The translations under genes were made by a program, and so were the position numbers. Positions 1 through 64,000 of a DNA stretch of 64,000 nucleotides are shown piece by piece. Below the pieces are notes generated by a model that was given only the letters and a program-made list of their open reading frames with translations, did no database searches and was not told the DNA's origin. The stretch covers positions 1 to 64,000 of the forward strand of contig CALWDX010000070.1 of NCBI GenBank assembly GCA_944376805.1, written 5' to 3'. Position 1 is the stretch's first letter. Each line of letters starts with the position of its first letter. This stretch comes from an uncultured Clostridia bacterium. Lineage in GTDB: Bacteria; Bacillota; Clostridia; Lachnospirales; CAG-274.

Positions 1-123
1 CAATTCGAGTAGTATTGGATAGGATTTATCCTATCTCTACATACAAGTTTCCCTGTACGCTGACTATTTTTAGCTACTTACTCACGACTAAAGTCGCGAG
101 TTTGCGTAGCTATTTTTAATCAA
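1..123 (+). mobile_element. Right end of an IS200/IS605-type insertion (probable TnpB omega-RNA 3' end)
   Basis: This stretch has no coding potential but carries strong nested hairpins: a 7-bp stem at 18-24/29-35, then an outer stem 71-77/106-112 (TAGCTAC/GTAGCTA) enclosing an inner stem 80-89/92-101 that pairs ACTCACGACT with AGTCGCGAGT. It ends in a T-run followed by AATCAA, just before a truncated reading frame. Subterminal hairpins without terminal inverted repeats are typical of IS200/IS605 right ends, which in TnpB elements also encode the guide-RNA scaffold. If so, the guide would be the bases from about 124 onward. The transposase and tnpB genes would lie to the left of the window. 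The assignment rests on structure and resemblance only. Confidence 0.55.
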
Positions 124-779
124 ATAAAACTACAAAAATAATAGAAGTTGAAAAGGTTGTTGAAAAGAAGATAATAATAAAACCTAAAATAAATAAAATT
201 AAAGTTGCAGTTTGTGGAACTTGCCCTAGAATGGGAGCGACTACACAAGCTTTTTTAATTGCAAATTATTTTGTTGGGTATGGGTTTAATGTTTGTTATA
301 TTGAAGCTAATAAAAATGATAGCATAAAAAATCTTAAAAACTTCTATCCAATAATTTTAGGTGAAGAAAGTAAAAAAATAACATATAACAAAATTGATAT
401 TTTTTATAATTCAAGCTTTGAAGATTTTCCTAAAATTCTTACTATGGACTATGAAGTTTTTATATTTGATTATGGAGAGTTTTTGCATACATCTGAAGAA
501 AGTTTTGCAAGTGCAGATTTTAGAATTGTAGTTAGTGGGGCAAAAGCCTGGGAAGAAGAATATATACATAATGTATTTAAAATTTATCATATTTATAACG
601 ATATAAATTTTATTTTTAGCTTTGTAGATGAAGATGATAGAGAATTTATTACTGAAAATATGGAAGATTTAAAAGTTTATTTTTCTGACTATGCTCCTAA
701 TATTTTTAAATCTGCTAATGAAAAAATTTATGATGAAATATTTAAAGATTATATAACATTTAATGAGATAAAGGGATAA
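118..779 (+). CDS. ParA/MinD-like P-loop ATPase, 5' end missing (disrupted)
   Basis: The frame is open from base 118 and reads through VAVCGTCPRMGATTQA, a deviant Walker A-like loop similar to those of ParA/CpaE-like proteins in ICEs. The first ATG (231) lies inside this loop and has no ribosome binding site. No ATG, GTG or TTG start exists upstream before the stop at 115-117. The natural start and N-terminal domain are therefore missing, apparently because of the IS200/IS605-like insertion at 1-123. The remainder has alternating strands and helices typical of the fold, including a VFIFDYGE strand. It is followed two bases later by a small membrane-protein gene. A role in conjugation or partition is inferred from context only, and the fragment is probably not functional. 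Confidence 0.55.
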
Positions 780-781
780 AA

Positions 782-1054
782 ATGAGTACATTTTATAACA
801 AATTCAAGGAAGAAGAACAAAAGGAAAAAGAACAACAAAAAAATGTAGTACAACAACAAGTAGAACAACCAATATTTATAGAAAATAAAAGCACTTTTAA
901 AAGTTTTATACGATTTTTAATAAGTGCTTTTTTGTTTTTAATAAAAAGTCTGTTTTATATAAGCATAACTATTTTTTCAAGTATAGGCTTGACTGTGATA
1001 TTAAATGAAAGCCTTAGAAATGGCTTTATACAGTTTATAAAAACAGTATTTTGA
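782..1054 (+). CDS. Small membrane protein of the ICE, function unknown
   Basis: This 90-residue protein has a charged, Gln/Glu-rich N-terminal third (repeated EEQKEKEQQ-type runs) and a C-terminal half that is almost entirely hydrophobic and likely spans the membrane twice (residues about 40-62 and 66-88). It starts two bases after the ParA-like gene and precedes an exported protein gene whose strong GGAGGTGATG binding site overlaps its end, so the genes are probably cotranscribed. I do not recognise a family. Its place in the conjugation cluster suggests a membrane partner for transfer or surface assembly, which is inference. Confidence 0.6.
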   Translation: MSTFYNKFKEEEQKEKEQQKNVVQQQVEQPIFIENKSTFKSFIRFLISAFLFLIKSLFYISITIFSSIGLTVILNESLRNGFIQFIKTVF

Positions 1055-1070
1055 AAGGAGGTGATGCAAG

Positions 1071-2162
1071 ATGAAAAAATTAATTATGTGTTTGATTAGC
1101 ATTTTGGCTTTAAACAAGACAGTTTTTGCTAATAATTTAGTTGAAATTCAAACTTCTATTACTGAAGATAAAACAAAAGCTATAAAAATATTTGAAAGTT
1201 ATGAAGAAGCAGATGTTAAAAATATGTTGTTTGAAGATTTTCAGCAAGACGGCTTTAAGTACATAAAAAATAGTGTAGACATAGAAAAGGTAACTAAAAC
1301 AGATACTATAAAGGCTACCGAAACTTTAGATGTAATACTAACTAAAGAAGAAAAAGAAAAGTTATCTAACTTAGAAATAATAAATTTATTTCAAGACGGC
1401 TTGCCTTATGAAAAATACGGTTACAAAGGAATTTTACAAAAAGATTTAACTACCCTTAAAATAGAACCAAATAAAACAGAAAGTACAACAACATATACAA
1501 ACCAAACGATTACATTAAACCAGAAAAAAGAATACTATGGGCTAGAAAGCAATGACTATGCATTAATACCTAAAACTATTACTAAAAATGGTGTTACATT
1601 AAATTTAGTAGATGCAAATTTTGTAAGTACAAACAATGAAGCTATTTCAAGTGTAGCAAATACTAGCGTTGGAACACTCTATAATTGTACTGCTACTTAT
1701 AGTGGAAGTTACATAAAAAAGATACCAAACACTAAAACAAATGTGATAGATTATAAAGCTACAATGGAGTATAAAGGAGATATTTCAAAAGAAATTTTTG
1801 AAAAAAATCTTATAACAGTGTCTTATGTTGGTAATAAAATTGTAGATTTAACCGTGCCAGTTGTAGCTACTACAAGTGGTGGTATTTTAGGTGGAGTTAT
1901 ATTTTTCTTTGTAAAAAGAAATGTTAAAGTTTATAACCTTATTAATGGTAGCTATCAATTAATTGGAAAGTGTAAACTTACGCAAAAAGATAGAACAATA
2001 AATTTAACACACTTGTCAATGAAAGCTCAAAGTAATATTTACAAAATAATCATTGATAATAGTGCATATAAAAATCTTAATAATCAAGAAATAAACATAA
2101 CTTTAAACAATATTACAAAGTTACAGAAACTACAAAATCAAGTTATTGATGTAACATTTTAG
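1071..2162 (+). CDS. Exported, membrane-anchored protein of the ICE, function unknown
   Basis: The 363-residue protein begins with a signal peptide (MKKLIMCLISILALNKTVFA, cleavage likely after the Ala-Asn-Asn stretch). Its central region is Thr/Lys-rich and apparently beta-rich. A single hydrophobic segment with a Gly-Gly core (residues about 263-283, followed by KRN) would anchor it in the membrane, leaving a C-terminal tail of about 80 residues. The start is supported by an AAAGGAGGTGATG site. It lies ten bases before the S-layer/sortase gene, suggesting a joint surface-assembly operon. No known domain is recognisable. Confidence 0.65.
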   Translation: MKKLIMCLISILALNKTVFANNLVEIQTSITEDKTKAIKIFESYEEADVKNMLFEDFQQDGFKYIKNSVDIEKVTKTDTIKATETLDVILTKEEKEKLSNLEIINLFQDGLPYEKYGYKGILQKDLTTLKIEPNKTESTTTYTNQTITLNQKKEYYGLESNDYALIPKTITKNGVTLNLVDANFVSTNNEAISSVANTSVGTLYNCTATYSGSYIKKIPNTKTNVIDYKATMEYKGDISKEIFEKNLITVSYVGNKIVDLTVPVVATTSGGILGGVIFFFVKRNVKVYNLINGSYQLIGKCKLTQKDRTINLTHLSMKAQSNIYKIIIDNSAYKNLNNQEINITLNNITKLQKLQNQVIDVTF

Positions 2163-2172
2163 GGGGTAAAAT

Positions 2173-3243
2173 ATGAAATTTAATAACAATACCAAAAAGA
2201 CTTTTCTACTTGCGATGATATTTGCAGGTGCTATAAACTCAAATGTTTTTGCTAGTAGTTTTAGTGATATTTCAAATGTTAAAGGCAGAGAATACATACA
2301 GAAGTTTGTTGATAAAGGCTATATAAAAGGTTATGAAGATAATACCTTTCGCTCTAATAACACTATAACAAGGGCAGAAATAGCTCAAATATTATCAAGT
2401 TTTAATATAAATCTAAAGTTTGAAGATGTAAACTTTAAAGACAGTAATGGTTAGTTTTCAAATGCTATAAAAAAAGCTACTGAAAATGGTTTTTTAAGTG
2501 GATACAAAGACGGTACATTTAAGCCAAACAATAAAATAACAAGGTTTGAGATGATAAAAATAACTTCTTATTTAGTTAGAAATGAAGAGTACAACAAAGT
2601 ACAGTTGCCTTATGCAGACGCAGAAAGTATACCTAGTTGGGTACTTAATGATGTAAATAATTTATATGCAAGTAAAGTTATTGATTTTTATGACAATAAC
2701 TTAATTAGTGGTAATACTTATATAACAAGGGCAGAAGCCGTTAAAATGCTTTCAAAAGCACTTGAGTATAACAACTGGGATATGAACAAGGTTACGCAAA
2801 ATGTTAAGACAAACAAAACTAACCCTTTACCAACTCCAACTGCATTACCTAAAGGAATAATAGGATATTTAACAGTGCAAGGAACTAATATAAAAGATTT
2901 TCCTGTTAAAGACGCAAGGGACAACGAAGAAATGCTTACAGTAATGAAAAGTGCAGTAGGGCATTTTACGCAAACACCTATTTTTAATGGAAATGTTGGC
3001 TTGTCGGCTCATAATCGTGATTATAAAATAGATTTTAGAGAGCTAAAAAATGTAAAGATTGGCGATGTTGTAACTTATCGTACTAACTTTGGGACAAGAA
3101 CATACAAAATTACAACTAAAACAGAAATTGAAGAAACAGATTTTTCATACCTTGAAAATACAAATGACAATAGAATAACTATGATAACTTGTATTGAAAA
3201 TAAGCCTACAAAAAGACTTTTAGTACAATCTACACAAATTTAA
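2173..3243 (+). pseudogene. S-layer-homology (SLH) domain sortase, interrupted by one in-frame TAG
   Basis: One continuous frame encodes a signal peptide, two or three SLH motifs (for example GYEDNTFRSNNTITRAE and GYKDGTFKPNNKITRFE) and a C-terminal sortase domain. The sortase triad is visible: His in LSAHNRD, Cys in MITCI, Arg in KRLLVQ. The frame is broken only by TAG at 2452-2454, where the SLH consensus expects Trp (TGG), so a single G-to-A change explains it. Downstream initiation at ATG 2551 would give a sortase without signal peptide. The intact protein would sit in the S-layer and attach LPxTG proteins; the likely client is the adhesin at 4433-10126. Readthrough or a sequencing error cannot be excluded. 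Confidence 0.75.
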
Positions 3244-3288
3244 TAAGATTAACAAAAACAATATGTCAGAAAATTCAGAAAAGTATTA

Positions 3289-3317
3289 TTGACTTAAATG
3301 TTTACTTATGGTAATAT
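3289..3317 (+). promoter_or_regulatory. SigA-type promoter for the CAP-domain gene
   Basis: TTGACT (3289-3294) and TAATAT (3312-3317) are separated by exactly 17 bases and lie 31 bases upstream of the start codon at 3349. This suggests the CAP protein and the adhesin are expressed separately from the broken sortase gene. Confidence 0.65.
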
Positions 3318-3348
3318 GATTATAAGTTAAATTTAAGGAGAGATATTT

Positions 3349-4353
3349 ATGAAAAGAGTTTTAAAAAGTTTGTTAAGTGGAGTTATTGTTGGTAGTATAA
3401 TATTAAGTTGTGTCAGTGTATTTGCAAATCAAAGTCAAGTTGTTAAAGTTAGTATAGGTAGCACAGTTGCTAATGTTAATGGATATGATACAACATTAAC
3501 TTTTGCACCCTATATACAACAACCAAGTGATAGTATGATGATACCTTTAAGGTTTGTTTCTACTGGTTTAGGTATAGATGAAAGCAACATAGAGTACAAC
3601 CCTAACACAAAAGAAATAACAATAACTTACAATGGTACAACTGCTAAATTTATTGTCGGTACTAATAAACTAATTCTTAATGGAGAAGAATTTTCTATGT
3701 TAATAGAAAATACACACCCTGTCTATACAGAAATAAAAAATGGTAGTACATTTATACCACTTCGTTCTTTAGAGTTAGCTTTTGGTGTAAAAATAGATTG
3801 GGAAGCTAGTACAAAAACGGCTATTTTATCTAATAAAGAAGAGAATAACAAAACTAATAATGAAGTAGTGCAACAACCTATTAAAGAAGAAAATACACCT
3901 ATTAAAATAGAAGAAATAAACAACTCTTCAAATAAAACTGAAGAAACTCTTACAGAAGAACAAATTAGAGCTATGGAAGAAGAAGTTGTACGTTTAGTTA
4001 ATGAAGAAAGAGTAAAATATGGATTACAGCCTTTAGAAATTGATGAAACTTTGATGAAACTTTCAAGAGAAAAATCACAAGATATGATAAACAACAATTA
4101 TTTTAGTCATATATCACCAGTATTAGGAGCACCAGCAGATATAATTAGAGCTAACAATATAGCTTTTAGTTGGTTTGGAGAAAATATTGCATCTGGGCAA
4201 ACAACTCCTAAAGAAGTTGTTGATAGCTGGTTAAATTCAAAAGGACATCGTGAAAACATTCTAAAGGAAGATGCAAAATATATTGGTGTTGGCTTTGCAG
4301 AAAATATAAATTCAGATTATTCTTGTTATTGGACGCAACAATTTATATATTAA
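3349..4353 (+). CDS. Exported stalk-domain plus CAP (SCP/PR1-like) protein
   Basis: The 334-residue protein has a signal peptide (residues 1-26) and a domain resembling the copper-amine-oxidase N-terminal stalk (about 30-155, with MMIPLRFVSTGLGI and TFIPLRSLELAFG, the two usual PLR repeats). A Glu/Asn/Thr-rich linker (about 155-205) leads to a C-terminal CAP domain with VNEERVKYGLQPL, SHISP, FGENIASG and KGHRENIL. Such proteins are secreted and cell-wall-associated; their biochemical role in bacteria is mostly unknown. It has its own promoter and a terminator directly after it. It stands between the sortase and adhesin genes, so a role in surface contact during conjugation is plausible but inferred. 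Confidence 0.85.
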   Translation: MKRVLKSLLSGVIVGSIILSCVSVFANQSQVVKVSIGSTVANVNGYDTTLTFAPYIQQPSDSMMIPLRFVSTGLGIDESNIEYNPNTKEITITYNGTTAKFIVGTNKLILNGEEFSMLIENTHPVYTEIKNGSTFIPLRSLELAFGVKIDWEASTKTAILSNKEENNKTNNEVVQQPIKEENTPIKIEEINNSSNKTEETLTEEQIRAMEEEVVRLVNEERVKYGLQPLEIDETLMKLSREKSQDMINNNYFSHISPVLGAPADIIRANNIAFSWFGENIASGQTTPKEVVDSWLNSKGHRENILKEDAKYIGVGFAENINSDYSCYWTQQFIY

Positions 4354-4361
4354 TATTTTTT

Positions 4362-4393
4362 AAAGCATTTCAATTAAGAAATGCTTTTTTTAT
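4362..4393 (+). terminator. Intrinsic terminator after the CAP gene
   Basis: A 10-bp stem, AAAGCATTTC (4362-4371) with GAAATGCTTT (4378-4387), with a 6-base loop is followed by a T-run. Confidence 0.8.
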
Positions 4394-4432
4394 ACACTTA
4401 AAATAAAACAATATTAAAGGAGAAAATTATTT

Positions 4433-7400
4433 ATGCAACAAAAAAATATTGAAAAAAGAATAGTAGCATTTATATTAAGTTTTTTTATGATATTTTCAAA
4501 TATAATTAATGTTTTTGGTTATGAGTGGGATTTAGAGATACCACCTATTATAAACAGTAATGATGACATTGTTATTAATGGAAGTGATAACATTACAGAC
4601 GATACAGTTATTATCAATTCTAACCCCAATACAGATAATAACTTAGGCAAAAATAACAACATTAACAATAACACTATAAATACAAATATAGAAACAACAG
4701 AAAAAAGTGATACTAATGTAAAACTTCTAAAAGAAAGTTTTAATAGTGAAACAGGTTTAACTGTTAAAGTACCTATTTTACCAACAATACAACCTAAAAC
4801 ACTTAAAAATGGAGATAAAACATTAACTTTAGTTGGTGGAGATAAAGGTGCAGACGCAAGTGTTAGCTTTAAAGGAGATGAAAGTGGAGCTACTAATCAC
4901 GCATTAATAGATTATATTACAAGAGAAAATAATGACCCTAATGCAGTTGCTTATTGTATATCCCCTTTTTATGCAGGAGCTAAAGAAAACGGCAGAACAA
5001 CAGTTAAAGTAGATAGTAATTTAACAGCTACTGATAGACAGCTTTTAGGTATTGCAGTTGCTGGATACCCACACAATAAATATAATGTTGCTGGTTACAA
5101 TGACTTAACTGAAGAAGATAAATATTATGCTACATTAATTGCTATGGAACACCTTATTTTTCAAAAAACTGGAGAATATAAAAATAAAAAAGGTGTTAAG
5201 TTTAACGGCGACCATTGGAATACTACACGTTGGTTTCCAACTAAAAGTAATGACGCTAACGCACAAAAAATAATAAATGTAGCAAAAGAAATTTATGCAA
5301 AAGGTATGGATAACCATTATGATGAAACAAAAGGTATTGCTACTATTAACTTTAAAGATAATAATAAAAATGACGGCACAATGAAAGTTAATAGAGATAC
5401 ATATAAACTAACTATTACTTTAAATAGTGATATAGAGTATAGCCACGCATTATTACAGTTTGATGACCCTAAAATAAAGCAGTGGGCAACAGGAGATACA
5501 AAAATACAATTTTATGATGGTGTAGATGAAAAAGGTACAAGACTTAACTGGGGTACGCATCAAATAGATGGACAACAATACGAGGGTATATTAATTCAAA
5601 AACCTAGTAGAAAAACAGATACTATAACTATTGTTCTTGATAAAGCTACTGCCGATAGTGTTATAACAAGTAATAAATATACAGTAGATTATACTGCTAA
5701 ATTTTTTGGTGGCGGTATGCAAGTAGGATATAAAACAAGAAATACTAATTCTACTTTACAAGACTATGTAGCCATTACAACAGGTAATGCGACCGCTAGA
5801 AATAGTATTAGTTGGATAAAAAATTCAACAGTAGAAAGTTCAACAGAAACAACAACTGCCACTACAACAACAAGAACAGAAAAAGGTGGACTAAAAATAC
5901 TTAAATATAACGCAAAAACAAATGAGCTTGTGCCTGGTGCTATATTTAAAATAAGAGGTATATCTCAAGGTGTATACGACTTTAATGTGCAAATACAAGC
6001 AAGCAATAGTGCAGAGATACCACTTCCAAATGGTGGTAAGGCTGTTTGTAAAGACGGTGTAATTGAAATATCAAACATTAATGTAGGTACATATGAAATA
6101 ACAGAAATTACCCCACCACCTAACTTTGATTTAGCTTTAGGGCAAAATTCTCAAACAGTACAAGTTGAGAGCCAACAAGATGCTACACTATATCCACAAG
6201 TTAGATTTATGAATAACCCTTATGGTAGTTTAAAAATTAAAAAAGTAGACGCAATTACAGGACAACCACTTGAAGGTGCAGTTTTAAAAGTATCTAACCC
6301 GTTATTTAACTATGAACAAGAGTTTACAACAGGGGCAGATGGAACGATAACTATTAACAACTTAAAACAAGGTAGCTATGAAATAAAAGAAGTTAAAGCT
6401 CCTAATGGTTATATTTTATCAAATGAAACAAAAGTAGCCATTTTAAAATGGGGCGAAGAAACAACTATCACTTATGAAAATCAACCTAAAACAAGCCTAC
6501 AAATAACTAAAATAGACAGTGAAACAGGGGCAAAATTAAATGGTGCTAGATTTAAACTTAAACATACAACAAGTGGTACAGAATATTTTACAGATGAAAC
6601 AGTAGACGGCGTAGCTACTACCACCGATTTAGTAACAGGTATTTATATTTTAACTGAAATACAAGCACCAAATGGTTATATTTTAGATAAAACAGAAAGA
6701 ACAATAGTTATTGAAAATAACAGAGTTAATGAAATAACTATAAAAAACAGTAAAAAGCCTAGCTTAAAAGTAATTAAAAGAGATATAGAAACTAAAGCTC
6801 CATTACAAGGGGCAAAATTTGAAATATACAGAGCCGAAAACAATACAGTACAAGGACTTATAGAAAAAGTTGGCGAATACTTTACAAATCAACAAGGGGA
6901 AATAAACCTTGATACACTTGACTATGGTTGGTATTGTATTAAAGAAGTACAAGTACCAAATGGCTATTTATTATCAGAAGATAATACAAAATTTGTTTTT
7001 CTTGAACCTAATCAAACAGGAGCTAAAACAGTTGAAGTAATATTTGAAAATCATAAAAAGCCTAATTTAACTATTAATAAAGTAGGTAGTGTTGGAAAAG
7101 AGCCTTTACAAGGTGCTAAATTTAGCCTTTTCTATGCTACTACTCAAAGTGGAGCAGTTACAAAGGTTGGAGATTATGTAACTGATGAGCGTGGTAAAAT
7201 TGAAATACCAACAGGTACTTTAAAAGAAGGTTGGTACAAACTTCAAGAAACAGAAGCTCCACAAGGCTATGAAATACAAGGTACAGGCACTTATGAATTT
7301 TACCTTAAAGCAGGAGAAAGCAAAGAAATAACTGTTGAAAATGTTGCAAAAAACGCAATAGTTATTAAAAAGGTTGACGCAGATACAGGCGAGCCTTTAG

Positions 7401-10126
7401 CAGGTGCAAACTTCAGTATAAGTATTATATCAGACGGTAATTCTAGTGGTACACACGGAACGACTATTGCAAATGTAATTACTAATCATAATGGTGTTGC
7501 AGTTGTTACAGGCTTAAAAGCAGGTGGCTACATTATTGAAGAAACAAAAGCACCAACAGGCTATGTTATGGTAGAGCAAGCTCAAACAGTATGGCTTAAT
7601 AAAGATGATACATCGGCAGTTACAGTAACTTTTGAAAATAGAAAAAATGCAGGGCTTGGCATTAAAAAAATGGATAGTATTACAAAAGATCCTTTAGCAG
7701 ACGCAATATTTAAAGTAACTGATAGCAAGGGGCAAGTTGTAGGAACAAGCAACGGACTATTTAGAACAGACGAAAAAGGTTTTATCCATATTCCAAACTT
7801 AACACTTGGAGCGTATGTTGTACAAGAAATACAAGCTCCAGACGGTTATGTTTTAGATAATACACCACAAACAGTCCATATTGAATATGGAAAGCTTCAT
7901 ACCCTTGAATTTTTTAATACTCCAAAAACTAGCATATTAATTAAAAAATATGATAGTGAAACTAGAGAGCCTTTAGCTAATGCTACATTTAAAGTAACAG
8001 ATAGTAAAAGACAAAATGTAGGCAATGGAAACGGTTTATTTACAACAAATGAAAATGGTACTATACTTGTGCCAAATCTTAAAAAAGGTACTTACATTGT
8101 AGAAGAGGTAAAAGCTCCTAATGGGTATCTTTTAAATAGTAAACCACAAGTTGTAGAAGTAGATAATGGAAAAGTTTATACTCTTGAATTTTTCAACCCT
8201 AAATATGATAGTTTAACTATTGTAAAATTAGATAGTGCTACAAAACAACCACTAGCTAATGCTTTAATAAAGGTTACAACTGTTGATGATAAATTTATCG
8301 GCGAATACAGGACAGATGAAACAGGTACTATTGTTGTAACAGGTTTAAAAGCTGGCACTTATAAAGTACAAGAAATACAAGCTCCTAATGGCTATGTACT
8401 TGATAATACTGTTAAACTTGTTCACTTAAAACAAGGCGAGCCACAAAAAGTAGAAATATTTAACTCTAAAAAAGCAGGTATCCAAATATTAAAAAGAGAT
8501 AGTAAAACTGCTAAACCACTTCAAGGTGCTAAATTTGAAGTACGCAAAGTAAACGGCGAGCTTATAGGAGCTAACTATATAACAGATAGTAACGGTATGA
8601 TTACTATTAATGGACTTGAGCAAGGTTGGTATACTGTTAAAGAAACAGTAGCCCCTAATGGATATGCTTTAAATAGTAATGTTCAAAATGTAGAAGTTAA
8701 GTCTGATAAATATACACAAATTGTATTTGAAAATGACAAGTTAGGTAGTATAAGACTTAAAAAGATTGATTATGTTACAAGAAAGCCTATACCTAATGTT
8801 AAATTTAAAATAACTAAAGAAAATGGCGAAAATGTAGGCGAATTTGTAACAGATAAATGGGGCGAAATTAACCTTATAAACAAACTTGAACCTGCTACAT
8901 ATCTAATTGAAGAAATGGCAGTACCAACAGGATATGCACTTGATAAAGGTGTAAGGAAAGTTAAAATTGATGTAGGTACTGAAACAATGGTTGAATGGGA
9001 AAACTACCCACTTGCTACTCTTGATTTGTTAAAAATAGATGAACGCACTAAAAAGCCTATATCTGGTGTCGAATTTGAATTATTAAATGCTAAAAAGCAA
9101 AGTATGGGTAAATTTACAACAGATAAAGACGGAAGAATCTATCTTGAAAGTAAGTTAGGACAAGGAACATACTATGTAAAAGAAACAAAAGCTAAAGAGG
9201 GTTACATTCCTAACGAGGGCGAAAAAATGATTGAACTTAAATGGGGTAAATCAACAGAAGTAGAATTTATTAATACTCCAATTTTTGGACAAATAGAAAT
9301 CCATAAAATAGGCTCAAAAAATAATCAAATAACAGGACAATTAGATGGAGATAATTTAAAAGGTGCTGAATTTACAGTATATGAAAAAGCTACTGGTAAA
9401 GAAGTAACAAGAGTTGTTACTAATTACAACGGGATAGCTAGAACAGAAGAATTGCCTTACGGCGAATACATTGTGAAAGAAACAAAAGCACCAGCTTATT
9501 ATGTACTTAATGAACAAGAGTTTGAAGTAAGTATAAAAGAAAATAAAGAAGTTATTAAGTTAGAAGTAGAAAATAAATCAGTTGACTTAAAAACTGGTGG
9601 AGAAAAATCAACAGTTAAAGAAACTAAAGCTGGAGATATAATAAGATATGACTTTAATAATCTTCAAAATTTATCAAGTGTACCTTTAGATGAATTTTAT
9701 ATACACGAAAGTTTACCAAATGCTATAACAGTACAAAGAATATTTACAGGTACATTTAATCAAAATATGAAATATAAAATTACTTATAAAACTAATAAAA
9801 ATAATCAATTTAAAATTCTTCAAGACAACTTATTTACAGACAGAGTATATGAAATAGACTTAACTAAAGGCTTACAAAAAGATGAATATATTACAGATTT
9901 AAAATATGAGTTTGATAGAGTAGGCGTAGGCTTTAGGGAAGTGGAAAAACCATTTATCTATGCAAAAGTAAATAGTAATGTTAAGAAAAATGAACAATTT
10001 ACTAATATACTTACAGTTGGTGGTAAATATGATATGCAAACAGTAAAACACGAAGATAGATTTACAACAACAGTAATAAGCACAACACCAACATTTGATG
10101 GTAAATTGCCTAAAACAGGTTATTAA
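4433..10126 (+). CDS. Giant SpaA/Cna_B-repeat surface adhesin ending in LPKTGY
   Basis: The 1,897-residue protein has a signal peptide (to about residue 40), an Asn/Thr-rich spacer, a thioester-type adhesin domain (about 130-480; Cys in VAYCISPF), then 13 Cna_B/SpaA-like repeats of about 85-100 residues. Each repeat opens with patterns such as LKIKKVDAITGQPLEGA and contains an E-x-APNGY segment; Lys, Glu and Asn are placed as for intramolecular isopeptide bonds. A final domain of about 190 residues precedes LPKTGY and the stop. Usual sorting signals continue with a hydrophobic stretch and basic tail, and both are absent here. In the thioester domain the usual Gln of the TQ motif appears to be Leu (YYATLIAMEHLIF). 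It probably mediates attachment to surfaces or mating partners. Confidence 0.9.
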   Translation: MQQKNIEKRIVAFILSFFMIFSNIINVFGYEWDLEIPPIINSNDDIVINGSDNITDDTVIINSNPNTDNNLGKNNNINNNTINTNIETTEKSDTNVKLLKESFNSETGLTVKVPILPTIQPKTLKNGDKTLTLVGGDKGADASVSFKGDESGATNHALIDYITRENNDPNAVAYCISPFYAGAKENGRTTVKVDSNLTATDRQLLGIAVAGYPHNKYNVAGYNDLTEEDKYYATLIAMEHLIFQKTGEYKNKKGVKFNGDHWNTTRWFPTKSNDANAQKIINVAKEIYAKGMDNHYDETKGIATINFKDNNKNDGTMKVNRDTYKLTITLNSDIEYSHALLQFDDPKIKQWATGDTKIQFYDGVDEKGTRLNWGTHQIDGQQYEGILIQKPSRKTDTITIVLDKATADSVITSNKYTVDYTAKFFGGGMQVGYKTRNTNSTLQDYVAITTGNATARNSISWIKNSTVESSTETTTATTTTRTEKGGLKILKYNAKTNELVPGAIFKIRGISQGVYDFNVQIQASNSAEIPLPNGGKAVCKDGVIEISNINVGTYEITEITPPPNFDLALGQNSQTVQVESQQDATLYPQVRFMNNPYGSLKIKKVDAITGQPLEGAVLKVSNPLFNYEQEFTTGADGTITINNLKQGSYEIKEVKAPNGYILSNETKVAILKWGEETTITYENQPKTSLQITKIDSETGAKLNGARFKLKHTTSGTEYFTDETVDGVATTTDLVTGIYILTEIQAPNGYILDKTERTIVIENNRVNEITIKNSKKPSLKVIKRDIETKAPLQGAKFEIYRAENNTVQGLIEKVGEYFTNQQGEINLDTLDYGWYCIKEVQVPNGYLLSEDNTKFVFLEPNQTGAKTVEVIFENHKKPNLTINKVGSVGKEPLQGAKFSLFYATTQSGAVTKVGDYVTDERGKIEIPTGTLKEGWYKLQETEAPQGYEIQGTGTYEFYLKAGESKEITVENVAKNAIVIKKVDADTGEPLAGANFSISIISDGNSSGTHGTTIANVITNHNGVAVVTGLKAGGYIIEETKAPTGYVMVEQAQTVWLNKDDTSAVTVTFENRKNAGLGIKKMDSITKDPLADAIFKVTDSKGQVVGTSNGLFRTDEKGFIHIPNLTLGAYVVQEIQAPDGYVLDNTPQTVHIEYGKLHTLEFFNTPKTSILIKKYDSETREPLANATFKVTDSKRQNVGNGNGLFTTNENGTILVPNLKKGTYIVEEVKAPNGYLLNSKPQVVEVDNGKVYTLEFFNPKYDSLTIVKLDSATKQPLANALIKVTTVDDKFIGEYRTDETGTIVVTGLKAGTYKVQEIQAPNGYVLDNTVKLVHLKQGEPQKVEIFNSKKAGIQILKRDSKTAKPLQGAKFEVRKVNGELIGANYITDSNGMITINGLEQGWYTVKETVAPNGYALNSNVQNVEVKSDKYTQIVFENDKLGSIRLKKIDYVTRKPIPNVKFKITKENGENVGEFVTDKWGEINLINKLEPATYLIEEMAVPTGYALDKGVRKVKIDVGTETMVEWENYPLATLDLLKIDERTKKPISGVEFELLNAKKQSMGKFTTDKDGRIYLESKLGQGTYYVKETKAKEGYIPNEGEKMIELKWGKSTEVEFINTPIFGQIEIHKIGSKNNQITGQLDGDNLKGAEFTVYEKATGKEVTRVVTNYNGIARTEELPYGEYIVKETKAPAYYVLNEQEFEVSIKENKEVIKLEVENKSVDLKTGGEKSTVKETKAGDIIRYDFNNLQNLSSVPLDEFYIHESLPNAITVQRIFTGTFNQNMKYKITYKTNKNNQFKILQDNLFTDRVYEIDLTKGLQKDEYITDLKYEFDRVGVGFREVEKPFIYAKVNSNVKKNEQFTNILTVGGKYDMQTVKHEDRFTTTVISTTPTFDGKLPKTGY

Positions 10127-10132
10127 TAAATT

Positions 10133-10163
10133 AAAAGGCTAGAAAAATTTTTTCTAGCCTTTT
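10133..10163. terminator. Bidirectional terminator between adhesin and XRE gene
   Basis: AAAAGGCTAGAAAAA pairs with TTTTTCTAGCCTTTT. Both arms carry the A/T runs needed to stop transcription from either side. Confidence 0.8.
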
Positions 10164-10173
10164 ATAACACTAT

Positions 10174-10500
10174 TTATTTACCTTTTGTTATTTTATCTAA
10201 ACATATCAAAATACTTTCAACATCTTCATAGTGGTTATTATCTTTTAAAAGATTATATATTCTATTTTCAGAATTTAAAATACGTAAATTACCAAATAGC
10301 AAATAATCAGATGAAATATTAAATGTATCACATATTTTATATAAAGTTTCAATAGACATACCTTTTTTACCGTTTTCAATTTCTGCTAGAAATTGAGGAG
10401 ATATATTTATCTTTTCAGAAAAGCTCTCCCTAGTTAAATTGAGTTTTTGACGTTGTGTTTTTATTCTCTCGCCTATACTAATATTTGAAAAATTTTTCAA
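10174..10500 (-). CDS. XRE-family transcriptional regulator (module 1)
   Basis: The short regulator has an N-terminal helix-turn-helix (ERIKTQRQKLNLTRESFSEK, then PQFLAEIENGKKGMSIETL) of the Cro/C1 type and a small C-terminal region. I chose the TTG at 10498-10500: it lies about six bases after GGAGTG, whereas the GTG three codons upstream overlaps that binding site. The same arrangement recurs in the second XRE gene (13709-14044). It is divergent from a SLOG-family gene (10650), so it probably controls that promoter and its own. The ligand or inducer is unknown. Confidence 0.8.
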   Translation of the reverse strand: MKNFSNISIGERIKTQRQKLNLTRESFSEKINISPQFLAEIENGKKGMSIETLYKICDTFNISSDYLLFGNLRILNSENRIYNLLKDNNHYEDVESILICLDKITKGK

Positions 10501-10592
10501 AAAAATCACTCCGTTTACAGTTTAATGTTTTAATTTTAAATGTATTAATAAATTTATTAAATAAGCTATAAGATTATAATATAAGCTAATAG

Positions 10593-10621
10593 TTGATTTT
10601 AGTTTTAAGTTGTAGTATTAT
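10593..10621 (+). promoter_or_regulatory. Promoter for the first SLOG gene and VirB4 operon
   Basis: TTGATT (10593-10598) and TATTAT (10616-10621) have a 17-base spacer, 29 bases before the ATG at 10650. It faces away from the XRE gene at 10174-10500, the likely regulator. Confidence 0.5.
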
Positions 10622-10649
10622 TAAAACAAAAATTTATAGGAGAAAAATT

Positions 10650-11189
10650 ATGATATATAAAAGTTGTTGTTTTACAGGACATAGAAATATATTAGAAAAA
10701 GACTATAATAATATTTATAATTTAATTAAAAATTGTATAGAAAATCTTATATTAGAACAAAATGTTGTGTATTTTAAGGTTGGTGGTGCAATAGGCTTTG
10801 ATACTATATGCTCATTATGTATTTTAGAGTTAAAGAAAAAATACTCAGATATAAAGTTAATTTTAATATTACCTTGTAAAAATCAACATTTAAAATGGAA
10901 TGAAAAAGACAAAGAATTATATAATATAGTATTAGAAAATGCAGATAAAATTATGTATGTATCTGAAGAATACACAAAAGATTGTATGCTAAAAAGAAAC
11001 GACAAACTTTTAGAAAATAGTGATTATTGTATATGTTATTTAAGAGAAAAAACTATAAGAGGAGGAACGCTTTATACATTTAATCGTGCTAAAGATAAAA
11101 ATATAAAAATATATAACATAAATGATTATTTGAAGTATATTAATTTTAATCTACTTTTTTATTTTAAGGAGGAAAAATGGAAACATTAA
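10650..11189 (+). CDS. SLOG-family (DUF1273/YpsA-like) nucleotide-binding protein, module 1
   Basis: The 179-residue protein has a Rossmann-like layout: YKSCCFTGHRN at the N-terminus (the TGHR motif of SLOG/DUF1273 proteins), KVGGAIGFDTIC as the second loop, and ILPCKNQHLKWNEKDKELY followed by SEEYTKDCMLKRN. The ATG at 10650 has a GGAG site; an upstream TTG in the same frame has none. SLOG proteins bind nucleotide-derived ligands or nucleic acids (DprA and LOG are relatives), often as sensors. It is divergent from an XRE regulator and overlaps the next gene by 13 bases, linking it to the VirB4 operon. A sensing role for transfer or phage stress is inference. Confidence 0.75.
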   Translation: MIYKSCCFTGHRNILEKDYNNIYNLIKNCIENLILEQNVVYFKVGGAIGFDTICSLCILELKKKYSDIKLILILPCKNQHLKWNEKDKELYNIVLENADKIMYVSEEYTKDCMLKRNDKLLENSDYCICYLREKTIRGGTLYTFNRAKDKNIKIYNINDYLKYINFNLLFYFKEEKWKH

Positions 11190-11860
11190 TAGTACCAATA
11201 ATAATATTAACAAGTGTAATTATAGGTGGAAGTATTTTGATACTTTACATAAATAATTCTACAAATAAAAAATATAAAGATGAACAAGACTTTGATAAGG
11301 AAACAGCCCAAGAATTTATAAATATAAAAGATATAAATGATAAGTATTTATATACTAATGAGGGTAATATAATGATGTATTTAAGGATAGACAGTATAAG
11401 TATAGATTTATATAGTAAAAGTGAAAAAGAAGCCTTGATGAAATCTTTAACGGCAGAGTTATCTGAAATACAATACCCTTTTAAATTTATAGCAGTATCA
11501 AGACCTGTTGATATAAGTCCTATCATATCAAATATGCAAGAAATGATAAAGTTTTCTAATGATAACCAAAAAGAATTATTAAAGAAAGAGATTATTGAAA
11601 TGAACAATTTTGCATTAAGTGGAGATATAGTAGAAAGGCAATTTTATTTAGTTATATGGGAAAAATATCAAGAGGGCATTGAAAAAGAAATATACAGGAA
11701 AGCTATGTTACTTTCAGAAAAGTTTACTATAAACAATATAGGTTGTGAAATATTAAATCAAAGGGAAATAATGAGATTTATCAATTTAATAAATAACCCT
11801 TACTATGCACATTTAGAAGATAGTGATTTTACAAAAGATATACCAATAATACAAGATTAA
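11177..11860 (+). CDS. Membrane-anchored conjugation protein with VirB4 N-domain-like region
   Basis: This 227-residue protein has one N-terminal membrane segment (residues 4-24), a charged linker, and a soluble domain (about 50-200) with YLYTNEGNIMMYLRID and PFKFIAVSRPVDIS, which resembles the N-terminal domain of VirB4/TraC-type proteins. No Walker motifs are present. It overlaps the SLOG gene by 13 bases and ends ten bases before the VirB4 ATPase gene, indicating one operon. It probably forms part of the type IV secretion channel at the membrane. The family link is tentative. Confidence 0.6.
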   Translation: METLIVPIIILTSVIIGGSILILYINNSTNKKYKDEQDFDKETAQEFINIKDINDKYLYTNEGNIMMYLRIDSISIDLYSKSEKEALMKSLTAELSEIQYPFKFIAVSRPVDISPIISNMQEMIKFSNDNQKELLKKEIIEMNNFALSGDIVERQFYLVIWEKYQEGIEKEIYRKAMLLSEKFTINNIGCEILNQREIMRFINLINNPYYAHLEDSDFTKDIPIIQD

Positions 11861-11870
11861 GGAGAATAAA

Positions 11871-13691
11871 ATGACTAAAAAAATAAATATAAAAAACAAG
11901 AAAAAACAAACTAACCCAATGCTTGATATATTAACACCAATAGGTTTAAGGTTTAATAAAAATACTTTACATATAGGAGAAAGTTTTACAAAAATTTATG
12001 GTATTATAAAGTATCCTAACAAGGTAAAAAGCGAATGGTTATCTAAAATAACAAATATACCTAATACAGTTGTAACAATAGGTATAAAGCCAGTTGATAA
12101 TACAAACTTAATAACGGCTATATCAAGAAATATTACATACGATAGGAGTTTAGCAGAATCTTCAAAAGATGCTTTGACTAGACAAAGGGCAGAAAAATCA
12201 GCAGAAGATGGAGAAAAAATAATTGCACAAATAGATAGGGAAAATGAAACAGTAGCACTTATGACTATTTGTGTAGCTACAATGTCAAGGGAGGAGCAAG
12301 ATTTTAAGAGAGTTTGTAGACGTTCAGAAAGTATAATAAGTGTGTTAAAATGTAAAATGAGAGCTATACCTAACTTACAAAAGGAATTATTTAAACACAT
12401 TTACCCTACTTTTACTAATAAGGAAAAAATAGAAAATATATTACAGAAAATAGTACCTATATCAACATTTGTAGGTGGCTTTCCTTTTGCTAGAAGTGGC
12501 TTTAATGATGGTTCTGGTTATTATTTAGGGGTAGATAGTAATGGAGGACTTGTTATAACAGATATATGGAAAAGAGAAAGCGATAGGACAAATTCAAACA
12601 TTGTAATAATGGGGAATAGTGGTGTTGGTAAATCTACTGTTATAAAACACTTAATAATTAGTGAATATATGAATAATACTAAAATAATTTGTATAGACCC
12701 AGAGTCCGAATATAAAGACTTATGCAAAAATTTAGGTGGAAACCTTATAAATGCAGTTGGTGGAACAAAAGGAAAAATAAATCCATTGCAAATAAGACCA
12801 CTTCCTAAAGATGATGAGGACGAAACAGACAAGCTATTTAAAGAAGATAATGGTATAAACGATTTAGCATTACATATAAAAAATTTAGAAATATTTTTTA
12901 GTTTATATAATAGCTCTTTAACAGATATGCAAATGGCTATTTTAAAAAATATGTTGGTTAAGTTATATAAAAATTTTGGTATAGACTGGAATACAGATGT
13001 ATCAAGGTTAAATTCAGAAGATTTTCCTACATTTAAAGATTTATATAATCTAATAGTAGAAGAATTAAAAATAAGCAAAAATAATGTACTATTAGAAATA
13101 TCTATTTTATTATCAGATATAGCTAATGGTAGTGATAGCTTTATATGGAATGGACATACAACAGTTGAAGATAATTCTAACTTTATATGTTTTGATACAA
13201 ACGGCTTACAAGGTACATCAGATAGTGTGAAAAGGACACAATATTTTAATATACTTACTTATTGCTGGGAAAAGATATGTAAAAATAGAAATGAAAAAAT
13301 AATGCTAATATGTGATGAAAGCTATTTAATGATAGATGAAAAAGTACCTCAATCACTTGTGTATTTAAGAAATATGATGAAAAGAGTTAGAAAGTATGAG
13401 GGAAGTTTGGCAGTAATATCACATAGTGTAGTAGATTTTTTAAGTGATAACATAAAACAATATGGACAAGCACTTTTGGATATACCAACCTATAAAATAC
13501 TTATGGGAACAGATGGACAAAACTTAAAAGAAACAACTAAACTATATGATTTAACAGAAGCAGAGCAAGATTTACTACTAGCTAAAAAACGAGGACACGC
13601 CTTGTTTATGGCTGGAGCAAAAAGGTTACATATAAACTTTACAATACCAGAGTATAAGCTTGAATATATGGGCAAGAGTGGTGGAAGATAA
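11871..13691 (+). CDS. virB4: VirB4/TraE-type conjugation ATPase
   Basis: The 606-residue protein has a VirB4-like N-terminal domain and a C-terminal P-loop ATPase domain with Walker A GNSGVGKST (about residue 247) and Walker B IMLICDESYLMID (about residue 478), followed by RNMMKRVRKYEGSLAVISH, typical of the VirB4/TraC group. It powers substrate transfer or assembly of the type IV secretion apparatus on the cytoplasmic face of the membrane. The start ATG follows AAGGAG. It is the last gene of the operon begun at 10650 and is followed by a bidirectional terminator. It is the clearest conjugation gene of the window. Confidence 0.92.
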   Translation: MTKKINIKNKKKQTNPMLDILTPIGLRFNKNTLHIGESFTKIYGIIKYPNKVKSEWLSKITNIPNTVVTIGIKPVDNTNLITAISRNITYDRSLAESSKDALTRQRAEKSAEDGEKIIAQIDRENETVALMTICVATMSREEQDFKRVCRRSESIISVLKCKMRAIPNLQKELFKHIYPTFTNKEKIENILQKIVPISTFVGGFPFARSGFNDGSGYYLGVDSNGGLVITDIWKRESDRTNSNIVIMGNSGVGKSTVIKHLIISEYMNNTKIICIDPESEYKDLCKNLGGNLINAVGGTKGKINPLQIRPLPKDDEDETDKLFKEDNGINDLALHIKNLEIFFSLYNSSLTDMQMAILKNMLVKLYKNFGIDWNTDVSRLNSEDFPTFKDLYNLIVEELKISKNNVLLEISILLSDIANGSDSFIWNGHTTVEDNSNFICFDTNGLQGTSDSVKRTQYFNILTYCWEKICKNRNEKIMLICDESYLMIDEKVPQSLVYLRNMMKRVRKYEGSLAVISHSVVDFLSDNIKQYGQALLDIPTYKILMGTDGQNLKETTKLYDLTEAEQDLLLAKKRGHALFMAGAKRLHINFTIPEYKLEYMGKSGGR

Positions 13692-13724
13692 AAGTTAAGA
13701 TTTATAAACTAACTTTTATCTTTT
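13687..13724. terminator. Bidirectional terminator between virB4 and the second XRE gene
   Basis: GATAAAAGTTA pairs with TAACTTTTATC around a 12-base loop. The stem overlaps the 3' ends of both convergent genes. Confidence 0.65.
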
Positions 13725-14044
13725 GTTTCAAGTAGAAAGTTTATAAATTCTTTAATTATTTTTAGCTTTTCTTCGTCATAGTCAGAAACTTTACTAAATA
13801 AGTTATCTAGCTTAATATCATTATTATCAACAGACTTAAATATAAGACTATCAATAGATATATTTAATACATTTGATATATTTATTAGCGTTTCAAAAGA
13901 TGGAGCATTTATTCCATTTTCAAGTTTTACATAATGACTATAAGAAATATCTAATTTTTCACATAGCTTTTCTTGAGTAAAGCCGAGTTGTTTTCTTCTT
14001 GTCTTTAAATTTTTAGAAAAGTTATTAATATAATTTTTATACAA
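13709..14044 (-). CDS. XRE-family transcriptional regulator (module 2)
   Basis: An N-terminal Cro/C1-type helix-turn-helix (KNLKTRRKQLGFTQEKLCEK, then SHYVKLENGINAPSFETL) is followed by a short C-terminal tail. A longer frame begins at 14104, but a full GGAGGTG site lies about six bases before TTG 14042-14044, making that the likely start. The stretch upstream would encode an implausible hydrophobic leader. It is divergent from a second SLOG-like gene (14198), repeating the arrangement at 10174/10650. It probably represses that promoter. Confidence 0.8.
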   Translation of the reverse strand: MYKNYINNFSKNLKTRRKQLGFTQEKLCEKLDISYSHYVKLENGINAPSFETLINISNVLNISIDSLIFKSVDNNDIKLDNLFSKVSDYDEEKLKIIKEFINFLLETKDKS

Positions 14045-14119
14045 AAATATCACCTCCATTAATATATAAAATGGTATTATAAAACAAATATAAATCACAT
14101 ACAATTAAAATGAAAATAT

Positions 14120-14148
14120 TTGCACTCAAAAGGAAATTAATATATAAT
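14120..14148 (+). promoter_or_regulatory. Strong SigA-type promoter for the second SLOG gene
   Basis: TTGCAC (14120-14125) and a perfect TATAAT (14143-14148) are spaced by 17 bases, 49 bases before the ATG at 14198. It lies in the divergent region shared with the XRE gene. Confidence 0.65.
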
Positions 14149-14197
14149 AGATTATAATTAAACTTTTATTATTTGTTTTGAAAGAAGGAATTATACA

Positions 14198-14728
14198 ATG
14201 AGAGATTTTAAAATATATGGTATTTTAGGAATTGAATTAGATGACTTATTAGAAGATGAATATGGAGAAGATAGACATAAAAAATTAATATCAAAATTAA
14301 TAGATATAATGCTTGAAATTTATTTTAATTATGAAACGAGGGCATTTATAACAAACTGTGAATTAGGCACAAGTTTATGGTGTGGAGAAATTATATCAAA
14401 TTTGTTAAAACATTTTCCTAAAGAAATATATTTATACAGTATATTACCATTCAAAAATAGAGAAAACAGTTGGACTGTTAAATACCAGAAAAGATATAAA
14501 AATCTACTTAAAAAGTGTAATGTAAAGGCATATTTAGAAGAAGAATATAAACAAGATTGCTTTAAGGAAGTAAATAATGAAATAATAAATAATTCTAATA
14601 CTATTTTTGCTGTTTGCAATTTAAAAAATATTTATAAATTAAATGAATTACTAGATATAGCTTTACAAAAAAATAAACCTTTAATTTTATTAGACACAGA
14701 AACATTAAAAACTATTAATTTTTATTAA
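14198..14728 (+). CDS. SLOG-family (YpsA-like) protein, module 2, diverged
   Basis: The 176-residue protein aligns by eye with the SLOG protein at 10650: ILPFKNRENSWTVKYQKRY matches ILPCKNQHLKWNEKDKELY, and EEEYKQDCFKEVNNEIINNS matches SEEYTKDCMLKRNDKLLENS. NCELGTSLWCGEI fits the YpsA-like second loop. The N-terminal TGHR motif is replaced by YGILGIELDD, so ligand binding may differ. It has its own promoter and a divergent XRE regulator. The presence of two related modules on both sides of the conjugation ATPase suggests duplication and divergence of a sensing unit. Function unknown. Confidence 0.65.
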   Translation: MRDFKIYGILGIELDDLLEDEYGEDRHKKLISKLIDIMLEIYFNYETRAFITNCELGTSLWCGEIISNLLKHFPKEIYLYSILPFKNRENSWTVKYQKRYKNLLKKCNVKAYLEEEYKQDCFKEVNNEIINNSNTIFAVCNLKNIYKLNELLDIALQKNKPLILLDTETLKTINFY

Positions 14729-14758
14729 ATTATAATATTAAAAAGGGGGAATTAATTA

Positions 14759-15565
14759 TTGAAAGAATTAGCAATAAAAATATTAATTCAATTAACAATA
14801 AGTGAAGAAAAAAGGAAAAAGGCTTTAATATTTATAGTGTCTATTGTTACAGGGCTATTAATGTTAATAGCCTTTTTTTTATACTTAATAACAAATCCTT
14901 TGGATATGTTTAAAGAATTTATTTTTGGAGATGAAATATTAGCAATAGAGCAATTTCAAAAAGATTATGGATATAACCAAACGATAGGTATTTATGATAA
15001 AGACTACATAGACGCCGAAGGGCAAGAATATGGCGATATAGTTTTTACTGATAGTGCAGTAAATGTAGTTTATTTCAATCAACTAGATGAAAAGTATAAA
15101 AATCAGTTGTATGGAGTGGATAAAGTTGGCACCCACGGTTGTGGGCCAACATCTATGGCTATTGTAGTATCTAGTTTAACAGGACAAATTTATGACCCTA
15201 TTTATATGTGTAACTGGAGCGTTGAAAATGGATATTATGCTAAAGGGAGTGGTTCTTATCATAGCTTAATACCAAACTGTGCAAAGGCTTTTGGTTTAAA
15301 TGTAGAGGGGTTAGGAAATGATAAGGGGAAGGTTGTAGATGCCCTTAATAATGGTAAATTAGTAGTAGCTTTAATGAGTAAAGGGACATTTACAAATAGT
15401 GGACACTTTATCGTATTAAGAGGAATAACAAGTGATGGTAAAATACTTGTAGCAGACCCAGCAAGTTACAAAAGGAGTAAACAATCATTTGATATAGACT
15501 TAATAATGAATGAAGCTAGAAAAGGTGCTGGTGCTGGTGGAGCTTTTTGGAGTATATGGAATTAA
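14759..15565 (+). CDS. Membrane-anchored C39-like cysteine peptidase
   Basis: The 268-residue protein starts at TTG after AAGGGGGAATTAA. It has a membrane segment at about residues 22-44 and an extracytoplasmic C39-like papain-fold domain (about 95-268): catalytic Cys in GTHGCGPTSMA, His in SGHFIVLRG, and Asp in ADPAS. In Gram-positive ICEs, membrane-tethered cell-wall hydrolases or peptidases of this kind take part in passing the transfer apparatus through the wall; whether this one cleaves peptidoglycan or protein is not visible. The next gene starts 27 bases downstream. Confidence 0.75.
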   Translation: MKELAIKILIQLTISEEKRKKALIFIVSIVTGLLMLIAFFLYLITNPLDMFKEFIFGDEILAIEQFQKDYGYNQTIGIYDKDYIDAEGQEYGDIVFTDSAVNVVYFNQLDEKYKNQLYGVDKVGTHGCGPTSMAIVVSSLTGQIYDPIYMCNWSVENGYYAKGSGSYHSLIPNCAKAFGLNVEGLGNDKGKVVDALNNGKLVVALMSKGTFTNSGHFIVLRGITSDGKILVADPASYKRSKQSFDIDLIMNEARKGAGAGGAFWSIWN

Positions 15566-15591
15566 TTATTTATAATAAAGGAGATAAAATT

Positions 15592-16242
15592 ATGGAAAAA
15601 TTTGAAATTAAAAATATGTTATATAAATGCAATTTAAAAAGTAGAGCTTTAAGTGTAATATTATATTTATTAGATAGAGCAAACAAAGATTTAGTGTGTT
15701 TTCCTAGTATCAAAACTATATCTAAAGACTTGAATATATCTGTTTCTACAACAAAAAGAGCTTTAAATAACCTTGTAGAAACAGGCTTTATTGAAAAGAT
15801 AGAAAGATTTTTAGATACAACAGGTAAACAAACATCTAACCTATATATTATCAATGTAGAAAATATCGAAAATCTTAAAAATGTAGAAAAAGTAGAAAAG
15901 GTTAAAGAAGAAAAAGAAATTTTAGAAATATTTGAAGAACAAAAAGAAGAAAGTACACAAAATAATATAACAGAAGATAAAATAAGCACAGAAATTAATA
16001 AAAAAGATGAAGGAAAAGTTAAAAATAAGGTATGCCTTAAGGAAAGTATGCCTATAAAAATTATTAAAAACTTAACTATTATAGAGATTGTAAAAACTCT
16101 TGCAAATTTTAAATATAAAAATTTTAAAAATGATGTACTTAAAAAAATCAAAAATATTAGTTGTGTACTAAATTATGGAAATATGGACTACACCCCAGTT
16201 CATTTTTACCTCCCCTTTAACTTACAATTTAACAATATATAA
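15592..16242 (+). CDS. Winged-helix DNA-binding protein (replication or regulation)
   Basis: The protein of 216 residues starts at ATG 15592, preceded by GGAG; an in-frame ATG 45 bases upstream overlaps the previous gene and has no binding site. Residues about 10-75 form a helix-turn-helix of the HTH_36 type (CFPSIKTISKDLNISVSTT, then RALNNLVETGFIEKIER). A long Lys/Glu-rich linker follows, then an unassigned C-terminal part. Similar proteins in mobile elements act as replication initiators or regulators. The C-terminus (TPVHFYLPFNLQF) is not recognisable. Confidence 0.65.
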   Translation: MEKFEIKNMLYKCNLKSRALSVILYLLDRANKDLVCFPSIKTISKDLNISVSTTKRALNNLVETGFIEKIERFLDTTGKQTSNLYIINVENIENLKNVEKVEKVKEEKEILEIFEEQKEESTQNNITEDKISTEINKKDEGKVKNKVCLKESMPIKIIKNLTIIEIVKTLANFKYKNFKNDVLKKIKNISCVLNYGNMDYTPVHFYLPFNLQFNNI

Positions 16243-16341
16243 AATTGAAAAAGAAGTAATATGTAGTTCAAAAATATGTAGAAAATAATCTATAAATTTT
16301 GTATAATATTGTGTATAGAAAGAATTTTGGGAGATTTTGGT

Positions 16342-18918
16342 ATGTTAAGAAAGAGTAAGTATCATATATTTTATGAAATATCGGAAATTAATAAATTAAT
16401 AACCAGTAAAGGATATGACAGATTAATCCCTACTTTTTCATCTTCTGCTATGAAAGTATATCCACATCAAATAGCTGAAACAATGTTTGCACTAGATAGC
16501 AATGAAAAAGGGTTAATACTAGGCAATGAGGCTGGGCTTGGAAAGACATTTACATCTATGATTTTTATATCACAAAATTATATAGAGGGTAAGAAAATAT
16601 TAATAGTTACACCGTTATCATTAATAGGACAATGGAATGAGCTTATTGCTTATAACTTAACATTAGATTATAAAGTATTAACTGGAGAAGAAAAGCCAGA
16701 AGAAAATATGTTTAATGATAAAGTAGTATTGACAACATACGAGTATTTAAACAACAAATTTGATTTATTAAGAAAAGCTAGCTTTGATATAGTTATATTT
16801 GATGAGGCACAGAGAGTAGGTAGCTTTTACAATGATAAAAATAAATATATTAATAATTTAAGAGAGTGTGTAAGAAATAGCTTTAAACTATTATTAACAC
16901 CATTACCATTTGAAATAAATATATTAAAATTATATGGTGTTATAAAATTTATAGATGAAAATGCTTTTAATGGAATAGATAAAGATACATTTTTTAAAAG
17001 GTATTACAAAAAAGAAGAAAATTATACAGAGCTATTAAATGAAGTAAATAAGTATTGTTTTAGAACATTAAAAAGCCAAGTAAAGCACTATGTAAAAATA
17101 CCAAATAGAGTAATAAAGATGATAAAATATAACTTTAATACTAAAGAAGAAAAGTTATATGCTATGATAGAAAATTACTTACAAATGGAAAATAAAAAGA
17201 TATTTCCTAAAATGGAGCTATACGACTTAACACTAATGTTTACTAAAAACTTATCATCATCTGTAAATAGCTTTTCAAATATGCTTGAAAATGTAATAAA
17301 AAGAGCTGAAAGTATAGAAAATTGTAATGAAGAATTAGAGAAATTAAAAACAATGCTAGAGTTTACAAAAAGTATAAAATCTAGTGATAAAACAAAACAA
17401 TTACAATTAATATTAAAAAATGGGTTTAATAGTTTAAAAAAAGTAGGAGCTAATAAAAAAGCTATTATATTTACAGAAAGTAAGGCAACACAGCAATATT
17501 TATATAATGTTTTAAAGGGTAAATATAAAGTTTTGGGGTTTAATGGGGACAATAGTCGTGATTATAAAATAATAGACGATTTTAAAAGAAAATTTGATAT
17601 ATTAATAGCAACAGATATAGCTTCAGAAGGCTTTAATTTAGATTTTTGTTGTTTTGTAATAAATTATGATTTACCTTATAATGTGTTAAAGTTAGAGCAA
17701 CGTATAAGTAGGTGTCATAGGCAAGGACAAGCATTTGATGTATTAGTTGTAAACTTTTTTAATGAAAATAATTTTTATGATATTCGTTTAATGGAGCTTA
17801 TAAACAAAAGGTTAAAACAATTTAATAGTATAATGGGAATGACAGATACTGTTATAGATTTTTCTGAAGATATGGAAATAAATTTACGAACTAAAGAAGA
17901 AATAGAACAAGAATATAATAACATATTAGAAGATAATAGAGAAGAAAATATACAATTATTAGATAATACAGAAACAATAGTAAAATATGTATTTAACAAA
18001 GAAATAGAAGAAAAATATACAATAAATACAGCCTATTTAAAATATAAAAATGATTTTATAAATAATGTTATATGGGAGCTTGCAAAATTTGTTCTTGAAG
18101 ATGAAAAAGGCTTTAAATGTGATGAAGAAACAAGAACAATAAGTATAATAAAAAAATCTATACCTAAAAGCATATATCAAACGGCAGTAGAAAAAGAAAT
18201 AAAATATAGTATGTATGATAGGAACATAGGAATAAGCCACCATAATTATCTAACATTTACAAGTAATATTACAAGAAAATTGTTACTTGACTTTCAAATA
18301 AAGCTAAACAAGTTAAAAGGATATGCTAAAATTAAAGTTAAGGAAAATATAGAGCCTTGTTATATTTTAGGGTATAAATTAAAAAATAACATACATTTTG
18401 TAAATGATTTATTTTGTGAGCTTATAGGAATTACTAAAACAGGTACAATATTAACAAATGAAATATGTGGGGAAATAATGACTTTAGATATAGAACAAAT
18501 AGAAGAATTAGATTACATAAACATTGAAAATATAAAAGAATTAGAAAAACATTTAGATAAATCAAAGTATAAAAAAATGTTTATAGAAAAAATAACAAAA
18601 AAGGCTGGTATAAAAGAAAATATAATAAAAGAAGATTTAAAAACACAAAAATTAAAGTTAAAAAGTAATATTAATAATCTAAAAACAGAATTAAATATAC
18701 TAAAAGAACAACTTAATCAACCTATTAATAGAATTGAAAAGTTAAGCATTAATAAAAAAATAAATTTAAAAGAAAAGGAGCTTAAAAAACTAGAACAAGA
18801 TTTATTTTTAGATGAAATAAGACTTGAAAATAATTATAATAATAGTATTGAAAACTTAAAGGAAAAAGAAAAATTTGAAGTAAATTTTGAAAGAGTATTT
18901 ATTGTAGAAATATGTTAA
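16342..18918 (+). CDS. SNF2-type DEAD/DEAH-box helicase
   Basis: The 858-residue protein starts at ATG 16342 after GGGAG. It has a complete superfamily 2 core: Walker A NEAGLGKTFTSM (about residue 64), TPLSLIGQW, DEAQ (about 153), and C-terminal motifs V-VI ATDIASEGFNLDF and RISRCHRQGQ (about 452). After the core come about 350 residues of unknown type ending in a long coiled coil (about 760-845). Such proteins translocate along double-stranded DNA; mobile-element copies may serve defence or transfer. It is directly followed by toxin-antitoxin units and a type III restriction system. It may be a defence helicase, but no partner nuclease is adjacent. Confidence 0.8.
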   Translation: MLRKSKYHIFYEISEINKLITSKGYDRLIPTFSSSAMKVYPHQIAETMFALDSNEKGLILGNEAGLGKTFTSMIFISQNYIEGKKILIVTPLSLIGQWNELIAYNLTLDYKVLTGEEKPEENMFNDKVVLTTYEYLNNKFDLLRKASFDIVIFDEAQRVGSFYNDKNKYINNLRECVRNSFKLLLTPLPFEINILKLYGVIKFIDENAFNGIDKDTFFKRYYKKEENYTELLNEVNKYCFRTLKSQVKHYVKIPNRVIKMIKYNFNTKEEKLYAMIENYLQMENKKIFPKMELYDLTLMFTKNLSSSVNSFSNMLENVIKRAESIENCNEELEKLKTMLEFTKSIKSSDKTKQLQLILKNGFNSLKKVGANKKAIIFTESKATQQYLYNVLKGKYKVLGFNGDNSRDYKIIDDFKRKFDILIATDIASEGFNLDFCCFVINYDLPYNVLKLEQRISRCHRQGQAFDVLVVNFFNENNFYDIRLMELINKRLKQFNSIMGMTDTVIDFSEDMEINLRTKEEIEQEYNNILEDNREENIQLLDNTETIVKYVFNKEIEEKYTINTAYLKYKNDFINNVIWELAKFVLEDEKGFKCDEETRTISIIKKSIPKSIYQTAVEKEIKYSMYDRNIGISHHNYLTFTSNITRKLLLDFQIKLNKLKGYAKIKVKENIEPCYILGYKLKNNIHFVNDLFCELIGITKTGTILTNEICGEIMTLDIEQIEELDYINIENIKELEKHLDKSKYKKMFIEKITKKAGIKENIIKEDLKTQKLKLKSNINNLKTELNILKEQLNQPINRIEKLSINKKINLKEKELKKLEQDLFLDEIRLENNYNNSIENLKEKEKFEVNFERVFIVEIC

Positions 18919-18934
18919 AAGTTTGTGAAAAATA

Positions 18935-18963
18935 TTGTAAACAATAAAAAAATGTAGTAAAAT
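18935..18963 (+). promoter_or_regulatory. Promoter of type I toxin mRNA 1
   Basis: TTGTAA (18935-18940) and TAAAAT (18958-18963) have a 17-base spacer. Transcription would begin near 18971, exactly where the long inverted repeat starts. Confidence 0.55.
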
Positions 18964-18970
18964 AAAAAAG

Positions 18971-19250
18971 GGCAATTAGAACAGTAAGTGTTGTTACTTA
19001 CAACCAACAATGTTTTATACTTATACTGATTAATATAAATATAAAACAGAGGAGGTGAACTTCTATCTTAAAAAGATAGGAGGTGATGTTATGAGTACAT
19101 ATGAAACAATAGTAGTATTATTTCTTATACTAAATTTTGTTGTATTACTTATTAACAACATAAAAAAGTAATAGCACCCAACCCTAGCAAAGTTTCGTGC
19201 TATTACTAAAATCAAAATAGTATAAAACATTGTTGGCAATTCTAATTGCC
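18971..19250. repeat. Nested inverted repeat around toxin gene 1
   Basis: GGCAATTAGAA (18971-18981) and the 18 bases 19004-19021 are perfectly complementary, in nested order, to 19240-19250 and 19219-19236. In the toxin mRNA the 5' leader can therefore pair with the 3' tail over 29 bp. The antisense RNA begins with the same sequence as the mRNA leader. Confidence 0.85.
19091..19171 (+). CDS. Small holin-like toxin of a type I toxin-antitoxin unit (copy 1)
   Basis: The 26-residue peptide MSTYETIVVLFLILNFVVLL plus INNIKK has the shape of the putative holin-like toxins of Firmicutes type I systems: an M-x-T-Y/F-E start, one membrane helix and a basic tail. It is preceded by AGGAGGTGATG, by a small hairpin (CTATCTT/AAGATAG) and by a second GGAGGTGA site further up, an arrangement that could serve as a ribosome standby site. 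It would depolarise the membrane if overexpressed. Repression is expected from the antisense RNA at 19161-19257 and by 5'-3' pairing of its own mRNA. Confidence 0.75.
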   Translation: MSTYETIVVLFLILNFVVLLINNIKK

Positions 19251-19257
19251 TTTTGTT
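19161..19257 (-). ncRNA. Predicted antisense antitoxin RNA 1
   Basis: A minus-strand promoter is visible: TTACAA (plus 19286-19291) and TATAAT (plus 19264-19269) with a 16-base spacer. The transcript would run from about 19257 leftwards over the toxin 3' region and end at a hairpin (GTAATAGCAC/GTGCTATTAC, 19168-19206) that is followed by six T residues only on the minus strand. Length about 97 nt. Confidence 0.6.
19235..19256 (+). terminator. Terminator of toxin mRNA 1
   Basis: The hairpin GGCAAT/ATTGCC with a four-base loop is followed by TTTTGTT. The stem bases also form the 3' arm of the long inverted repeat. Confidence 0.5.
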
Positions 19258-19307
19258 AATTTAATTATACAATAAAAGAAATAATTTGTAAAGGGAGAAT
19301 ATAAAAA

Positions 19308-19406
19308 ATGACTACATTTGAAAAAGTAATGATAATACTTTTAACATTAAATCTTATTACAACGATTATATCAATAATATTAAGATTAAAAAACTTTAAA
19401 AAGTAA
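19308..19406 (+). CDS. Small holin-like toxin of a type I toxin-antitoxin unit (copy 2)
   Basis: The 32-residue peptide begins MTTFEKVMIILLTLNLITT, continues with a hydrophobic Ile-rich stretch and ends in a basic tail (LRLKNFKK), parallel to copy 1 at 19091. The start follows AAAGGGAG. Its 3' end runs into an AGTAATAGCAC/GTGCTATTACT hairpin equivalent to that of copy 1, and it has its own downstream antisense promoter. The 5'-3' inverted repeat of copy 1 is not present, so control may rely on the antisense RNA alone. Confidence 0.7.
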   Translation: MTTFEKVMIILLTLNLITTIISIILRLKNFKK

Positions 19407-19506
19407 TAGCACAATTAAGTGCTATTACTTTAACTTAAGAAGTTTAACCTAATAGTATTTAATTATGCTATTAGGTTTGAAAAAATTTAAAAAATTAATT
19501 TTACCT
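19396..19506 (-). ncRNA. Predicted antisense antitoxin RNA 2
   Basis: A minus-strand promoter with the same boxes as for antitoxin 1, TTACAA (plus 19535-19540) and TATAAT (plus 19513-19518), 16-base spacer, would start a transcript near 19506. It would end at the hairpin 19402-19430, which is followed by five T residues on the minus strand. A second hairpin (19446-19455/19468-19477) lies within it. Confidence 0.6.
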
Positions 19507-19556
19507 AAATTAATTATATAATAAAAGTTATAATTTGTAAAGTAGGAGATTGAAAA

Positions 19557-21380
19557 ATGGACGGTTATTCAAAGGACATTGTAAAAGAGGATATAGAGAA
19601 ATTAAAAAGCATATTTCCACAGTGTGTAGTTGAGGGCAAGGTTAAGATAGACCAATTATTAAATATATTAGGTGAATATGATGAAAAAGATTTTGAAAAA
19701 TATGAGTTTACGTGGAAAGGTAAAAACGAATGTTACAAAGTAGCAAGGGAGAGAACAAGAGCAACATTATTACCTTGTGAAAGTGAAAGTGTAAATTTTA
19801 ATGATACCCAAAACATATACATAGAGGGGGACAACCTAGAGGTATTAAAAATATTGCAACAAGGCTATTACAACAAAATTAAAATGATATACATAGACCC
19901 ACCATATAACACAGGAAATGATTTTGTATATAAAGATAATTACAAAGATAGCCTTGCAAATTATAAAAATATAGTAAGTAGCACAGGTAAATCTAACCCA
20001 GAAACAAGTGGGCGTTTCCATACAGATTGGCTTAATATGATATTTCCTCGTTTAATGCTTGCCCATACTCTTTTAAAAGATGATGGTGTTATTTTTATTA
20101 GCATAGATGATAATGAGGTGGACAACCTTAAAAAAATGTGTAATGAAATTTTTGGGGAGAATAATTTTGTAACCCAAATATCTTGGGAGTGTTTAGATAC
20201 AATAAAAAATGATGCAAAATATTTTTCAGATAATAATGAGTATATTATATGTTATGCAAAAAACATTGAAAAATTAGTTATACAAGGTATTAAAAAAGGT
20301 GAAAAGCAAGAAAAATATTATAGAAATTATGATAATGATGAAAGAGGTAAATATCTTTTAACACCTTTACACGCTAAAAGTGGTACAGAGGCTAGTTTAT
20401 ATACATATATATTTTCTAATGGACAAGTATGGGAAGCTCCAAAAGGTACATATCCTAGATTTTCTAAAGAAACACTAAAAAATTTAGAAATGGATAATAG
20501 AATTTATTTAGACCCAACAGGAAAAAAAGTACCCCAGAAAAAGACATTTTTAAGTGAAGTAGGAGATAGAATGCCACCAAAGACATTTTGGAGTTTTTCA
20601 GAATTTGGAAGTACAAGACAATCTAATAAAGAATTATCTGAATTAATCGGAAAAGGTATATTTCAAAATTCTAAACCTTCAAAGTTAATAAAAATAATTA
20701 TAGATATAATAAAAATGGATAAAGATGATATAATACTAGACTTTTTCAGTGGTTCGGCAACAACTGCTCACGCAGTAATGCAACTTAATGCAGAAGACGG
20801 TGGTAACCGTAAATATATAATGGTTCAATTACCACAATTATGTGATGAAAAAACAGAGGCTTACAAAAACGGTTATAAAAATATATGTGAAATAGGTAAA
20901 GAACGTATTAGACGAGCTGGAGCTAAAATAAAAGAAGAAATGGAAAATACAGAAAATTTAGATATAGGCTTTAGGGTGTTTAAGCTAGATAGTACAAACT
21001 TTAATAGGTGGAATGTACATTTAACAACAGAAGAAGATTTACAACAATTTTTAAATAATGCTAAAACTCTTGTAAATGGAAGAACAGAAGTAGAGGCTAT
21101 TTTTGAAATACTTATAAAAAATGGCTTTCCTTTAACAGAAAAAATTTATAGTTTAGATATAGATGACTATAAATTTTATTACATAAGTGAAGATTGTTTA
21201 GTTATGATTAGTTTTGAGGAAAATATCCCTATTGAAATTATAGAAAAAGCTATCGAATACGCTCCAGCTAAAATAATTTTTAGTAGAAAAGCATTTAAAG
21301 ATACTTCAGAAATGGTAACTGCTAAACATATTATTAGTAAAGAGTTTTCTTACGGACAAATAGAAGTAGAATTTTTATAA
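19557..21380 (+). CDS. mod: Type III restriction-modification system, DNA adenine methyltransferase (Mod)
   Basis: The 607-residue protein contains the beta-class N6-adenine methyltransferase motifs: DPPYNTGND (motif IV, about residue 115) before DFFSGSATTAHAVM (motif I, S-adenosylmethionine binding, about 394). The length fits Mod subunits. Between the motifs lies the target-recognition region, expected to vary between elements. It methylates the asymmetric target on one strand and directs the Res subunit. ATG follows AGTAGGAG, and the leader repeats the sequence upstream of toxin 2, including the minus-strand promoter. The Res gene (22265) is downstream, separated by an Rpn-family gene. Confidence 0.93.
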   Translation: MDGYSKDIVKEDIEKLKSIFPQCVVEGKVKIDQLLNILGEYDEKDFEKYEFTWKGKNECYKVARERTRATLLPCESESVNFNDTQNIYIEGDNLEVLKILQQGYYNKIKMIYIDPPYNTGNDFVYKDNYKDSLANYKNIVSSTGKSNPETSGRFHTDWLNMIFPRLMLAHTLLKDDGVIFISIDDNEVDNLKKMCNEIFGENNFVTQISWECLDTIKNDAKYFSDNNEYIICYAKNIEKLVIQGIKKGEKQEKYYRNYDNDERGKYLLTPLHAKSGTEASLYTYIFSNGQVWEAPKGTYPRFSKETLKNLEMDNRIYLDPTGKKVPQKKTFLSEVGDRMPPKTFWSFSEFGSTRQSNKELSELIGKGIFQNSKPSKLIKIIIDIIKMDKDDIILDFFSGSATTAHAVMQLNAEDGGNRKYIMVQLPQLCDEKTEAYKNGYKNICEIGKERIRRAGAKIKEEMENTENLDIGFRVFKLDSTNFNRWNVHLTTEEDLQQFLNNAKTLVNGRTEVEAIFEILIKNGFPLTEKIYSLDIDDYKFYYISEDCLVMISFEENIPIEIIEKAIEYAPAKIIFSRKAFKDTSEMVTAKHIISKEFSYGQIEVEFL

Positions 21381-21414
21381 AAATTATGATAAAATATAAA
21401 TATAGGAGTTAATA

Positions 21415-22206
21415 ATGGACATTGAAAAGTGGGAAGATTTGACTATAAGTAATGATTTTATATTTGCAAAATTAATGACTGATAAAGAAATATGTAAAGA
21501 AATAATAGAAAACTTACTACACATAAAAATAAAAGACATAAAATATATACAAGAACAAAAAACTATAAATATAAAATATGACGCAAAAAGCATAAGGCTA
21601 GATGTATATGTAGAAGCAGATAATAAAATATACAACATAGAAATGCAAGTGGTAAATAAAAAAGATTTAGCCAAAAGAAGTAGATACTATCAAGGGCTTA
21701 TAGATTTAGATACAATAGAAAAAGGCGAAACATATAAAAAATTAAAAGAAAGTTATGTAATATTTATATGTACATTTGACCCTTTTGGAGAAAAACTACC
21801 TAAATATGAATTTAGATATTATTGCAAAGATAAAAAAGAGCTAGAGCTAAAAGACGAAGCATATAAAATATTTTTTAATGCAAAAGCAGTTAATGAAGAA
21901 AAAGATAAAAATATAAAATCATTTTTAAAGTATTTAAACGGCGAAAAAGATGATAATAAATTTATAGAAAAAATAGATGAAAAAATAAAGAAAATAAAAG
22001 ATAACAAAGAATGGAGGCAAGAGTATATGACACTTTTAATGAGAGAAAAAGAAATAGCTGAAGAAAACTTTGAAAAAGGCGTAAAAGAAGGATTAAAAGA
22101 AGGTATTAAACTCCTAAAAGAATTTAATATACCTAATAATGAAATAGTAAAAAGAATAATGAAGGATTATCATTTAACAGAAGAAGAAGCTAAAACTTAT
22201 TTATAA
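21415..22206 (+). CDS. Rpn-family PD-(D/E)XK nuclease
   Basis: The 263-residue protein matches the Rpn/'PD-(D/E)XK family transposase' group: N-terminal DLTISNDFIFAKLMTDKEIC, then RLDVYVEADNKIYNIEMQV with the D...E-x-Q nuclease core, and a C-terminal coiled, helix-rich tail with repeated KEGLKEGIKLLKE. Rpn proteins are RecA-independent recombination-promoting DNA endonucleases in E. coli, and related proteins have been linked to phage defence. It sits between mod and res with its own RBS and a terminator behind it. It may be an additional effector of the restriction island. Confidence 0.85.
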   Translation: MDIEKWEDLTISNDFIFAKLMTDKEICKEIIENLLHIKIKDIKYIQEQKTINIKYDAKSIRLDVYVEADNKIYNIEMQVVNKKDLAKRSRYYQGLIDLDTIEKGETYKKLKESYVIFICTFDPFGEKLPKYEFRYYCKDKKELELKDEAYKIFFNAKAVNEEKDKNIKSFLKYLNGEKDDNKFIEKIDEKIKKIKDNKEWRQEYMTLLMREKEIAEENFEKGVKEGLKEGIKLLKEFNIPNNEIVKRIMKDYHLTEEEAKTYL

Positions 22207-22216
22207 ACTTAATCTT

Positions 22217-22247
22217 AACCAGTAGAAATAAAATCTACTGGTTTTTA
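22217..22247 (+). terminator. Intrinsic terminator between rpn and res
   Basis: AACCAGTAGA pairs with TCTACTGGTT, loop AATAAAA, then a T-run. Res transcription must therefore read through or use a nearby promoter. Confidence 0.7.
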
Positions 22248-22264
22248 TAAGGAGGGTTGAAAAA

Positions 22265-25200
22265 TTGAAAATTAAATTTAAAGAACAATCATTTCAAAAA
22301 CAAGCTATTCAAAGTGTTGTAAATTTATTTAATGGACAAAACAAACAAGATTATACCACAACATATAACAATGATGACACTCAAATGACTTTTATAGCTA
22401 ATGATATTAGCTTAAATTACATAAATATACCTAACGAAAAAATACTTGAAAATATGCAAAGAGTACAAAAACAAAATATGTTGCAAACTACAAATGATAT
22501 ACAAAACAACACTTTTTGCATAGAAATGGAAACAGGCACAGGTAAAACTTATACTTATACAAAAACTATTTTTGAACTTAATAAAAAATATGGCTTTAAA
22601 AAATTTATTATAGTTGTACCAAGTATTGCTATTAAACAAGGTGTGTTTAAGTCTTTTCAAATAATGGAAGATGAGCTTAAAAAATATAACGTAAATTACA
22701 ATGTTTTTATTTATAATTCTAGTAAATTAAATCAAGTTAAAAGCTTTGCTACCTCTAATAATATTGAAATAATGATTATAAATATTGACGCTTTTAAAAA
22801 AGATGAAAATATTATAAATCAAGATAATGACAAATTAGCTAGAACTCCAATAGAATATATTAAAGAAACTAACCCTATTGTTATTATAGATGAGCCTCAA
22901 TCAGTGGATAATACAGAAAAATCTAAAGATGCTATAAACTCTCTTAACCCTTTAGCAATTTTAAAATATTCTGCTACACATAGAGAAAAAATTAATCTAA
23001 TTTATAGATTAACACCAGTTGATGCTTTTCAAATGGGTATAGTTAAGGGCATTTCTGTTGCTAGTGTTTCTTCTTCACAAGATTTTAATACACCTTATTT
23101 AAAACTTTTAGATGTATCTATGGAGAATGGTGTAACTGGTGGTATAAACTTTAAAGCTAAATTAGAACTAGATATATTAAAAAATGGGAAGATTACAAGA
23201 ACTAAAAAAACGCTAAAGCAAAATGACGATTTAGAACTTATTACTAATAGACCAGAATACAACGGCTATATAATTACAAATATAGATTGTACTGAAAATA
23301 ATGAGCATATAGAATTTGCTAATACTGAAACTTTAAAATTAGGCAAAGCAATAGGAGATATAGACGAAAATTTAATAAAAAGAGAACAAATTAAACGTAC
23401 TATTGAGCAACACCTTGAAAAAGAACTTATTTATACAGATTTAGGAATAAAAGTTTTATCTTTATTTTTTATTGATAGAGTAAATAATTATAGGTTGGAT
23501 AATGGAGAAAAAGGTATATACGCTCAAATGTTTGAAGAATGTTATACAGAGCTTATAAACTTGCCTAAATATGAAATATTAAAGGAAAGATTTACACAGC
23601 CAATATACAAGATACATAACGGTTATTTTTCTAAAGATAAAAAAGGTAATTTAAAAAATACTAAAGGGGAAAGCAATGAAGATGAAAATACTTATAAAAC
23701 TATTATGCAAGATAAAGAGTATTTATTATCCTTTGAGTGTCCTTTAAGATTTATTTTCTCTCATAGTGCTTTAAAAGAGGGCTGGGACAATCCTAACGTT
23801 TTTCAAGTTTGTACTCTTATCGAACAAAAATCAAAATTCAGTGCAAGACAAAAAATAGGTAGAGGCTTAAGGCTATGTGTTAATCAAGATGGAGAACGTA
23901 TAGAAGATAAAAATATTAATATATTGCACATTATAGCTAATGAAAGCTTTGAAGACTTTGCTAAAAACTTGCAAAAAGAAATTGAAGAAGAAACTGGCTT
24001 AAAATTTGGTAGCATTGATATAACTTCTTTTATAGGTATTACCTATGAACAGACTATTATAGAACAAGTTAATATAAAAAATGAAGAAGCTACTGAAATT
24101 TTAAATCATTTTCAAAAAGTAGGTTACGTTGACAATAAAGGTAATGTTGATACTGAAAAAATTAAAAATGATATAAAAGATGATTTTTTTAATATTCCAG
24201 AAAAATTTGAAAATGTTAAAAAAGAAGTTGAAACTATATTTACACAGCAAAAAATTGAAAATATTAATACAGAAGTATTAACTAATATTACCTATGAAAA
24301 AATTACTAAAGAAGAAAAAACAACAACAGAAGATGACGCAATAGAAATCTTTAAATCTTTTAAAGATAATAAATATATTGATAATAAAGGACAAGTTACT
24401 ACCACTTTGAAACAAGATTTAGAAACAGGTAATTTAAAATTACCAGAAAGATTTGAAAATGCTAAAAATAATATAAATAATATTGTTATAAAATCTACTA
24501 TGAAATTACCTATTAATAATGCTAATAAACAAGTATTAGTTAAGTTAAATAAACAAGTATTAGTAAGTCCAGAATTTTTAGAGTTATGGGAAAAAGTAAA
24601 ATATAAAACAAAATATAGATTTAAACTAGATGAAGAAACATATAAAAAAGAATGTATCCAAAAGTTAAAAGAAATGCCTACAATACATAAAGTTAGAATT
24701 GAAACTACAAATGCAGATATTAATGTAGAAAAAGACGGTGTTTTTTCTCAAGAAAAAAATAAACAATTTACAAATATAGATAATAAAGAATATGATTTGA
24801 CTTTAGAAAATTTATGGGAAATAGCTGAAAAATCTTCTGTACATATAAATTTAGTCTTAGAGGTGCTTTATGAAAGTGGTAGACTAAATGAAATTTATAA
24901 TGACCCTATAAAATTTACAGAACAAGTAATTGATATTTTAAAAGAAGTACAAGCTAAAACTATTATTGATGGTATATATTATATAAAAAATGAAGATGAA
25001 GAATATTATATACAAGAAGTTTTTGATACAAGTGAAATAATTGCTTATTTAGATAAAAATGCACTTAAAATTGAACATAATAAAACACCTTATGATTATG
25101 TAGTTTATGATAGTGAAACAATAGAAAAAAGTTTTGCTAAAGCTCTAGATAATGACCCTAGTGTAAAAATGTTTTTTAAATTTCCATCAAGGTTTAAAAT

Positions 25201-25411
25201 AGATACACCTATTGGTAGCTATAACCCAGACTGGGCAGTTTATAAGCAAGAAAATAACACAGAAAAACTTTATTTTGTTATAGAAACTAAAGGCAGTACA
25301 AATAGTTATGATTTAAGAATTAAAGAAAATTTAAAGATAAAATGTGGTAAAAAACATTTTGAGGCACTACAAACAAATATTGATTTTGAAGTTAGTAATA
25401 AGTGGATATAG
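22265..25411 (+). CDS. res: Type III restriction-modification system, restriction helicase-endonuclease (Res)
   Basis: The 1,048-residue protein starts at TTG after GGAGGGTTG. It has the superfamily 2 helicase motifs METGTGKTYTY (Walker A, about residue 88), IIDEPQS (DEAD-like box, about 208) and RQKIGRGLRLCVNQ (motif VI, about 530), a long middle region, and a C-terminal PD-(D/E)XK nuclease core with NPDWAVY and VIETKG (about 988-1006). All key motifs appear intact, so the system is probably active. Together with Mod it forms the complex that translocates or slides on DNA and cuts between head-to-head target sites. Confidence 0.93.
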   Translation: MKIKFKEQSFQKQAIQSVVNLFNGQNKQDYTTTYNNDDTQMTFIANDISLNYINIPNEKILENMQRVQKQNMLQTTNDIQNNTFCIEMETGTGKTYTYTKTIFELNKKYGFKKFIIVVPSIAIKQGVFKSFQIMEDELKKYNVNYNVFIYNSSKLNQVKSFATSNNIEIMIINIDAFKKDENIINQDNDKLARTPIEYIKETNPIVIIDEPQSVDNTEKSKDAINSLNPLAILKYSATHREKINLIYRLTPVDAFQMGIVKGISVASVSSSQDFNTPYLKLLDVSMENGVTGGINFKAKLELDILKNGKITRTKKTLKQNDDLELITNRPEYNGYIITNIDCTENNEHIEFANTETLKLGKAIGDIDENLIKREQIKRTIEQHLEKELIYTDLGIKVLSLFFIDRVNNYRLDNGEKGIYAQMFEECYTELINLPKYEILKERFTQPIYKIHNGYFSKDKKGNLKNTKGESNEDENTYKTIMQDKEYLLSFECPLRFIFSHSALKEGWDNPNVFQVCTLIEQKSKFSARQKIGRGLRLCVNQDGERIEDKNINILHIIANESFEDFAKNLQKEIEEETGLKFGSIDITSFIGITYEQTIIEQVNIKNEEATEILNHFQKVGYVDNKGNVDTEKIKNDIKDDFFNIPEKFENVKKEVETIFTQQKIENINTEVLTNITYEKITKEEKTTTEDDAIEIFKSFKDNKYIDNKGQVTTTLKQDLETGNLKLPERFENAKNNINNIVIKSTMKLPINNANKQVLVKLNKQVLVSPEFLELWEKVKYKTKYRFKLDEETYKKECIQKLKEMPTIHKVRIETTNADINVEKDGVFSQEKNKQFTNIDNKEYDLTLENLWEIAEKSSVHINLVLEVLYESGRLNEIYNDPIKFTEQVIDILKEVQAKTIIDGIYYIKNEDEEYYIQEVFDTSEIIAYLDKNALKIEHNKTPYDYVVYDSETIEKSFAKALDNDPSVKMFFKFPSRFKIDTPIGSYNPDWAVYKQENNTEKLYFVIETKGSTNSYDLRIKENLKIKCGKKHFEALQTNIDFEVSNKWI

Positions 25412-25414
25412 TTT

Positions 25415-25448
25415 AAAAAAGAAGATAGTTTTAACTATCTTCTTTTTT
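25415..25448 (+). terminator. Strong terminator after res
   Basis: AAAAAAGAAGATAGTT pairs with AACTATCTTCTTTTTT with a two- to four-base loop. Confidence 0.85.
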
Positions 25449-25500
25449 AATACTTAAAAAATTACATAATTTAAAACAAAAAGATAATATTTTGCATATT

Positions 25501-25741
25501 TTTACAAAAAAATACTAAAAAATTATGATATTATAGACATAAATAGAATTAATATAAATTTTGGAGTATTTGTGTAAAAATGTTAATTTATATTTTTAAT
25601 TTAATAATGCTTTTAGAATGGGTAGACATAATTTTATTATTTGTCTACTTTTTTTTTATAAAAAAACTAAAACTATATAAAATAAGAAGTCCACCTTATT
25701 TCTCTACTTAATTTTGAAAATAAAAATTTAAGTAAAGAAAT
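25501..25741 (+). promoter_or_regulatory. Leader of the sigma-like gene with possible attenuator
   Basis: TTTACA (25501-25506) and TATGAT (25524-25529) are 17 bases apart. A terminator hairpin follows at 25622-25648 (GTAGACA/TGTCTAC) with a long T-run to 25658. A 41-codon frame starting at ATG 25580 (MLIYIFNLIMLLEW...) runs through the hairpin. The gene at 25754 lies beyond the terminator, so either attenuation or a short stand-alone transcript is possible. Nothing else is visible in this gap. Confidence 0.4.
25622..25658 (+). terminator. Intrinsic terminator in the leader of the sigma-like gene
   Basis: A seven-base stem, GTAGACA (25622-25628) with TGTCTAC (25642-25648), is followed by about ten T residues. 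No recognised gene ends here. Confidence 0.6.
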
Positions 25742-25753
25742 TTGGAGGTAAAA

Positions 25754-26152
25754 ATGAATAATAAAAAATATATTTATGTAAAAAAATATAAAAATGAGAT
25801 TACAGAGAAAATTGAGGTAAGTGAAGAAATTTATACTGAGTATTGGAAATACACAGAAAAAGAAAAATATTTTAAAAAATATGAAAGAAATAAAATAAGT
25901 ATTGAGGATATGGTAATTGATTGTGAATTTAATTTAGAAGAACACATAATAACAAAACTTATGATAGATAAATTAAATACGGCATTGTCTAAATTGAATG
26001 ATGAAGAATTTAAAATTATAACAGACATATTTTTTAAAGCAAAAACAGAAAGAGAATTAGCAAAAGAATTTAATTGTGAATTTTATAAAGTACATACAAA
26101 AAAGATTAGTATATTAAAAAAATTAAAAATTATGTTAAAAAATGAAATATAG
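25754..26152 (+). CDS. Sigma-70 region 4-like DNA-binding protein of the ICE
   Basis: The 132-residue protein starts at ATG 25754, directly after TTGGAGG; an in-frame TTG 12 bases upstream is part of the binding site. The C-terminal half (LNDEEFKIITDIFFKAKTER, then ELAKEFNCEFYKVHTKKISI) is a helix-turn-helix like region 4 of sigma factors. No region 2 is visible. Comparable small sigma-like proteins occur upstream of the integrase region in Tn916/Tn1549-type elements and are thought to regulate recombination or transfer genes. It stands between the res gene and the recombinase module. Confidence 0.75.
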   Translation: MNNKKYIYVKKYKNEITEKIEVSEEIYTEYWKYTEKEKYFKKYERNKISIEDMVIDCEFNLEEHIITKLMIDKLNTALSKLNDEEFKIITDIFFKAKTERELAKEFNCEFYKVHTKKISILKKLKIMLKNEI

Positions 26153-26339
26153 TATCAAAAAATACAAAACTAAAACAAAAAATTGTTTAATACTTATAGA
26201 TTTCAACTTAAAAAAAAATAATTTTTGTTAAAAATTTTAAACTTCAAGATACAGTTTCACTCCTTTATATATAGAGGGATATTTTTATACCTCTATGTAC
26301 ATTGAAAATTGAATACACAATATAATAAATACAAAGTTA

Positions 26340-26545
26340 AATAAATGGAGCAACATATTAAAATACGCTTGTCGGTAAATATTTGTAATAATAAGGTTTG
26401 TGATGAACTAATTGCCAAGATATTTATTTAATATAATGATACTTCTACATAGTCTTAACTAATCGTATAGAGTGTAGTCCGTCGTTTAGGGGGAAATCCA
26501 AATGGGGTTATGGTTGTCTATCTAATCAATAGACCGTTTGTTATA
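26340..26545 (+). ncRNA. Candidate structured RNA upstream of the recombinase module
   Basis: No reading frame of note occupies 26153-26706. Within it, 26340-26545 is clearly less AT-rich than its surroundings and contains runs such as TACGCTTGTCGGTAAA, GTAGTCCGTCG, GGGGGAAATCC and GGGGTTATGG, with stems CTACA/TGTAG (26445-26449/26473-26477) and GTCTAT/ATAGAC (26516-26521/26529-26534). From memory, similar non-coding segments occur before recombinase regions of clostridial Tn1549-like elements. Upstream, 26271-26296 holds a further hairpin (ATAGAGG/CCTCTAT). Its role could be transcript control or transfer origin; I cannot decide. Confidence 0.45.
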
Positions 26546-26561
26546 TTTATATTTTTAAAAT

Positions 26562-26647
26562 TAAGTAGTAGAAAAGGAAAATAGGCTAATAGGTTATGAA
26601 AAAATAATAAAAATTTAAAGCCTATTTTTCTAAATGTGTTACTTAAT
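26562..26647 (+). terminator. Long imperfect terminator hairpin before the DUF6870-like gene
   Basis: AAATAGGCT (26579-26587) pairs with AGCCTATTT (26619-26627), followed by TTC. Outer arms extend the stem through TAGAAAA/TTTTCTA and TTAAGTA/TACTTAA. Confidence 0.55.
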
Positions 26648-26706
26648 TGTCATTTTTTTGTTAAAAGGATAATAAAAATTTAAGATAAAAATAAATAGGA
26701 GTTATT

Positions 26707-26955
26707 ATGAATAATATAGAGAAATTAAAAGAATTACCTATGAATGATATTGTAGATATAAGTAATATATCATTTAATAAAAGATTAGATAAAAAAGAAA
26801 GAATGATAGACTACATTAATAAAATTAAAAATCCATATTGTTATAAATGTAATGGTTATAAAGTTATTTTAGTTTTTGATGAAGAAGAAAATAGTATTAG
26901 TTTAGAGGAAATTTTAATTAAAAATGTAGATGTTATAAAGAAGTTAAGTAAATAA
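26707..26955 (+). CDS. DUF6870-like small ICE protein
   Basis: The 82-residue protein contains ERMIDYINKIKNPYCYKCNG, which I recognise from a small conserved family (DUF6870-type) encoded just upstream of recombinases in Tn1549-like elements. A Cys-x-x-Cys pair lies in YCYKCNG. The start has TAGGAG upstream. Possible accessory role in excision or its regulation, inferred from position between the structured RNA and the serine recombinases. Confidence 0.7.
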   Translation: MNNIEKLKELPMNDIVDISNISFNKRLDKKERMIDYINKIKNPYCYKCNGYKVILVFDEEENSISLEEILIKNVDVIKKLSK

Positions 26956-27093
26956 ATTGTTTATTTCAATAAAAAAATATAATATTGGCACTAGACTCAA
27001 GGTATTAATTGTGTTAAAATAATAAAAAATAAGACCGATTAAAATCTTGATACTCTAGGTATTTTTAATAGAATATTATAGGAGTGTTAAGTA

Positions 27094-28728
27094 ATGAAAA
27101 AGTTTAAAACTAGCCTTTATTTAAGGTTATCAAAAGAAGATGAAAAAGTAGGAGAAAGTGAAAGTATTGTAAATCAAAAAATACTACTTAAAAATTTTAT
27201 TAAATCGAATGAAGATTTAGAACTTGTTTCAATTAAAATTGATGATGGATATTCTGGAAGTAATTTTGAAAGACCAGCATTTAAAGAATTAATGGAAGAT
27301 GTAAGAAACAAGGAAATTAACTGTATTGTGGTAAAAGATTTTTCTAGGTTTGGTAGAGATTTTATAGAGGTGGGAAAATATTTAGAAGAAATTTTCCCAT
27401 TTATGAATGTACGTTTTATATCAGTAAATGATAATTATGACAGTTTTAAAAGTAAAGACTTAACAGATAATTTAATAATACCTTTTAAAAACTTACTTAA
27501 TGATACATATTTAAGAGATATTTCATTAAAAGTAAGAAGTAGTATTTATGCTAAAATTGATAAAGGAGAGTATATAGGAGCATTTGCAACTTATGGTTAT
27601 TTAAAGACAAAAGATGAAAATAATAAAAATGTTCTTATAGTAGATGAAGAAGCCTCAAAAGTAGTAAAAGATATTTTTAAATATAGGTTGAACGGATTAA
27701 GTGCAAGTAAAATTGCTATAAAGTTAAATGAGCAAGGTATATTGTCTCCTATGGAATATAAAAATTCAATAGGGCTGAAATTTAATACAAGTTTTAGAAA
27801 AAATAATAGGGGTAAGTGGACATCACAAACAATTTTTAGAATTTTAGGCAACCCAGTATATATAGGTACACTTGAACAAAAAAAGTATTTAAAGCCTAAC
27901 TATAAAATTAAAAAAACTATTATTGTACCAAAAGATGATAGGGTAATAATAGAAAATAATCACGAACCTATAATTGATAAAGATGTATTTTATACTGTGC
28001 AAAACTTAATGTTGCGTGATACAAGAGTAGCACCTAATAAAGAAAAAGTTTATTTGTTAAGTGGAATTGCTATTTGTGGAGAATGTGGTTCAAATTTAAT
28101 AAGAAAAAATAATGGAACTAAAGATAAGCCATATATATATTATGTTTGTAGTAATTCAAAAAATAAAAAAGGCTGTATAGGGGCTAATATAAGTCAAGAT
28201 AAACTAGAAAAAATTATATTTGAAGTTATAAAAAATCAAATAGATAATGTTATTCAAATAGAAAATATTATTGATGGAGTAAAAGATGCGTCTTATTTAT
28301 CACAAAAAATAGAAAAGATAAATAAATTTATTACTAATAAAGAAAAAGAACTAATAAAATATAAAAGTATTAAATTAAAACTATACGAAGATTTAAAAGA
28401 AGATATATTAACTCAAAAAGATTATGAAGAATTTAATATTTTATATACAAAAAAGATAGAGTTAATTGAAAAAGAAATAACAAAATATAGAAATGAATTA
28501 AATGATATATCTAAAAATCCAAAAGATGAAAAAATATGGATAAATTCTTTTAAAAAATATAAAAGTATAAATTCCTTAAATAGAGAATTAGTTGTAAGTT
28601 TGATTAATGAAATAAAAGTTTATAATAATAAAAATATAGAGGTTCATTTTAAATATGATGATGAATACAAAAAAGTATTATCATATTTAAAAGAATTAAA
28701 TAGTTTACAGGTGGCTTGTAATGGCTAG
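27094..28728 (+). CDS. Large serine recombinase 1 of a triplet
   Basis: The 544-residue protein has the resolvase-type catalytic domain (residues 1-150; SLYLRLSKEDE with the nucleophilic Ser, and KDFSRFGRDF with catalytic Arg), a recombinase domain (about 160-290), a zinc ribbon (CGECGSNL...YYVCSNSKNKKGC) and a C-terminal coiled coil (about 395-480). Large serine recombinases integrate and excise elements by cutting both strands at short att cores. It overlaps the second recombinase by 8 bases, so the three are translationally coupled. Confidence 0.95.
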   Translation: MKKFKTSLYLRLSKEDEKVGESESIVNQKILLKNFIKSNEDLELVSIKIDDGYSGSNFERPAFKELMEDVRNKEINCIVVKDFSRFGRDFIEVGKYLEEIFPFMNVRFISVNDNYDSFKSKDLTDNLIIPFKNLLNDTYLRDISLKVRSSIYAKIDKGEYIGAFATYGYLKTKDENNKNVLIVDEEASKVVKDIFKYRLNGLSASKIAIKLNEQGILSPMEYKNSIGLKFNTSFRKNNRGKWTSQTIFRILGNPVYIGTLEQKKYLKPNYKIKKTIIVPKDDRVIIENNHEPIIDKDVFYTVQNLMLRDTRVAPNKEKVYLLSGIAICGECGSNLIRKNNGTKDKPYIYYVCSNSKNKKGCIGANISQDKLEKIIFEVIKNQIDNVIQIENIIDGVKDASYLSQKIEKINKFITNKEKELIKYKSIKLKLYEDLKEDILTQKDYEEFNILYTKKIELIEKEITKYRNELNDISKNPKDEKIWINSFKKYKSINSLNRELVVSLINEIKVYNNKNIEVHFKYDDEYKKVLSYLKELNSLQVACNG

Positions 28729-30397
28729 AAAAAGTAGAAAAAATAATAACCAACAATGTAAACTTGCAACCAATAAAGTTATTTATAACGTAGGAATTTA
28801 TGTAAGACTATCATTTTCACTAAAGAATAAAGTGTATAAAGAAAATGATACAATAGAAAATCAAAAAGATATTATTCTAAAATATATAAAAGATAAAAAA
28901 GAATTTAATTTAATAGGTATATACGAAGATGACAACAAAACAGGTACAAATTTTGATAGAAAAGGCTTTGAAAAACTTTTAGAAGATGTAAGAAAAGGAA
29001 TAATTAATTGTATAATAGTAAAAGATTTATCACGATTTGGGAGAAATTATATAGAATGTGGTAATTATCTTGAAAAAATATTCCCATTTTTAAATGTAAG
29101 GTTTATAGCAATAAATGATAATTATGACAGTAATAGTGAAAATTCAAATGAAGTATTATTAATGCACCTTAAAAACTTTATGAATGATATATATTCAAGG
29201 GATATTTCTAAAAAGATTAGTACCGTTATAAATGAAAAGCAAAAAAAAGGTGAATTTATAGGTAACTGGGCTTGTTATGGATATTTAAGAGATGAAAAGA
29301 ATAAACATAAAATAGTTATAAATGAAGAAACAGCATCTATAATTAAATATATTTTTGATTTAAGGTTAAAAAATTATGGTTATACTAAAATATCTAAAAT
29401 ATTAAATGAAAAAAATATATTATCACCATCAGCATATTTATATAAAAAGGGATATATAAAGTCAGAAAAGCTAAAAGATAGTAAGTGGACAGATAGTGTT
29501 GTAAAGAAAGTATTAACAAATGAAGTATATATAGGCAACATTGTTCAAGGAAAAACAAAAAAAGACTTATCAGAAAATAAAGAAAGAACTAGATTAGATA
29601 GTGATAAATGGATAGTAGTTGAGAATACACATATACCTATAATATCTAAAGAAATATTTTACAAAGTACAGGATATAAATAATAAATCTAGTGAAAAGTA
29701 TAAGTCAAATAAAAAATGCAGTAACAAAAATAGTGAAAATATATTTAAAGGTTATTTAAAATGTGGTATTTGTGGTAAGTCTTTAAGTATACAAAGAGGC
29801 GTAAGAAAAACAGTAGATAATGTTAATTATTTTGTATGCACTAATAGAAAAGTAGGAGTTTGTAATCTAAAATCTATAAAGGAAGAAGTCTTAAAAAATA
29901 TTGTTTTTAATGAAATAAAAAACCAAGTTAATATAGCTATAAATTTGAAAAATATAATCGATAAAAATATTGAAATATTTTATTCAAAGCAAAATACATT
30001 AAAACTTGAAATAAAAAATATTAATAATGAAATAAATAAAATAAAAGATTTTTATCATACTATTTATGAAGATTATACATTGGGATTATTAAATAAAGAT
30101 GATTATATTTTTACTAGAGGTACTTATGAAGAAAAAGAAAAGATTTTTAAAGAACGAAAAAGCATTTTAGAAAATCAGTTAGAAAAGCTGGAAAACAATT
30201 TAATAAAAGAAAATATATTTATAACTAACACTTTAAAATGTAAAAATAAAAAAATATTAACAAAAGATTTATTAGAATTATTAATAAAACAAATACTTAT
30301 ATTTGATGATAAAACTATACAAATAACTTTCAATTATAATTTAGGATATAAAGAAATAATTAATACAATGAAAGATGTGTTAGAAAATGTTGTATAA
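28721..30397 (+). CDS. Large serine recombinase 2 of a triplet
   Basis: The 558-residue protein has the catalytic Ser in VGIYVRLSFS, the Arg in KDLSRFGRNY, a recombinase domain with KWTDSVVKKVLTNEVYIGN, a zinc ribbon (CGICGKSL...YFVCTNRKVGVC) and a coiled coil (about 420-490). ATG has AGGTGG upstream and lies inside the end of recombinase 1; the end overlaps recombinase 3 by 11 bases. All catalytic residues are present, so each of the three may be active. They could work as a set or at different sites. Confidence 0.95.
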   Translation: MARKSRKNNNQQCKLATNKVIYNVGIYVRLSFSLKNKVYKENDTIENQKDIILKYIKDKKEFNLIGIYEDDNKTGTNFDRKGFEKLLEDVRKGIINCIIVKDLSRFGRNYIECGNYLEKIFPFLNVRFIAINDNYDSNSENSNEVLLMHLKNFMNDIYSRDISKKISTVINEKQKKGEFIGNWACYGYLRDEKNKHKIVINEETASIIKYIFDLRLKNYGYTKISKILNEKNILSPSAYLYKKGYIKSEKLKDSKWTDSVVKKVLTNEVYIGNIVQGKTKKDLSENKERTRLDSDKWIVVENTHIPIISKEIFYKVQDINNKSSEKYKSNKKCSNKNSENIFKGYLKCGICGKSLSIQRGVRKTVDNVNYFVCTNRKVGVCNLKSIKEEVLKNIVFNEIKNQVNIAINLKNIIDKNIEIFYSKQNTLKLEIKNINNEINKIKDFYHTIYEDYTLGLLNKDDYIFTRGTYEEKEKIFKERKSILENQLEKLENNLIKENIFITNTLKCKNKKILTKDLLELLIKQILIFDDKTIQITFNYNLGYKEIINTMKDVLENVV

Positions 30398-31901
30398 TAT
30401 AGGAGCATATTTAAGAATATCTATTGATGATAAAAATAAGAATGAAAGTGAAAGTATAGTAAATCAAAAAAATATAATAAATTCTTTTATTAATTCAAAT
30501 AATGAATTTAAAAATAGTAATATTTATTATTATAAAGATGATGGTTATAGTGGAAGTACTTTTCAACGTCCAGCTATAAATAATTTAATTGAAGATGTTA
30601 AAAACAAAAAAATAAATTGTATAATAGTAAAAGACTTATCAAGATTTGGGCGTAATTATATTGAAGTTAGTGATTATCTATATAAAATTTTTCCGTTTTT
30701 AAATGTAAGATTTATATCAATAAATGATAACTATGATAGTAAATTTAATAAAGATGGACTATTAGATTTAGATGTAGCTTTTAAAAATATTTTACATAGC
30801 TATTACTTAAAAGATTTATCTAAAAAGAGTATGACAAGCAAAAGGGTATTGGCAGAAAGAGGGTGTTATATATCTTCTTATGCTCCGTTTGGATATAGAA
30901 AAAATAAAGAAACTAAAAGACTGGAAATAGTAGAAGAACAAGCTGAAATTGTAAGAATGATTTTTGACCTTATAGTAAAGGGAAATAACTATGTTGAGGT
31001 GTGTAAAATATTAAATGCTAAAAATATTCCAGTTAAAAGTGATTTTAAAATTAAAAATGGAGAAAGAAAAGTATATAGTAAAAAAAATGATAATAAAATA
31101 TGGAAATCACAAGATATAGTAAAAATAATTAGTGATGAAGTATATATAGGAAATACTATAAATTTCAAAAGAAAAAGAGTAAAATGTGGAAGTTTAAAAA
31201 CTATAAAATCTAGTGAAGATGAAATAGTTAAAGTTGAAAATACACATAAAGCTATAATATCTAAAGAAATTTTTTATAAAACATTTCCAAAAAAGAAAGA
31301 ATCTACTTTATCTACTGTAAAATCTATTTTTGCATTTAAAATAAAATGTGATTGTTGTGGTTATGCTTTAAGAAAAAGGGAAGTGTATAGAAATAAAAAT
31401 AAGGAAAATAAGTATTTTTGCAAAACTATAAGAGAAAAAGAAGAATTGAATTGTTCACGAGAGCCAGTTTTTGAAAATGATTTAAAGAAATTGGTATTTG
31501 AAAAATTTAAAGAGCAAATATCTATAAGGTATAATAGTATAGATAATACATACAATATAAATAAATTAAAAAATTCTATTTTGTTTTATGAAAATGAAAT
31601 AAGTAAATCTAATACAAGCAGAATGAAAAAGTATGAAGATTATATTGAAGGTATTATATTAAAGCAAGAGTATATAAATATAAAAAATGAATTAGAAGTA
31701 AATATAAATAGTTATTTATCTAAAATAAAAAAAATAAAAAAAGAGTTAGATATTCTTTTAGAACAAGAAAAAGAATTATGTTTAATAAGAAAATACTTAA
31801 ATAGTAAGGAACTTACAAAAGATATGGTAGATGAATTTGTAAAATGTATATATGTTAATGGTAAGGACAACATAAGAATTGAGTGGAATTTTGAAAACTA
31901 A
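30387..31901 (+). CDS. Large serine recombinase 3 of a triplet
   Basis: The 504-residue protein carries Ser in IGAYLRISIDD, Arg in KDLSRFGRNY, KIWKSQDIVKIISDEVYIGN in the recombinase domain, a zinc ribbon (CDCCGYALRKRE...YFCKTIREKEELNC) and a shorter coiled coil (about 385-470). It starts at an ATG inside the previous gene with only a weak binding site, implying translational coupling. It is the recombinase nearest to the att site (32434). One small gene separates it from the element's end. Confidence 0.95.
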   Translation: MLYNIGAYLRISIDDKNKNESESIVNQKNIINSFINSNNEFKNSNIYYYKDDGYSGSTFQRPAINNLIEDVKNKKINCIIVKDLSRFGRNYIEVSDYLYKIFPFLNVRFISINDNYDSKFNKDGLLDLDVAFKNILHSYYLKDLSKKSMTSKRVLAERGCYISSYAPFGYRKNKETKRLEIVEEQAEIVRMIFDLIVKGNNYVEVCKILNAKNIPVKSDFKIKNGERKVYSKKNDNKIWKSQDIVKIISDEVYIGNTINFKRKRVKCGSLKTIKSSEDEIVKVENTHKAIISKEIFYKTFPKKKESTLSTVKSIFAFKIKCDCCGYALRKREVYRNKNKENKYFCKTIREKEELNCSREPVFENDLKKLVFEKFKEQISIRYNSIDNTYNINKLKNSILFYENEISKSNTSRMKKYEDYIEGIILKQEYINIKNELEVNINSYLSKIKKIKKELDILLEQEKELCLIRKYLNSKELTKDMVDEFVKCIYVNGKDNIRIEWNFEN

Positions 31902-31977
31902 TTAAGATATACTTGTAAATGTATTATAGATATTGTATAATTGAAAAAATATTTTATTAAAAGAAAGGAAGATTTTT

Positions 31978-32424
31978 ATGACCAATATAAAACAAAACAA
32001 ATATAATGACTATTATAAGGAAATAAAAGCTTTAAAACTTGAGTGGGAATGTTTTACAGCAACTTTTTGTAAAAATATACCAATAGTAACTAATATTATG
32101 ACTGGCGAAATTATACTATATAAAAGAGAATTAAATGAACAATGTTTTATGTATCAAGGGACTAAAAATATACTTGATAAAATAGAGGGTTATTTGGAAA
32201 GGGCAAAGACATCAAAAATAAAGTTAGAAGTTGTAAAAAATGATACTCATATAACTTATGTAAAAACTTTAAATGAATATTATAATCAAGTTGATTTTCT
32301 AATAATGGATATGAATTCAGTAAGAAGTTTAATTTATAGTGAATATGTTGAGATAAATTATTATAATTATCCTATTACAAATAATAAAATATATAATAAT
32401 AATTATAATTATCATATAAAATAA
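31978..32424 (+). CDS. Hypothetical protein at the right end of the ICE
   Basis: This 148-residue protein has no recognisable domain. It has AAAGGAAG before its ATG, a Tyr/Asn-rich C-terminus (YNYPITNNKIYNNNYNYHI) and two Cys residues near the N-terminus. It lies between the recombinases and the att core, so it is within the element. Accessory functions in excision (directionality factors) often lie here, but its size and composition do not identify it. Confidence 0.55.
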   Translation: MTNIKQNKYNDYYKEIKALKLEWECFTATFCKNIPIVTNIMTGEIILYKRELNEQCFMYQGTKNILDKIEGYLERAKTSKIKLEVVKNDTHITYVKTLNEYYNQVDFLIMDMNSVRSLIYSEYVEINYYNYPITNNKIYNNNYNYHIK

Positions 32425-32433
32425 TTAAAAATT

Positions 32434-32465
32434 TTTTTAAGTCCTATATTGACAGAAGCCGACCA
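32434..32465. repeat. Attachment-site core repeat, copy 1 (ICE right end)
   Basis: This 32-base stretch, which includes AAGTCCTATATTGACAGAAG, is identical at 37018-37049. To the left of both copies the sequences are unrelated; to the right both continue as homologous but diverged cotJC coding sequence. That pattern fits a recombination core at the left edge of, or inside, the repeat. Confidence 0.7.
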
Positions 32466-32781
32466 TGGCTTAGGAATATTCCCTGCAAATGCTGGTGGAG
32501 TACCATTTTCAGCAGATGGACTTCAATCTACAGGTAACCCTGTTGTTGATTTATACGAAAACCTAGCAGCAGAGCAAAAAGCAAAAGCAACATATGAATA
32601 TATCTTAAATATGACAGACGACCCAGATGTAATAACACCTATTAAATTTTTAAGAGAAAGAGAAGTAGTGCATTTTCAACGCTTTGGTGAAGCTTTAAGG
32701 CTTGTTCAAGATTATTTAGATAGTAAAAGACAATTTATAATTGAAAAGCCTAATAATATGAGACCACAACCTAGAATGTAG
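32437..32781 (+). pseudogene. cotJC: cotJC 3' fragment, copy 1 (CotJC/manganese-catalase-type spore coat protein)
   Basis: The fragment encodes the C-terminal part of a CotJC-like spore coat protein (manganese catalase superfamily): EADHGLGIFPANAGGVPFSA, LAAEQKAKATYEYIL and the metal-binding FLREREVVHFQRFGEAL. A stop codon lies just upstream in frame, and the first 70-80 residues of the family are missing. It was cut by integration at the core repeat and should not be expressed as a working protein. Compared with the copy at 37021 the protein is almost identical, but many third codon positions differ, so this is not a fresh duplication. Confidence 0.85.
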
Positions 32782-32797
32782 TATATAAATATAATAG

Positions 32798-32842
32798 AAA
32801 GACTTATTAGCTTTAAAATGTAGAGATTAATAAGTCTTTTTA
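32798..32842 (+). terminator. Terminator after cotJC fragment 1
   Basis: AAAGACTTATTA pairs with TAATAAGTCTTT and ends in a T-run. It differs in sequence from the terminator after fragment 2. Confidence 0.75.
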
Positions 32843-32918
32843 TCCTTATTAAAAATCTTTTATGTGTAACATATGTTTGAGCTTTAACATTTTCAGTTTA
32901 TTATTTTTAAAATTATGC

Positions 32919-32975
32919 TTGACAAAATAAGTAATATACTATACTATAATATAATATAAGTTAACTAAAGGTAAC
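32919..32975 (+). promoter_or_regulatory. Promoter and putative iron operator of the siderophore transporter operon
   Basis: A perfect TTGACA (32919-32924) is 17 bases from TACTAT (32942-32947), overlapping TATAAT (32945-32950). Directly downstream is a 16-base dyad of the form GTTA-N8-TAAC (GTTAACTAAAGGTAAC, 32960-32975) and another TTAACTAA. A DtxR/IdeR- or Fur-like repressor is the expected user, given the operon. The same dyad form recurs at 51975-52015. Confidence 0.55.
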
Positions 32976-33019
32976 ATATTTTAACTAAAAACAACAAGTA
33001 TTTAAGGTGGAGGAATAAT

Positions 33020-34066
33020 ATGAAGTTTAAAAAAATAAGTTTAATTTTAACTTTAGCTTTAGGTATTGCTATTACAGGGTGCTCAAATAACTCTGAACAA
33101 ACATCACAAAATAATAATTTAGATAATGAAGTTAATACTAATGAAATAAAAAATGAACAGTATCCTATTATAATAAATCACGCATTTGGTGAAACAATAA
33201 TAGAAAGCAAACCAGAACGTATAGCAACAATAGCTTGGGGAAATCAAGATGTTCCATTAGCACTTGGAGTGGTTCCTGTTGCTATACCAAAGGCTAATTA
33301 TGGTGTTACTGATGAAACAGGATTATTACCTTGGACAAGTGAAAAATTTAAAGAATTGGGAGAAGAAAATCCTAATACTTTTGATGAGGTAGATGGGTTA
33401 GATTTTGAGTCGATAAGTGCATCAAACCCAGATGTTATATTGGCTGCATCTTCAGGTATAACAAAAGAAGAATATGATTTATTAAGTGAAATAGCTCCTG
33501 TTGTAGCATATCCAGAATTACCTTGGCAAACTAAATGGAGAGAACAAATAATTTTAAATTCAACAGCTATGGGTATGGAAGAAGAAGGGAAAGAACTTGT
33601 TTCAAATTTAGAAAATATCATAAAAGAAGAAACTAGTAAATATCCACAAATAGAAGGCAAGAGTGCTGCATTTTTCTATTTTAACCCATCAGATTTAGGA
33701 AACTTTTCTGTATATTTACCAGGAGATTCTAGAGCAGATTATCTTATAGATTTAGGACTTATTCTTCCTGAAAGTATTTCAGAACTTTCAAAAGAATCTA
33801 ATTCTTTTTATTTAGATTTAAGCTCTGAAAATGCTGAAGTTTTAAATGATATAGATGTTATATTATGCTATGGAGATGAGAATTTATTAAAATCTTTACA
33901 AAAAGATAAATTACTAAGTACTATACCTGCTATAAAAAGAGGGTCTGTTGTACTTATAGAAGATGGAACTCCACTTGCAGCTTCTGCTACACCGTCAGCT
34001 TTATCTATACCATATACTATTGAAGAATATGTTAAAATAATTAGTGAGGCAGTTGATAAAATATAA
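33020..34066 (+). CDS. Iron-siderophore ABC transporter, substrate-binding lipoprotein
   Basis: The 348-residue lipoprotein has a signal peptide with lipobox (ITGC) and an Asn/Glu-rich tether. The FecB/FhuD-type binding fold is marked by ESKPERIATIAWGNQDVPLA and by the long helix linking two lobes. It captures ferric siderophore outside the membrane and hands it to the permease pair downstream. ATG follows GGTGGAGG. The stop overlaps the next start by one base, so the four genes form one operon under the promoter at 32919. The whole operon sits between two cotJC fragments, so it may be cargo of an integrated element. Confidence 0.9.
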   Translation: MKFKKISLILTLALGIAITGCSNNSEQTSQNNNLDNEVNTNEIKNEQYPIIINHAFGETIIESKPERIATIAWGNQDVPLALGVVPVAIPKANYGVTDETGLLPWTSEKFKELGEENPNTFDEVDGLDFESISASNPDVILAASSGITKEEYDLLSEIAPVVAYPELPWQTKWREQIILNSTAMGMEEEGKELVSNLENIIKEETSKYPQIEGKSAAFFYFNPSDLGNFSVYLPGDSRADYLIDLGLILPESISELSKESNSFYLDLSSENAEVLNDIDVILCYGDENLLKSLQKDKLLSTIPAIKRGSVVLIEDGTPLAASATPSALSIPYTIEEYVKIISEAVDKI

Positions 34067-35061
34067 TGAAAATAAAATTTATAAGTATGTCATTACTACT
34101 AATATTATTATTAGTATTTTGTATATTTAGCTCATTAGCATTTGGTTCTAAAAATATTGATTTAATAACAGTTATAGATACATTAAAAAATCTAGATAAT
34201 AACAATTTTGAAGCAATAGTTGTAAAAGAAAGAATACCTAGAACAGTTTTCGGTCTTTTGGCAGGAGCTTCATTAGGAATATCGGGAACACTTATGCAAT
34301 CAATAACAAGAAATCCTATTGCAGACCCAAGTATTTTAGGTATAAATACAGGATCAGCTTTATTTGTTGTTTTAGGCATTGCATTTTTAGGTGTTACAAC
34401 TTATAAAGAATACATAATATTAGCATTATTAGGGGGATTAATTACAGCAATATCAGTTTATCTTATAGCATCTATTGGTAATGGAGGAATATCACCTATG
34501 AAACTTGCACTATCAGGTGTAATAATAAGTGCTATTTTGTCATCTCTAATAAATGTAGTTATGTTACCAAGAAGTGAAGTTATGAGTAGCTTTAGATTTT
34601 GGCAAGTGGGAAGTATTAGTGGGGTAACTTGGCAATCTATAATTGTAATGTTACCATTTATTATATTGGGTATAATATTAAGTTTTTTTGTAGCACCAGC
34701 TTTAAATGCACTAGCTTTAGGAGATGAAGTTGCAATAGGTTTAGGTGTTAAAGTAGGCTTAACTAGAATTATTAGCTCTATTTCAGTCATTTTATTATGT
34801 GGTACAGTAACTGCTTTAGCAGGACCTATAGGATTTATTGGTTTAATGGCACCACATATTATTAGAATGTTATTTGGTAATAATATTAAGTTTATAATAC
34901 CTATGTCGGCTTTTGTAGGTAGCATTTTATTAACTTTTTCAGACGTTATAGGAAGAATTATGGGTTCTCCTAGTGAGCTTGAAGTTGGTATAGTTACAGC
35001 TTTTATAGGTGCACCTATATTTATTATTATTTCAATGAAAGCGAAGGTGCGTTCATTATGA
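34066..35061 (+). CDS. Iron-siderophore ABC transporter permease 1 (FecCD family)
   Basis: The 331-residue, highly hydrophobic protein has about nine membrane helices and FecCD signatures: RIPRTVFGLLAGASLGISG, TRNPIADPSILGINTG and GPIGFIGLMAPHIIRML. It forms the channel with the second permease. The start overlaps the preceding stop (TAATG) and its end overlaps the next gene by four bases, giving translational coupling. Confidence 0.92.
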   Translation: MKIKFISMSLLLILLLVFCIFSSLAFGSKNIDLITVIDTLKNLDNNNFEAIVVKERIPRTVFGLLAGASLGISGTLMQSITRNPIADPSILGINTGSALFVVLGIAFLGVTTYKEYIILALLGGLITAISVYLIASIGNGGISPMKLALSGVIISAILSSLINVVMLPRSEVMSSFRFWQVGSISGVTWQSIIVMLPFIILGIILSFFVAPALNALALGDEVAIGLGVKVGLTRIISSISVILLCGTVTALAGPIGFIGLMAPHIIRMLFGNNIKFIIPMSAFVGSILLTFSDVIGRIMGSPSELEVGIVTAFIGAPIFIIISMKAKVRSL

Positions 35062-36083
35062 AAGAAACAGATATTATTAGTAAAGGTTATTTAAAAAGAA
35101 AGAAGAATTCAATATTTATAACAATAATTTTATTATTAATAACCATAAGCTTATGTTTTAGTATGTTAATGATAGGTAAAGAATATTACTCATTAGAAAC
35201 AGTAATAAAAGTTTTATTGGGGCAAGAAATAGATGGTGCTAATTTTGCTATATCTTCAATAAGGCTTCCAAGAATGTTATCAGGGCTTTTAGTTGGAATA
35301 TCACTTGCTATTGCAGGAAATACATTTCAAACTATATTAAGAAACTCTTTAGCCAGTCCAGATGTTATAGGTATTAGTGCAAGTTCAAGTGCAGCAGCGG
35401 TATTTTGCATTTTAGTTTTAAATTATTCTGGAGCTATTGTATCAATAATAGCTACAATTTTTGGAATACTTATAACTACACTGATTTATATTATTTCAAA
35501 AGGAAATGTATTTTCTAATAATAGACTTATATTAATAGGTATAGGCGTTCAAACTATGTTAAATGCATTTATTTCTTATATTATGGTTAATGCAAATGAA
35601 TATGATGTTACAAAAGCATTAAGATGGCTTAGCGGTAGCTTAAATGGGGTTCAAATGAAAAGTATACCTAGCTTATTTGTTATAACTATTATTTTTACTT
35701 GTATAATATTACTTTTGGAGAATCATTTAAAAGTTATGGAATTAGGTGAAGATTTATCTATTTCTTTAGGGGTAAATACCAATTTAATAAGAATAGTACT
35801 TATAATAAGTGCAGTTTTTCTTATTGCTTTTTCTACTTCTGTAACAGGACCAATATCTTTTATAGCGTTTTTATCTGGTCCAATATCTAAAAGGTTAGTA
35901 GGGACAGGGTGTAAAAATATATTTATATCTGGTTTAATAGGAGCTATTTTAGTTTTATCATCTGATTTAATAGGACAATTTGCTTTAAATACAAGATATC
36001 CAGTTGGTGTTATAACAGGAGTTTTAGGAGCACCATATCTTTTAATATTATTACTTAAATTAAATAAAAAGGGTGGTGTATAA
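35058..36083 (+). CDS. Iron-siderophore ABC transporter permease 2 (FecCD family)
   Basis: The 341-residue permease is the partner of the preceding protein: RLPRMLSGLLVGISLAIAGN, NSLASPDVIGISASSSAAA and GPISFIAFLSGPISKRL. The N-terminus has a basic cytoplasmic stretch (KGYLKRKKN) before the first helix. Its ATGA start overlaps the stop of permease 1. The ATPase gene starts directly after it. Confidence 0.92.
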   Translation: MKETDIISKGYLKRKKNSIFITIILLLITISLCFSMLMIGKEYYSLETVIKVLLGQEIDGANFAISSIRLPRMLSGLLVGISLAIAGNTFQTILRNSLASPDVIGISASSSAAAVFCILVLNYSGAIVSIIATIFGILITTLIYIISKGNVFSNNRLILIGIGVQTMLNAFISYIMVNANEYDVTKALRWLSGSLNGVQMKSIPSLFVITIIFTCIILLLENHLKVMELGEDLSISLGVNTNLIRIVLIISAVFLIAFSTSVTGPISFIAFLSGPISKRLVGTGCKNIFISGLIGAILVLSSDLIGQFALNTRYPVGVITGVLGAPYLLILLLKLNKKGGV

Positions 36084-36084
36084 T

Positions 36085-36885
36085 ATGTGTAATAAACAAA
36101 TATTAAAAGGCAACAATTTAGTTTTAAGTTATGAAAATAGAGAAATAATTCATAATGTAGATATAACTATACCACCTAATAAAATAAGTGTAATAATAGG
36201 TTCTAATGGATGCGGAAAATCTACATTATTAAAAAGTTTTGCAAGATTATTAAAACCTAAATCAGGAAATATAACTATAAATGATAAACAACTCAAAGAA
36301 TTTCATTCTAAAGAGTTAGCTCAAATTTTAGGTTTATTGCCACAATCTCCAATTGTACCAGAGGGAATAAGTGTATTTGATTTAGTATCTAGAGGAAGAT
36401 TTCCTTACCAAAGTTTTTTAAAGGGTAGCTCTAATGAAGATAAAAAAGCAGTTGAAGAGGCTCTTAAAATTATGGATATAGAAGAACTAGCAAATAGAAA
36501 TGTAGATGAATTGTCTGGAGGACAGCGTCAAAGGGTATGGATAGCTATGGCACTAGCACAACAAACAGATATATTATTATTAGACGAACCAACAACTTAT
36601 TTGGATATATCATATCAAGTTGAAATTTTAGACCTATTAACAGATATAAATAAAAAACATAAAACAACAATAGTTATGGTATTACACGATATAAACTTAT
36701 CAGCAAGATATGCAGATTATATATTTGCTATAAGTAAAGGAAAGTTGATATGTGAAGGAACACCATCAGAAGTTATATCAGAAGAATTAATAAAAAAGGT
36801 ATTTAATTTAGATTGTGTAGTTATTCAAGACCCTATTTCAAGAACACCTATGATTGTACCAAAAGGTAGGCATAATATCAAATAA
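36085..36885 (+). CDS. Iron-siderophore ABC transporter ATPase (FecE/FhuC-like)
   Basis: The 266-residue protein has all ABC motifs: Walker A GSNGCGKSTLLK, Q-loop LPQSP, signature LSGGQRQRVWIAMAL, Walker B DILLLDEPTTYLD and switch His in VLHD. ATG 36085 follows the stop of the permease gene by one base and has GGGTGGTG upstream; an in-frame GTG at 36073 lies inside the permease gene and is less likely. It drives uptake. No clear terminator follows before the second cotJC fragment. Confidence 0.92.
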   Translation: MCNKQILKGNNLVLSYENREIIHNVDITIPPNKISVIIGSNGCGKSTLLKSFARLLKPKSGNITINDKQLKEFHSKELAQILGLLPQSPIVPEGISVFDLVSRGRFPYQSFLKGSSNEDKKAVEEALKIMDIEELANRNVDELSGGQRQRVWIAMALAQQTDILLLDEPTTYLDISYQVEILDLLTDINKKHKTTIVMVLHDINLSARYADYIFAISKGKLICEGTPSEVISEELIKKVFNLDCVVIQDPISRTPMIVPKGRHNIK

Positions 36886-37017
36886 TTATTAAAATAAAAG
36901 TATCACATTATAAAGAAAGTAAATATTTTAGTTATAGAATACAGAAAAAATATATTTGTGTTGTATTTAATAAAAATATATGAATAAATTATTTTTATTA
37001 AACATAAATATTATGAA

Positions 37018-37049
37018 TTTTTAAGTCCTATATTGACAGAAGCCGACCA
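37018..37049. repeat. Attachment-site core repeat, copy 2
   Basis: Identical over 32 bases to 32434-32465. It lies at the left edge of the second cotJC fragment, next to the chromosomal tRNA cluster. Confidence 0.7.
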
Positions 37050-37365
37050 CGGTTTAGGAATTTTCCCAGCAAGTGCAGGTGGTGTAGCTTTTTCAGCAGA
37101 TGGTTTACAATCAACAGGTAACCCTGTTGCCGATTTATATGAAAATTTAGCAGCAGAGCAAAAAGCAAAAGCAACATATGAATATATATTAAATATGACA
37201 GATGACCCAGATGTTATTACACCTATTAAATTTTTAAGAGAAAGGGAAGTAGTACATTTCCAACGTTTTGGTGAAGCATTAAGACTTGTGCAAGACTATT
37301 TAGATAGTAAAAGACAATTTATAATAGAAAAGCCTAATAATATGAGACCACAACCAAGAAAATAA
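37021..37365 (+). pseudogene. cotJC: cotJC 3' fragment, copy 2
   Basis: It encodes the same C-terminal CotJC segment as 32437-32781 (EADHGLGIFPASAGGVAFSA, then LAAEQKAKATYEYIL and REREVVHFQRFG), with few residue changes but many synonymous base changes, and again no 5' part. Because it is adjacent to chromosomal tRNA genes, it may be the native 3' end of the host gene, with copy 1 brought in by an element. The intact 5' half should lie beyond the left end of the ICE. Confidence 0.85.
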
Positions 37366-37410
37366 TTTATATTTTAATTAATATAAATATTTGCCATATA
37401 AATTATATAA

Positions 37411-37453
37411 AAAATAGCTAACTCTAAACTTATTTTTAGGTTAGCTATTTTTA
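37411..37453 (+). terminator. Terminator after cotJC fragment 2
   Basis: AAAATAGCTAAC pairs with GTTAGCTATTTT and is followed by T residues. Confidence 0.8.
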
Positions 37454-37473
37454 TAAAAACTAATTATTAATTA

Positions 37474-37554
37474 TGCCGCTGGTGGGACTTGAACCCACAC
37501 GAGAAAACTCGCTAGATTTTGAGTCTAGTGCGTCTGCCATTCCGCCACAACGGC
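37474..37554 (-). tRNA. tRNA-Leu (anticodon CAA)
   Basis: The minus-strand cloverleaf has acceptor stem GCCGTTG/CAGCGGC, a D arm, an anticodon stem CTAGA/TCTAG with loop CTCAAAA (anticodon CAA), the long variable arm typical of Leu tRNAs and a T arm with GGTTCAAGTCC. The CCA end is not encoded. Confidence 0.95.
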
Positions 37555-37704
37555 TAATACAAAATAATTATACATATATTTCAAATATTTGTCAATGAAA
37601 AAAGAAATTAAAAAATTTTTAAAAAAGTATTGACTTTTATTAAGTTATAATTTATAATAATGTTTGTTGTTAAAGTTTAATATAATATTTATTATATATA
37701 TTTT

Positions 37705-37787
37705 GCAGTCGTGGCGGAATTGGCATACGCGCTAGACTAAGGATCTAGTGGTCCTAGACCTTGGGGGTTCGAGTCCCCCCGACTGCA
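37705..37787 (+). tRNA. tRNA-Leu (anticodon AAG)
   Basis: Acceptor GCAGTCG/CGACTGC, anticodon loop CTAAGGA (anticodon AAG), long variable arm and GGTTCGAGTCC in the T arm. CCA is not encoded. It starts the plus-strand tRNA run. Confidence 0.95.
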
Positions 37788-37790
37788 TAT

Positions 37791-37862
37791 GCGCGAGTGG
37801 CTCAGTGGTAGAGCATCGCCTTGCCAAGGCGAGGGTCGCGGGTTCGAATCCCGTCTCGCGCT
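37791..37862 (+). tRNA. tRNA-Gly (anticodon GCC), copy 1
   Basis: Acceptor GCGCGAG/CTCGCGC, anticodon loop TTGCCAA (GCC), T loop GGTTCGAATCC. Identical to the copy at 37996. Confidence 0.96.
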
Positions 37863-37868
37863 TAATAA

Positions 37869-37940
37869 AGGGTTATCGCCAAGCGGTAAGGCACAGGGTT
37901 TTGATCCCTGCATTCGTAGGTTCGAATCCTACTAGCCCTG
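37869..37940 (+). tRNA. tRNA-Gln (anticodon TTG), copy 1
   Basis: Acceptor AGGGTTA/TAGCCCT, anticodon stem CAGGG/CCCTG with loop TTTTGAT (TTG), T loop GGTTCGAATCC, discriminator G. Confidence 0.94.
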
Positions 37941-37995
37941 TATTTTAAGCTATGGAGGTAAACTCCATAGCTATACAATTAAATATTTACACTCT

Positions 37996-38067
37996 GCGCG
38001 AGTGGCTCAGTGGTAGAGCATCGCCTTGCCAAGGCGAGGGTCGCGGGTTCGAATCCCGTCTCGCGCT
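37996..38067 (+). tRNA. tRNA-Gly (anticodon GCC), copy 2
   Basis: Same sequence as the tRNA at 37791, with anticodon loop TTGCCAA and a GCGCGAG acceptor stem. Confidence 0.96.
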
Positions 38068-38073
38068 TAATAA

Positions 38074-38145
38074 AGGGTTATCGCCAAGCGGTAAGGCACA
38101 GGATTTTGATTCCTGCATCCGTAGGTTCGAATCCTACTAGCCCTG
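38074..38145 (+). tRNA. tRNA-Gln (anticodon TTG), copy 2
   Basis: Same as the copy at 37869 except for compensated changes: anticodon stem CAGGA/TCCTG in place of CAGGG/CCCTG, plus one change near the variable loop. Anticodon TTG is kept. Confidence 0.94.
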
Positions 38146-38151
38146 TATTTT

Positions 38152-38182
38152 AAGCTATGAAGTTTACTTCATAGCTTTTTTT
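38152..38182 (+). terminator. Terminator of the tRNA run
   Basis: AAGCTATGAAG pairs with CTTCATAGCTT around TTTA, followed by a T-run. Confidence 0.85.
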
Positions 38183-38385
38183 GTATATAGAATACCATTG
38201 TTCTATGAGGTATTACAAAAATGCTGTCCTTATAAAAAGAAAATATATAGAAATATAAGATAAATAATAATTAAAAGATTAATAATATTAAAGTTTATAA
38301 ATATTTACAAAATATCTTAAGACATAGTGACTAATAACCCTTATATAGTGAGCAAGCCACCCATATGGGTGGTCTTGACCAATAA

Positions 38386-39282
38386 TTATTTAAAAAGTGC
38401 CATACTGCCTATTAATGTGCTTTTTGAAGTATCTTGTGATAAGTAAATATTCGTATTATATTTTAAGTTTTTTATAAAAGTATTTTTAAAAAGGTTATAA
38501 CTTTTTGAAATTTGTCCGCCTATTATAATATTTTTAGCATCAAAATCTTTTAATACAATATTTAAAGCATTAGCAAAATCTTCGCCAAAATTATCAAATG
38601 TAATATTTGAATTTTTATCAATATTATATTTTAAAGAAATGTCTTTAACATTATCTACTTTAATATTAGATATGTTATTATAAAAGTTTATAATACCTCT
38701 AGCTGAAATATAATCATCTATAATTGAGTCTTTAAATGCTATATTATATATCCAACCATTTTCTCCAATATCTTTACCATTTTTTATTACTTTACCATTT
38801 TCTAAATATGTAGAGCCACAACCTGTACCGATACAAATAGCTAAACATTTATTATTTTTTAATATTTGATTTATTTCTAACTCACCTAAAGCAAATAGTG
38901 TTGCATCGTTTTCAAATAATATATTGAAATTTTTATCTATTCTATTTTTTATATTACTATTGTTTATAAAATTTAAAATTTCATCTTTTATATTTACATT
39001 GTATATACTTTCATATTTGTTTATATTTTTTATTTTACATATGCCATGTTCATAATCAAAAGGACCTGGAAAACCAATTCCAATACCTAATAAATTACCA
39101 TAATTATATGAATTAAATTCATTTTCTATAATATTAAATATGTTATTTAAAATAGTATTTTTATCTTCATTAGCTAAAGAAGAACACATATTTATATTAT
39201 CATTTAAAATATTTCTATTTTCTAAAACCACACCGGATTTTATATTTGTACCACCAATATCTAAACCTATATAAAAATTCAT
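38386..39282 (-). CDS. ROK-family sugar kinase lacking the usual zinc site
   Basis: The 298-residue protein has the ROK layout: N-terminal phosphate-binding GLDIGGTNIKSG, GIGIGFPGPFD, catalytic FENDATLFALGE and CIGTGCGSTY. The typical GHxxx...CxCGxxGC zinc segment is absent: GENGWIYNIAFKDSIIDDYI stands at that place, so the zinc-binding His and Cys are missing. It probably phosphorylates a hexose such as mannose or glucose. It is divergent from the mannoside operon and has AGGAGGTATATT before ATG. The promoter shares its -35 box with the opposite operon. Confidence 0.85.
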   Translation of the reverse strand: MNFYIGLDIGGTNIKSGVVLENRNILNDNINMCSSLANEDKNTILNNIFNIIENEFNSYNYGNLLGIGIGFPGPFDYEHGICKIKNINKYESIYNVNIKDEILNFINNSNIKNRIDKNFNILFENDATLFALGELEINQILKNNKCLAICIGTGCGSTYLENGKVIKNGKDIGENGWIYNIAFKDSIIDDYISARGIINFYNNISNIKVDNVKDISLKYNIDKNSNITFDNFGEDFANALNIVLKDFDAKNIIIGGQISKSYNLFKNTFIKNLKYNTNIYLSQDTSKSTLIGSMALFK

Positions 39283-39309
39283 AATATACCTCCTAAAAAA
39301 ATAATATTT

Positions 39310-39361
39310 ATTATAACATATATAAAAAAGTCTTGCAATATGTTATAACATATGATATTTT
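39310..39361. promoter_or_regulatory. Divergent promoters sharing one palindromic -35 box, with GntR-type operator
   Basis: TTGCAA (39333-39338) is its own reverse complement. Rightwards it is 17 bases from TATTTT (39356-39361); leftwards it is 17 bases from TATAAT (plus 39310-39315). A perfect 16-base palindrome, ATATGTTATAACATAT (39338-39353), fills the rightward spacer, and a second TTATAACATAT (39311-39321) overlaps the leftward -10. The GntR/UTRA regulator at 41129 is the likely binder, controlling both operons at once. Confidence 0.65.
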
Positions 39362-39391
39362 ATAAATATAAAATGTAAAGAGGTGATTTTT

Positions 39392-41119
39392 TTGTCTAGT
39401 TATAATTTATACCCTAAAATAAATATAAAAGGTTATGATAATGATGCTTTTTTAGGTTATGAAAATATTTTAAAGGAAATAGAAAATAAAATTAATAAAG
39501 ATAATTTTATAGTAGTTTTAGATTGTTACATAGGTGTTGATAGTGAAGAGCTTTTAGAAAAATTTAAAAATTTAAATTTTGATAATATTATATTTTCAGA
39601 TGACTATGCTTTAAAAGAAGATAAACTTACAGAAAAAATGCAAGATTATCTTACAGATGATAGAGTTTTTGGCATAATGAATACAAAAAAATTAAGAGAG
39701 TTTTTTATAAATGAAAATTTAGAAAAGTTAAAAAATGAAATTAGCAATTTAAAAGGAAAAACATTAGTTTATGGTGTTGGAGCTAGTCTTATAACAACAG
39801 GGGATTTATATATATATGCAGACATATCAAGATGGGAAATCCAACTTAGATATAGAAAAGGTATGACAAACTGGAATGTATCTAATAGTGATGCACCTAT
39901 TCTTGAAAAGTATAAAAGAGGCTATTTTATGGAATGGCGTATTGCAGATAGACATAAAATAGAAAATTTTGAAAACTTTAATTATATAATAGACACAAAT
40001 GTAAAAAATGAGCCTAAAATGGTTACAAAAGATGCTTTTTTTAATGGTCTTTTACAAGTTAGTAAACAACCTTTTAGGTTAGTACCATATTTTGATTCTG
40101 GTGTTTGGGGTGGTCAATGGCTTAAAGAGGTTTGTGGACTAGACAAAGAAAGAGAAAATTTTGCTTGGGGTTTTGATGGTGTTCCAGAAGAAAATAGTAT
40201 AATACTTAAATATGGTAATATATGTTTTGAAACTCCAGCTATAAATCTTGTATTTTGTGAACCTATAAATCTTTTAGGTGAAAGAGTTTATGCCAGATTT
40301 GGTAAAGAATTTCCTATTAGATTTGACTTTTTAGATACTATGGAAGGTGGTAATTTATCTTTACAAGTACACCCTTTAACAGAATATATACAAGAAACTT
40401 TTGGTATGCACTATACACAAGATGAAAGTTATTATATATTAGATGCTAAAGAAGATAGTGTAGTTTATTTAGGTGTTAAAGAAAATATAGATAAAGAACA
40501 AATGATAAAAGATTTAAAAGAATCACAAAAAACAGGTAAACCTTTTGATGCTGAAAAATATATAAATAAAATAGATGCTAAAAAGCATGACCATTTTTTA
40601 ATACCAGCAGGTACAATTCATTGTTCTGGTAAAAATACTGTTGTATTAGAAATTAGTGCAACTCCTTATATATTTACATTTAAACTTTGGGATTGGGGTA
40701 GACTTGGTTCAGATGGTCTTCCACGTCCTATTCATATAGAACATGGAGAAAAAGTAATAAATTATAATGCTGATACAAAATGGGTATATGAAAATTTAGT
40801 AAACCATATAAAACCTATTTATGAAGGTGAAGATTATAAAGAAGAAAGTACAGGACTTAGTAATAGACATAGCATAGAAACAAGAAGACATATTTTTGAA
40901 AATGAAGTTATTCATAATACTTATGGTAGTGTTAATGTACTAAATCTTGTTGAAGGTGAAGAAGTAACTATTGAAAGTTTAAATGGAGAATTTGAGCCTT
41001 TTGTAGTACATTATGCTGAAACTTTTATAATACCAGCTTGTATACAACAATATAAAATAAAAACAAGTGGAAATTCTAAAGGTAAAAAAGTAGCTACTAT
41101 AAAAGCATATATAAGGTAA
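39392..41119 (+). CDS. manA: Class I mannose-6-phosphate isomerase with long N-terminal extension
   Basis: The C-terminal 350 residues carry the type I phosphomannose isomerase features: LQVHPLTEYIQETF and IPAGTIHCSGKNTVVLE with the zinc ligands. It interconverts mannose-6-phosphate and fructose-6-phosphate. The N-terminal 200 residues are an extra domain reminiscent of nucleoside-kinase-like proteins but without a P-loop (VYGVGASLITTGDLYIYADI). TTG 39392 is chosen because GAGGTG lies about seven bases before it; the upstream GTG is part of that site. It is first gene of the operon with GntR and the GH38 mannosidase. Confidence 0.85.
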   Translation: MSSYNLYPKINIKGYDNDAFLGYENILKEIENKINKDNFIVVLDCYIGVDSEELLEKFKNLNFDNIIFSDDYALKEDKLTEKMQDYLTDDRVFGIMNTKKLREFFINENLEKLKNEISNLKGKTLVYGVGASLITTGDLYIYADISRWEIQLRYRKGMTNWNVSNSDAPILEKYKRGYFMEWRIADRHKIENFENFNYIIDTNVKNEPKMVTKDAFFNGLLQVSKQPFRLVPYFDSGVWGGQWLKEVCGLDKERENFAWGFDGVPEENSIILKYGNICFETPAINLVFCEPINLLGERVYARFGKEFPIRFDFLDTMEGGNLSLQVHPLTEYIQETFGMHYTQDESYYILDAKEDSVVYLGVKENIDKEQMIKDLKESQKTGKPFDAEKYINKIDAKKHDHFLIPAGTIHCSGKNTVVLEISATPYIFTFKLWDWGRLGSDGLPRPIHIEHGEKVINYNADTKWVYENLVNHIKPIYEGEDYKEESTGLSNRHSIETRRHIFENEVIHNTYGSVNVLNLVEGEEVTIESLNGEFEPFVVHYAETFIIPACIQQYKIKTSGNSKGKKVATIKAYIR

Positions 41120-41128
41120 GGTGATTTT

Positions 41129-41848
41129 ATGTTGAAAAAGGGCAACATTACTTTGACAGAACAGCTAGTTAATATTATAAAAGAAGACATAGAAAAAGGG
41201 TTATATGATAACAATATGTTGCCTAGAGAAATAGATTACCAAAAAAAGTATAATATTAGTCGTATAACTGTTCGTGCTGCTATGAGTGAATTACAAAATG
41301 CAGGTTATATAGAAAGAATAAAAGGAAAGGGTACGTTTGTAAAAAATAAAAAAATTTCAGAACCACTTTTAAAAATTGAAAGTTTTACAGAGGAAATGGA
41401 AAATAGAGGGCTTATAACAGATACAAAAGATGCTAGTATATTAATTATAGGAGCAGACAAAAAATGTTCTGAAATTTTAAATATTCCAATAAATACTCCA
41501 GTATATAAATTAACTAGAGTAAGACTAATAAATGATATACCTATAGCTTTTTTTACAACTTATTTAAAAAGTGATTATACTTTAACATTAGATAGTAACA
41601 TATATAATAATTCTTTATATAGTTATTTAGCTAATGAGCATAACATATCTATTGAAAGAGTTAAACAATATATAAGTGTAGATTTAGCTAAAAAGGAGAT
41701 GATAGAAAAATTAAAATGTAAGAAAGATGAACCAATACTTGTTTTAAAACGTATAGGGTTTATAGATGATAGTGAAAACCCTTATGAATATACAATAGCA
41801 CAATATATAGGCTCTAAATATGAATATTACTTTGAACTTAGAAAATGA
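41129..41848 (+). CDS. GntR-family regulator with UTRA ligand domain
   Basis: The 239-residue protein has an N-terminal winged helix (YQKKYNISRITVRAAMSELQ, then NAGYIERIKGKGTFV) and a C-terminal UTRA domain (about 85-235; YKLTRVRLINDIPIAFFTTY) that binds a phosphorylated sugar. It starts ten bases after manA and overlaps the following frame, so it is part of the operon. It probably represses the divergent promoters at 39310-39361 and is released by a sugar phosphate. Confidence 0.9.
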   Translation: MLKKGNITLTEQLVNIIKEDIEKGLYDNNMLPREIDYQKKYNISRITVRAAMSELQNAGYIERIKGKGTFVKNKKISEPLLKIESFTEEMENRGLITDTKDASILIIGADKKCSEILNIPINTPVYKLTRVRLINDIPIAFFTTYLKSDYTLTLDSNIYNNSLYSYLANEHNISIERVKQYISVDLAKKEMIEKLKCKKDEPILVLKRIGFIDDSENPYEYTIAQYIGSKYEYYFELRK

Positions 41849-41874
41849 TATATGAAATAATGGAGGATTATTTT

Positions 41875-44259
41875 ATGTCAAAAAAATATAATATATATGT
41901 AGTACATCATTCACATACAGATATAGGGTATACAGATTTACAGGAAACAATTTTATATAATCAAGCTAATTATATAAAAGATGTTATTAAAGATTTAAAT
42001 AAAGCATATGAAGAAGATACTGTTATAAAAGATTTTAAATGGAATTGTGAAACATATTTTTGTGTAGAACAATTTTTAGAAGAAGCAACAGAACAAGAAA
42101 AAGAAGATTTTATTAAATATATTAAAAAAGGTAATATAGGACTATCAGCATCTTATTTAAATTTTACTGACCTTGTAGATATAGATATTTTAGATAAAAG
42201 AACTAAAGAATTTTGTAAAGTTTATGAAGATAAAGGTATAAAAATAAATGCAGCTATGAATGCAGATATTAATGGTATATCTTTAGGAAGTTTAGATGTA
42301 TTTTTAGAAAATGGTGTTGAATTTTTATATACAAATATACATTGTCATCATGGTATGTATCCTTTATATCAAAATCAAAAACCTTATTTTTGGGAAAGTA
42401 AATCAGGTAAAAAATTACTTGTTTGGAATGGTGAACATTACAATTTAGGTAATGCTTTAGGTATTGTTTATAATAAACATCAAAATTTTATGACTGAAAA
42501 TTATTTTGGTAAAGATAAAAAATTAACTCATATTGAAACACTTAAAAATAATATACAAGATTATATAGACCTTTGTGAAAAACATGGTTATGAATATGAC
42601 TTTATACCTATATCAGTATCAGGGGTGTTTAGTGATAATGCACCACCTAATACTGATATAATAGAAACAATAGTAGAATTTAATAAACAATATGGTGATA
42701 CTATAAATATACAAATGGTTACAGTATCAGAACTTTATGAAAAAATTAAAGATAAAGTACAAGATGCGAAAACTTATAAAGGTGATTTAACTGATTGGTG
42801 GGCACATGGCGTACCTAGTACACCTTATGCAGTAAAACACTATAAAGAAGCTCAACGTATATATAATCTTTGTAATAGATTAGACCCAGAAAGAAAAGCT
42901 ATCAATAGTAAATTTGAAAGAGAAGCAGAAGATAATTTACTCTTATATGCTGAACATACTTGGGGACATTCTTCTACTATTACAAACCCTTATGATACAA
43001 TGGTTTTAAATCTTGATATGAGAAAAACAAGTTATTCATCTAAAGCACACGAAGGTGTATCTAAAAATTTACATAGAATTTTACATAGTAAAGGTGATAA
43101 ATTAAGATATTATGATAGACAAGGTAAAATAAAAGCTATTAATACAGTTAATGAAGCTAAAAAATGTATTGTAGAATTTTACATTGAAGTTTGGGGCTTT
43201 GGTGATATAAAAATTATAGATGATAAAACAGGTAATGTTTTAGAGGCTCAAACATCTTCACACCCAAGAGGAGTTTTAGTAACTTTTGTTGATGACTTTT
43301 TACCTTTAGAAGAAAAAGTTTATACTTTTGAAGAAATAGAAAAACAAAAAGATGTTATCAATTCAAGAGTAGCTTATTCTGGTTCTGAAAGAGTAAGAGA
43401 CATAGTAAATGATTATGATAAAATCACATATACATTACCTTATTTTATAGAAAATGACTATTTTAAAATTTCTTATAAAATAGGTGAAGGGGTTACTTCT
43501 TTCTATAATAAAAAAGAAAATAGAGAAATGCTTTTAAAAGATGATGCTAAATTCTTTACACCTATATATGAAAATACAGAAATTAGAACAGATGTATATG
43601 AAGAAAGAAGACGTTTAGGAAGAAATATAAGAGGACTTCATGCAAAAAAATATATTGCACAATTAGATAATATTAAAATTATAGATAATGGCAAAATATT
43701 TAAAACAATTGAGCTTATTTATAAATTAGAAGGTACTTATTTTAGTTCTGTTGTTATAAAACTTTATAATAACTTACCAAAAGTTGATTTTAAATATAAA
43801 ATAGCTAAAACATTTAGTCAAGATATAGAAAATATTTTATTACCTTTAGCACTTGATTTAGGTAATAAAGAAACATTTATTGATAAAGGTAAATCTACAT
43901 TTAAACCAAGTGTTGAACAAATAGATGGTACTTGTATGGAATATTATTTAATAGATACAGGTGTAGTTTATAAAGGTGAAAAAACTAATATTTCTATTAA
44001 TACTTTAGATGCACCTATGATTTATATGGGTAATTTAGACCATCACCCAATTGTACTTTGTGATAAAAAAGAAGAAAATAATAAAAGAAATGTTTATTCT
44101 TGGATAATGAATAATATTTGGGAAACAAACTTTAAAATGGATTTATCAGGTGCAACAGAGTTCTGTTATAGTTTAACTATGGAAGATAGTCAAGATGTAG
44201 ATACTATGTTTAATAGTATGAGAAATGATTATTGCAGAGTAGTAACTTTTATGATATAA
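41875..44259 (+). CDS. Glycoside hydrolase family 38 alpha-mannosidase
   Basis: The 794-residue enzyme starts at ATG 41875 with GGAGG upstream. Family 38 hallmarks: VVHHSHTDIGYTD near the N-terminus (zinc His and Asp), MNADINGISL (nucleophile Asp, about residue 131), and AEHTWGHSSTI in the zinc-site helix region, followed by the beta-rich C-terminal half. No signal peptide, so it works inside the cell on imported mannosides. With ManA, the ROK kinase and the GntR regulator it completes a mannoside-to-fructose-6-phosphate route; no transporter is present in the locus. Confidence 0.88.
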   Translation: MSKKYNIYVVHHSHTDIGYTDLQETILYNQANYIKDVIKDLNKAYEEDTVIKDFKWNCETYFCVEQFLEEATEQEKEDFIKYIKKGNIGLSASYLNFTDLVDIDILDKRTKEFCKVYEDKGIKINAAMNADINGISLGSLDVFLENGVEFLYTNIHCHHGMYPLYQNQKPYFWESKSGKKLLVWNGEHYNLGNALGIVYNKHQNFMTENYFGKDKKLTHIETLKNNIQDYIDLCEKHGYEYDFIPISVSGVFSDNAPPNTDIIETIVEFNKQYGDTINIQMVTVSELYEKIKDKVQDAKTYKGDLTDWWAHGVPSTPYAVKHYKEAQRIYNLCNRLDPERKAINSKFEREAEDNLLLYAEHTWGHSSTITNPYDTMVLNLDMRKTSYSSKAHEGVSKNLHRILHSKGDKLRYYDRQGKIKAINTVNEAKKCIVEFYIEVWGFGDIKIIDDKTGNVLEAQTSSHPRGVLVTFVDDFLPLEEKVYTFEEIEKQKDVINSRVAYSGSERVRDIVNDYDKITYTLPYFIENDYFKISYKIGEGVTSFYNKKENREMLLKDDAKFFTPIYENTEIRTDVYEERRRLGRNIRGLHAKKYIAQLDNIKIIDNGKIFKTIELIYKLEGTYFSSVVIKLYNNLPKVDFKYKIAKTFSQDIENILLPLALDLGNKETFIDKGKSTFKPSVEQIDGTCMEYYLIDTGVVYKGEKTNISINTLDAPMIYMGNLDHHPIVLCDKKEENNKRNVYSWIMNNIWETNFKMDLSGATEFCYSLTMEDSQDVDTMFNSMRNDYCRVVTFMI

Positions 44260-44313
44260 TATTGCTAATATATTATATATTAGTATATAGCTTATATCAA
44301 AGGAGATTTTTAT

Positions 44314-44868
44314 ATGAAAAAAAATGTTTTAAAATCTGGTATTATTTTATCATTAGTTTTAATGACTATAACAGGTTGTTCATCTACAAGTAAAACTGAA
44401 GATACTACTACAAGTGTTGAAAATAGCAGTAAAGTAGAAGAATCTACAAGTGAAGATACTTCAGACAGTAATTCAAACAATGGAGAAGAAATTAAGACAT
44501 TTTTATATAAAAATAAAGAATTAGGTTTTTCAATGGAAATACCAGCTGTAATTGAAGAATATTCTTTTTTTGAAGAAGATAGCAGAACAAATGAAGATGA
44601 AACTATAAATTCAGTTTATTTAATGTATAAAGGTGAAGGCGATGAAAGTATTTTAGTTATGTTTGAAGAAATGAGTATTGCATATTGGGATAAAATGCAA
44701 GCAGAAGAAGGGCCTAAACCAGTAGAAGTTAAAAGAAATGATGAAAGAGTTGTTGTAATGTATCCATTACAGTCTAACCCTTATGAACAAGGAACAACAG
44801 ATTTTGACATTATAAATGAGTTTACAAAACAATCTGATTGTATAGTAGAAACTTTCAAATTTTTATAA
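44314..44868 (+). CDS. Lipoprotein of unknown function
   Basis: The 184-residue protein has a lipoprotein signal peptide with ITGC lipobox, a Ser/Thr/Glu-rich tether (to about residue 65) and a small globular domain starting with FLYKNKELGFSMEIP, a pattern seen in PsbP- or DUF-like lipoproteins. AAAGGAG precedes the ATG. It has a terminator behind it. It follows the mannosidase by about 50 bases, but no functional link is visible. Confidence 0.7.
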   Translation: MKKNVLKSGIILSLVLMTITGCSSTSKTEDTTTSVENSSKVEESTSEDTSDSNSNNGEEIKTFLYKNKELGFSMEIPAVIEEYSFFEEDSRTNEDETINSVYLMYKGEGDESILVMFEEMSIAYWDKMQAEEGPKPVEVKRNDERVVVMYPLQSNPYEQGTTDFDIINEFTKQSDCIVETFKFL

Positions 44869-44875
44869 TTTAAAT

Positions 44876-44906
44876 AAAAGGTTAAGGAATTTTCCTTAAC
44901 CTTTTA
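44876..44906. terminator. Bidirectional terminator between lipoprotein gene and glnA
   Basis: AAAAGGTTAAGGA pairs with TCCTTAACCTTTT, loop ATTT. It serves the lipoprotein gene and, on the minus strand, glnA. Confidence 0.85.
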
Positions 44907-44912
44907 ATATTA

Positions 44913-46244
44913 TTAATATATAGTCATATATCTTTCAAGTTCCCAATTAGAAACATAATTTTTATAAGCATTCCATTCTTTTTTCTTACAAGCTCTATAA
45001 GATTTATAAGCGTGTTCACCTAAAACTTTTTTAACCATAGGGTCGTGTTTCATATAATATAAAGCCTCATTTAAAGTTTCAGGTAAGTTTTCAATACCTC
45101 TAGCTTCTCTTTCTTCTTTACTCATTTCAAATAAGTTTTCATCTACACTTTCAGGACATTTTAATCCTCTTTTAATACCATCAAGACCAGCTGCTAAACA
45201 AAGAGCTAAACAAAGGTAAGGATTTGTAGTAGGGTCTGGACTTCTAAGTTCAACTCTAGTTCCAATACCTCTACTAGCAGGTATTCTAATAATATCAGTT
45301 CTATTAGATGCACTCCAAGCTATATAACAAGGTGCTTCATAACCTGGAACAAGTCTTTTATAAGAATTTACAAGAGGATTAGTAACAGCAGTAATACCTT
45401 TAATATGCTCTAAAACACCAGCAATAAAGCTATAAGCATCTTTACTAAGTCCTAATTTATCTTCTGGGTCATAAAAAGCATTTTTACCATCTTTAAATAA
45501 ACTCATATTAGTATGCATACCAGAACCAGCTATACCATATATAGGTTTTGGCATAAATGTTGCATGTAAACCATATTTTTGAGCAATAGTTTTAACAACC
45601 ATTCTAAAAGTTGTAACATTATCAGCAGTAGCTAAAGCACTATCATATTTAAAGTCAATTTCGTGTTGTCCAGCAGCTACTTCGTGATGAGATGCTTCTA
45701 TTTCAAATCCCATTTCTTCAAGTGTTAAGCAAATATCTCTACGAGCATTTGAGCCACTATCTATAGGAGCTAAATCAAAATAACCTGCTCTATCATTTGT
45801 TTCAGTAGTAGGATGTCCATTTTCATCTACTTTAAATAAGAAAAATTCAAGTTCATTACCTACATTAAAATCATAGCCCATAGATTTAGCTTCTTCTAAA
45901 GTTTTCTTTAATATATATCTAGGACAACCTTCAAAAGGTGTTCCATCTGGTCTGTAAACGTCACATATAAAACGAGCAACTTTACCAGTTTGAGGACGCC
46001 AAGGGAATATAACAAAAGTATCTAAATCTGGTTTAAGATACATATCAGATTCTTCTATTCTTGCAAAACCTTCAATAGATGAGCCATCAAACATCATACC
46101 ATCATTTAATATTTTGTCTAACTGTGATGCAGTAACAGCAATATTTTTAAATTTACCTAAAACATCAGTAAATTGTAATCTAATAAATTTTACATCATTT
46201 TCTTCAACTATTCTTTTAATATCTTTTTTGCTATATTTCGCCAT
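44913..46244 (-). CDS. glnA: Glutamine synthetase, type I
   Basis: The 443-residue enzyme makes glutamine from glutamate, ammonia and ATP. Signatures are clear: [62 protein letters not shown] and the C-terminal [11 protein letters not shown]. The length fits the GSI-alpha type of Firmicutes, which is not adenylylated but regulated by feedback and at the RNA level. GGAGGG precedes ATG. The leader contains a terminator (46271-46309), suggesting attenuation. Confidence 0.97.
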
Positions 46245-46270
46245 AACAAGCCCTCCATAAAATTAAATTT

Positions 46271-46354
46271 AAAAAAGGACGCAAAACACCTAATGTTTTG
46301 AACGCCCTTGTTCTTTTCTAATAACAGTATATGAGATATTGCAAAAAATGTCAA
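46271..46354 (-). promoter_or_regulatory. glnA promoter with leader terminator (candidate attenuator)
   Basis: On the minus strand TTGACA (46349-46354) and TATACT (46326-46331) are 17 bases apart. About 15 bases into the transcript, an intrinsic terminator forms: AAGGGCG-TT-CAAAAC with GTTTTG-C-GTCCTT, then a T-run (46271-46309). It stands between promoter and glnA, so expression needs antitermination or readthrough. ANTAR-type antitermination controls glutamine synthetase genes in some Clostridia, but no clear double hexaloop is visible here. Confidence 0.6.
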
Positions 46355-46411
46355 TAGTTTTTTATTTTACATTAAAAATAACTGTATTAACAATATTAAT
46401 ATAATTTAGAA

Positions 46412-47056
46412 TTAGTTTTGAATAGTTACAGATAAAATTTCATATCCTTTTTGTTTTAAGTCATTTACAAGACTATCTGTTTCAAAGCTATCTAATTTTA
46501 TTATAACTTCTCTACCAAAAGAATTAGCAAAATTTGAAATATTTTTAATATTAATATTATGGTTAGCTATAATTTGACTAATTTCAGCAAGTTCACCAAC
46601 TTTTTCAGAAGCTCTTAAAGAAATACGAGTACCAGGAACTTTAACTCCTAATATATCAATAAAAGCTTTAAAAATATCTACCCTTGTAACAATACCAACA
46701 AGATTATTGTCATTATCAACAACAGGTAATGAACCAATACGATTTTCTTTCATAATAAGTGCAGCATCTTCTATAAGGTCATCTTGATTAACTTTAAAAA
46801 CACCTGAACGCATAATGTCACGTACTTTTGTTTTACTAAGTAAATAGTTTATTTCATAAACACTAAGAGAAGTTGCTTTAGAAGGATTTACTTCTGCTAA
46901 AAGTTTTTCTGTAACAAGTCCTAAAAGTTTGTTGTTGTCATCAACAACAGGTAATTGAGAATGTTTAGTTTCTGTTAAGATTTGAAACGCTTTAGAAACA
47001 GAATAATCAGGCTTAACAGATACTACATTTTTTGTCATTTTTTCATATATATACAT
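46412..47056 (-). CDS. CBS-pair and ACT-domain protein (AcuB-like)
   Basis: The 214-residue protein has two CBS domains (residues 1-60, MTKNVVSVKPDYSVSKAFQI, and about 75-130, IMRSGVFKVNQDDLIEDAAL) and a C-terminal ACT domain (about 140-214, TRISLRASEKVGELAEISQI). CBS pairs bind adenine nucleotides, and ACT domains bind amino acids, so it is a metabolic sensor; AcuB-like proteins have an unclear target. It is upstream of glnA on the same strand, but glnA has its own promoter. Confidence 0.85.
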   Translation of the reverse strand: MYIYEKMTKNVVSVKPDYSVSKAFQILTETKHSQLPVVDDNNKLLGLVTEKLLAEVNPSKATSLSVYEINYLLSKTKVRDIMRSGVFKVNQDDLIEDAALIMKENRIGSLPVVDNDNNLVGIVTRVDIFKAFIDILGVKVPGTRISLRASEKVGELAEISQIIANHNINIKNISNFANSFGREVIIKLDSFETDSLVNDLKQKGYEILSVTIQN

Positions 47057-47138
47057 AAAATATGCCCCCTATCAATAAAATATGTATATTATTATATCAT
47101 AATAATATATATTTTGAAAATATAATTAAAGAAAATTT

Positions 47139-47222
47139 TTTAATTTTACAATAAATTTATATATGAAAAATAAAAAATATATTAATTAAACTATCGACAA
47201 TAAATATTTTTTATGATAAAAT
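47139..47222 (+). repeat. Direct repeat of about 85 bases, copy 1
   Basis: Shares nearly all bases with 48219-48308, including TATATGAAAAATAAAAAATA and CTATCGACAATAAATATTTT; copy 2 has a small insertion in the middle. Inside is TCGACA, 17 bases from TAAAAT, a possible promoter, and the reverse strand reads TATTGTCGATAG, similar to a Spo0A box. Confidence 0.75.
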
Positions 47223-47341
47223 AAATTAAAAAGTTATAATGAAATATATAAATAGTTTAAAATTTTCCAACAAATATGGTTTTATAGCAATAAGTATATA
47301 TATTAATATTATAGTTTAAATAATATAGGAGGTATTTTATT

Positions 47342-48043
47342 ATGAAATTTAAAAATTTATGTAAATTTTCAATAATAACAACTATTGTTTTATCGTCATC
47401 ATTTAATGTTTTTGCTTTACCTAAAGATGCTAATTTATATGCTAATTATAGTTTAACTAATTTTAATTTAGATGAAATTAATGTAGATGAATTATGGGAT
47501 AAATTTTTAAATGCAAGTGCAAATGAAAAATTATTAGATATTAAAACTAAAAAACTTAAAGAGTCTAGTATAGCTTTAAAACCTAAAGAAAAAGAAATAC
47601 TTTATTATTTATCAATCCAAAATAAAAATGATTATTCAGAACTTTTAGAAAATCAGTATAATATTGAACAAACAGAATATACATTAAAAAGTCAAAAAGA
47701 ATTATACAAATTACAAAAAAAACAAGCAGAAGAATTATTAAAATCTTTAGGTGAAATAAAAGATAAAAGATTATTAGAATATGAAATATATTCTTCTCAA
47801 GATTTTGAATCACAACAATATACAGATATTTTTAATCAACAGTTAAGTATTAAAAATAAAATTGAAAATATAAAATTTTCTGAAAAAGAATTAGAATATA
47901 ATTATATGATTGGAAATATTACTGATGACCAATTTATATCATCTTACAAAGAATTAGCAAAAGAAAAACAAACTTTAGAAAATACTAATAAAGTATTAGA
48001 TGTTAAAATAAAAAGTTTTAATAGATATATACCATTAATATAA
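47342..48043 (+). CDS. Exported coiled-coil protein, function unknown
   Basis: The 233-residue protein has a signal peptide (to about residue 26, ending FNVFA) and is otherwise almost fully alpha-helical, with long Lys/Glu/Gln-rich coiled coils (about 60-225). This resembles the helical part of TolC-like or other extracytoplasmic coiled-coil proteins, but no family is certain. AGGAGG precedes ATG. It is bracketed by the two copies of the 85-base repeat, so it and the downstream transketolase gene may be controlled in the same way. Confidence 0.65.
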   Translation: MKFKNLCKFSIITTIVLSSSFNVFALPKDANLYANYSLTNFNLDEINVDELWDKFLNASANEKLLDIKTKKLKESSIALKPKEKEILYYLSIQNKNDYSELLENQYNIEQTEYTLKSQKELYKLQKKQAEELLKSLGEIKDKRLLEYEIYSSQDFESQQYTDIFNQQLSIKNKIENIKFSEKELEYNYMIGNITDDQFISSYKELAKEKQTLENTNKVLDVKIKSFNRYIPLI

Positions 48044-48351
48044 TTTTTCAATTTAAGGCCATATTTATTATAAAAAGCACTTAATTTGGTGATTTTTTAA
48101 ATATTAAAAATAAAAATTTTTTATTAATAATTAGTAAAAAATAATTGACAATATATAGTATATATTAAAATTTGAAATATTTTTAGAATGAAGTAATCAG
48201 ATTTTATATATACTATATTTTTAATTTTACAACAAATTTATATATGAAAAATAAAAAATATATTAATATATTTAAACTATCGACAATAAATATTTTTTAT
48301 GATAAACTAAAATAGAATTTATAATATAATTATTTTAGGAGGCTATAACAA
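48044..48351. other. Gene-free stretch with the second repeat copy
   Basis: AT-rich non-coding sequence. Apart from the repeat at 48219-48308 and the AGGAGG site of the next gene, I see no gene and no convincing terminator for the gene at 47342. Confidence 0.6.
48219..48308 (+). repeat. Direct repeat of about 90 bases, copy 2 (upstream of tkt)
   Basis: Homologous to 47139-47222. TCGACA is followed 17 bases later by TAAACT, about 50 bases before the transketolase start. Confidence 0.75.
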
Positions 48352-50328
48352 ATGATAGATAAAGATAAACAAATTATAAATACTATTAGAAGTTTAGGTG
48401 TAGATGCTATTCAAAAAGCAAATTCAGGACACCCAGGAATTGTACTTGGTTCTGCCCCAGCTGCTTATACTTTATGGGCAAAACATTTAAAACATAACCC
48501 TAAAAATCCAGAATGGAGAAATAGAGATAGATTTATTTTATCAGCAGGGCACGGCTCAGCTCTTTTATATTCTTTACTTCATATTTTTGGTTATGATTTA
48601 TCTTTAGAAGATTTAAAACAATTTAGACAGTTAGATTCTAAAACACCAGGACACCCAGAATATAAACATACTGTAGGTGTAGAGGTTACAACAGGACCTT
48701 TAGGGCAAGGTATAGCTAATGCTGTTGGTATGGCTATGGCTGAAAATCACCTTGCTAGCAAATTTAATAAGGAAGGTTATAATATAGTGGATCATTATAC
48801 TTATGCACTTTGTGGTGATGGTTGTCTTATGGAAGGTATTGCTTATGAGGCAGTTTCTTTAGCAGGTACTTTAGGTCTTAATAAATTAATTATATTATAT
48901 GATAGTAATAATATTACAATAGAAGGTAACACAGATATTGCATTTAGAGAAGATGTATGTAAAAGATTTGAAGCTTGTGGATTTGATACACAAGTAGTAA
49001 ATGATGGTAATGATATAGAAGCAATATGTAAAGCAATAGAAAATGCTAAAAAATCTGATAAGCCTTCTTTAATTGAAATTAAAACAGTAATTGGTTATGG
49101 TGCACCTAATAAAGCTGGTAAAGCATCTGCTCATGGAGAGCCTTTAGGAAATGATGAAATAAAAGCTATGAGAGAATATTTTGGACTTAAAGATGAAGAT
49201 TTCTATATAGATGAAGAAGTTACAAGTGCTATGAAAGAAGTTCAAGCTAACTTAGAAAAATATGAACAAGATTGGAATAATCTTTTAGAAAATTATAAAA
49301 AAGAATATAGAGAACTTTATGAAGAATATAAAAAATGGTATGCTGACGATTTCTTAAAAGAAATTGAAGAAGATGAAACTTTCTGGAATTATACAGAAGA
49401 AACAGCTACAAGATTATCTTCTGAATTAATTTTAAATAAATTAGCAAAAGTTATGCCAAATATGTTTGGTGGTTCTGCTGACTTATCTCCTTCTAATAAA
49501 TCTGTTATGAAAGATAGAGGAGAATATTCTAAAGAAACACCAGAAGGTGATAATATTCATTTTGGTATTAGAGAACACGCTATGACGGCTATTGCTAATG
49601 GTATGTATCTTCATGGTGGAGTTAGACCATATATAGCAGGTTTCTTTGTATTTAGTGATTATATGAAACCAAGCCTTAGACTTTCTGCACTTATGAATTT
49701 AGGTGTTGTTAGTATATTTACACATGATAGTATAGGTGTTGGTGAAGATGGACCTACACACCAACCTATTGAGCATTTAGCAGCTCTTAGAAGTATACCA
49801 AATTATACAGTTATTCGTCCTTGTGATACAAATGAAACAGCTGCTGCTTGGTATCTTGCTATTAAGAGAAAAGAAAGTCCAACAGGTTTAATTTTTACAA
49901 GACAAAATACTAAATTATTTGGAGATGCTAAAAAAGCTCTTAAAGGTGGATATATTATAAAAGATTGTGATAATACACCAGATGCTATTATTATTGCTAC
50001 AGGTTCTGAGGTTGGTATATCTGTAGAAGCTAGTGAAATGTTAGCTAAAGAAGGTATAAATGTAAGAGTTGTAAGTATGCCTAGTTTTGAAATATTTGAA
50101 GAACAAGGTAATGAATATAAAGAAAGTGTTTTACCTAAAACTATTACAAAAAGAGTTGGTGTAGAAGCTGGTTCTTCTTTTGGTTGGCATAAATATATTG
50201 GTTTAGATGGTGAAATGGTATGTATGGATAATTTTGGAGCATCAGCACCATTTGCTAAACTTTTTGATAAATATGGATTTACAGCAGAAAATATATGTAA
50301 TAAAGTTAAAAGTATTTTAAATAAATAA
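48352..50328 (+). CDS. tkt: Transketolase
   Basis: The 658-residue thiamine-diphosphate enzyme of the pentose phosphate pathway transfers two-carbon units between sugar phosphates. Visible motifs: [31 protein letters not shown], cofactor motif [14 protein letters not shown], and [18 protein letters not shown]-type active-site region ([18 protein letters not shown]). The N-terminal, pyrimidine-binding and C-terminal domains are all present at usual length. AGGAGG precedes ATG. It has a strong terminator and lies behind the repeat at 48219-48308. Confidence 0.97.
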
Positions 50329-50330
50329 TT

Positions 50331-50363
50331 AATAATACCCCCACTAAAAGTGGGGGTTATTAA
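50331..50363 (+). terminator. Terminator after tkt
   Basis: A strong stem, ACCCCCAC with GTGGGGGT, extended by A/T pairs. Confidence 0.85.
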
Positions 50364-50541
50364 ATAGGGAAAGTTTATTTATGGTAATAATGAACATTTA
50401 ACGAGGTAAACAATAAATAAATGTAATAAATAAAATAAAAATGAAGATAAAAAAAGAAGAAGGATTATATTATTGTGAAGATGTTGAAAGTTATATGGTC
50501 AATCTATTTGTATATAGATTGAATTTATAAGGAGTAAAATT

Positions 50542-51129
50542 ATGGAAAAGTTGAAAAAACAAATGTCTTTTTTGATAGAAATAGATAAATTAAAAAATGT
50601 ATTTAGACAATCTTTAATATCAGATAAATCAAGAAATGAAAATGATGCTGAACATTCTTGGCATATGGCAATGTATGCCACAATTTTAGAAGAATATGCA
50701 CCAAAAGGAACAAATATATTAAAAGTTATAAAAATGGCTTTAGTACACGATATAATAGAAATTTATGCAGGTGATACTTTTTTATATGATGAAGAAATGA
50801 CAAAATCAAAAGAAAAAAGAGAAAAAGAAGCAGCTGAAAAAGTATATTCTATTTTACCAAGTGAACAAGGAAAAGAAATTAAATCTTTATGGGAAGAATT
50901 TGAACAAAAGAAAACTAATGAAGCAATATTTTGTGCTACATTAGATAGAATACAACCTATAATATTAAACTATTTAACAGAAGGTGGAACTTGGAAAAAA
51001 CACAATGTAACAAAAGAAATGGTATTGAAAAAAGGTTATTTAATATTTGAAAATGCAGATGAAAGATTAAAAAAATTTGTTTTAAATATAATAAATGAAA
51101 GTGTAGAAAAAGGATATTTATTACCTTAA
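50542..51129 (+). CDS. HD-domain hydrolase (YfbR-like, probable 5'-nucleotidase)
   Basis: The 195-residue protein shows the HD metal-binding pattern: NDAEHSWHMAMYA (H...H) and ALVHDIIEIYAGD (HD), with a distal Asp in ATLDRIQ. This places it near YfbR/HDDC2-type 5'-deoxynucleotidases, which dephosphorylate dNMPs. GGAG precedes ATG. It starts 17 bases before a PARG-like gene and is probably cotranscribed with it, which suggests nucleotide or ADP-ribose metabolism. Confidence 0.85.
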   Translation: MEKLKKQMSFLIEIDKLKNVFRQSLISDKSRNENDAEHSWHMAMYATILEEYAPKGTNILKVIKMALVHDIIEIYAGDTFLYDEEMTKSKEKREKEAAEKVYSILPSEQGKEIKSLWEEFEQKKTNEAIFCATLDRIQPIILNYLTEGGTWKKHNVTKEMVLKKGYLIFENADERLKKFVLNIINESVEKGYLLP

Positions 51130-51146
51130 AGTAAGGAGAGAAATTT

Positions 51147-51932
51147 ATGCAAATAAGTTATAGTAAAAAATCTACAAATTATTATTCAAAAAAAGATGAA
51201 GCTAAAGTAAAGGCAATAGAAATTGTAAATTATATAAATAAAGAATTTAAAAAGGAAGTTGAAGATTGTATTAAAAATACAAAAATTTATTCAAATGAAT
51301 TTCAATTGTCTAAAAATGAGAATTTAAATATATATCCTTTTATAGAATTATATGATGGTGTTACTTTAGATTATATTTCTAATGTAAATAATGAAAAAGT
51401 AGGTATTTTAAATTTTGCCTCATATAAAAATCCAGGAGGTAAATTTATAGAAGGGTCATTAGCACAAGAAGAATATTTATGTCATAATAGTATACTTTAT
51501 CCTATTTTATCAAGTGATGAACTTAAAAATTTTTATGAATGGAATAGCAAAAATTTGAATAGAGCATTATATACAAATAGAGCTCTTTATACTCCTAATG
51601 TTAAATTATTTGAATATGATAAAAATGTAAATATTTTAACTTGTCCAGCACCTAATAGAGGAGCATTTCAAAGATATAATCCAACAAAAATTAATGAAAA
51701 TACAATAGCTTTAAAACAGCGTATTAAATTTGTTTTAGATATATTTGAAGAAAATAAAGATGAAGTTTTAATATTAGGAGCTTTTGGTTGTGGTGTATTT
51801 AAACAAGACCCAAAAGAAGTAGCAGAAATATTTAAAGATGAACTTAAAGGTAGAACCTTTAGTAAAGTAGTATTTATGATACCAAACAAACAGTCAAGTA
51901 ATTATATAGAATTTTATAATACATTTAAATAA
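51147..51932 (+). CDS. Bacterial poly(ADP-ribose) glycohydrolase-like macrodomain protein (TIGR02452 type)
   Basis: The 261-residue protein contains VGILNFASYKNPGGKFIEGS followed by LAQEEYLCHNS, the ADP-ribose binding and catalytic QEE motif of microbial PARG proteins (the usual GGG is NPGG here). VLILGAFGCGVFKQDP forms the second phosphate loop. It removes ADP-ribose from proteins or cleaves related ligands. It follows the HD hydrolase gene, so the pair could process ADP-ribose or nucleotides released by phage- or toxin-related ADP-ribosylation; that is inference. AAGGAGAG precedes ATG. Confidence 0.85.
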   Translation: MQISYSKKSTNYYSKKDEAKVKAIEIVNYINKEFKKEVEDCIKNTKIYSNEFQLSKNENLNIYPFIELYDGVTLDYISNVNNEKVGILNFASYKNPGGKFIEGSLAQEEYLCHNSILYPILSSDELKNFYEWNSKNLNRALYTNRALYTPNVKLFEYDKNVNILTCPAPNRGAFQRYNPTKINENTIALKQRIKFVLDIFEENKDEVLILGAFGCGVFKQDPKEVAEIFKDELKGRTFSKVVFMIPNKQSSNYIEFYNTFK

Positions 51933-51963
51933 AAAATAAAATAAAAAATTTTTAAAAAAAGTA

Positions 51964-52015
51964 TTGACAAATTAGTTAGTATATGCTAACATATAGTTAG
52001 TTAGCAAATACTAAC
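51964..52015 (+). promoter_or_regulatory. Promoter with two 16-base dyad operators of an apparently orphan transcript
   Basis: TTGACA (51964-51969) is 17 bases from TAACAT (51987-51992). Two dyads, GTTAGTATATGCTAAC (51975-51990) and GTTAGCAAATACTAAC (52000-52015), overlap the spacer/-10 and the start site. Both have the GTTA-N8-TAAC form also found at the siderophore operon promoter (32960-32975). Confidence 0.7.
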
Positions 52016-52154
52016 ACTTTAGAATAATAAATATGCCAAAAAATTAGTTTATTTTTCTAATAATAAAAACCTTTTATAATAAATAATAATAATTAAAGCT
52101 AAAAACATATAAAAAGCCTATTTGTACTAACAAGTAGGTTTTTTATATGTTTTA
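51998..52154 (+). ncRNA. Candidate regulated small RNA
   Basis: The transcript from the operator-controlled promoter would run about 150 nt to a strong terminator (52102-52154: ACATATAAAAAGCC with GGTTTTTTATATGT, extended inward). No reading frame of note lies in it. It may be an iron-responsive small RNA, or the leftover leader of a deleted gene. Confidence 0.45.
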
Positions 52155-52204
52155 AAGTATTTAACTAAGACATATATTATATAAAAATAATTTTAGGAGG
52201 ATAT

Positions 52205-53230
52205 ATGTCTTATAAATATATTTTAAAAATAGCATTTATATATACAGGTACTATACTAGGAGCTGGATTTGCAACAGGTAAAGAATTAGTAACTTTTTTT
52301 GCTTCTTTTAGCAATAAAGGATTAATTAGTTTTTTTATATCTTGTTTTTTATTATCATTAACTTGTGTTGCTATTTTAGATAGTCTATATAAAATAAAAG
52401 TTAATACATATAGTGAATTTATAAGTATTTTATTTGGAAAATTTGGGAAATATATAGAATATTTTAATTTATCTTTATTGTTTATTTTATTTTCTGCTAT
52501 GTTATCAGGTGGTGGAGCAACTATTGCAAATACATTTAATATTAATGAAAATTTAAGTATATTGATATTTTGTATTATAACTTTTGTAGCACTTATTTAT
52601 GGTAAAGAGGCAATAGTAAATATTAATACATTTTTATGTCCTATACTTATATTAGGTGGAGTTTTAATTGGTATATATTTATATTTTTTTAAAACAGAAA
52701 CTGTTTTTAATAACACTACAAAAGCAATAATATCTCCTTTTGTATATACTTCTTATAATGCAATAACAACAATATCTGTTTTATTTACAATAAAAGATAT
52801 GGTAATTAGCAGAAAAGTTGTTTATTTAAGTAGTATTTTAGCAGGATTATTTATTTTTATTATAGGCATATTTATGCTTTTGCCACTTATAAAAAATTAT
52901 AATAATATATATAATAGTTCATTACCTATATTAACTTTAATATCTAGTGAAAATATTATAAAAAATATTTATAGTTTTACTGTTTTAGCTGCAATTTTTA
53001 CTACTGCTGTTTCTAATGGAGTTGCTTTAGAAAATTCTTTTAAAGAAAAATTTAATATTAATAAAAAATTATTAAATATAGTTATTTTAATAGTTGGTGT
53101 TGGGTTTTCTTTAATGGGTTTTTCAAATATAGTTAGTATAGTTTATCCTATATTTGGACTTATAGGTATGTTTGAAATATTAGTTATATTAATAGGGTTT
53201 TTAACACTTAATCAAGGTATTGACAAATAA
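52205..53230 (+). CDS. YkvI-like membrane transporter (APC-type fold)
   Basis: The 341-residue protein has about ten membrane helices and the family start IYTGTILGAGFATGKELVTF, in which the broken first helix of APC/LeuT-fold carriers is visible. YkvI-like proteins are putative secondary transporters of uncharacterised substrate. GGAGGATAT precedes ATG. It is separated from upstream genes by the terminator at 52102-52154 and followed by the DUF5711 gene after 49 bases. Confidence 0.8.
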   Translation: MSYKYILKIAFIYTGTILGAGFATGKELVTFFASFSNKGLISFFISCFLLSLTCVAILDSLYKIKVNTYSEFISILFGKFGKYIEYFNLSLLFILFSAMLSGGGATIANTFNINENLSILIFCIITFVALIYGKEAIVNINTFLCPILILGGVLIGIYLYFFKTETVFNNTTKAIISPFVYTSYNAITTISVLFTIKDMVISRKVVYLSSILAGLFIFIIGIFMLLPLIKNYNNIYNSSLPILTLISSENIIKNIYSFTVLAAIFTTAVSNGVALENSFKEKFNINKKLLNIVILIVGVGFSLMGFSNIVSIVYPIFGLIGMFEILVILIGFLTLNQGIDK

Positions 53231-53279
53231 CTTATATCATTTATAATTATATTAGTGTTTATATACTTAGGAGAAATAT

Positions 53280-54710
53280 ATGAAAAAATTAAAACTAATT
53301 ATTATAGCAATATTATTTATAGTTATTACAATAGCTATGGCTATATATTTTAATCCAGATAAAAATACTAATAAAGTAGAAAAAAAAGATTATAAATCTA
53401 TAGAAATTAGTCCTGGTGAACAAGTATATACATATAATTCATATATATATATATATGGTAAAGGTGGTATAAAAGTAATAAAAGATGAAAAAGTTGTCTT
53501 TCAAGATACTTTTTCAGTTGAAAATCCTTATATATCAACTGCTTATAATAGATTAGCTATTGGTGATAGAAATGGTAAAGTTATAAGAGTATATTCTAAT
53601 GAAGGACATATGTATACAATAAATGAGCCAACAAATGTTTTAGGTTTTTCAATAAATAAAAATGGATATTTATCTACAATATTAAAAAATGAAACAAATT
53701 ATGAAGTTAAAGTTTATAGTAATACAGGTGAAAATGCATATTTTGTAAAAGATATAACTTATAATGAAGGTGTGCCATTTTCTGTTTCAGTGTCTGAAGA
53801 TAATAATATTTTAGCAGTATCATATATTAAAACAACTGGTGCTACAATAGATTCTAATATTGTTTTTTATTCTATTAAAGAAGACCAAGTATTTGGTGGA
53901 TATATAAGAAAAGACCAAATGGTAAATATTATAAAATTTGTAGGTAATACAAACCTTGTTTCTATGTCTGACAAAGAAATATTTATTATAAAATGTAATT
54001 CTGCACAAACATCTGAACAAGTAAAAGAAATTTATAAAAAACCTTTAAATAATATTTTAAAAGAAATAGGTTTTTTAGATGGCATAGGTTATAGTATTTG
54101 TTATGGACATTCAACTACACATAATAAAGAGGCTATGCAAGAAAATACAGTTGTTTTCTACAATCAAGCAGGTGGTGAAATAGGAAAATTTTATGCAAAA
54201 GATTTGAATATATCTAATATGTCTGTTAGTAAGTTTGGGGCTATTTTACAAGATGGTAGACTCTTTACAGCTGTAAATACTTTAGGGAAAAAATTATGGG
54301 AATATCAAGCTACACAAGATATAAAAGAAGTTAGATTTTATGATAATGACAATAAAGCTCTTATTGTTACTAATAATGAAATTAAAATTGTAAAAATTGA
54401 TAAAGTTTTATTAGATAAACAAATAGACCCTAATAATACAGAACAAACAACTGATAAAGAAACTGAAAAATCTACAAAAGATGAAAATAATAAACAAAAT
54501 ACTAATGAAGAAACAACTAAAAAAGATACAAATAGTAAAGAGGAAACTACTAATAATAATTCAAATACTAAAGATGAAACTAAAAAACAACCTACAAAAG
54601 ATGAAAAAGTAGAAACTACTACAAAAGACAATAAAGATACAAATAAAAAAGAAGAAAAATCAAGTACAACTACTGAAAAAGTAGAGGAAAATCAAGCAAA
54701 ACAAGAATAA
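53280..54710 (+). CDS. Membrane-anchored DUF5711-type beta-propeller protein
   Basis: The 476-residue protein has an N-terminal membrane segment (residues 5-25), an extracellular region of beta-propeller character (about 45-375, with repeated strands such as LAIGDRNGKVIRVYSNEG) and a C-terminal Thr/Lys/Glu/Asn-rich low-complexity tail of about 95 residues. This matches the DUF5711 family, which in Lachnospirales is often next to a CvpA gene, as here (22 bases downstream). Function unknown. Confidence 0.75.
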   Translation: MKKLKLIIIAILFIVITIAMAIYFNPDKNTNKVEKKDYKSIEISPGEQVYTYNSYIYIYGKGGIKVIKDEKVVFQDTFSVENPYISTAYNRLAIGDRNGKVIRVYSNEGHMYTINEPTNVLGFSINKNGYLSTILKNETNYEVKVYSNTGENAYFVKDITYNEGVPFSVSVSEDNNILAVSYIKTTGATIDSNIVFYSIKEDQVFGGYIRKDQMVNIIKFVGNTNLVSMSDKEIFIIKCNSAQTSEQVKEIYKKPLNNILKEIGFLDGIGYSICYGHSTTHNKEAMQENTVVFYNQAGGEIGKFYAKDLNISNMSVSKFGAILQDGRLFTAVNTLGKKLWEYQATQDIKEVRFYDNDNKALIVTNNEIKIVKIDKVLLDKQIDPNNTEQTTDKETEKSTKDENNKQNTNEETTKKDTNSKEETTNNNSNTKDETKKQPTKDEKVETTTKDNKDTNKKEEKSSTTTEKVEENQAKQE

Positions 54711-54732
54711 TACTTGATTTTAGGAGGAAAAT

Positions 54733-55428
54733 TTGAATATTTTAGATTTCATTTTAATAGTTATATTTATAAGTTGTTTAGTAAATGGTTATAGAAAAGG
54801 ATTTTTTAGAAAATTATTTGATTTATTAGCATTTATAATAGGGATTATAATTTTTAACTTTTTATACCCTATTATAAATAGTTACTTAATAAAAAGTAAT
54901 ATTTTTAAAGAAATTAAAAATTGGGTTATATATGATTTAAATCTTGATAGTTTTACAGCAAAAACACAAGAAGAAATTGTAGCAAATATTCAAAATTTAG
55001 AATTACCTAATATAATGAAAAATTTATTAATAGAAAATAATAATGAAGTTTTTCATAAAATATTTAAAGTTGATAATGTAGTAGATTATATAACTAATTT
55101 TATAACTACAATAATAATTAATTTTTTAGCATCAATTATAGTTATAATAGTTACATTTATAATTATAAAAGTTTTATCAAAAACAACAAGTATTATAAGT
55201 AATATACCTGTTTTAAGTACTTTTGATAAAATAAGTGGATTAGTTATAGGTGGGTTAATAGGTATAGTAATTATATTAGCTTTATGTTTAATATTAGTTA
55301 TATTATCAATTTTTCCACAATTTGCTTTCTTAAGATCACAATTTAATGGTATTTTGACAGAACCACTTATAAATGATAATATATTAATAAAAGCTTTATT
55401 AAATTTAATATTAGGGGTTGTAAAATAA
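54733..55428 (+). CDS. CvpA-family membrane protein
   Basis: The 231-residue protein starts at TTG after TAGGAGG. It has an N-terminal ILDFILIVIFISCLVNGYRK followed by GFFRKLFDLLAFIIG, the CvpA hallmark, and four membrane helices in all, with a longer soluble loop (about 60-125). CvpA proteins are linked to colicin V production in E. coli and to envelope stress; the role in Firmicutes is unclear. It lies between DUF5711 and YigZ genes. Confidence 0.85.
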   Translation: MNILDFILIVIFISCLVNGYRKGFFRKLFDLLAFIIGIIIFNFLYPIINSYLIKSNIFKEIKNWVIYDLNLDSFTAKTQEEIVANIQNLELPNIMKNLLIENNNEVFHKIFKVDNVVDYITNFITTIIINFLASIIVIIVTFIIIKVLSKTTSIISNIPVLSTFDKISGLVIGGLIGIVIILALCLILVILSIFPQFAFLRSQFNGILTEPLINDNILIKALLNLILGVVK

Positions 55429-55431
55429 GTT

Positions 55432-56082
55432 ATGCAAAAAAGCTATAAAACAATAAATGAACAGGGACAAGCAGAGGTTATAGAAAAAAAATCACGCTTT
55501 ATAGCTAATGTATTGCCTGTTTCTTCAGAACAAGAAGCTATAGACTTTATAAACAAAATAAAAAAACAATATTATGATGCTAGGCATAATTGTTTTGCTT
55601 ATGTAATAGGTGGCAATATACCTATAATGCGTTTTAGTGATGATGGAGAACCAAGTGGAACAGCAGGTAAACCTATATTAGATGTTTTACTTGGTGAACA
55701 ACTTGAAAATATAGTAGTAGTAGTTACTAGATATTTTGGAGGAACTTTACTTGGTACAGGTGGACTTGTAAGGGCTTATGGTAAATGTGCTAAAGAAGGT
55801 ATTTTAGCTGGTAAAATAGTAGAAATGGATAGTTATACAAAATTATTTATAAATGTTGATTATACATTAATAGGTAAAATACAATATGAAATAACTAATA
55901 GTGAACATATATTAGTAGATACAGAATATACAGATTTAGTTAAGTTTATTGTATATGTAAAAAATGAATTAGTAGAAGATTTTATTAAAAATATAATAAA
56001 TATTACTAATAATAATGTAGAAATAGAAAAAGAGAATAAATATTTTTTAAAAGTAATAGATGGACAAGTAGTTTTAGATTAA
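55432..56082 (+). CDS. yigZ: YigZ/IMPACT family protein (UPF0029)
   Basis: The 216-residue protein has the IMPACT N-terminal domain ([64 protein letters not shown]) and a ferredoxin-like C-terminal domain (DUF1949). Proposed roles include translation-related regulation. It begins three bases after the CvpA stop, with only a weak binding site, so coupling is likely. Confidence 0.9.
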
Positions 56083-56095
56083 TGGAGGTATAAAA

Positions 56096-56824
56096 ATGGC
56101 AGGACATTCTAAATTTGCTAATATAAAACATAAAAAAGAAAAAAATGATGCAATAAAAGGGAAAATTTTTACTATTATAGGTAGAGAAATTGCAGTAGCA
56201 GTTAAAGCAGGTGGTGCAGACCCTACAAGTAATTCAAGACTTAGAGATGCTATTGCTAAAGCTAAATCTAATAATATGCCAAATGATACAATAGAAAGAA
56301 GTATTAAAAAAGCAGCTGGTAATATAGATGGTGTAAACTATGAAGCTATTGTTTATGAAGGATATGGGCCTAAAGGGGTTGCAATTATTGTAGAAACTTT
56401 AACAGATAATAAAAATAGGACTGCTGCTAATTTAAGAAGTGCTTTTACTAAAGGTAATGGTAATATGGGTACTACGGGTTGCGTTAGCTTTATGTTTGAT
56501 GAAAAAGGTCAAATTATGGTTGAAAAATCTGATGATATAGATGCAGATGAACTTATGATGATTGCTTTAGATGCTGGGGCTTCAGATTTTAATGAAGAAG
56601 AAGAAGGTTATGAAATAATAACTACTCCAGAAGATTTTTCTGCAGTTCGTGAAGCAATAGAACAAGCTAACATACCTATAATAGATGCTGAAGTTAGCAT
56701 GATACCACAAACTTATACAGCTTTAACAGATGAAGAAGATATTAAAAAAATTAATAAACTTTTAGACCTTTTAGATAATGATGATGATGTAAAAAATGTT
56801 TATCATAATTGGGAACAAGAATAA
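56096..56824 (+). CDS. yebC: YebC/PmpR-family protein
   Basis: The 242-residue protein shows the conserved start [32 protein letters not shown], and [15 protein letters not shown], plus the acidic third domain. Family members act as DNA-binding regulators or, as shown recently for some, in translation of proline-rich stretches. GGAGG precedes ATG; a terminator follows. Confidence 0.95.
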
Positions 56825-56825
56825 T

Positions 56826-56854
56826 AAAAAAGCTAGATTTTTTCTAGCTTTTTT
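56826..56854 (+). terminator. Terminator after yebC
   Basis: AAAAAGCTAGA pairs with TCTAGCTTTTT, loop TTTTT. Confidence 0.85.
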
Positions 56855-56886
56855 ATATTTAAAAATATTTTTAATAAATAAGATAT

Positions 56887-56913
56887 AAAAAAGGATAGAT
56901 AAACTATCCTTTT
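56887..56913 (-). terminator. Terminator of the rplJ-rplL operon
   Basis: AAAAGGATAG (minus strand) pairs with CTATCCTTTT; T-run follows on the minus strand. Confidence 0.8.
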
Positions 56914-56924
56914 AAAATGTTAAA

Positions 56925-57317
56925 TTATTTTAAAGTAACTTTAGCACCAGCTTCTTCAAGTTTAGCTTTGCAGTTATCAGCATCATCTTTAGAAACGCCT
57001 TCTTTAACGATTTTTGGAGCACCGTCAACGATTTCTTTAGCTTCTTTAAGACCAAGACCAGTTAATTCTCTAACAACTTTAATGATTTTAACTTTAGCAT
57101 CACCAGGAACTTCAGTTAATTCTACATCAAATTCAGTTTTTTCTTCAGCAGCAGCACCACCAGCAGCACCAGCAGCAACTACAACACCAGCAGAAGCAGA
57201 TACTCCAAATTTTTCTTCACAAGCTTTAACTAATTCGTTAAGTTCTAAAACAGAAAGCTCTTCAATAGCAGCGATAAATTCTTCAATTGTTAATTTAGCC
57301 ATTTTATTTTCCTCCAT
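56925..57317 (-). CDS. rplL: 50S ribosomal protein L7/L12
   Basis: The 130-residue protein has the N-terminal dimerisation helix ([20 protein letters not shown]), an Ala-rich hinge ([19 protein letters not shown]) and the C-terminal factor-binding domain ([32 protein letters not shown]). It forms the ribosomal stalk that recruits translation GTPases. It lies 43 bases behind rplJ with GGAGG before its ATG. Codon use is richer in G+C than its neighbours, as expected for a highly expressed gene. Confidence 0.98.
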
Positions 57318-57360
57318 AAATATATAATTTTATTTTTTATTTTAAATTAAGATTAAACTA

Positions 57361-57852
57361 TTAAGCTGTTTCTTTTTCACCAGCAATAGCTTTGATAACA
57401 CGAGCAAATGCACCAACAGGTCCTTGAATACTTCCAAGAAGTCTTGAAAGAAGAACTTCTCTTGATGGAATATCTGCAATGATTTCCATACCTTTAGTAT
57501 CATAGTAAGTACCTTCGATAACCCCACCTTTAAACTCTAAAGCTTTAGCTTCTTGTCTAAATTTATTTAAGATGCCAGCAGCAACTGTAGGGTCTTCATA
57601 GCAAAGAGCTAATGTGCTAGGACCTTCTAAATGAGCTCCTAAACTTTCAAACTCTGTACCTTCAATAGCAAATCTCATCATAGTATTTTTGTAAACTTTA
57701 TAGTCAACACCAGCTTCTCTTAAAGTTTTTCTAAGTTTAGTATCTTGTTCAACAGTAAGACCACGAGCATCAACTAATACAGCAGAAGTAGCTTTAGAAA
57801 GTTTTTCTTTAATTTCATTAACTATGACTTGTTTTTGTTCTACTTTAGCCAT
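57361..57852 (-). CDS. rplJ: 50S ribosomal protein L10
   Basis: The 163-residue protein starts at ATG 57850-57852 behind GGAGG (MAKVEQKQVIVNEIKEKLSK); the frame is open further upstream into the leader, but that part is not translated. L10 anchors L7/L12 dimers to the 23S rRNA (VLVDARGLTVEQDTKLRKTL, then VYKNTMMRFAI). It represses its own operon as the L10-L12 complex by binding the leader at about 57895-58019. rplK-rplA and rpoB are not adjacent, so the operon is separate here. Confidence 0.97.
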   Translation of the reverse strand: MAKVEQKQVIVNEIKEKLSKATSAVLVDARGLTVEQDTKLRKTLREAGVDYKVYKNTMMRFAIEGTEFESLGAHLEGPSTLALCYEDPTVAAGILNKFRQEAKALEFKGGVIEGTYYDTKGMEIIADIPSREVLLSRLLGSIQGPVGAFARVIKAIAGEKETA

Positions 57853-57894
57853 TTTTTTACCTCCTATAATATTTTTAAGGCAAAAGCCTAAGTA

Positions 57895-58019
57895 GCCGTA
57901 TATAAAATCAAATATAAAAAGCCCTGCAAGACATAAGACAAGCAAGGGTAAAATCTACGATTCTAATCCTCGGTAGGTTGCAAAAGCATTATGTTAAAAA
58001 CACCTACTGTCTACGGCAC
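57895..58019 (-). promoter_or_regulatory. Ribosomal protein L10 leader
   Basis: The minus-strand leader contains CCGTAGACAGTAGGTG and AACCTACCGAGGATTAGAAT, the conserved parts of the L10 leader where L10-L12 binds to repress the operon, followed by a GCCCTGCAAGAC-type hairpin. Part of the 58019-58188 stretch behind it is plain AT-rich spacer with the promoter. Confidence 0.85.
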
Positions 58020-58026
58020 TAGTTAT

Positions 58027-58055
58027 AAAATATCATATTTTATTTTATTTGTCAA
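58027..58055 (-). promoter_or_regulatory. Promoter of the rplJ-rplL operon
   Basis: On the minus strand, a perfect TTGACA (58050-58055) is 17 bases from TATTTT (58027-58032), which places transcription start at the edge of the L10 leader. Confidence 0.7.
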
Positions 58056-58188
58056 GTATAAATATTATAAAATTAATATGATGATTTATTTAATAAAATT
58101 TAATATTATATACTTAAAAATTATAAAAAATAAAATTATTTTAATTTATTAGACAAAGTTTTAACTATAAAATAATGTATTAGTTAAT

Positions 58189-58719
58189 TTATCTATGTTC
58201 ATAAACTAAATCTACAATACCATTATAAGAGTTATTACTTATTAATTTTAATTTCCTTTCTATACTAAATTTATCAAAAAGTTTTATACCATTACCTAAA
58301 ATAGTTGGTATTATTGATATATGATAAATATCTATTAAATTTTTATCAATAAGTTGATTTATTATATTTGCCCCACCACATATCCATATATTTTTACCTG
58401 AATATTTTTTAAGTTTTTGTATTAAATTACATACATTTTCATTAGTAGATATAATTTTACTATTAGCTTTAAAAGGAGTATTTGTAATAACATAACTTGT
58501 TAAATTATTGTATACCCAATTATTTGGTGATAATTCATTAACTATTTGATTATAAGTAGTTCTACCCATAACAACAGTATCAACAGTATTAATAAATTTT
58601 AAATAACTATCCATATAATTATTATTAATATCTTCACCACATAACCAATGTACTTTTCCATCAATATCAGCAATATAACCATCAAGACTCATAGCTATAT
58701 ATAACACTACTTTACGCAT
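58189..58719 (-). CDS. Dihydrofolate reductase-like protein (RibD C-terminal family)
   Basis: The 176-residue protein carries VVLYIAMSLDGYIADIDGKV, TVVMGRTTYNQI and KNIWICGGANIINQLI (NADPH-binding), as in YyaP/YwjB-like DHFR-fold proteins related to the RibD reductase domain. Substrate unknown; many members are of uncertain role. Its start overlaps the end of the GNAT gene by eight bases, indicating an operon. Confidence 0.88.
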   Translation of the reverse strand: MRKVVLYIAMSLDGYIADIDGKVHWLCGEDINNNYMDSYLKFINTVDTVVMGRTTYNQIVNELSPNNWVYNNLTSYVITNTPFKANSKIISTNENVCNLIQKLKKYSGKNIWICGGANIINQLIDKNLIDIYHISIIPTILGNGIKLFDKFSIERKLKLISNNSYNGIVDLVYEHR

Positions 58720-59257
58720 AATATCCTCTCAAATCATTATATTCTATTTTTTTTAATGAATAAATATATTTATCCTTTACCATTCCATTATATCCTAAAA
58801 AGCTATTTCTTAAAATACCCTCATAAGTAAAATTATTTTTTTCAATAACTCTTTTAGATGCTATATTATCTTTAAAATGAGAAACAGATATAATATCTAA
58901 ATTTAAAGTATAAAAACCATACTCTAAAATTTTTTTAACAACTTCAGTCATTATACCTTTACCCCAATAATCTTTTGATAAAACATATCCTAAACATTTA
59001 GAGTTTATATTAGGTCTAAAAATATCTTTTGTTAAACTTATAGAACCTATAACTTTATTATTTTCTTTATATACAATAGCAAATGTATTTTTATCATTTA
59101 TAAACATATTTAAAACAATACTAGAGTCTTCTTTTGAAGTATGAGGTATCCAGCCAGCATTTAAACCTATTGCTTCAACTTTAGCATATTCAAAAAGGTC
59201 ATCTAAATCACTATTTTTAAAGTTTCTCAATATTACTTCATCTGTTTCTAATATCAT
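58712..59257 (-). CDS. GNAT-family acetyltransferase (RimJ/RimL-like)
   Basis: The 181-residue protein follows the RimJ/RimL layout: ILETDEVILRNFKNSDLDDL, GLNAGWIPHTSKEDS, GSISLTKDIF and CLGYVLSKDYWGKGIMTEVV with the acetyl-CoA loop, then ASKRVIEKNNFTYEGILRN. It probably N-acetylates a protein or small amine. AAGGAGG precedes ATG. It is first gene of the two-gene operon with the DHFR-like gene. Confidence 0.9.
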   Translation of the reverse strand: MILETDEVILRNFKNSDLDDLFEYAKVEAIGLNAGWIPHTSKEDSSIVLNMFINDKNTFAIVYKENNKVIGSISLTKDIFRPNINSKCLGYVLSKDYWGKGIMTEVVKKILEYGFYTLNLDIISVSHFKDNIASKRVIEKNNFTYEGILRNSFLGYNGMVKDKYIYSLKKIEYNDLRGYYA

Positions 59258-59458
59258 TAAAAATTCCCTCCTTAAAGATAGATTTATATATTATATCATT
59301 AAATATAATTAAAATCAATTTTATATAAAAAGTAATCGTTTACAAATTTTATTACAAATAAAATTTGTAAAAATTTAAATAAAAATAATTTATTAAAAAA
59401 TAAATATAATAAAATTTACTAAAAATGAATAAAATTAGTTAAAATCAATAAAAAATAT

Positions 59459-59486
59459 TTGAAAATCTTAAAAATAGTGGTATAAT
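59459..59486 (+). promoter_or_regulatory. Promoter of pgi
   Basis: TTGAAA (59459-59464) and TATAAT (59481-59486) with a 16-base spacer, 37 bases before ATG 59524. Confidence 0.6.
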
Positions 59487-59523
59487 AATATCAAATTTAA
59501 AATATAGAAAAGGAGCTTATATT

Positions 59524-60918
59524 ATGAAAATACGTTTAGATTATAACAATATGATGCAAGATTTTGTTGGTAAAACAGGTGTTAATAAAGCAGATATAGA
59601 TGCTTTAAATTTAGATAAAGCAAAACAAGCTATGATAGATAAAAGAGCTAATGGTAAAATGGACTGGAGAGATTTACCATACAATCAAGAAGAAGTTTGT
59701 GATGAAATTATATCTTATGTACAAGAAGTAAAAGACAAATTTGATGCTTTTGTTGTTCTTGGTATAGGTGGTTCAGCACTTGGGCCTATTTCTGTACAAC
59801 AAGCTATTAATCACCCATATTATAATGAAATTTCAAGAGAAAAAAGAGGTGGTTATCCTAGATTTTATGTTGCTGATAATGTAGACCCTGAAAAATTAGT
59901 GTACCTTTTTGAAACTATTGATATTACTAAAACTATGTTTAATGTAATATCAAAATCTGGTTCTACTTCAGAAACTATGAGTCAATTTATGATAATTAAA
60001 CAAATGCTTGAAGAAAAATTAGGTAAAAAAGCAAGTGAACATATTGTTTGTACAACAGATAAAGAAAATGGTAACCTTGTAAAAATAGCTAAAGAAGAAA
60101 ACTATAAAACATTTATTATACCAGCTGGTGTTGGTGGTAGATTTAGCGAACTTACACCAGTAGGACTTTTACCAGCAGCTTTTTGTGGCATAGATATTAA
60201 AGAAATGTTAAAAGGTGCTGCTGTAATGGATGAAATGTGTAAAAATGAAGATATTTACAAAAATCCAGCATATATGTATGCAGTTCTTAACTATTTAACT
60301 ATGAAAAATGGTCAAAATATTTCTGTTATGATGCCTTATGCAGATTCTTTAAAATTTATTTCAGATTGGTATGCACAACTTTGGGCAGAAAGTCTTGGTA
60401 AAAAATATGATAATGATGGTAAAGAGGTTTATGTAGGTTCTACACCAGTAAAAGCTTTAGGTGCAACAGACCAACATTCACAAGTACAACTTTATGCAGA
60501 AGGTCCTTTTGATAAAATTATTACATTCATAGGTGTAGATAAATTTAAAAAATCTATTACTATACCTAAAATTTATGAAGATATGCCAAGTCTTGCATTT
60601 TTAGGTGGTGTTACTCAAGATGACCTTATTAAAACAGAACAAATAGCAACAGAATATGCTTTATTAAAAGCAGGTAAACCTAATATGACTATTACTTTAC
60701 CAGAAGTAAATGAAAATACATTAGGTCAGTTATTATATTTCTTTGAGGTAGCAACAGCATTTACAGGTGAACTTTTAAATATTAATGCTTTTGACCAACC
60801 AGGTGTTGAAGAAGGTAAAAATGCAACTTATGCATATTTTGGAAGACCAGGGTATGAAGAAAAGAAAAAAGAATTAGATGCTATGCCAGTTAAAAAAGAA
60901 GATTATATTATAAAATAA
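59524..60918 (+). CDS. pgi: Glucose-6-phosphate isomerase
   Basis: The 464-residue enzyme interconverts glucose-6-phosphate and fructose-6-phosphate. Signatures: VVLGIGGSALGPISVQQA, SKSGSTSETMSQF, GVGGRFSELTPVGLLPAA, and ATDQHSQVQLYAEGP. The length and motifs fit the bacterial PGI type of Firmicutes. GGAG lies before ATG. It shares the fructose-6-phosphate pool with ManA and Tkt encoded in the same window. A terminator follows. Confidence 0.97.
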   Translation: MKIRLDYNNMMQDFVGKTGVNKADIDALNLDKAKQAMIDKRANGKMDWRDLPYNQEEVCDEIISYVQEVKDKFDAFVVLGIGGSALGPISVQQAINHPYYNEISREKRGGYPRFYVADNVDPEKLVYLFETIDITKTMFNVISKSGSTSETMSQFMIIKQMLEEKLGKKASEHIVCTTDKENGNLVKIAKEENYKTFIIPAGVGGRFSELTPVGLLPAAFCGIDIKEMLKGAAVMDEMCKNEDIYKNPAYMYAVLNYLTMKNGQNISVMMPYADSLKFISDWYAQLWAESLGKKYDNDGKEVYVGSTPVKALGATDQHSQVQLYAEGPFDKIITFIGVDKFKKSITIPKIYEDMPSLAFLGGVTQDDLIKTEQIATEYALLKAGKPNMTITLPEVNENTLGQLLYFFEVATAFTGELLNINAFDQPGVEEGKNATYAYFGRPGYEEKKKELDAMPVKKEDYIIK

Positions 60919-60923
60919 TATAA

Positions 60924-60956
60924 AAAATACCACTTTTTTATAAGTGGTATTTTTTA
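60924..60956. terminator. Bidirectional terminator between pgi and mtnN
   Basis: AAAAAATACCACTT pairs with AAGTGGTATTTTTT, serving both convergent genes. Confidence 0.85.
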
Positions 60957-60960
60957 TATC

Positions 60961-61656
60961 TTAATTTATTATTCCTATCATATTTTTTAATATGTTACTT
61001 GCTTTTATTGCACTATCTTTAAAAAAGTTTTCATATTCATTTTCTTCATCAGAATTATCAGATATAGAACGAATTATAGCAAAAGGAATTTTATTAAGAT
61101 AACAAGTTTGTCCGATAGCAGCACTTTCCATATCTACACAAAATGCTTTAAAATGTGACCATATTTTATTTTTCTTTTCAGCATCACATAAAAATTGGTC
61201 GCCACTTACAATTCTACCAGTAACAACTTTATTATTTTCAGCAACTTCGTTAGATGCTTTTAATGCTATTTCATTAAGTTCTTCATCTGCTTTAAAATTA
61301 CTTTCTTCCATTCTAGGTATAATACCAAGTTCATCACCAAAAAATGTTGTATCCATATCATGATGCATAGTATCTGTAGCTATTACTACATCACCAATTT
61401 TTAAATCTTTGTTTATAGCACCAGCAACACCTACATTTATTATATAATCAACAGCATATAAATCAATTAAAACTTGGCTACAAACAGTGGCATTTACTTT
61501 ACCTATACCAGAACGTACTAAAACTACATTGTTACCACCCATTTTGCCCATATAAAAATCTAAACCTACAATATTTTTTGTAGAAATAATGTCTATATAG
61601 GGCTTAATGTTTTCTATTTCTTCTTCCATAGCGCCTATTATACCGATTGTTTTCAT
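60961..61656 (-). CDS. mtnN: 5'-methylthioadenosine/S-adenosylhomocysteine nucleosidase
   Basis: The 231-residue enzyme cleaves MTA and SAH to adenine and the thio-ribose, in methionine salvage and detoxification after methylation. Motifs: IGIIGAMEEEIENI (with catalytic Glu), VLVRSGIGKVNATVCSQVLI, NVGVAGAINKDLKIGDVV, VDMESAAIGQTCYL, and RSISDNSDEE with the catalytic Asp. AAAGGAGG precedes ATG. Confidence 0.96.
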   Translation of the reverse strand: MKTIGIIGAMEEEIENIKPYIDIISTKNIVGLDFYMGKMGGNNVVLVRSGIGKVNATVCSQVLIDLYAVDYIINVGVAGAINKDLKIGDVVIATDTMHHDMDTTFFGDELGIIPRMEESNFKADEELNEIALKASNEVAENNKVVTGRIVSGDQFLCDAEKKNKIWSHFKAFCVDMESAAIGQTCYLNKIPFAIIRSISDNSDEENEYENFFKDSAIKASNILKNMIGIIN

Positions 61657-61878
61657 AGTTGCCTCCTTTTAACAATGTTTTGAATAATACTCTCAAAACT
61701 AATTCTATATATAAGTAAATATAATATCTTTATATATTTTAACACAATTATAAATAAAATGATAGTATTTTTTACATTTAAAATATATATATTTTTTACA
61801 AAATCTATAAAATTTATCATAAAATAATTTTATTAAAATATATATTATAATAATAGATATTAATTATAGGGGGATTTT

Positions 61879-63372
61879 ATGATTTATTCAAGAAGATATA
61901 GCAGAAATTTTATTCCATTAAAACAAGATAGCACAAAACATAATTTAGACTTTAGACCTTCTTTAGGTAGATGTGTTATAGAAATAAAAGATGGAAAAGG
62001 TAAAATCAATATTTATGCTCAAGGAATAAGCCCTAAAGAAGAATATAATCTTGAACTTATAGGTTTTGAAAAAGGAAATATAAAAAATATATCTTTAGGG
62101 AAATTTAATGTAGATACTTATGGAAAAGGAGAGTTTTCAGTATTATTTGACCCTGATAATATGAATAGTAATAAGATAGAAGATTTTAATGTTATTTCAG
62201 TTATGGTAAAAGACAATAATAATATTTCTTCAGCTTTAGTTGGTTATATTGGAAATGAAATAGATTGGCAAGATAGTTATAAAGCAAATGCTATAATTAA
62301 TATACCTAAAGATGATTGTAGTTGTATAGAAAAACCAGAAGAAGATGATACAAATGATAATGAAGAAAATAATAATCAAAATAATAATACATCAGATTTT
62401 GAACAAGGTCTTATTGATAAAGAACAGGGTCTTATAGATAGAGAACAAGGACTTATAGATAGAGAAAAAGGTATAACTGAAAGAGAAGAAAATAATATAA
62501 AAGTTCCATTAGATGAATTTGAAAATAGCCTTAAAGAAAGATTAGATGGATTAGCAGAAAAAGAAAAAGGGTTAGCAGAAAAAGAAAAAGGTCTTTTAGA
62601 AAAAGAAAGAGCATTAAAAGAAGGATTTTTACCAACAGATGACAAAGAACTTAGAGAAAAAGAAATGGAGCTTATAAAGAGAGAATTAGAACTAATAAAA
62701 ATTGAACAAGAACTTATTAATAGAGAAAAAGAGCTTATAAGAAAAAATCCTACTTCTGATAGAGAAAAAGGACTTATAGAAAAAGAAAAGGGAATTTTAG
62801 AGCGTGAACAAGGGTTAATAGATAGAGAAAAGGGACTTATAGAAAAAGAAAAAGGACTTTTAGAAAAGGAAAAAGGTATAAGAGAAAAAAATAAATATAC
62901 AAAAAAAGAAGTAAATAATAGTGAAGCCAATACAAATCATCAACATTTTAAAGATATGTTAGATAATCTTAAAAAGAACATGATGAATATTCAAAATATG
63001 GATAATAAAAATAATAATATTAATAATATAGATTATATAAAATGTAAAAATATTACAATGAGTCCATTTGTGAATAATCAAGAAAATATAACTTGGTATA
63101 GAATATCACCATATGATTTAATAAATATATCAGCAAATAGTTGGAAATATTCAAATAATCCATTTATATTTACATCATATAAAAAATATAAACATCTTAT
63201 GTTAGGTATAAATAATAGTGATGATAAAGAAACTTATATTTTAGCTATTCCTTGTAGATATGAAAAAGATTTTAATTTAAAAGATTTTAAAGAATTTTTA
63301 CCTATTGATAATAATATATCTACTCAAAGTATAGAAAATGGTGAATATGGATATAGAATATTAGATTTATAG
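61879..63372 (+). CDS. Protein with heptad EKGLIEK-type repeats, function unknown
   Basis: The 497-residue protein has an N-terminal beta-rich domain (residues 1-150, GRCVIEIKDGKGKINIYAQG), a Glu/Asn linker, a repeat region (about 173-340) made of heptads like EQGLIDR, EKGLIEK, EKGLLEK that should form a long charged coiled coil, and a C-terminal domain (about 390-497, MSPFVNNQENITWYRISPYD). No signal peptide is visible. The domain pair resembles clostridial proteins of unknown role; association with the spore is possible but not shown. AGGGGG precedes ATG, and a terminator follows. Confidence 0.7.
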   Translation: MIYSRRYSRNFIPLKQDSTKHNLDFRPSLGRCVIEIKDGKGKINIYAQGISPKEEYNLELIGFEKGNIKNISLGKFNVDTYGKGEFSVLFDPDNMNSNKIEDFNVISVMVKDNNNISSALVGYIGNEIDWQDSYKANAIINIPKDDCSCIEKPEEDDTNDNEENNNQNNNTSDFEQGLIDKEQGLIDREQGLIDREKGITEREENNIKVPLDEFENSLKERLDGLAEKEKGLAEKEKGLLEKERALKEGFLPTDDKELREKEMELIKRELELIKIEQELINREKELIRKNPTSDREKGLIEKEKGILEREQGLIDREKGLIEKEKGLLEKEKGIREKNKYTKKEVNNSEANTNHQHFKDMLDNLKKNMMNIQNMDNKNNNINNIDYIKCKNITMSPFVNNQENITWYRISPYDLINISANSWKYSNNPFIFTSYKKYKHLMLGINNSDDKETYILAIPCRYEKDFNLKDFKEFLPIDNNISTQSIENGEYGYRILDL

Positions 63373-63376
63373 TTTA

Positions 63377-63410
63377 AAATAAGGTTGAGAATTTTCTCAA
63401 CCTTATTTAT
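63377..63410 (+). terminator. Terminator after the heptad-repeat gene
   Basis: AAATAAGGTTGAGA pairs with TCTCAACCTTATTT, loop ATTT. Confidence 0.85.
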
Positions 63411-63484
63411 ATATTGAAAATTTTAAAAAATATGATATAATCTATTAAGAATTAATTAATAATTAAATATTAAGGAGTAAAAAT

Positions 63485-64000
63485 ATGCGTTTAAGAAAAA
63501 AACCTTGGGGTGATAATGAATTAAATACAAATGATAGATTTATTCATAACCCAGAAGAAAATAAAGGAAAATGGAAAGAAATTTTTGGTAATGATAATCC
63601 TATACATATAGAAATGGGCACAGGAAAAGGACAGTTTTTAACAACTATGAGTCTTTTAAATCCAAATATAAACTATATAGCAATAGAAAGACAAACAAAT
63701 GTTATAGTTAGTGCTTTAAAAAAAGGTAGAGAAAAAGGTGTTGGTAAAAATATTGTATTTTTTGTAGCAGATGTTAAAGAATTATTAAATTATTTTGAGC
63801 CAGAAGAAATTGAAAGAATATATATAAACTTTTGTGACCCTTGGCCAAATAAGAAAAAATGGGCTAAAAGAAGACTTACTCATAAAAATTTCTTAAATTT
63901 ATATGAAACATTATTTTCAAATGGTGGAGAAGTATTTTTCAAAACAGATAACACACTTTTATTTGAATTTTCTTTAAATGAGTTTGCAGATAAAGGTTGG
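63485..64000 (+). CDS. trmB: tRNA (guanine-N7-)-methyltransferase, partial
   Basis: The frame starts at ATG 63485 behind AAGGAG and is open to the window's end. The 172 visible residues have the TrmB features: MRLRKKPWGDNELN, the SAM-binding IEMGTGKGQFLTTM, and INFCDPWPNKKKWAKRRLTH for tRNA binding and catalysis. It methylates G46 in the tRNA variable loop. The last 40 or so residues lie outside the window. Confidence 0.95.
   Translation, partial: MRLRKKPWGDNELNTNDRFIHNPEENKGKWKEIFGNDNPIHIEMGTGKGQFLTTMSLLNPNINYIAIERQTNVIVSALKKGREKGVGKNIVFFVADVKELLNYFEPEEIERIYINFCDPWPNKKKWAKRRLTHKNFLNLYETLFSNGGEVFFKTDNTLLFEFSLNEFADKGW

Follow-up and report, generated by a model that had tools for sequence, protein, structure and literature searches.

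Why should an iron-transport operon lie between two diverged 3' fragments of the same spore-coat gene, cotJC, and where is the rest of that gene? The question is raised by the window analysed here, a stretch of 64,000 nucleotides corresponding to bases 1–64000 of contig C70, which belongs to a draft genome of 83 contigs from an uncultured Clostridia bacterium. A preliminary description of this DNA had proposed repeated integration inside cotJC, in which at least one incoming unit brought along a 3' end of the target gene. Both fragments are present as described (32434–32781 and 37018–37365) and start with an identical 32-mer (0 matches in 100 shuffles). They differ, as had been noted, mostly at synonymous positions, with 28 synonymous and 4 nonsynonymous changes over the 104 codons compared (dS 0.62, dN 0.016). 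Their coding parts have different closest relatives. Tail a (32461..32781, +), which encodes aa 99–204 and was delimited by tblastn, is nearest to the first cotJC tail of the congener G003 (dS 0.23), while tail b (37045..37365, +), regarded as the displaced host copy, is nearest to the uninterrupted gene of G007 (dS 0.25) and is followed by a flank common to G007, G005, and G006. In this host flank, six tRNA genes (37474..38145; ARAGORN and synteny) precede a ROK kinase gene (38386–39282, −; synteny). Directly behind the displaced tail, ARAGORN finds a tRNA-Gly/tRNA-Gln pair repeated twice in tandem at 37791–38145.

The remainder of the gene is found on a second contig, C44, and the left junction lies inside cotJC, as the preliminary description had anticipated. 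A genome-wide Pfam search places the 5' piece directly after cotJB, and a tblastn search with the uninterrupted protein of the congener G002 detects a third piece, covering aa 63–99, 4.8 kb beyond the 5' piece. This separate piece rules out a two-piece gene with one junction; thus, integration inside cotJC is site-specific and repeated as had been suggested, but the gene is cut by two mobile elements into three pieces rather than two, because an unrelated prophage-derived element occupies a second site (aa ~66). The order on C44 is cotJB, cotJC[1–65], the 4.8-kb element, cotJC[66–98], and the left end of an element resembling an integrative and conjugative element (ICE), and the order on C70 is the ICE right end, tail a, the fhu operon, tail b, the tRNA genes, and the ROK kinase gene. 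When the pieces are joined in silico at the shared cores, an intact ORF of 204 aa results with either tail. This is the only cotJC of the genome, as is also the case in G002. Both elements, at aa 65/66 and 98/99, therefore lie within the coding region of a sporulation gene, their precise removal restores the frame in silico, and site-specific recombinases are encoded by both of them according to Pfam.

The element at aa 98/99, hereafter site III, occupies positions 1..32460 (+) of the window with its right part, as delimited by ORFs, Pfam matches, and the dyad arms of attL99 and attR99, and its left end (C44:1–8019) encodes ParA, ParB, and an SNF2/methylase protein. An attempt to join C44 and C70 by end overlap failed, and the ICE therefore has an unassembled middle. 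A TraG P-loop ATPase is recognized by Pfam in the ICE-like region, and no relaxase was seen in the scanned ORFs outside this middle part. Three tandem large serine recombinase genes stop 0.5 kb before the first cotJC fragment: recombinase 1 (27094..28728, +; Pfam Resolvase, Recombinase, and Zn_ribbon_recom), recombinase 2 (28721..30397, +; Pfam), and recombinase 3 (30387..31901, +; Pfam), the last of which forms a long branch in the recombinase tree. Recombinase 2 groups with full support (100/100) with the recombinase at the site-III junction of G004, although long branches leave the deep nodes of the tree unsure, and it is the best candidate for the site-III integrase. Other genes carried by the ICE include a type III restriction–modification system (methylase and restriction subunit by Pfam, 19557–25411), with a 263-aa ORF (21415–22206) between the two genes, and a gene whose 1897-aa product is a surface protein containing 13 repeats of the SpaA (prealbumin-like) type (4433–10126).

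The att sites explain the shared 32-mer, which is identical in both fragments as reported yet lies mostly outside cotJC: it consists of the element-side P-arm of attR and a GA core, and cotJC contributes only its last few bases, from the core (32461 or 37045) onward. The attR of the ICE (32434..32465, +) thus comprises the P-arm, the GA core (32461–32462), and the start of the cotJC tail, and a second attR99 (37018..37049, +; core at 37045–37046) forms the right end of the intervening cassette. Because this 32-mer precedes each of the two tails, recombination is likely to have occurred twice at one site. At site III, the ICE half-sites pair as an imperfect inverted repeat around a GA centre, in which the arms of attL99 and attR99 are dyad partners, with TANGACTTAA at equal distance on either side of GA (17/31 positions, shuffle p = 0.007), and GA alone is common to attL and attR in G004. 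Dyad symmetry is also found at site I and at site II (aa 65/66), where the reconstructed arms agree at 23/28 positions around GA. GA is thus the probable core dinucleotide of both elements in this genome. A pattern search of viral contigs gave 0 matches to a free attP of site II, and for site III, where the pattern is too short, it returned chance matches only.

The 4.8-kb element at site II contains a complete recombinase (Pfam), an SLH-domain protein, and a 60-aa ORF. The site-II elements of G003 and G005 are prophages, with phage-like ORFs in both and a holin and a terminase recognized by Pfam in G003. The 60-aa ORF has no Pfam family match and is also found in the full prophages of the relatives, the copy in this genome being fairly diverged; its retention and conservation make it a candidate directionality factor (RDF). 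The comparison did not support vertical inheritance of the site-II element throughout the genus, since the G003 and G005 recombinases share 88% identity versus 78% for the host flanks. No close phage relatives of the recombinases were found at ≥60% identity.

Between the two tails, a cassette of 4.5 kb (32461..37044, +; delimited by comparison with G003) is organized as cotJC tail, cargo, and P-arm. The cargo is a four-gene iron-siderophore ABC operon comprising a substrate-binding protein (33020..34066, +; Pfam PF01497, Peripla_BP_2), a FecCD-type permease (34066..35061, +; Pfam PF01032), a second permease (35058..36083, +; an ORF assigned from its position and sequence, with no scan of its own), and an ABC transporter ATPase (36073..36885, +; Pfam PF00005, ABC_tran). 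The cassette holds this operon and the tail only; integration genes, transfer genes, and recombinases are absent from it. Positions 32564–37043 are 99.46% identical to G003, and this identity stops at the GA core, beyond which tail b and G003 are 91% identical, while the orthologous host flanks of the two genomes are 79.7% identical. These values and the affinities of the tails indicate that the cassette moved between species and that the tail native to the host has come to lie behind it. The comparison bears out the earlier suggestions that the fhu segment is mobile cargo and that a unit carries its own 3' end of cotJC, namely tail a as the left end of the cassette. Moreover, tail a has a mosaic structure, with an identity to tail 1 of G003 of 87% over the initial ~100 bases and 98% over the remainder, so that homologous recombination between tails also contributes.

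In G003, the fhu cassette is found without the ICE at site III, as the first in an array of three cassettes. The second and third each end in attR99 and a further cotJC tail, the last of which is decayed; one carries genes for a two-component system and a sugar ABC transporter, and the other nitroreductase-like, zinc-dehydrogenase-like, and Rrf2-like genes (all named from sequence). No recombinase was found in the G003 cassettes. According to the preliminary description, both fragments and the operon in a strain free of the mobile element would have spoken against its model. This arrangement does exist in G003, but it is better read as the state after departure of the ICE, given that the 99.5% identity of the cassette stops exactly at the recombination core while the host flanks are only ~80% identical. 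A recombinase-free cassette behind cotJC in G005 (L051 5528–9268) carries a gene for a 1246-aa protein resembling a combined restriction–modification enzyme, likewise named from sequence, and judging from such gene content cassettes behind cotJC may carry defence genes.

How such cassettes move can be envisaged from the arrangement of the att sites. With the ICE in attB ahead of the cassette, recombination of attL with the distal attR would release the ICE and the cassette together, and entry of this circle into attB of a new host would push the host's tail behind the cassette, producing the structure of the window. Recombination of attL with the proximal attR would instead release the ICE alone, leaving the gene whole at that site, the cassette in place, and the site free again. 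The window would thus represent the ICE-plus-cassette state, and G003, with its three cassettes, a later state in which the ICE has been lost. A different route, which appears doubtful, is that the cassette moves alone, as a circle with the P-arm, GA, and the cotJC tail that recombines with attB in the manner of SCC at rlmH. The G003 cassettes do stand by themselves, each with its own tail, such that the gene is whole after insertion; however, cassettes carry no recombinase, unlike SCC, where a ccrA/ccrB pair lies inside, attB × attR is not the usual serine-integrase pairing, and in the window the ICE and the cassette adjoin with matching attR sites. If cassettes and tails spread through homologous recombination between the ~320-bp tails, with no site-specific role, the mosaic start of tail a would be accounted for; this is unlikely as the whole explanation, because on the right the identity breaks off precisely at the GA core rather than within the tail and every cassette ends in attR99. 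An assembly or binning artefact could be suspected in a draft whose ICE spans a contig break, yet it is hardly credible, considering that the separate assembly of G003 contains this cassette too, with an identical right edge, that the host flank to the right of tail b recurs in G007, G005, and G006, and that the splits recur in many assemblies, including the single contig of G004. Joint exit of the ICE and the cassette is the probable route.

Interruption of cotJC extends well beyond this genus, a hotspot that, like the selection still acting on the split gene, was absent from the preliminary description. A cotJC match is present in 43/48 species of the host family, and in about 25 of these 43 the gene is split at about aa 32, 66, 98, or 130, a count made by inspection with breaks at contig edges left out. 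The gene is in four pieces in two species (G011 and G068), and many species with a split copy also retain an intact paralogue. Different large serine recombinases sit at the cotJC junctions, at 11–136 bp from most of those in the loci fetched. Mapped on the recombinase tree, the insertion site undergoes 6 changes, compared with 14.2 with shuffled labels (0/200 as low), and it follows from this tree that several integrase lineages reached the same gene. A small site-II element in G017 (L148 8026–12282) has as cargo a McrBC-like gene pair, named from sequence. In G004, the interval from attL99 to attR99 (L047 9071 to L048 4140) contains chromosomal-looking genes (pdxS/pdxT-like and tadA-like) and a serine recombinase with a shortened ORF, which suggests a degenerate element or a rearrangement.

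Whether the split gene still functions bears on a further alternative, namely that the elements merely inactivate a dispensable cotJC and that the conserved look of its pieces reflects recent insertion. The second intact cotJC of many relatives agrees with this, and in genomes outside the genus such a paralogue implies that the split copy may matter less. Also in agreement with inactivation are the decay of displaced tails in G003 and G001 and the short recombinase ORF of G004, which together with the chromosomal-looking DNA between its att sites means that some splits may be permanent. Nevertheless, G005 and G006 have both interruptions (sites I and II) in common, and their collinear element DNA is mostly 94–96% identical against 96% in the host flank; hence, the splits most likely predate the divergence of these genomes. 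Over the three cotJC pieces, the pair shows 13 synonymous versus 1 nonsynonymous changes (134 and 499 sites, p = 2e-8), so the pieces are under selection while split. The four-piece cotJC of G011 and G068, where the insertions are undated, also has dN far below dS. Such constraint would not be expected in a gene that never becomes whole, and reassembly is therefore the simplest account; together with the lack of a second cotJC in G002 and in this genome, this makes plain inactivation quite improbable. All eight genomes of the genus (8/8) contain sigK, the match in G003 (G003:C17:7736–8398) reading through one TAG and starting further upstream than in its congeners, possibly as a frame-edge effect.

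Reassembly of interrupted sporulation genes has precedents. The skin (sigK, C. difficile), SPbeta (spsM), and yin (yabG) elements are prophage-derived and split sporulation genes with large serine recombinases (PMC5025042, PMC4191935, PMC10747680), although as single interruptions of genes other than cotJC. The gin element in gerE of Bacillus cereus ATCC 10987 is a non-phage element with three serine recombinase genes and dyad-symmetric att, and its excision, aided by a small RDF, makes gerE whole again (PMC5595907). The ICE-like element resembles gin in having three serine recombinase genes, its location inside a sporulation gene, and its dyad-symmetric att site; however, gin is one element at one site, while cotJC houses two elements here and up to three in relatives, plus an array of cargo cassettes, and excision of the elements in cotJC would be expected by analogy. 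Accretion of ICEs with CIME cargo, which lacks integration and transfer genes and lies beside an ICE with the same att type, is also known (PMC5704250). The fhu cassette likewise lacks such genes and has an attR on its right, but its left edge is the 320-bp coding tail of the target gene, preceded by the ICE attR, instead of an attL; for this reason it is called CIME-like and not a CIME member. Tandem islands at ssrA in Dehalococcoides are bounded by repeats of the target 3' end, some with and some without serine-recombinase modules (PMC3146451); those repeats are of 20 bp and leave an intact RNA gene, in contrast to the long coding tails and split protein gene described here.

Taken together, cotJC is probably a docking hub that combines intervening elements of the skin and gin type with CIME-like accretion of cargo, a reassembled gene, and a cassette mobilizable in cis. 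In this genome, the gene houses a prophage remnant (4.8 kb, codon ~65) together with an ICE-like element (codon 98/99), and if both were precisely excised the 204-aa cotJC would be whole again, as with skin, SPbeta, and gin. Such excision would most likely take place in the sporulating mother cell, a timing suggested by the role of the gene and by the precedents (PMC5025042, PMC4191935, PMC5595907). A literature search, with preprints and most subscription papers outside its coverage, found no paper on insertions in cotJC, and each of the sporulation-gene interruptions it retrieved consists of one element in one gene (sigK, spsM, spoVFB, gerE, and yabG). In the host family, a gene of 200 codons is hit at four places by different integrase lineages, stays split through speciation under purifying selection, and has an array of mobile cargo behind it. 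A wider reading, for and against which the chances seem balanced, is that cotJC in the host family is a programmed gene-in-pieces, with up to four segments and three integrase elements, which several mutually orthogonal serine integrases would put together in every sporulating mother cell; integrase lineages of independent origin would have converged on a safe harbour, and the trailing array would spread iron uptake and defence genes between species. In the cotJC hotspot, a single gene provides several candidate integrase/att pairs, and the question of why mobile elements choose sporulation genes becomes testable.
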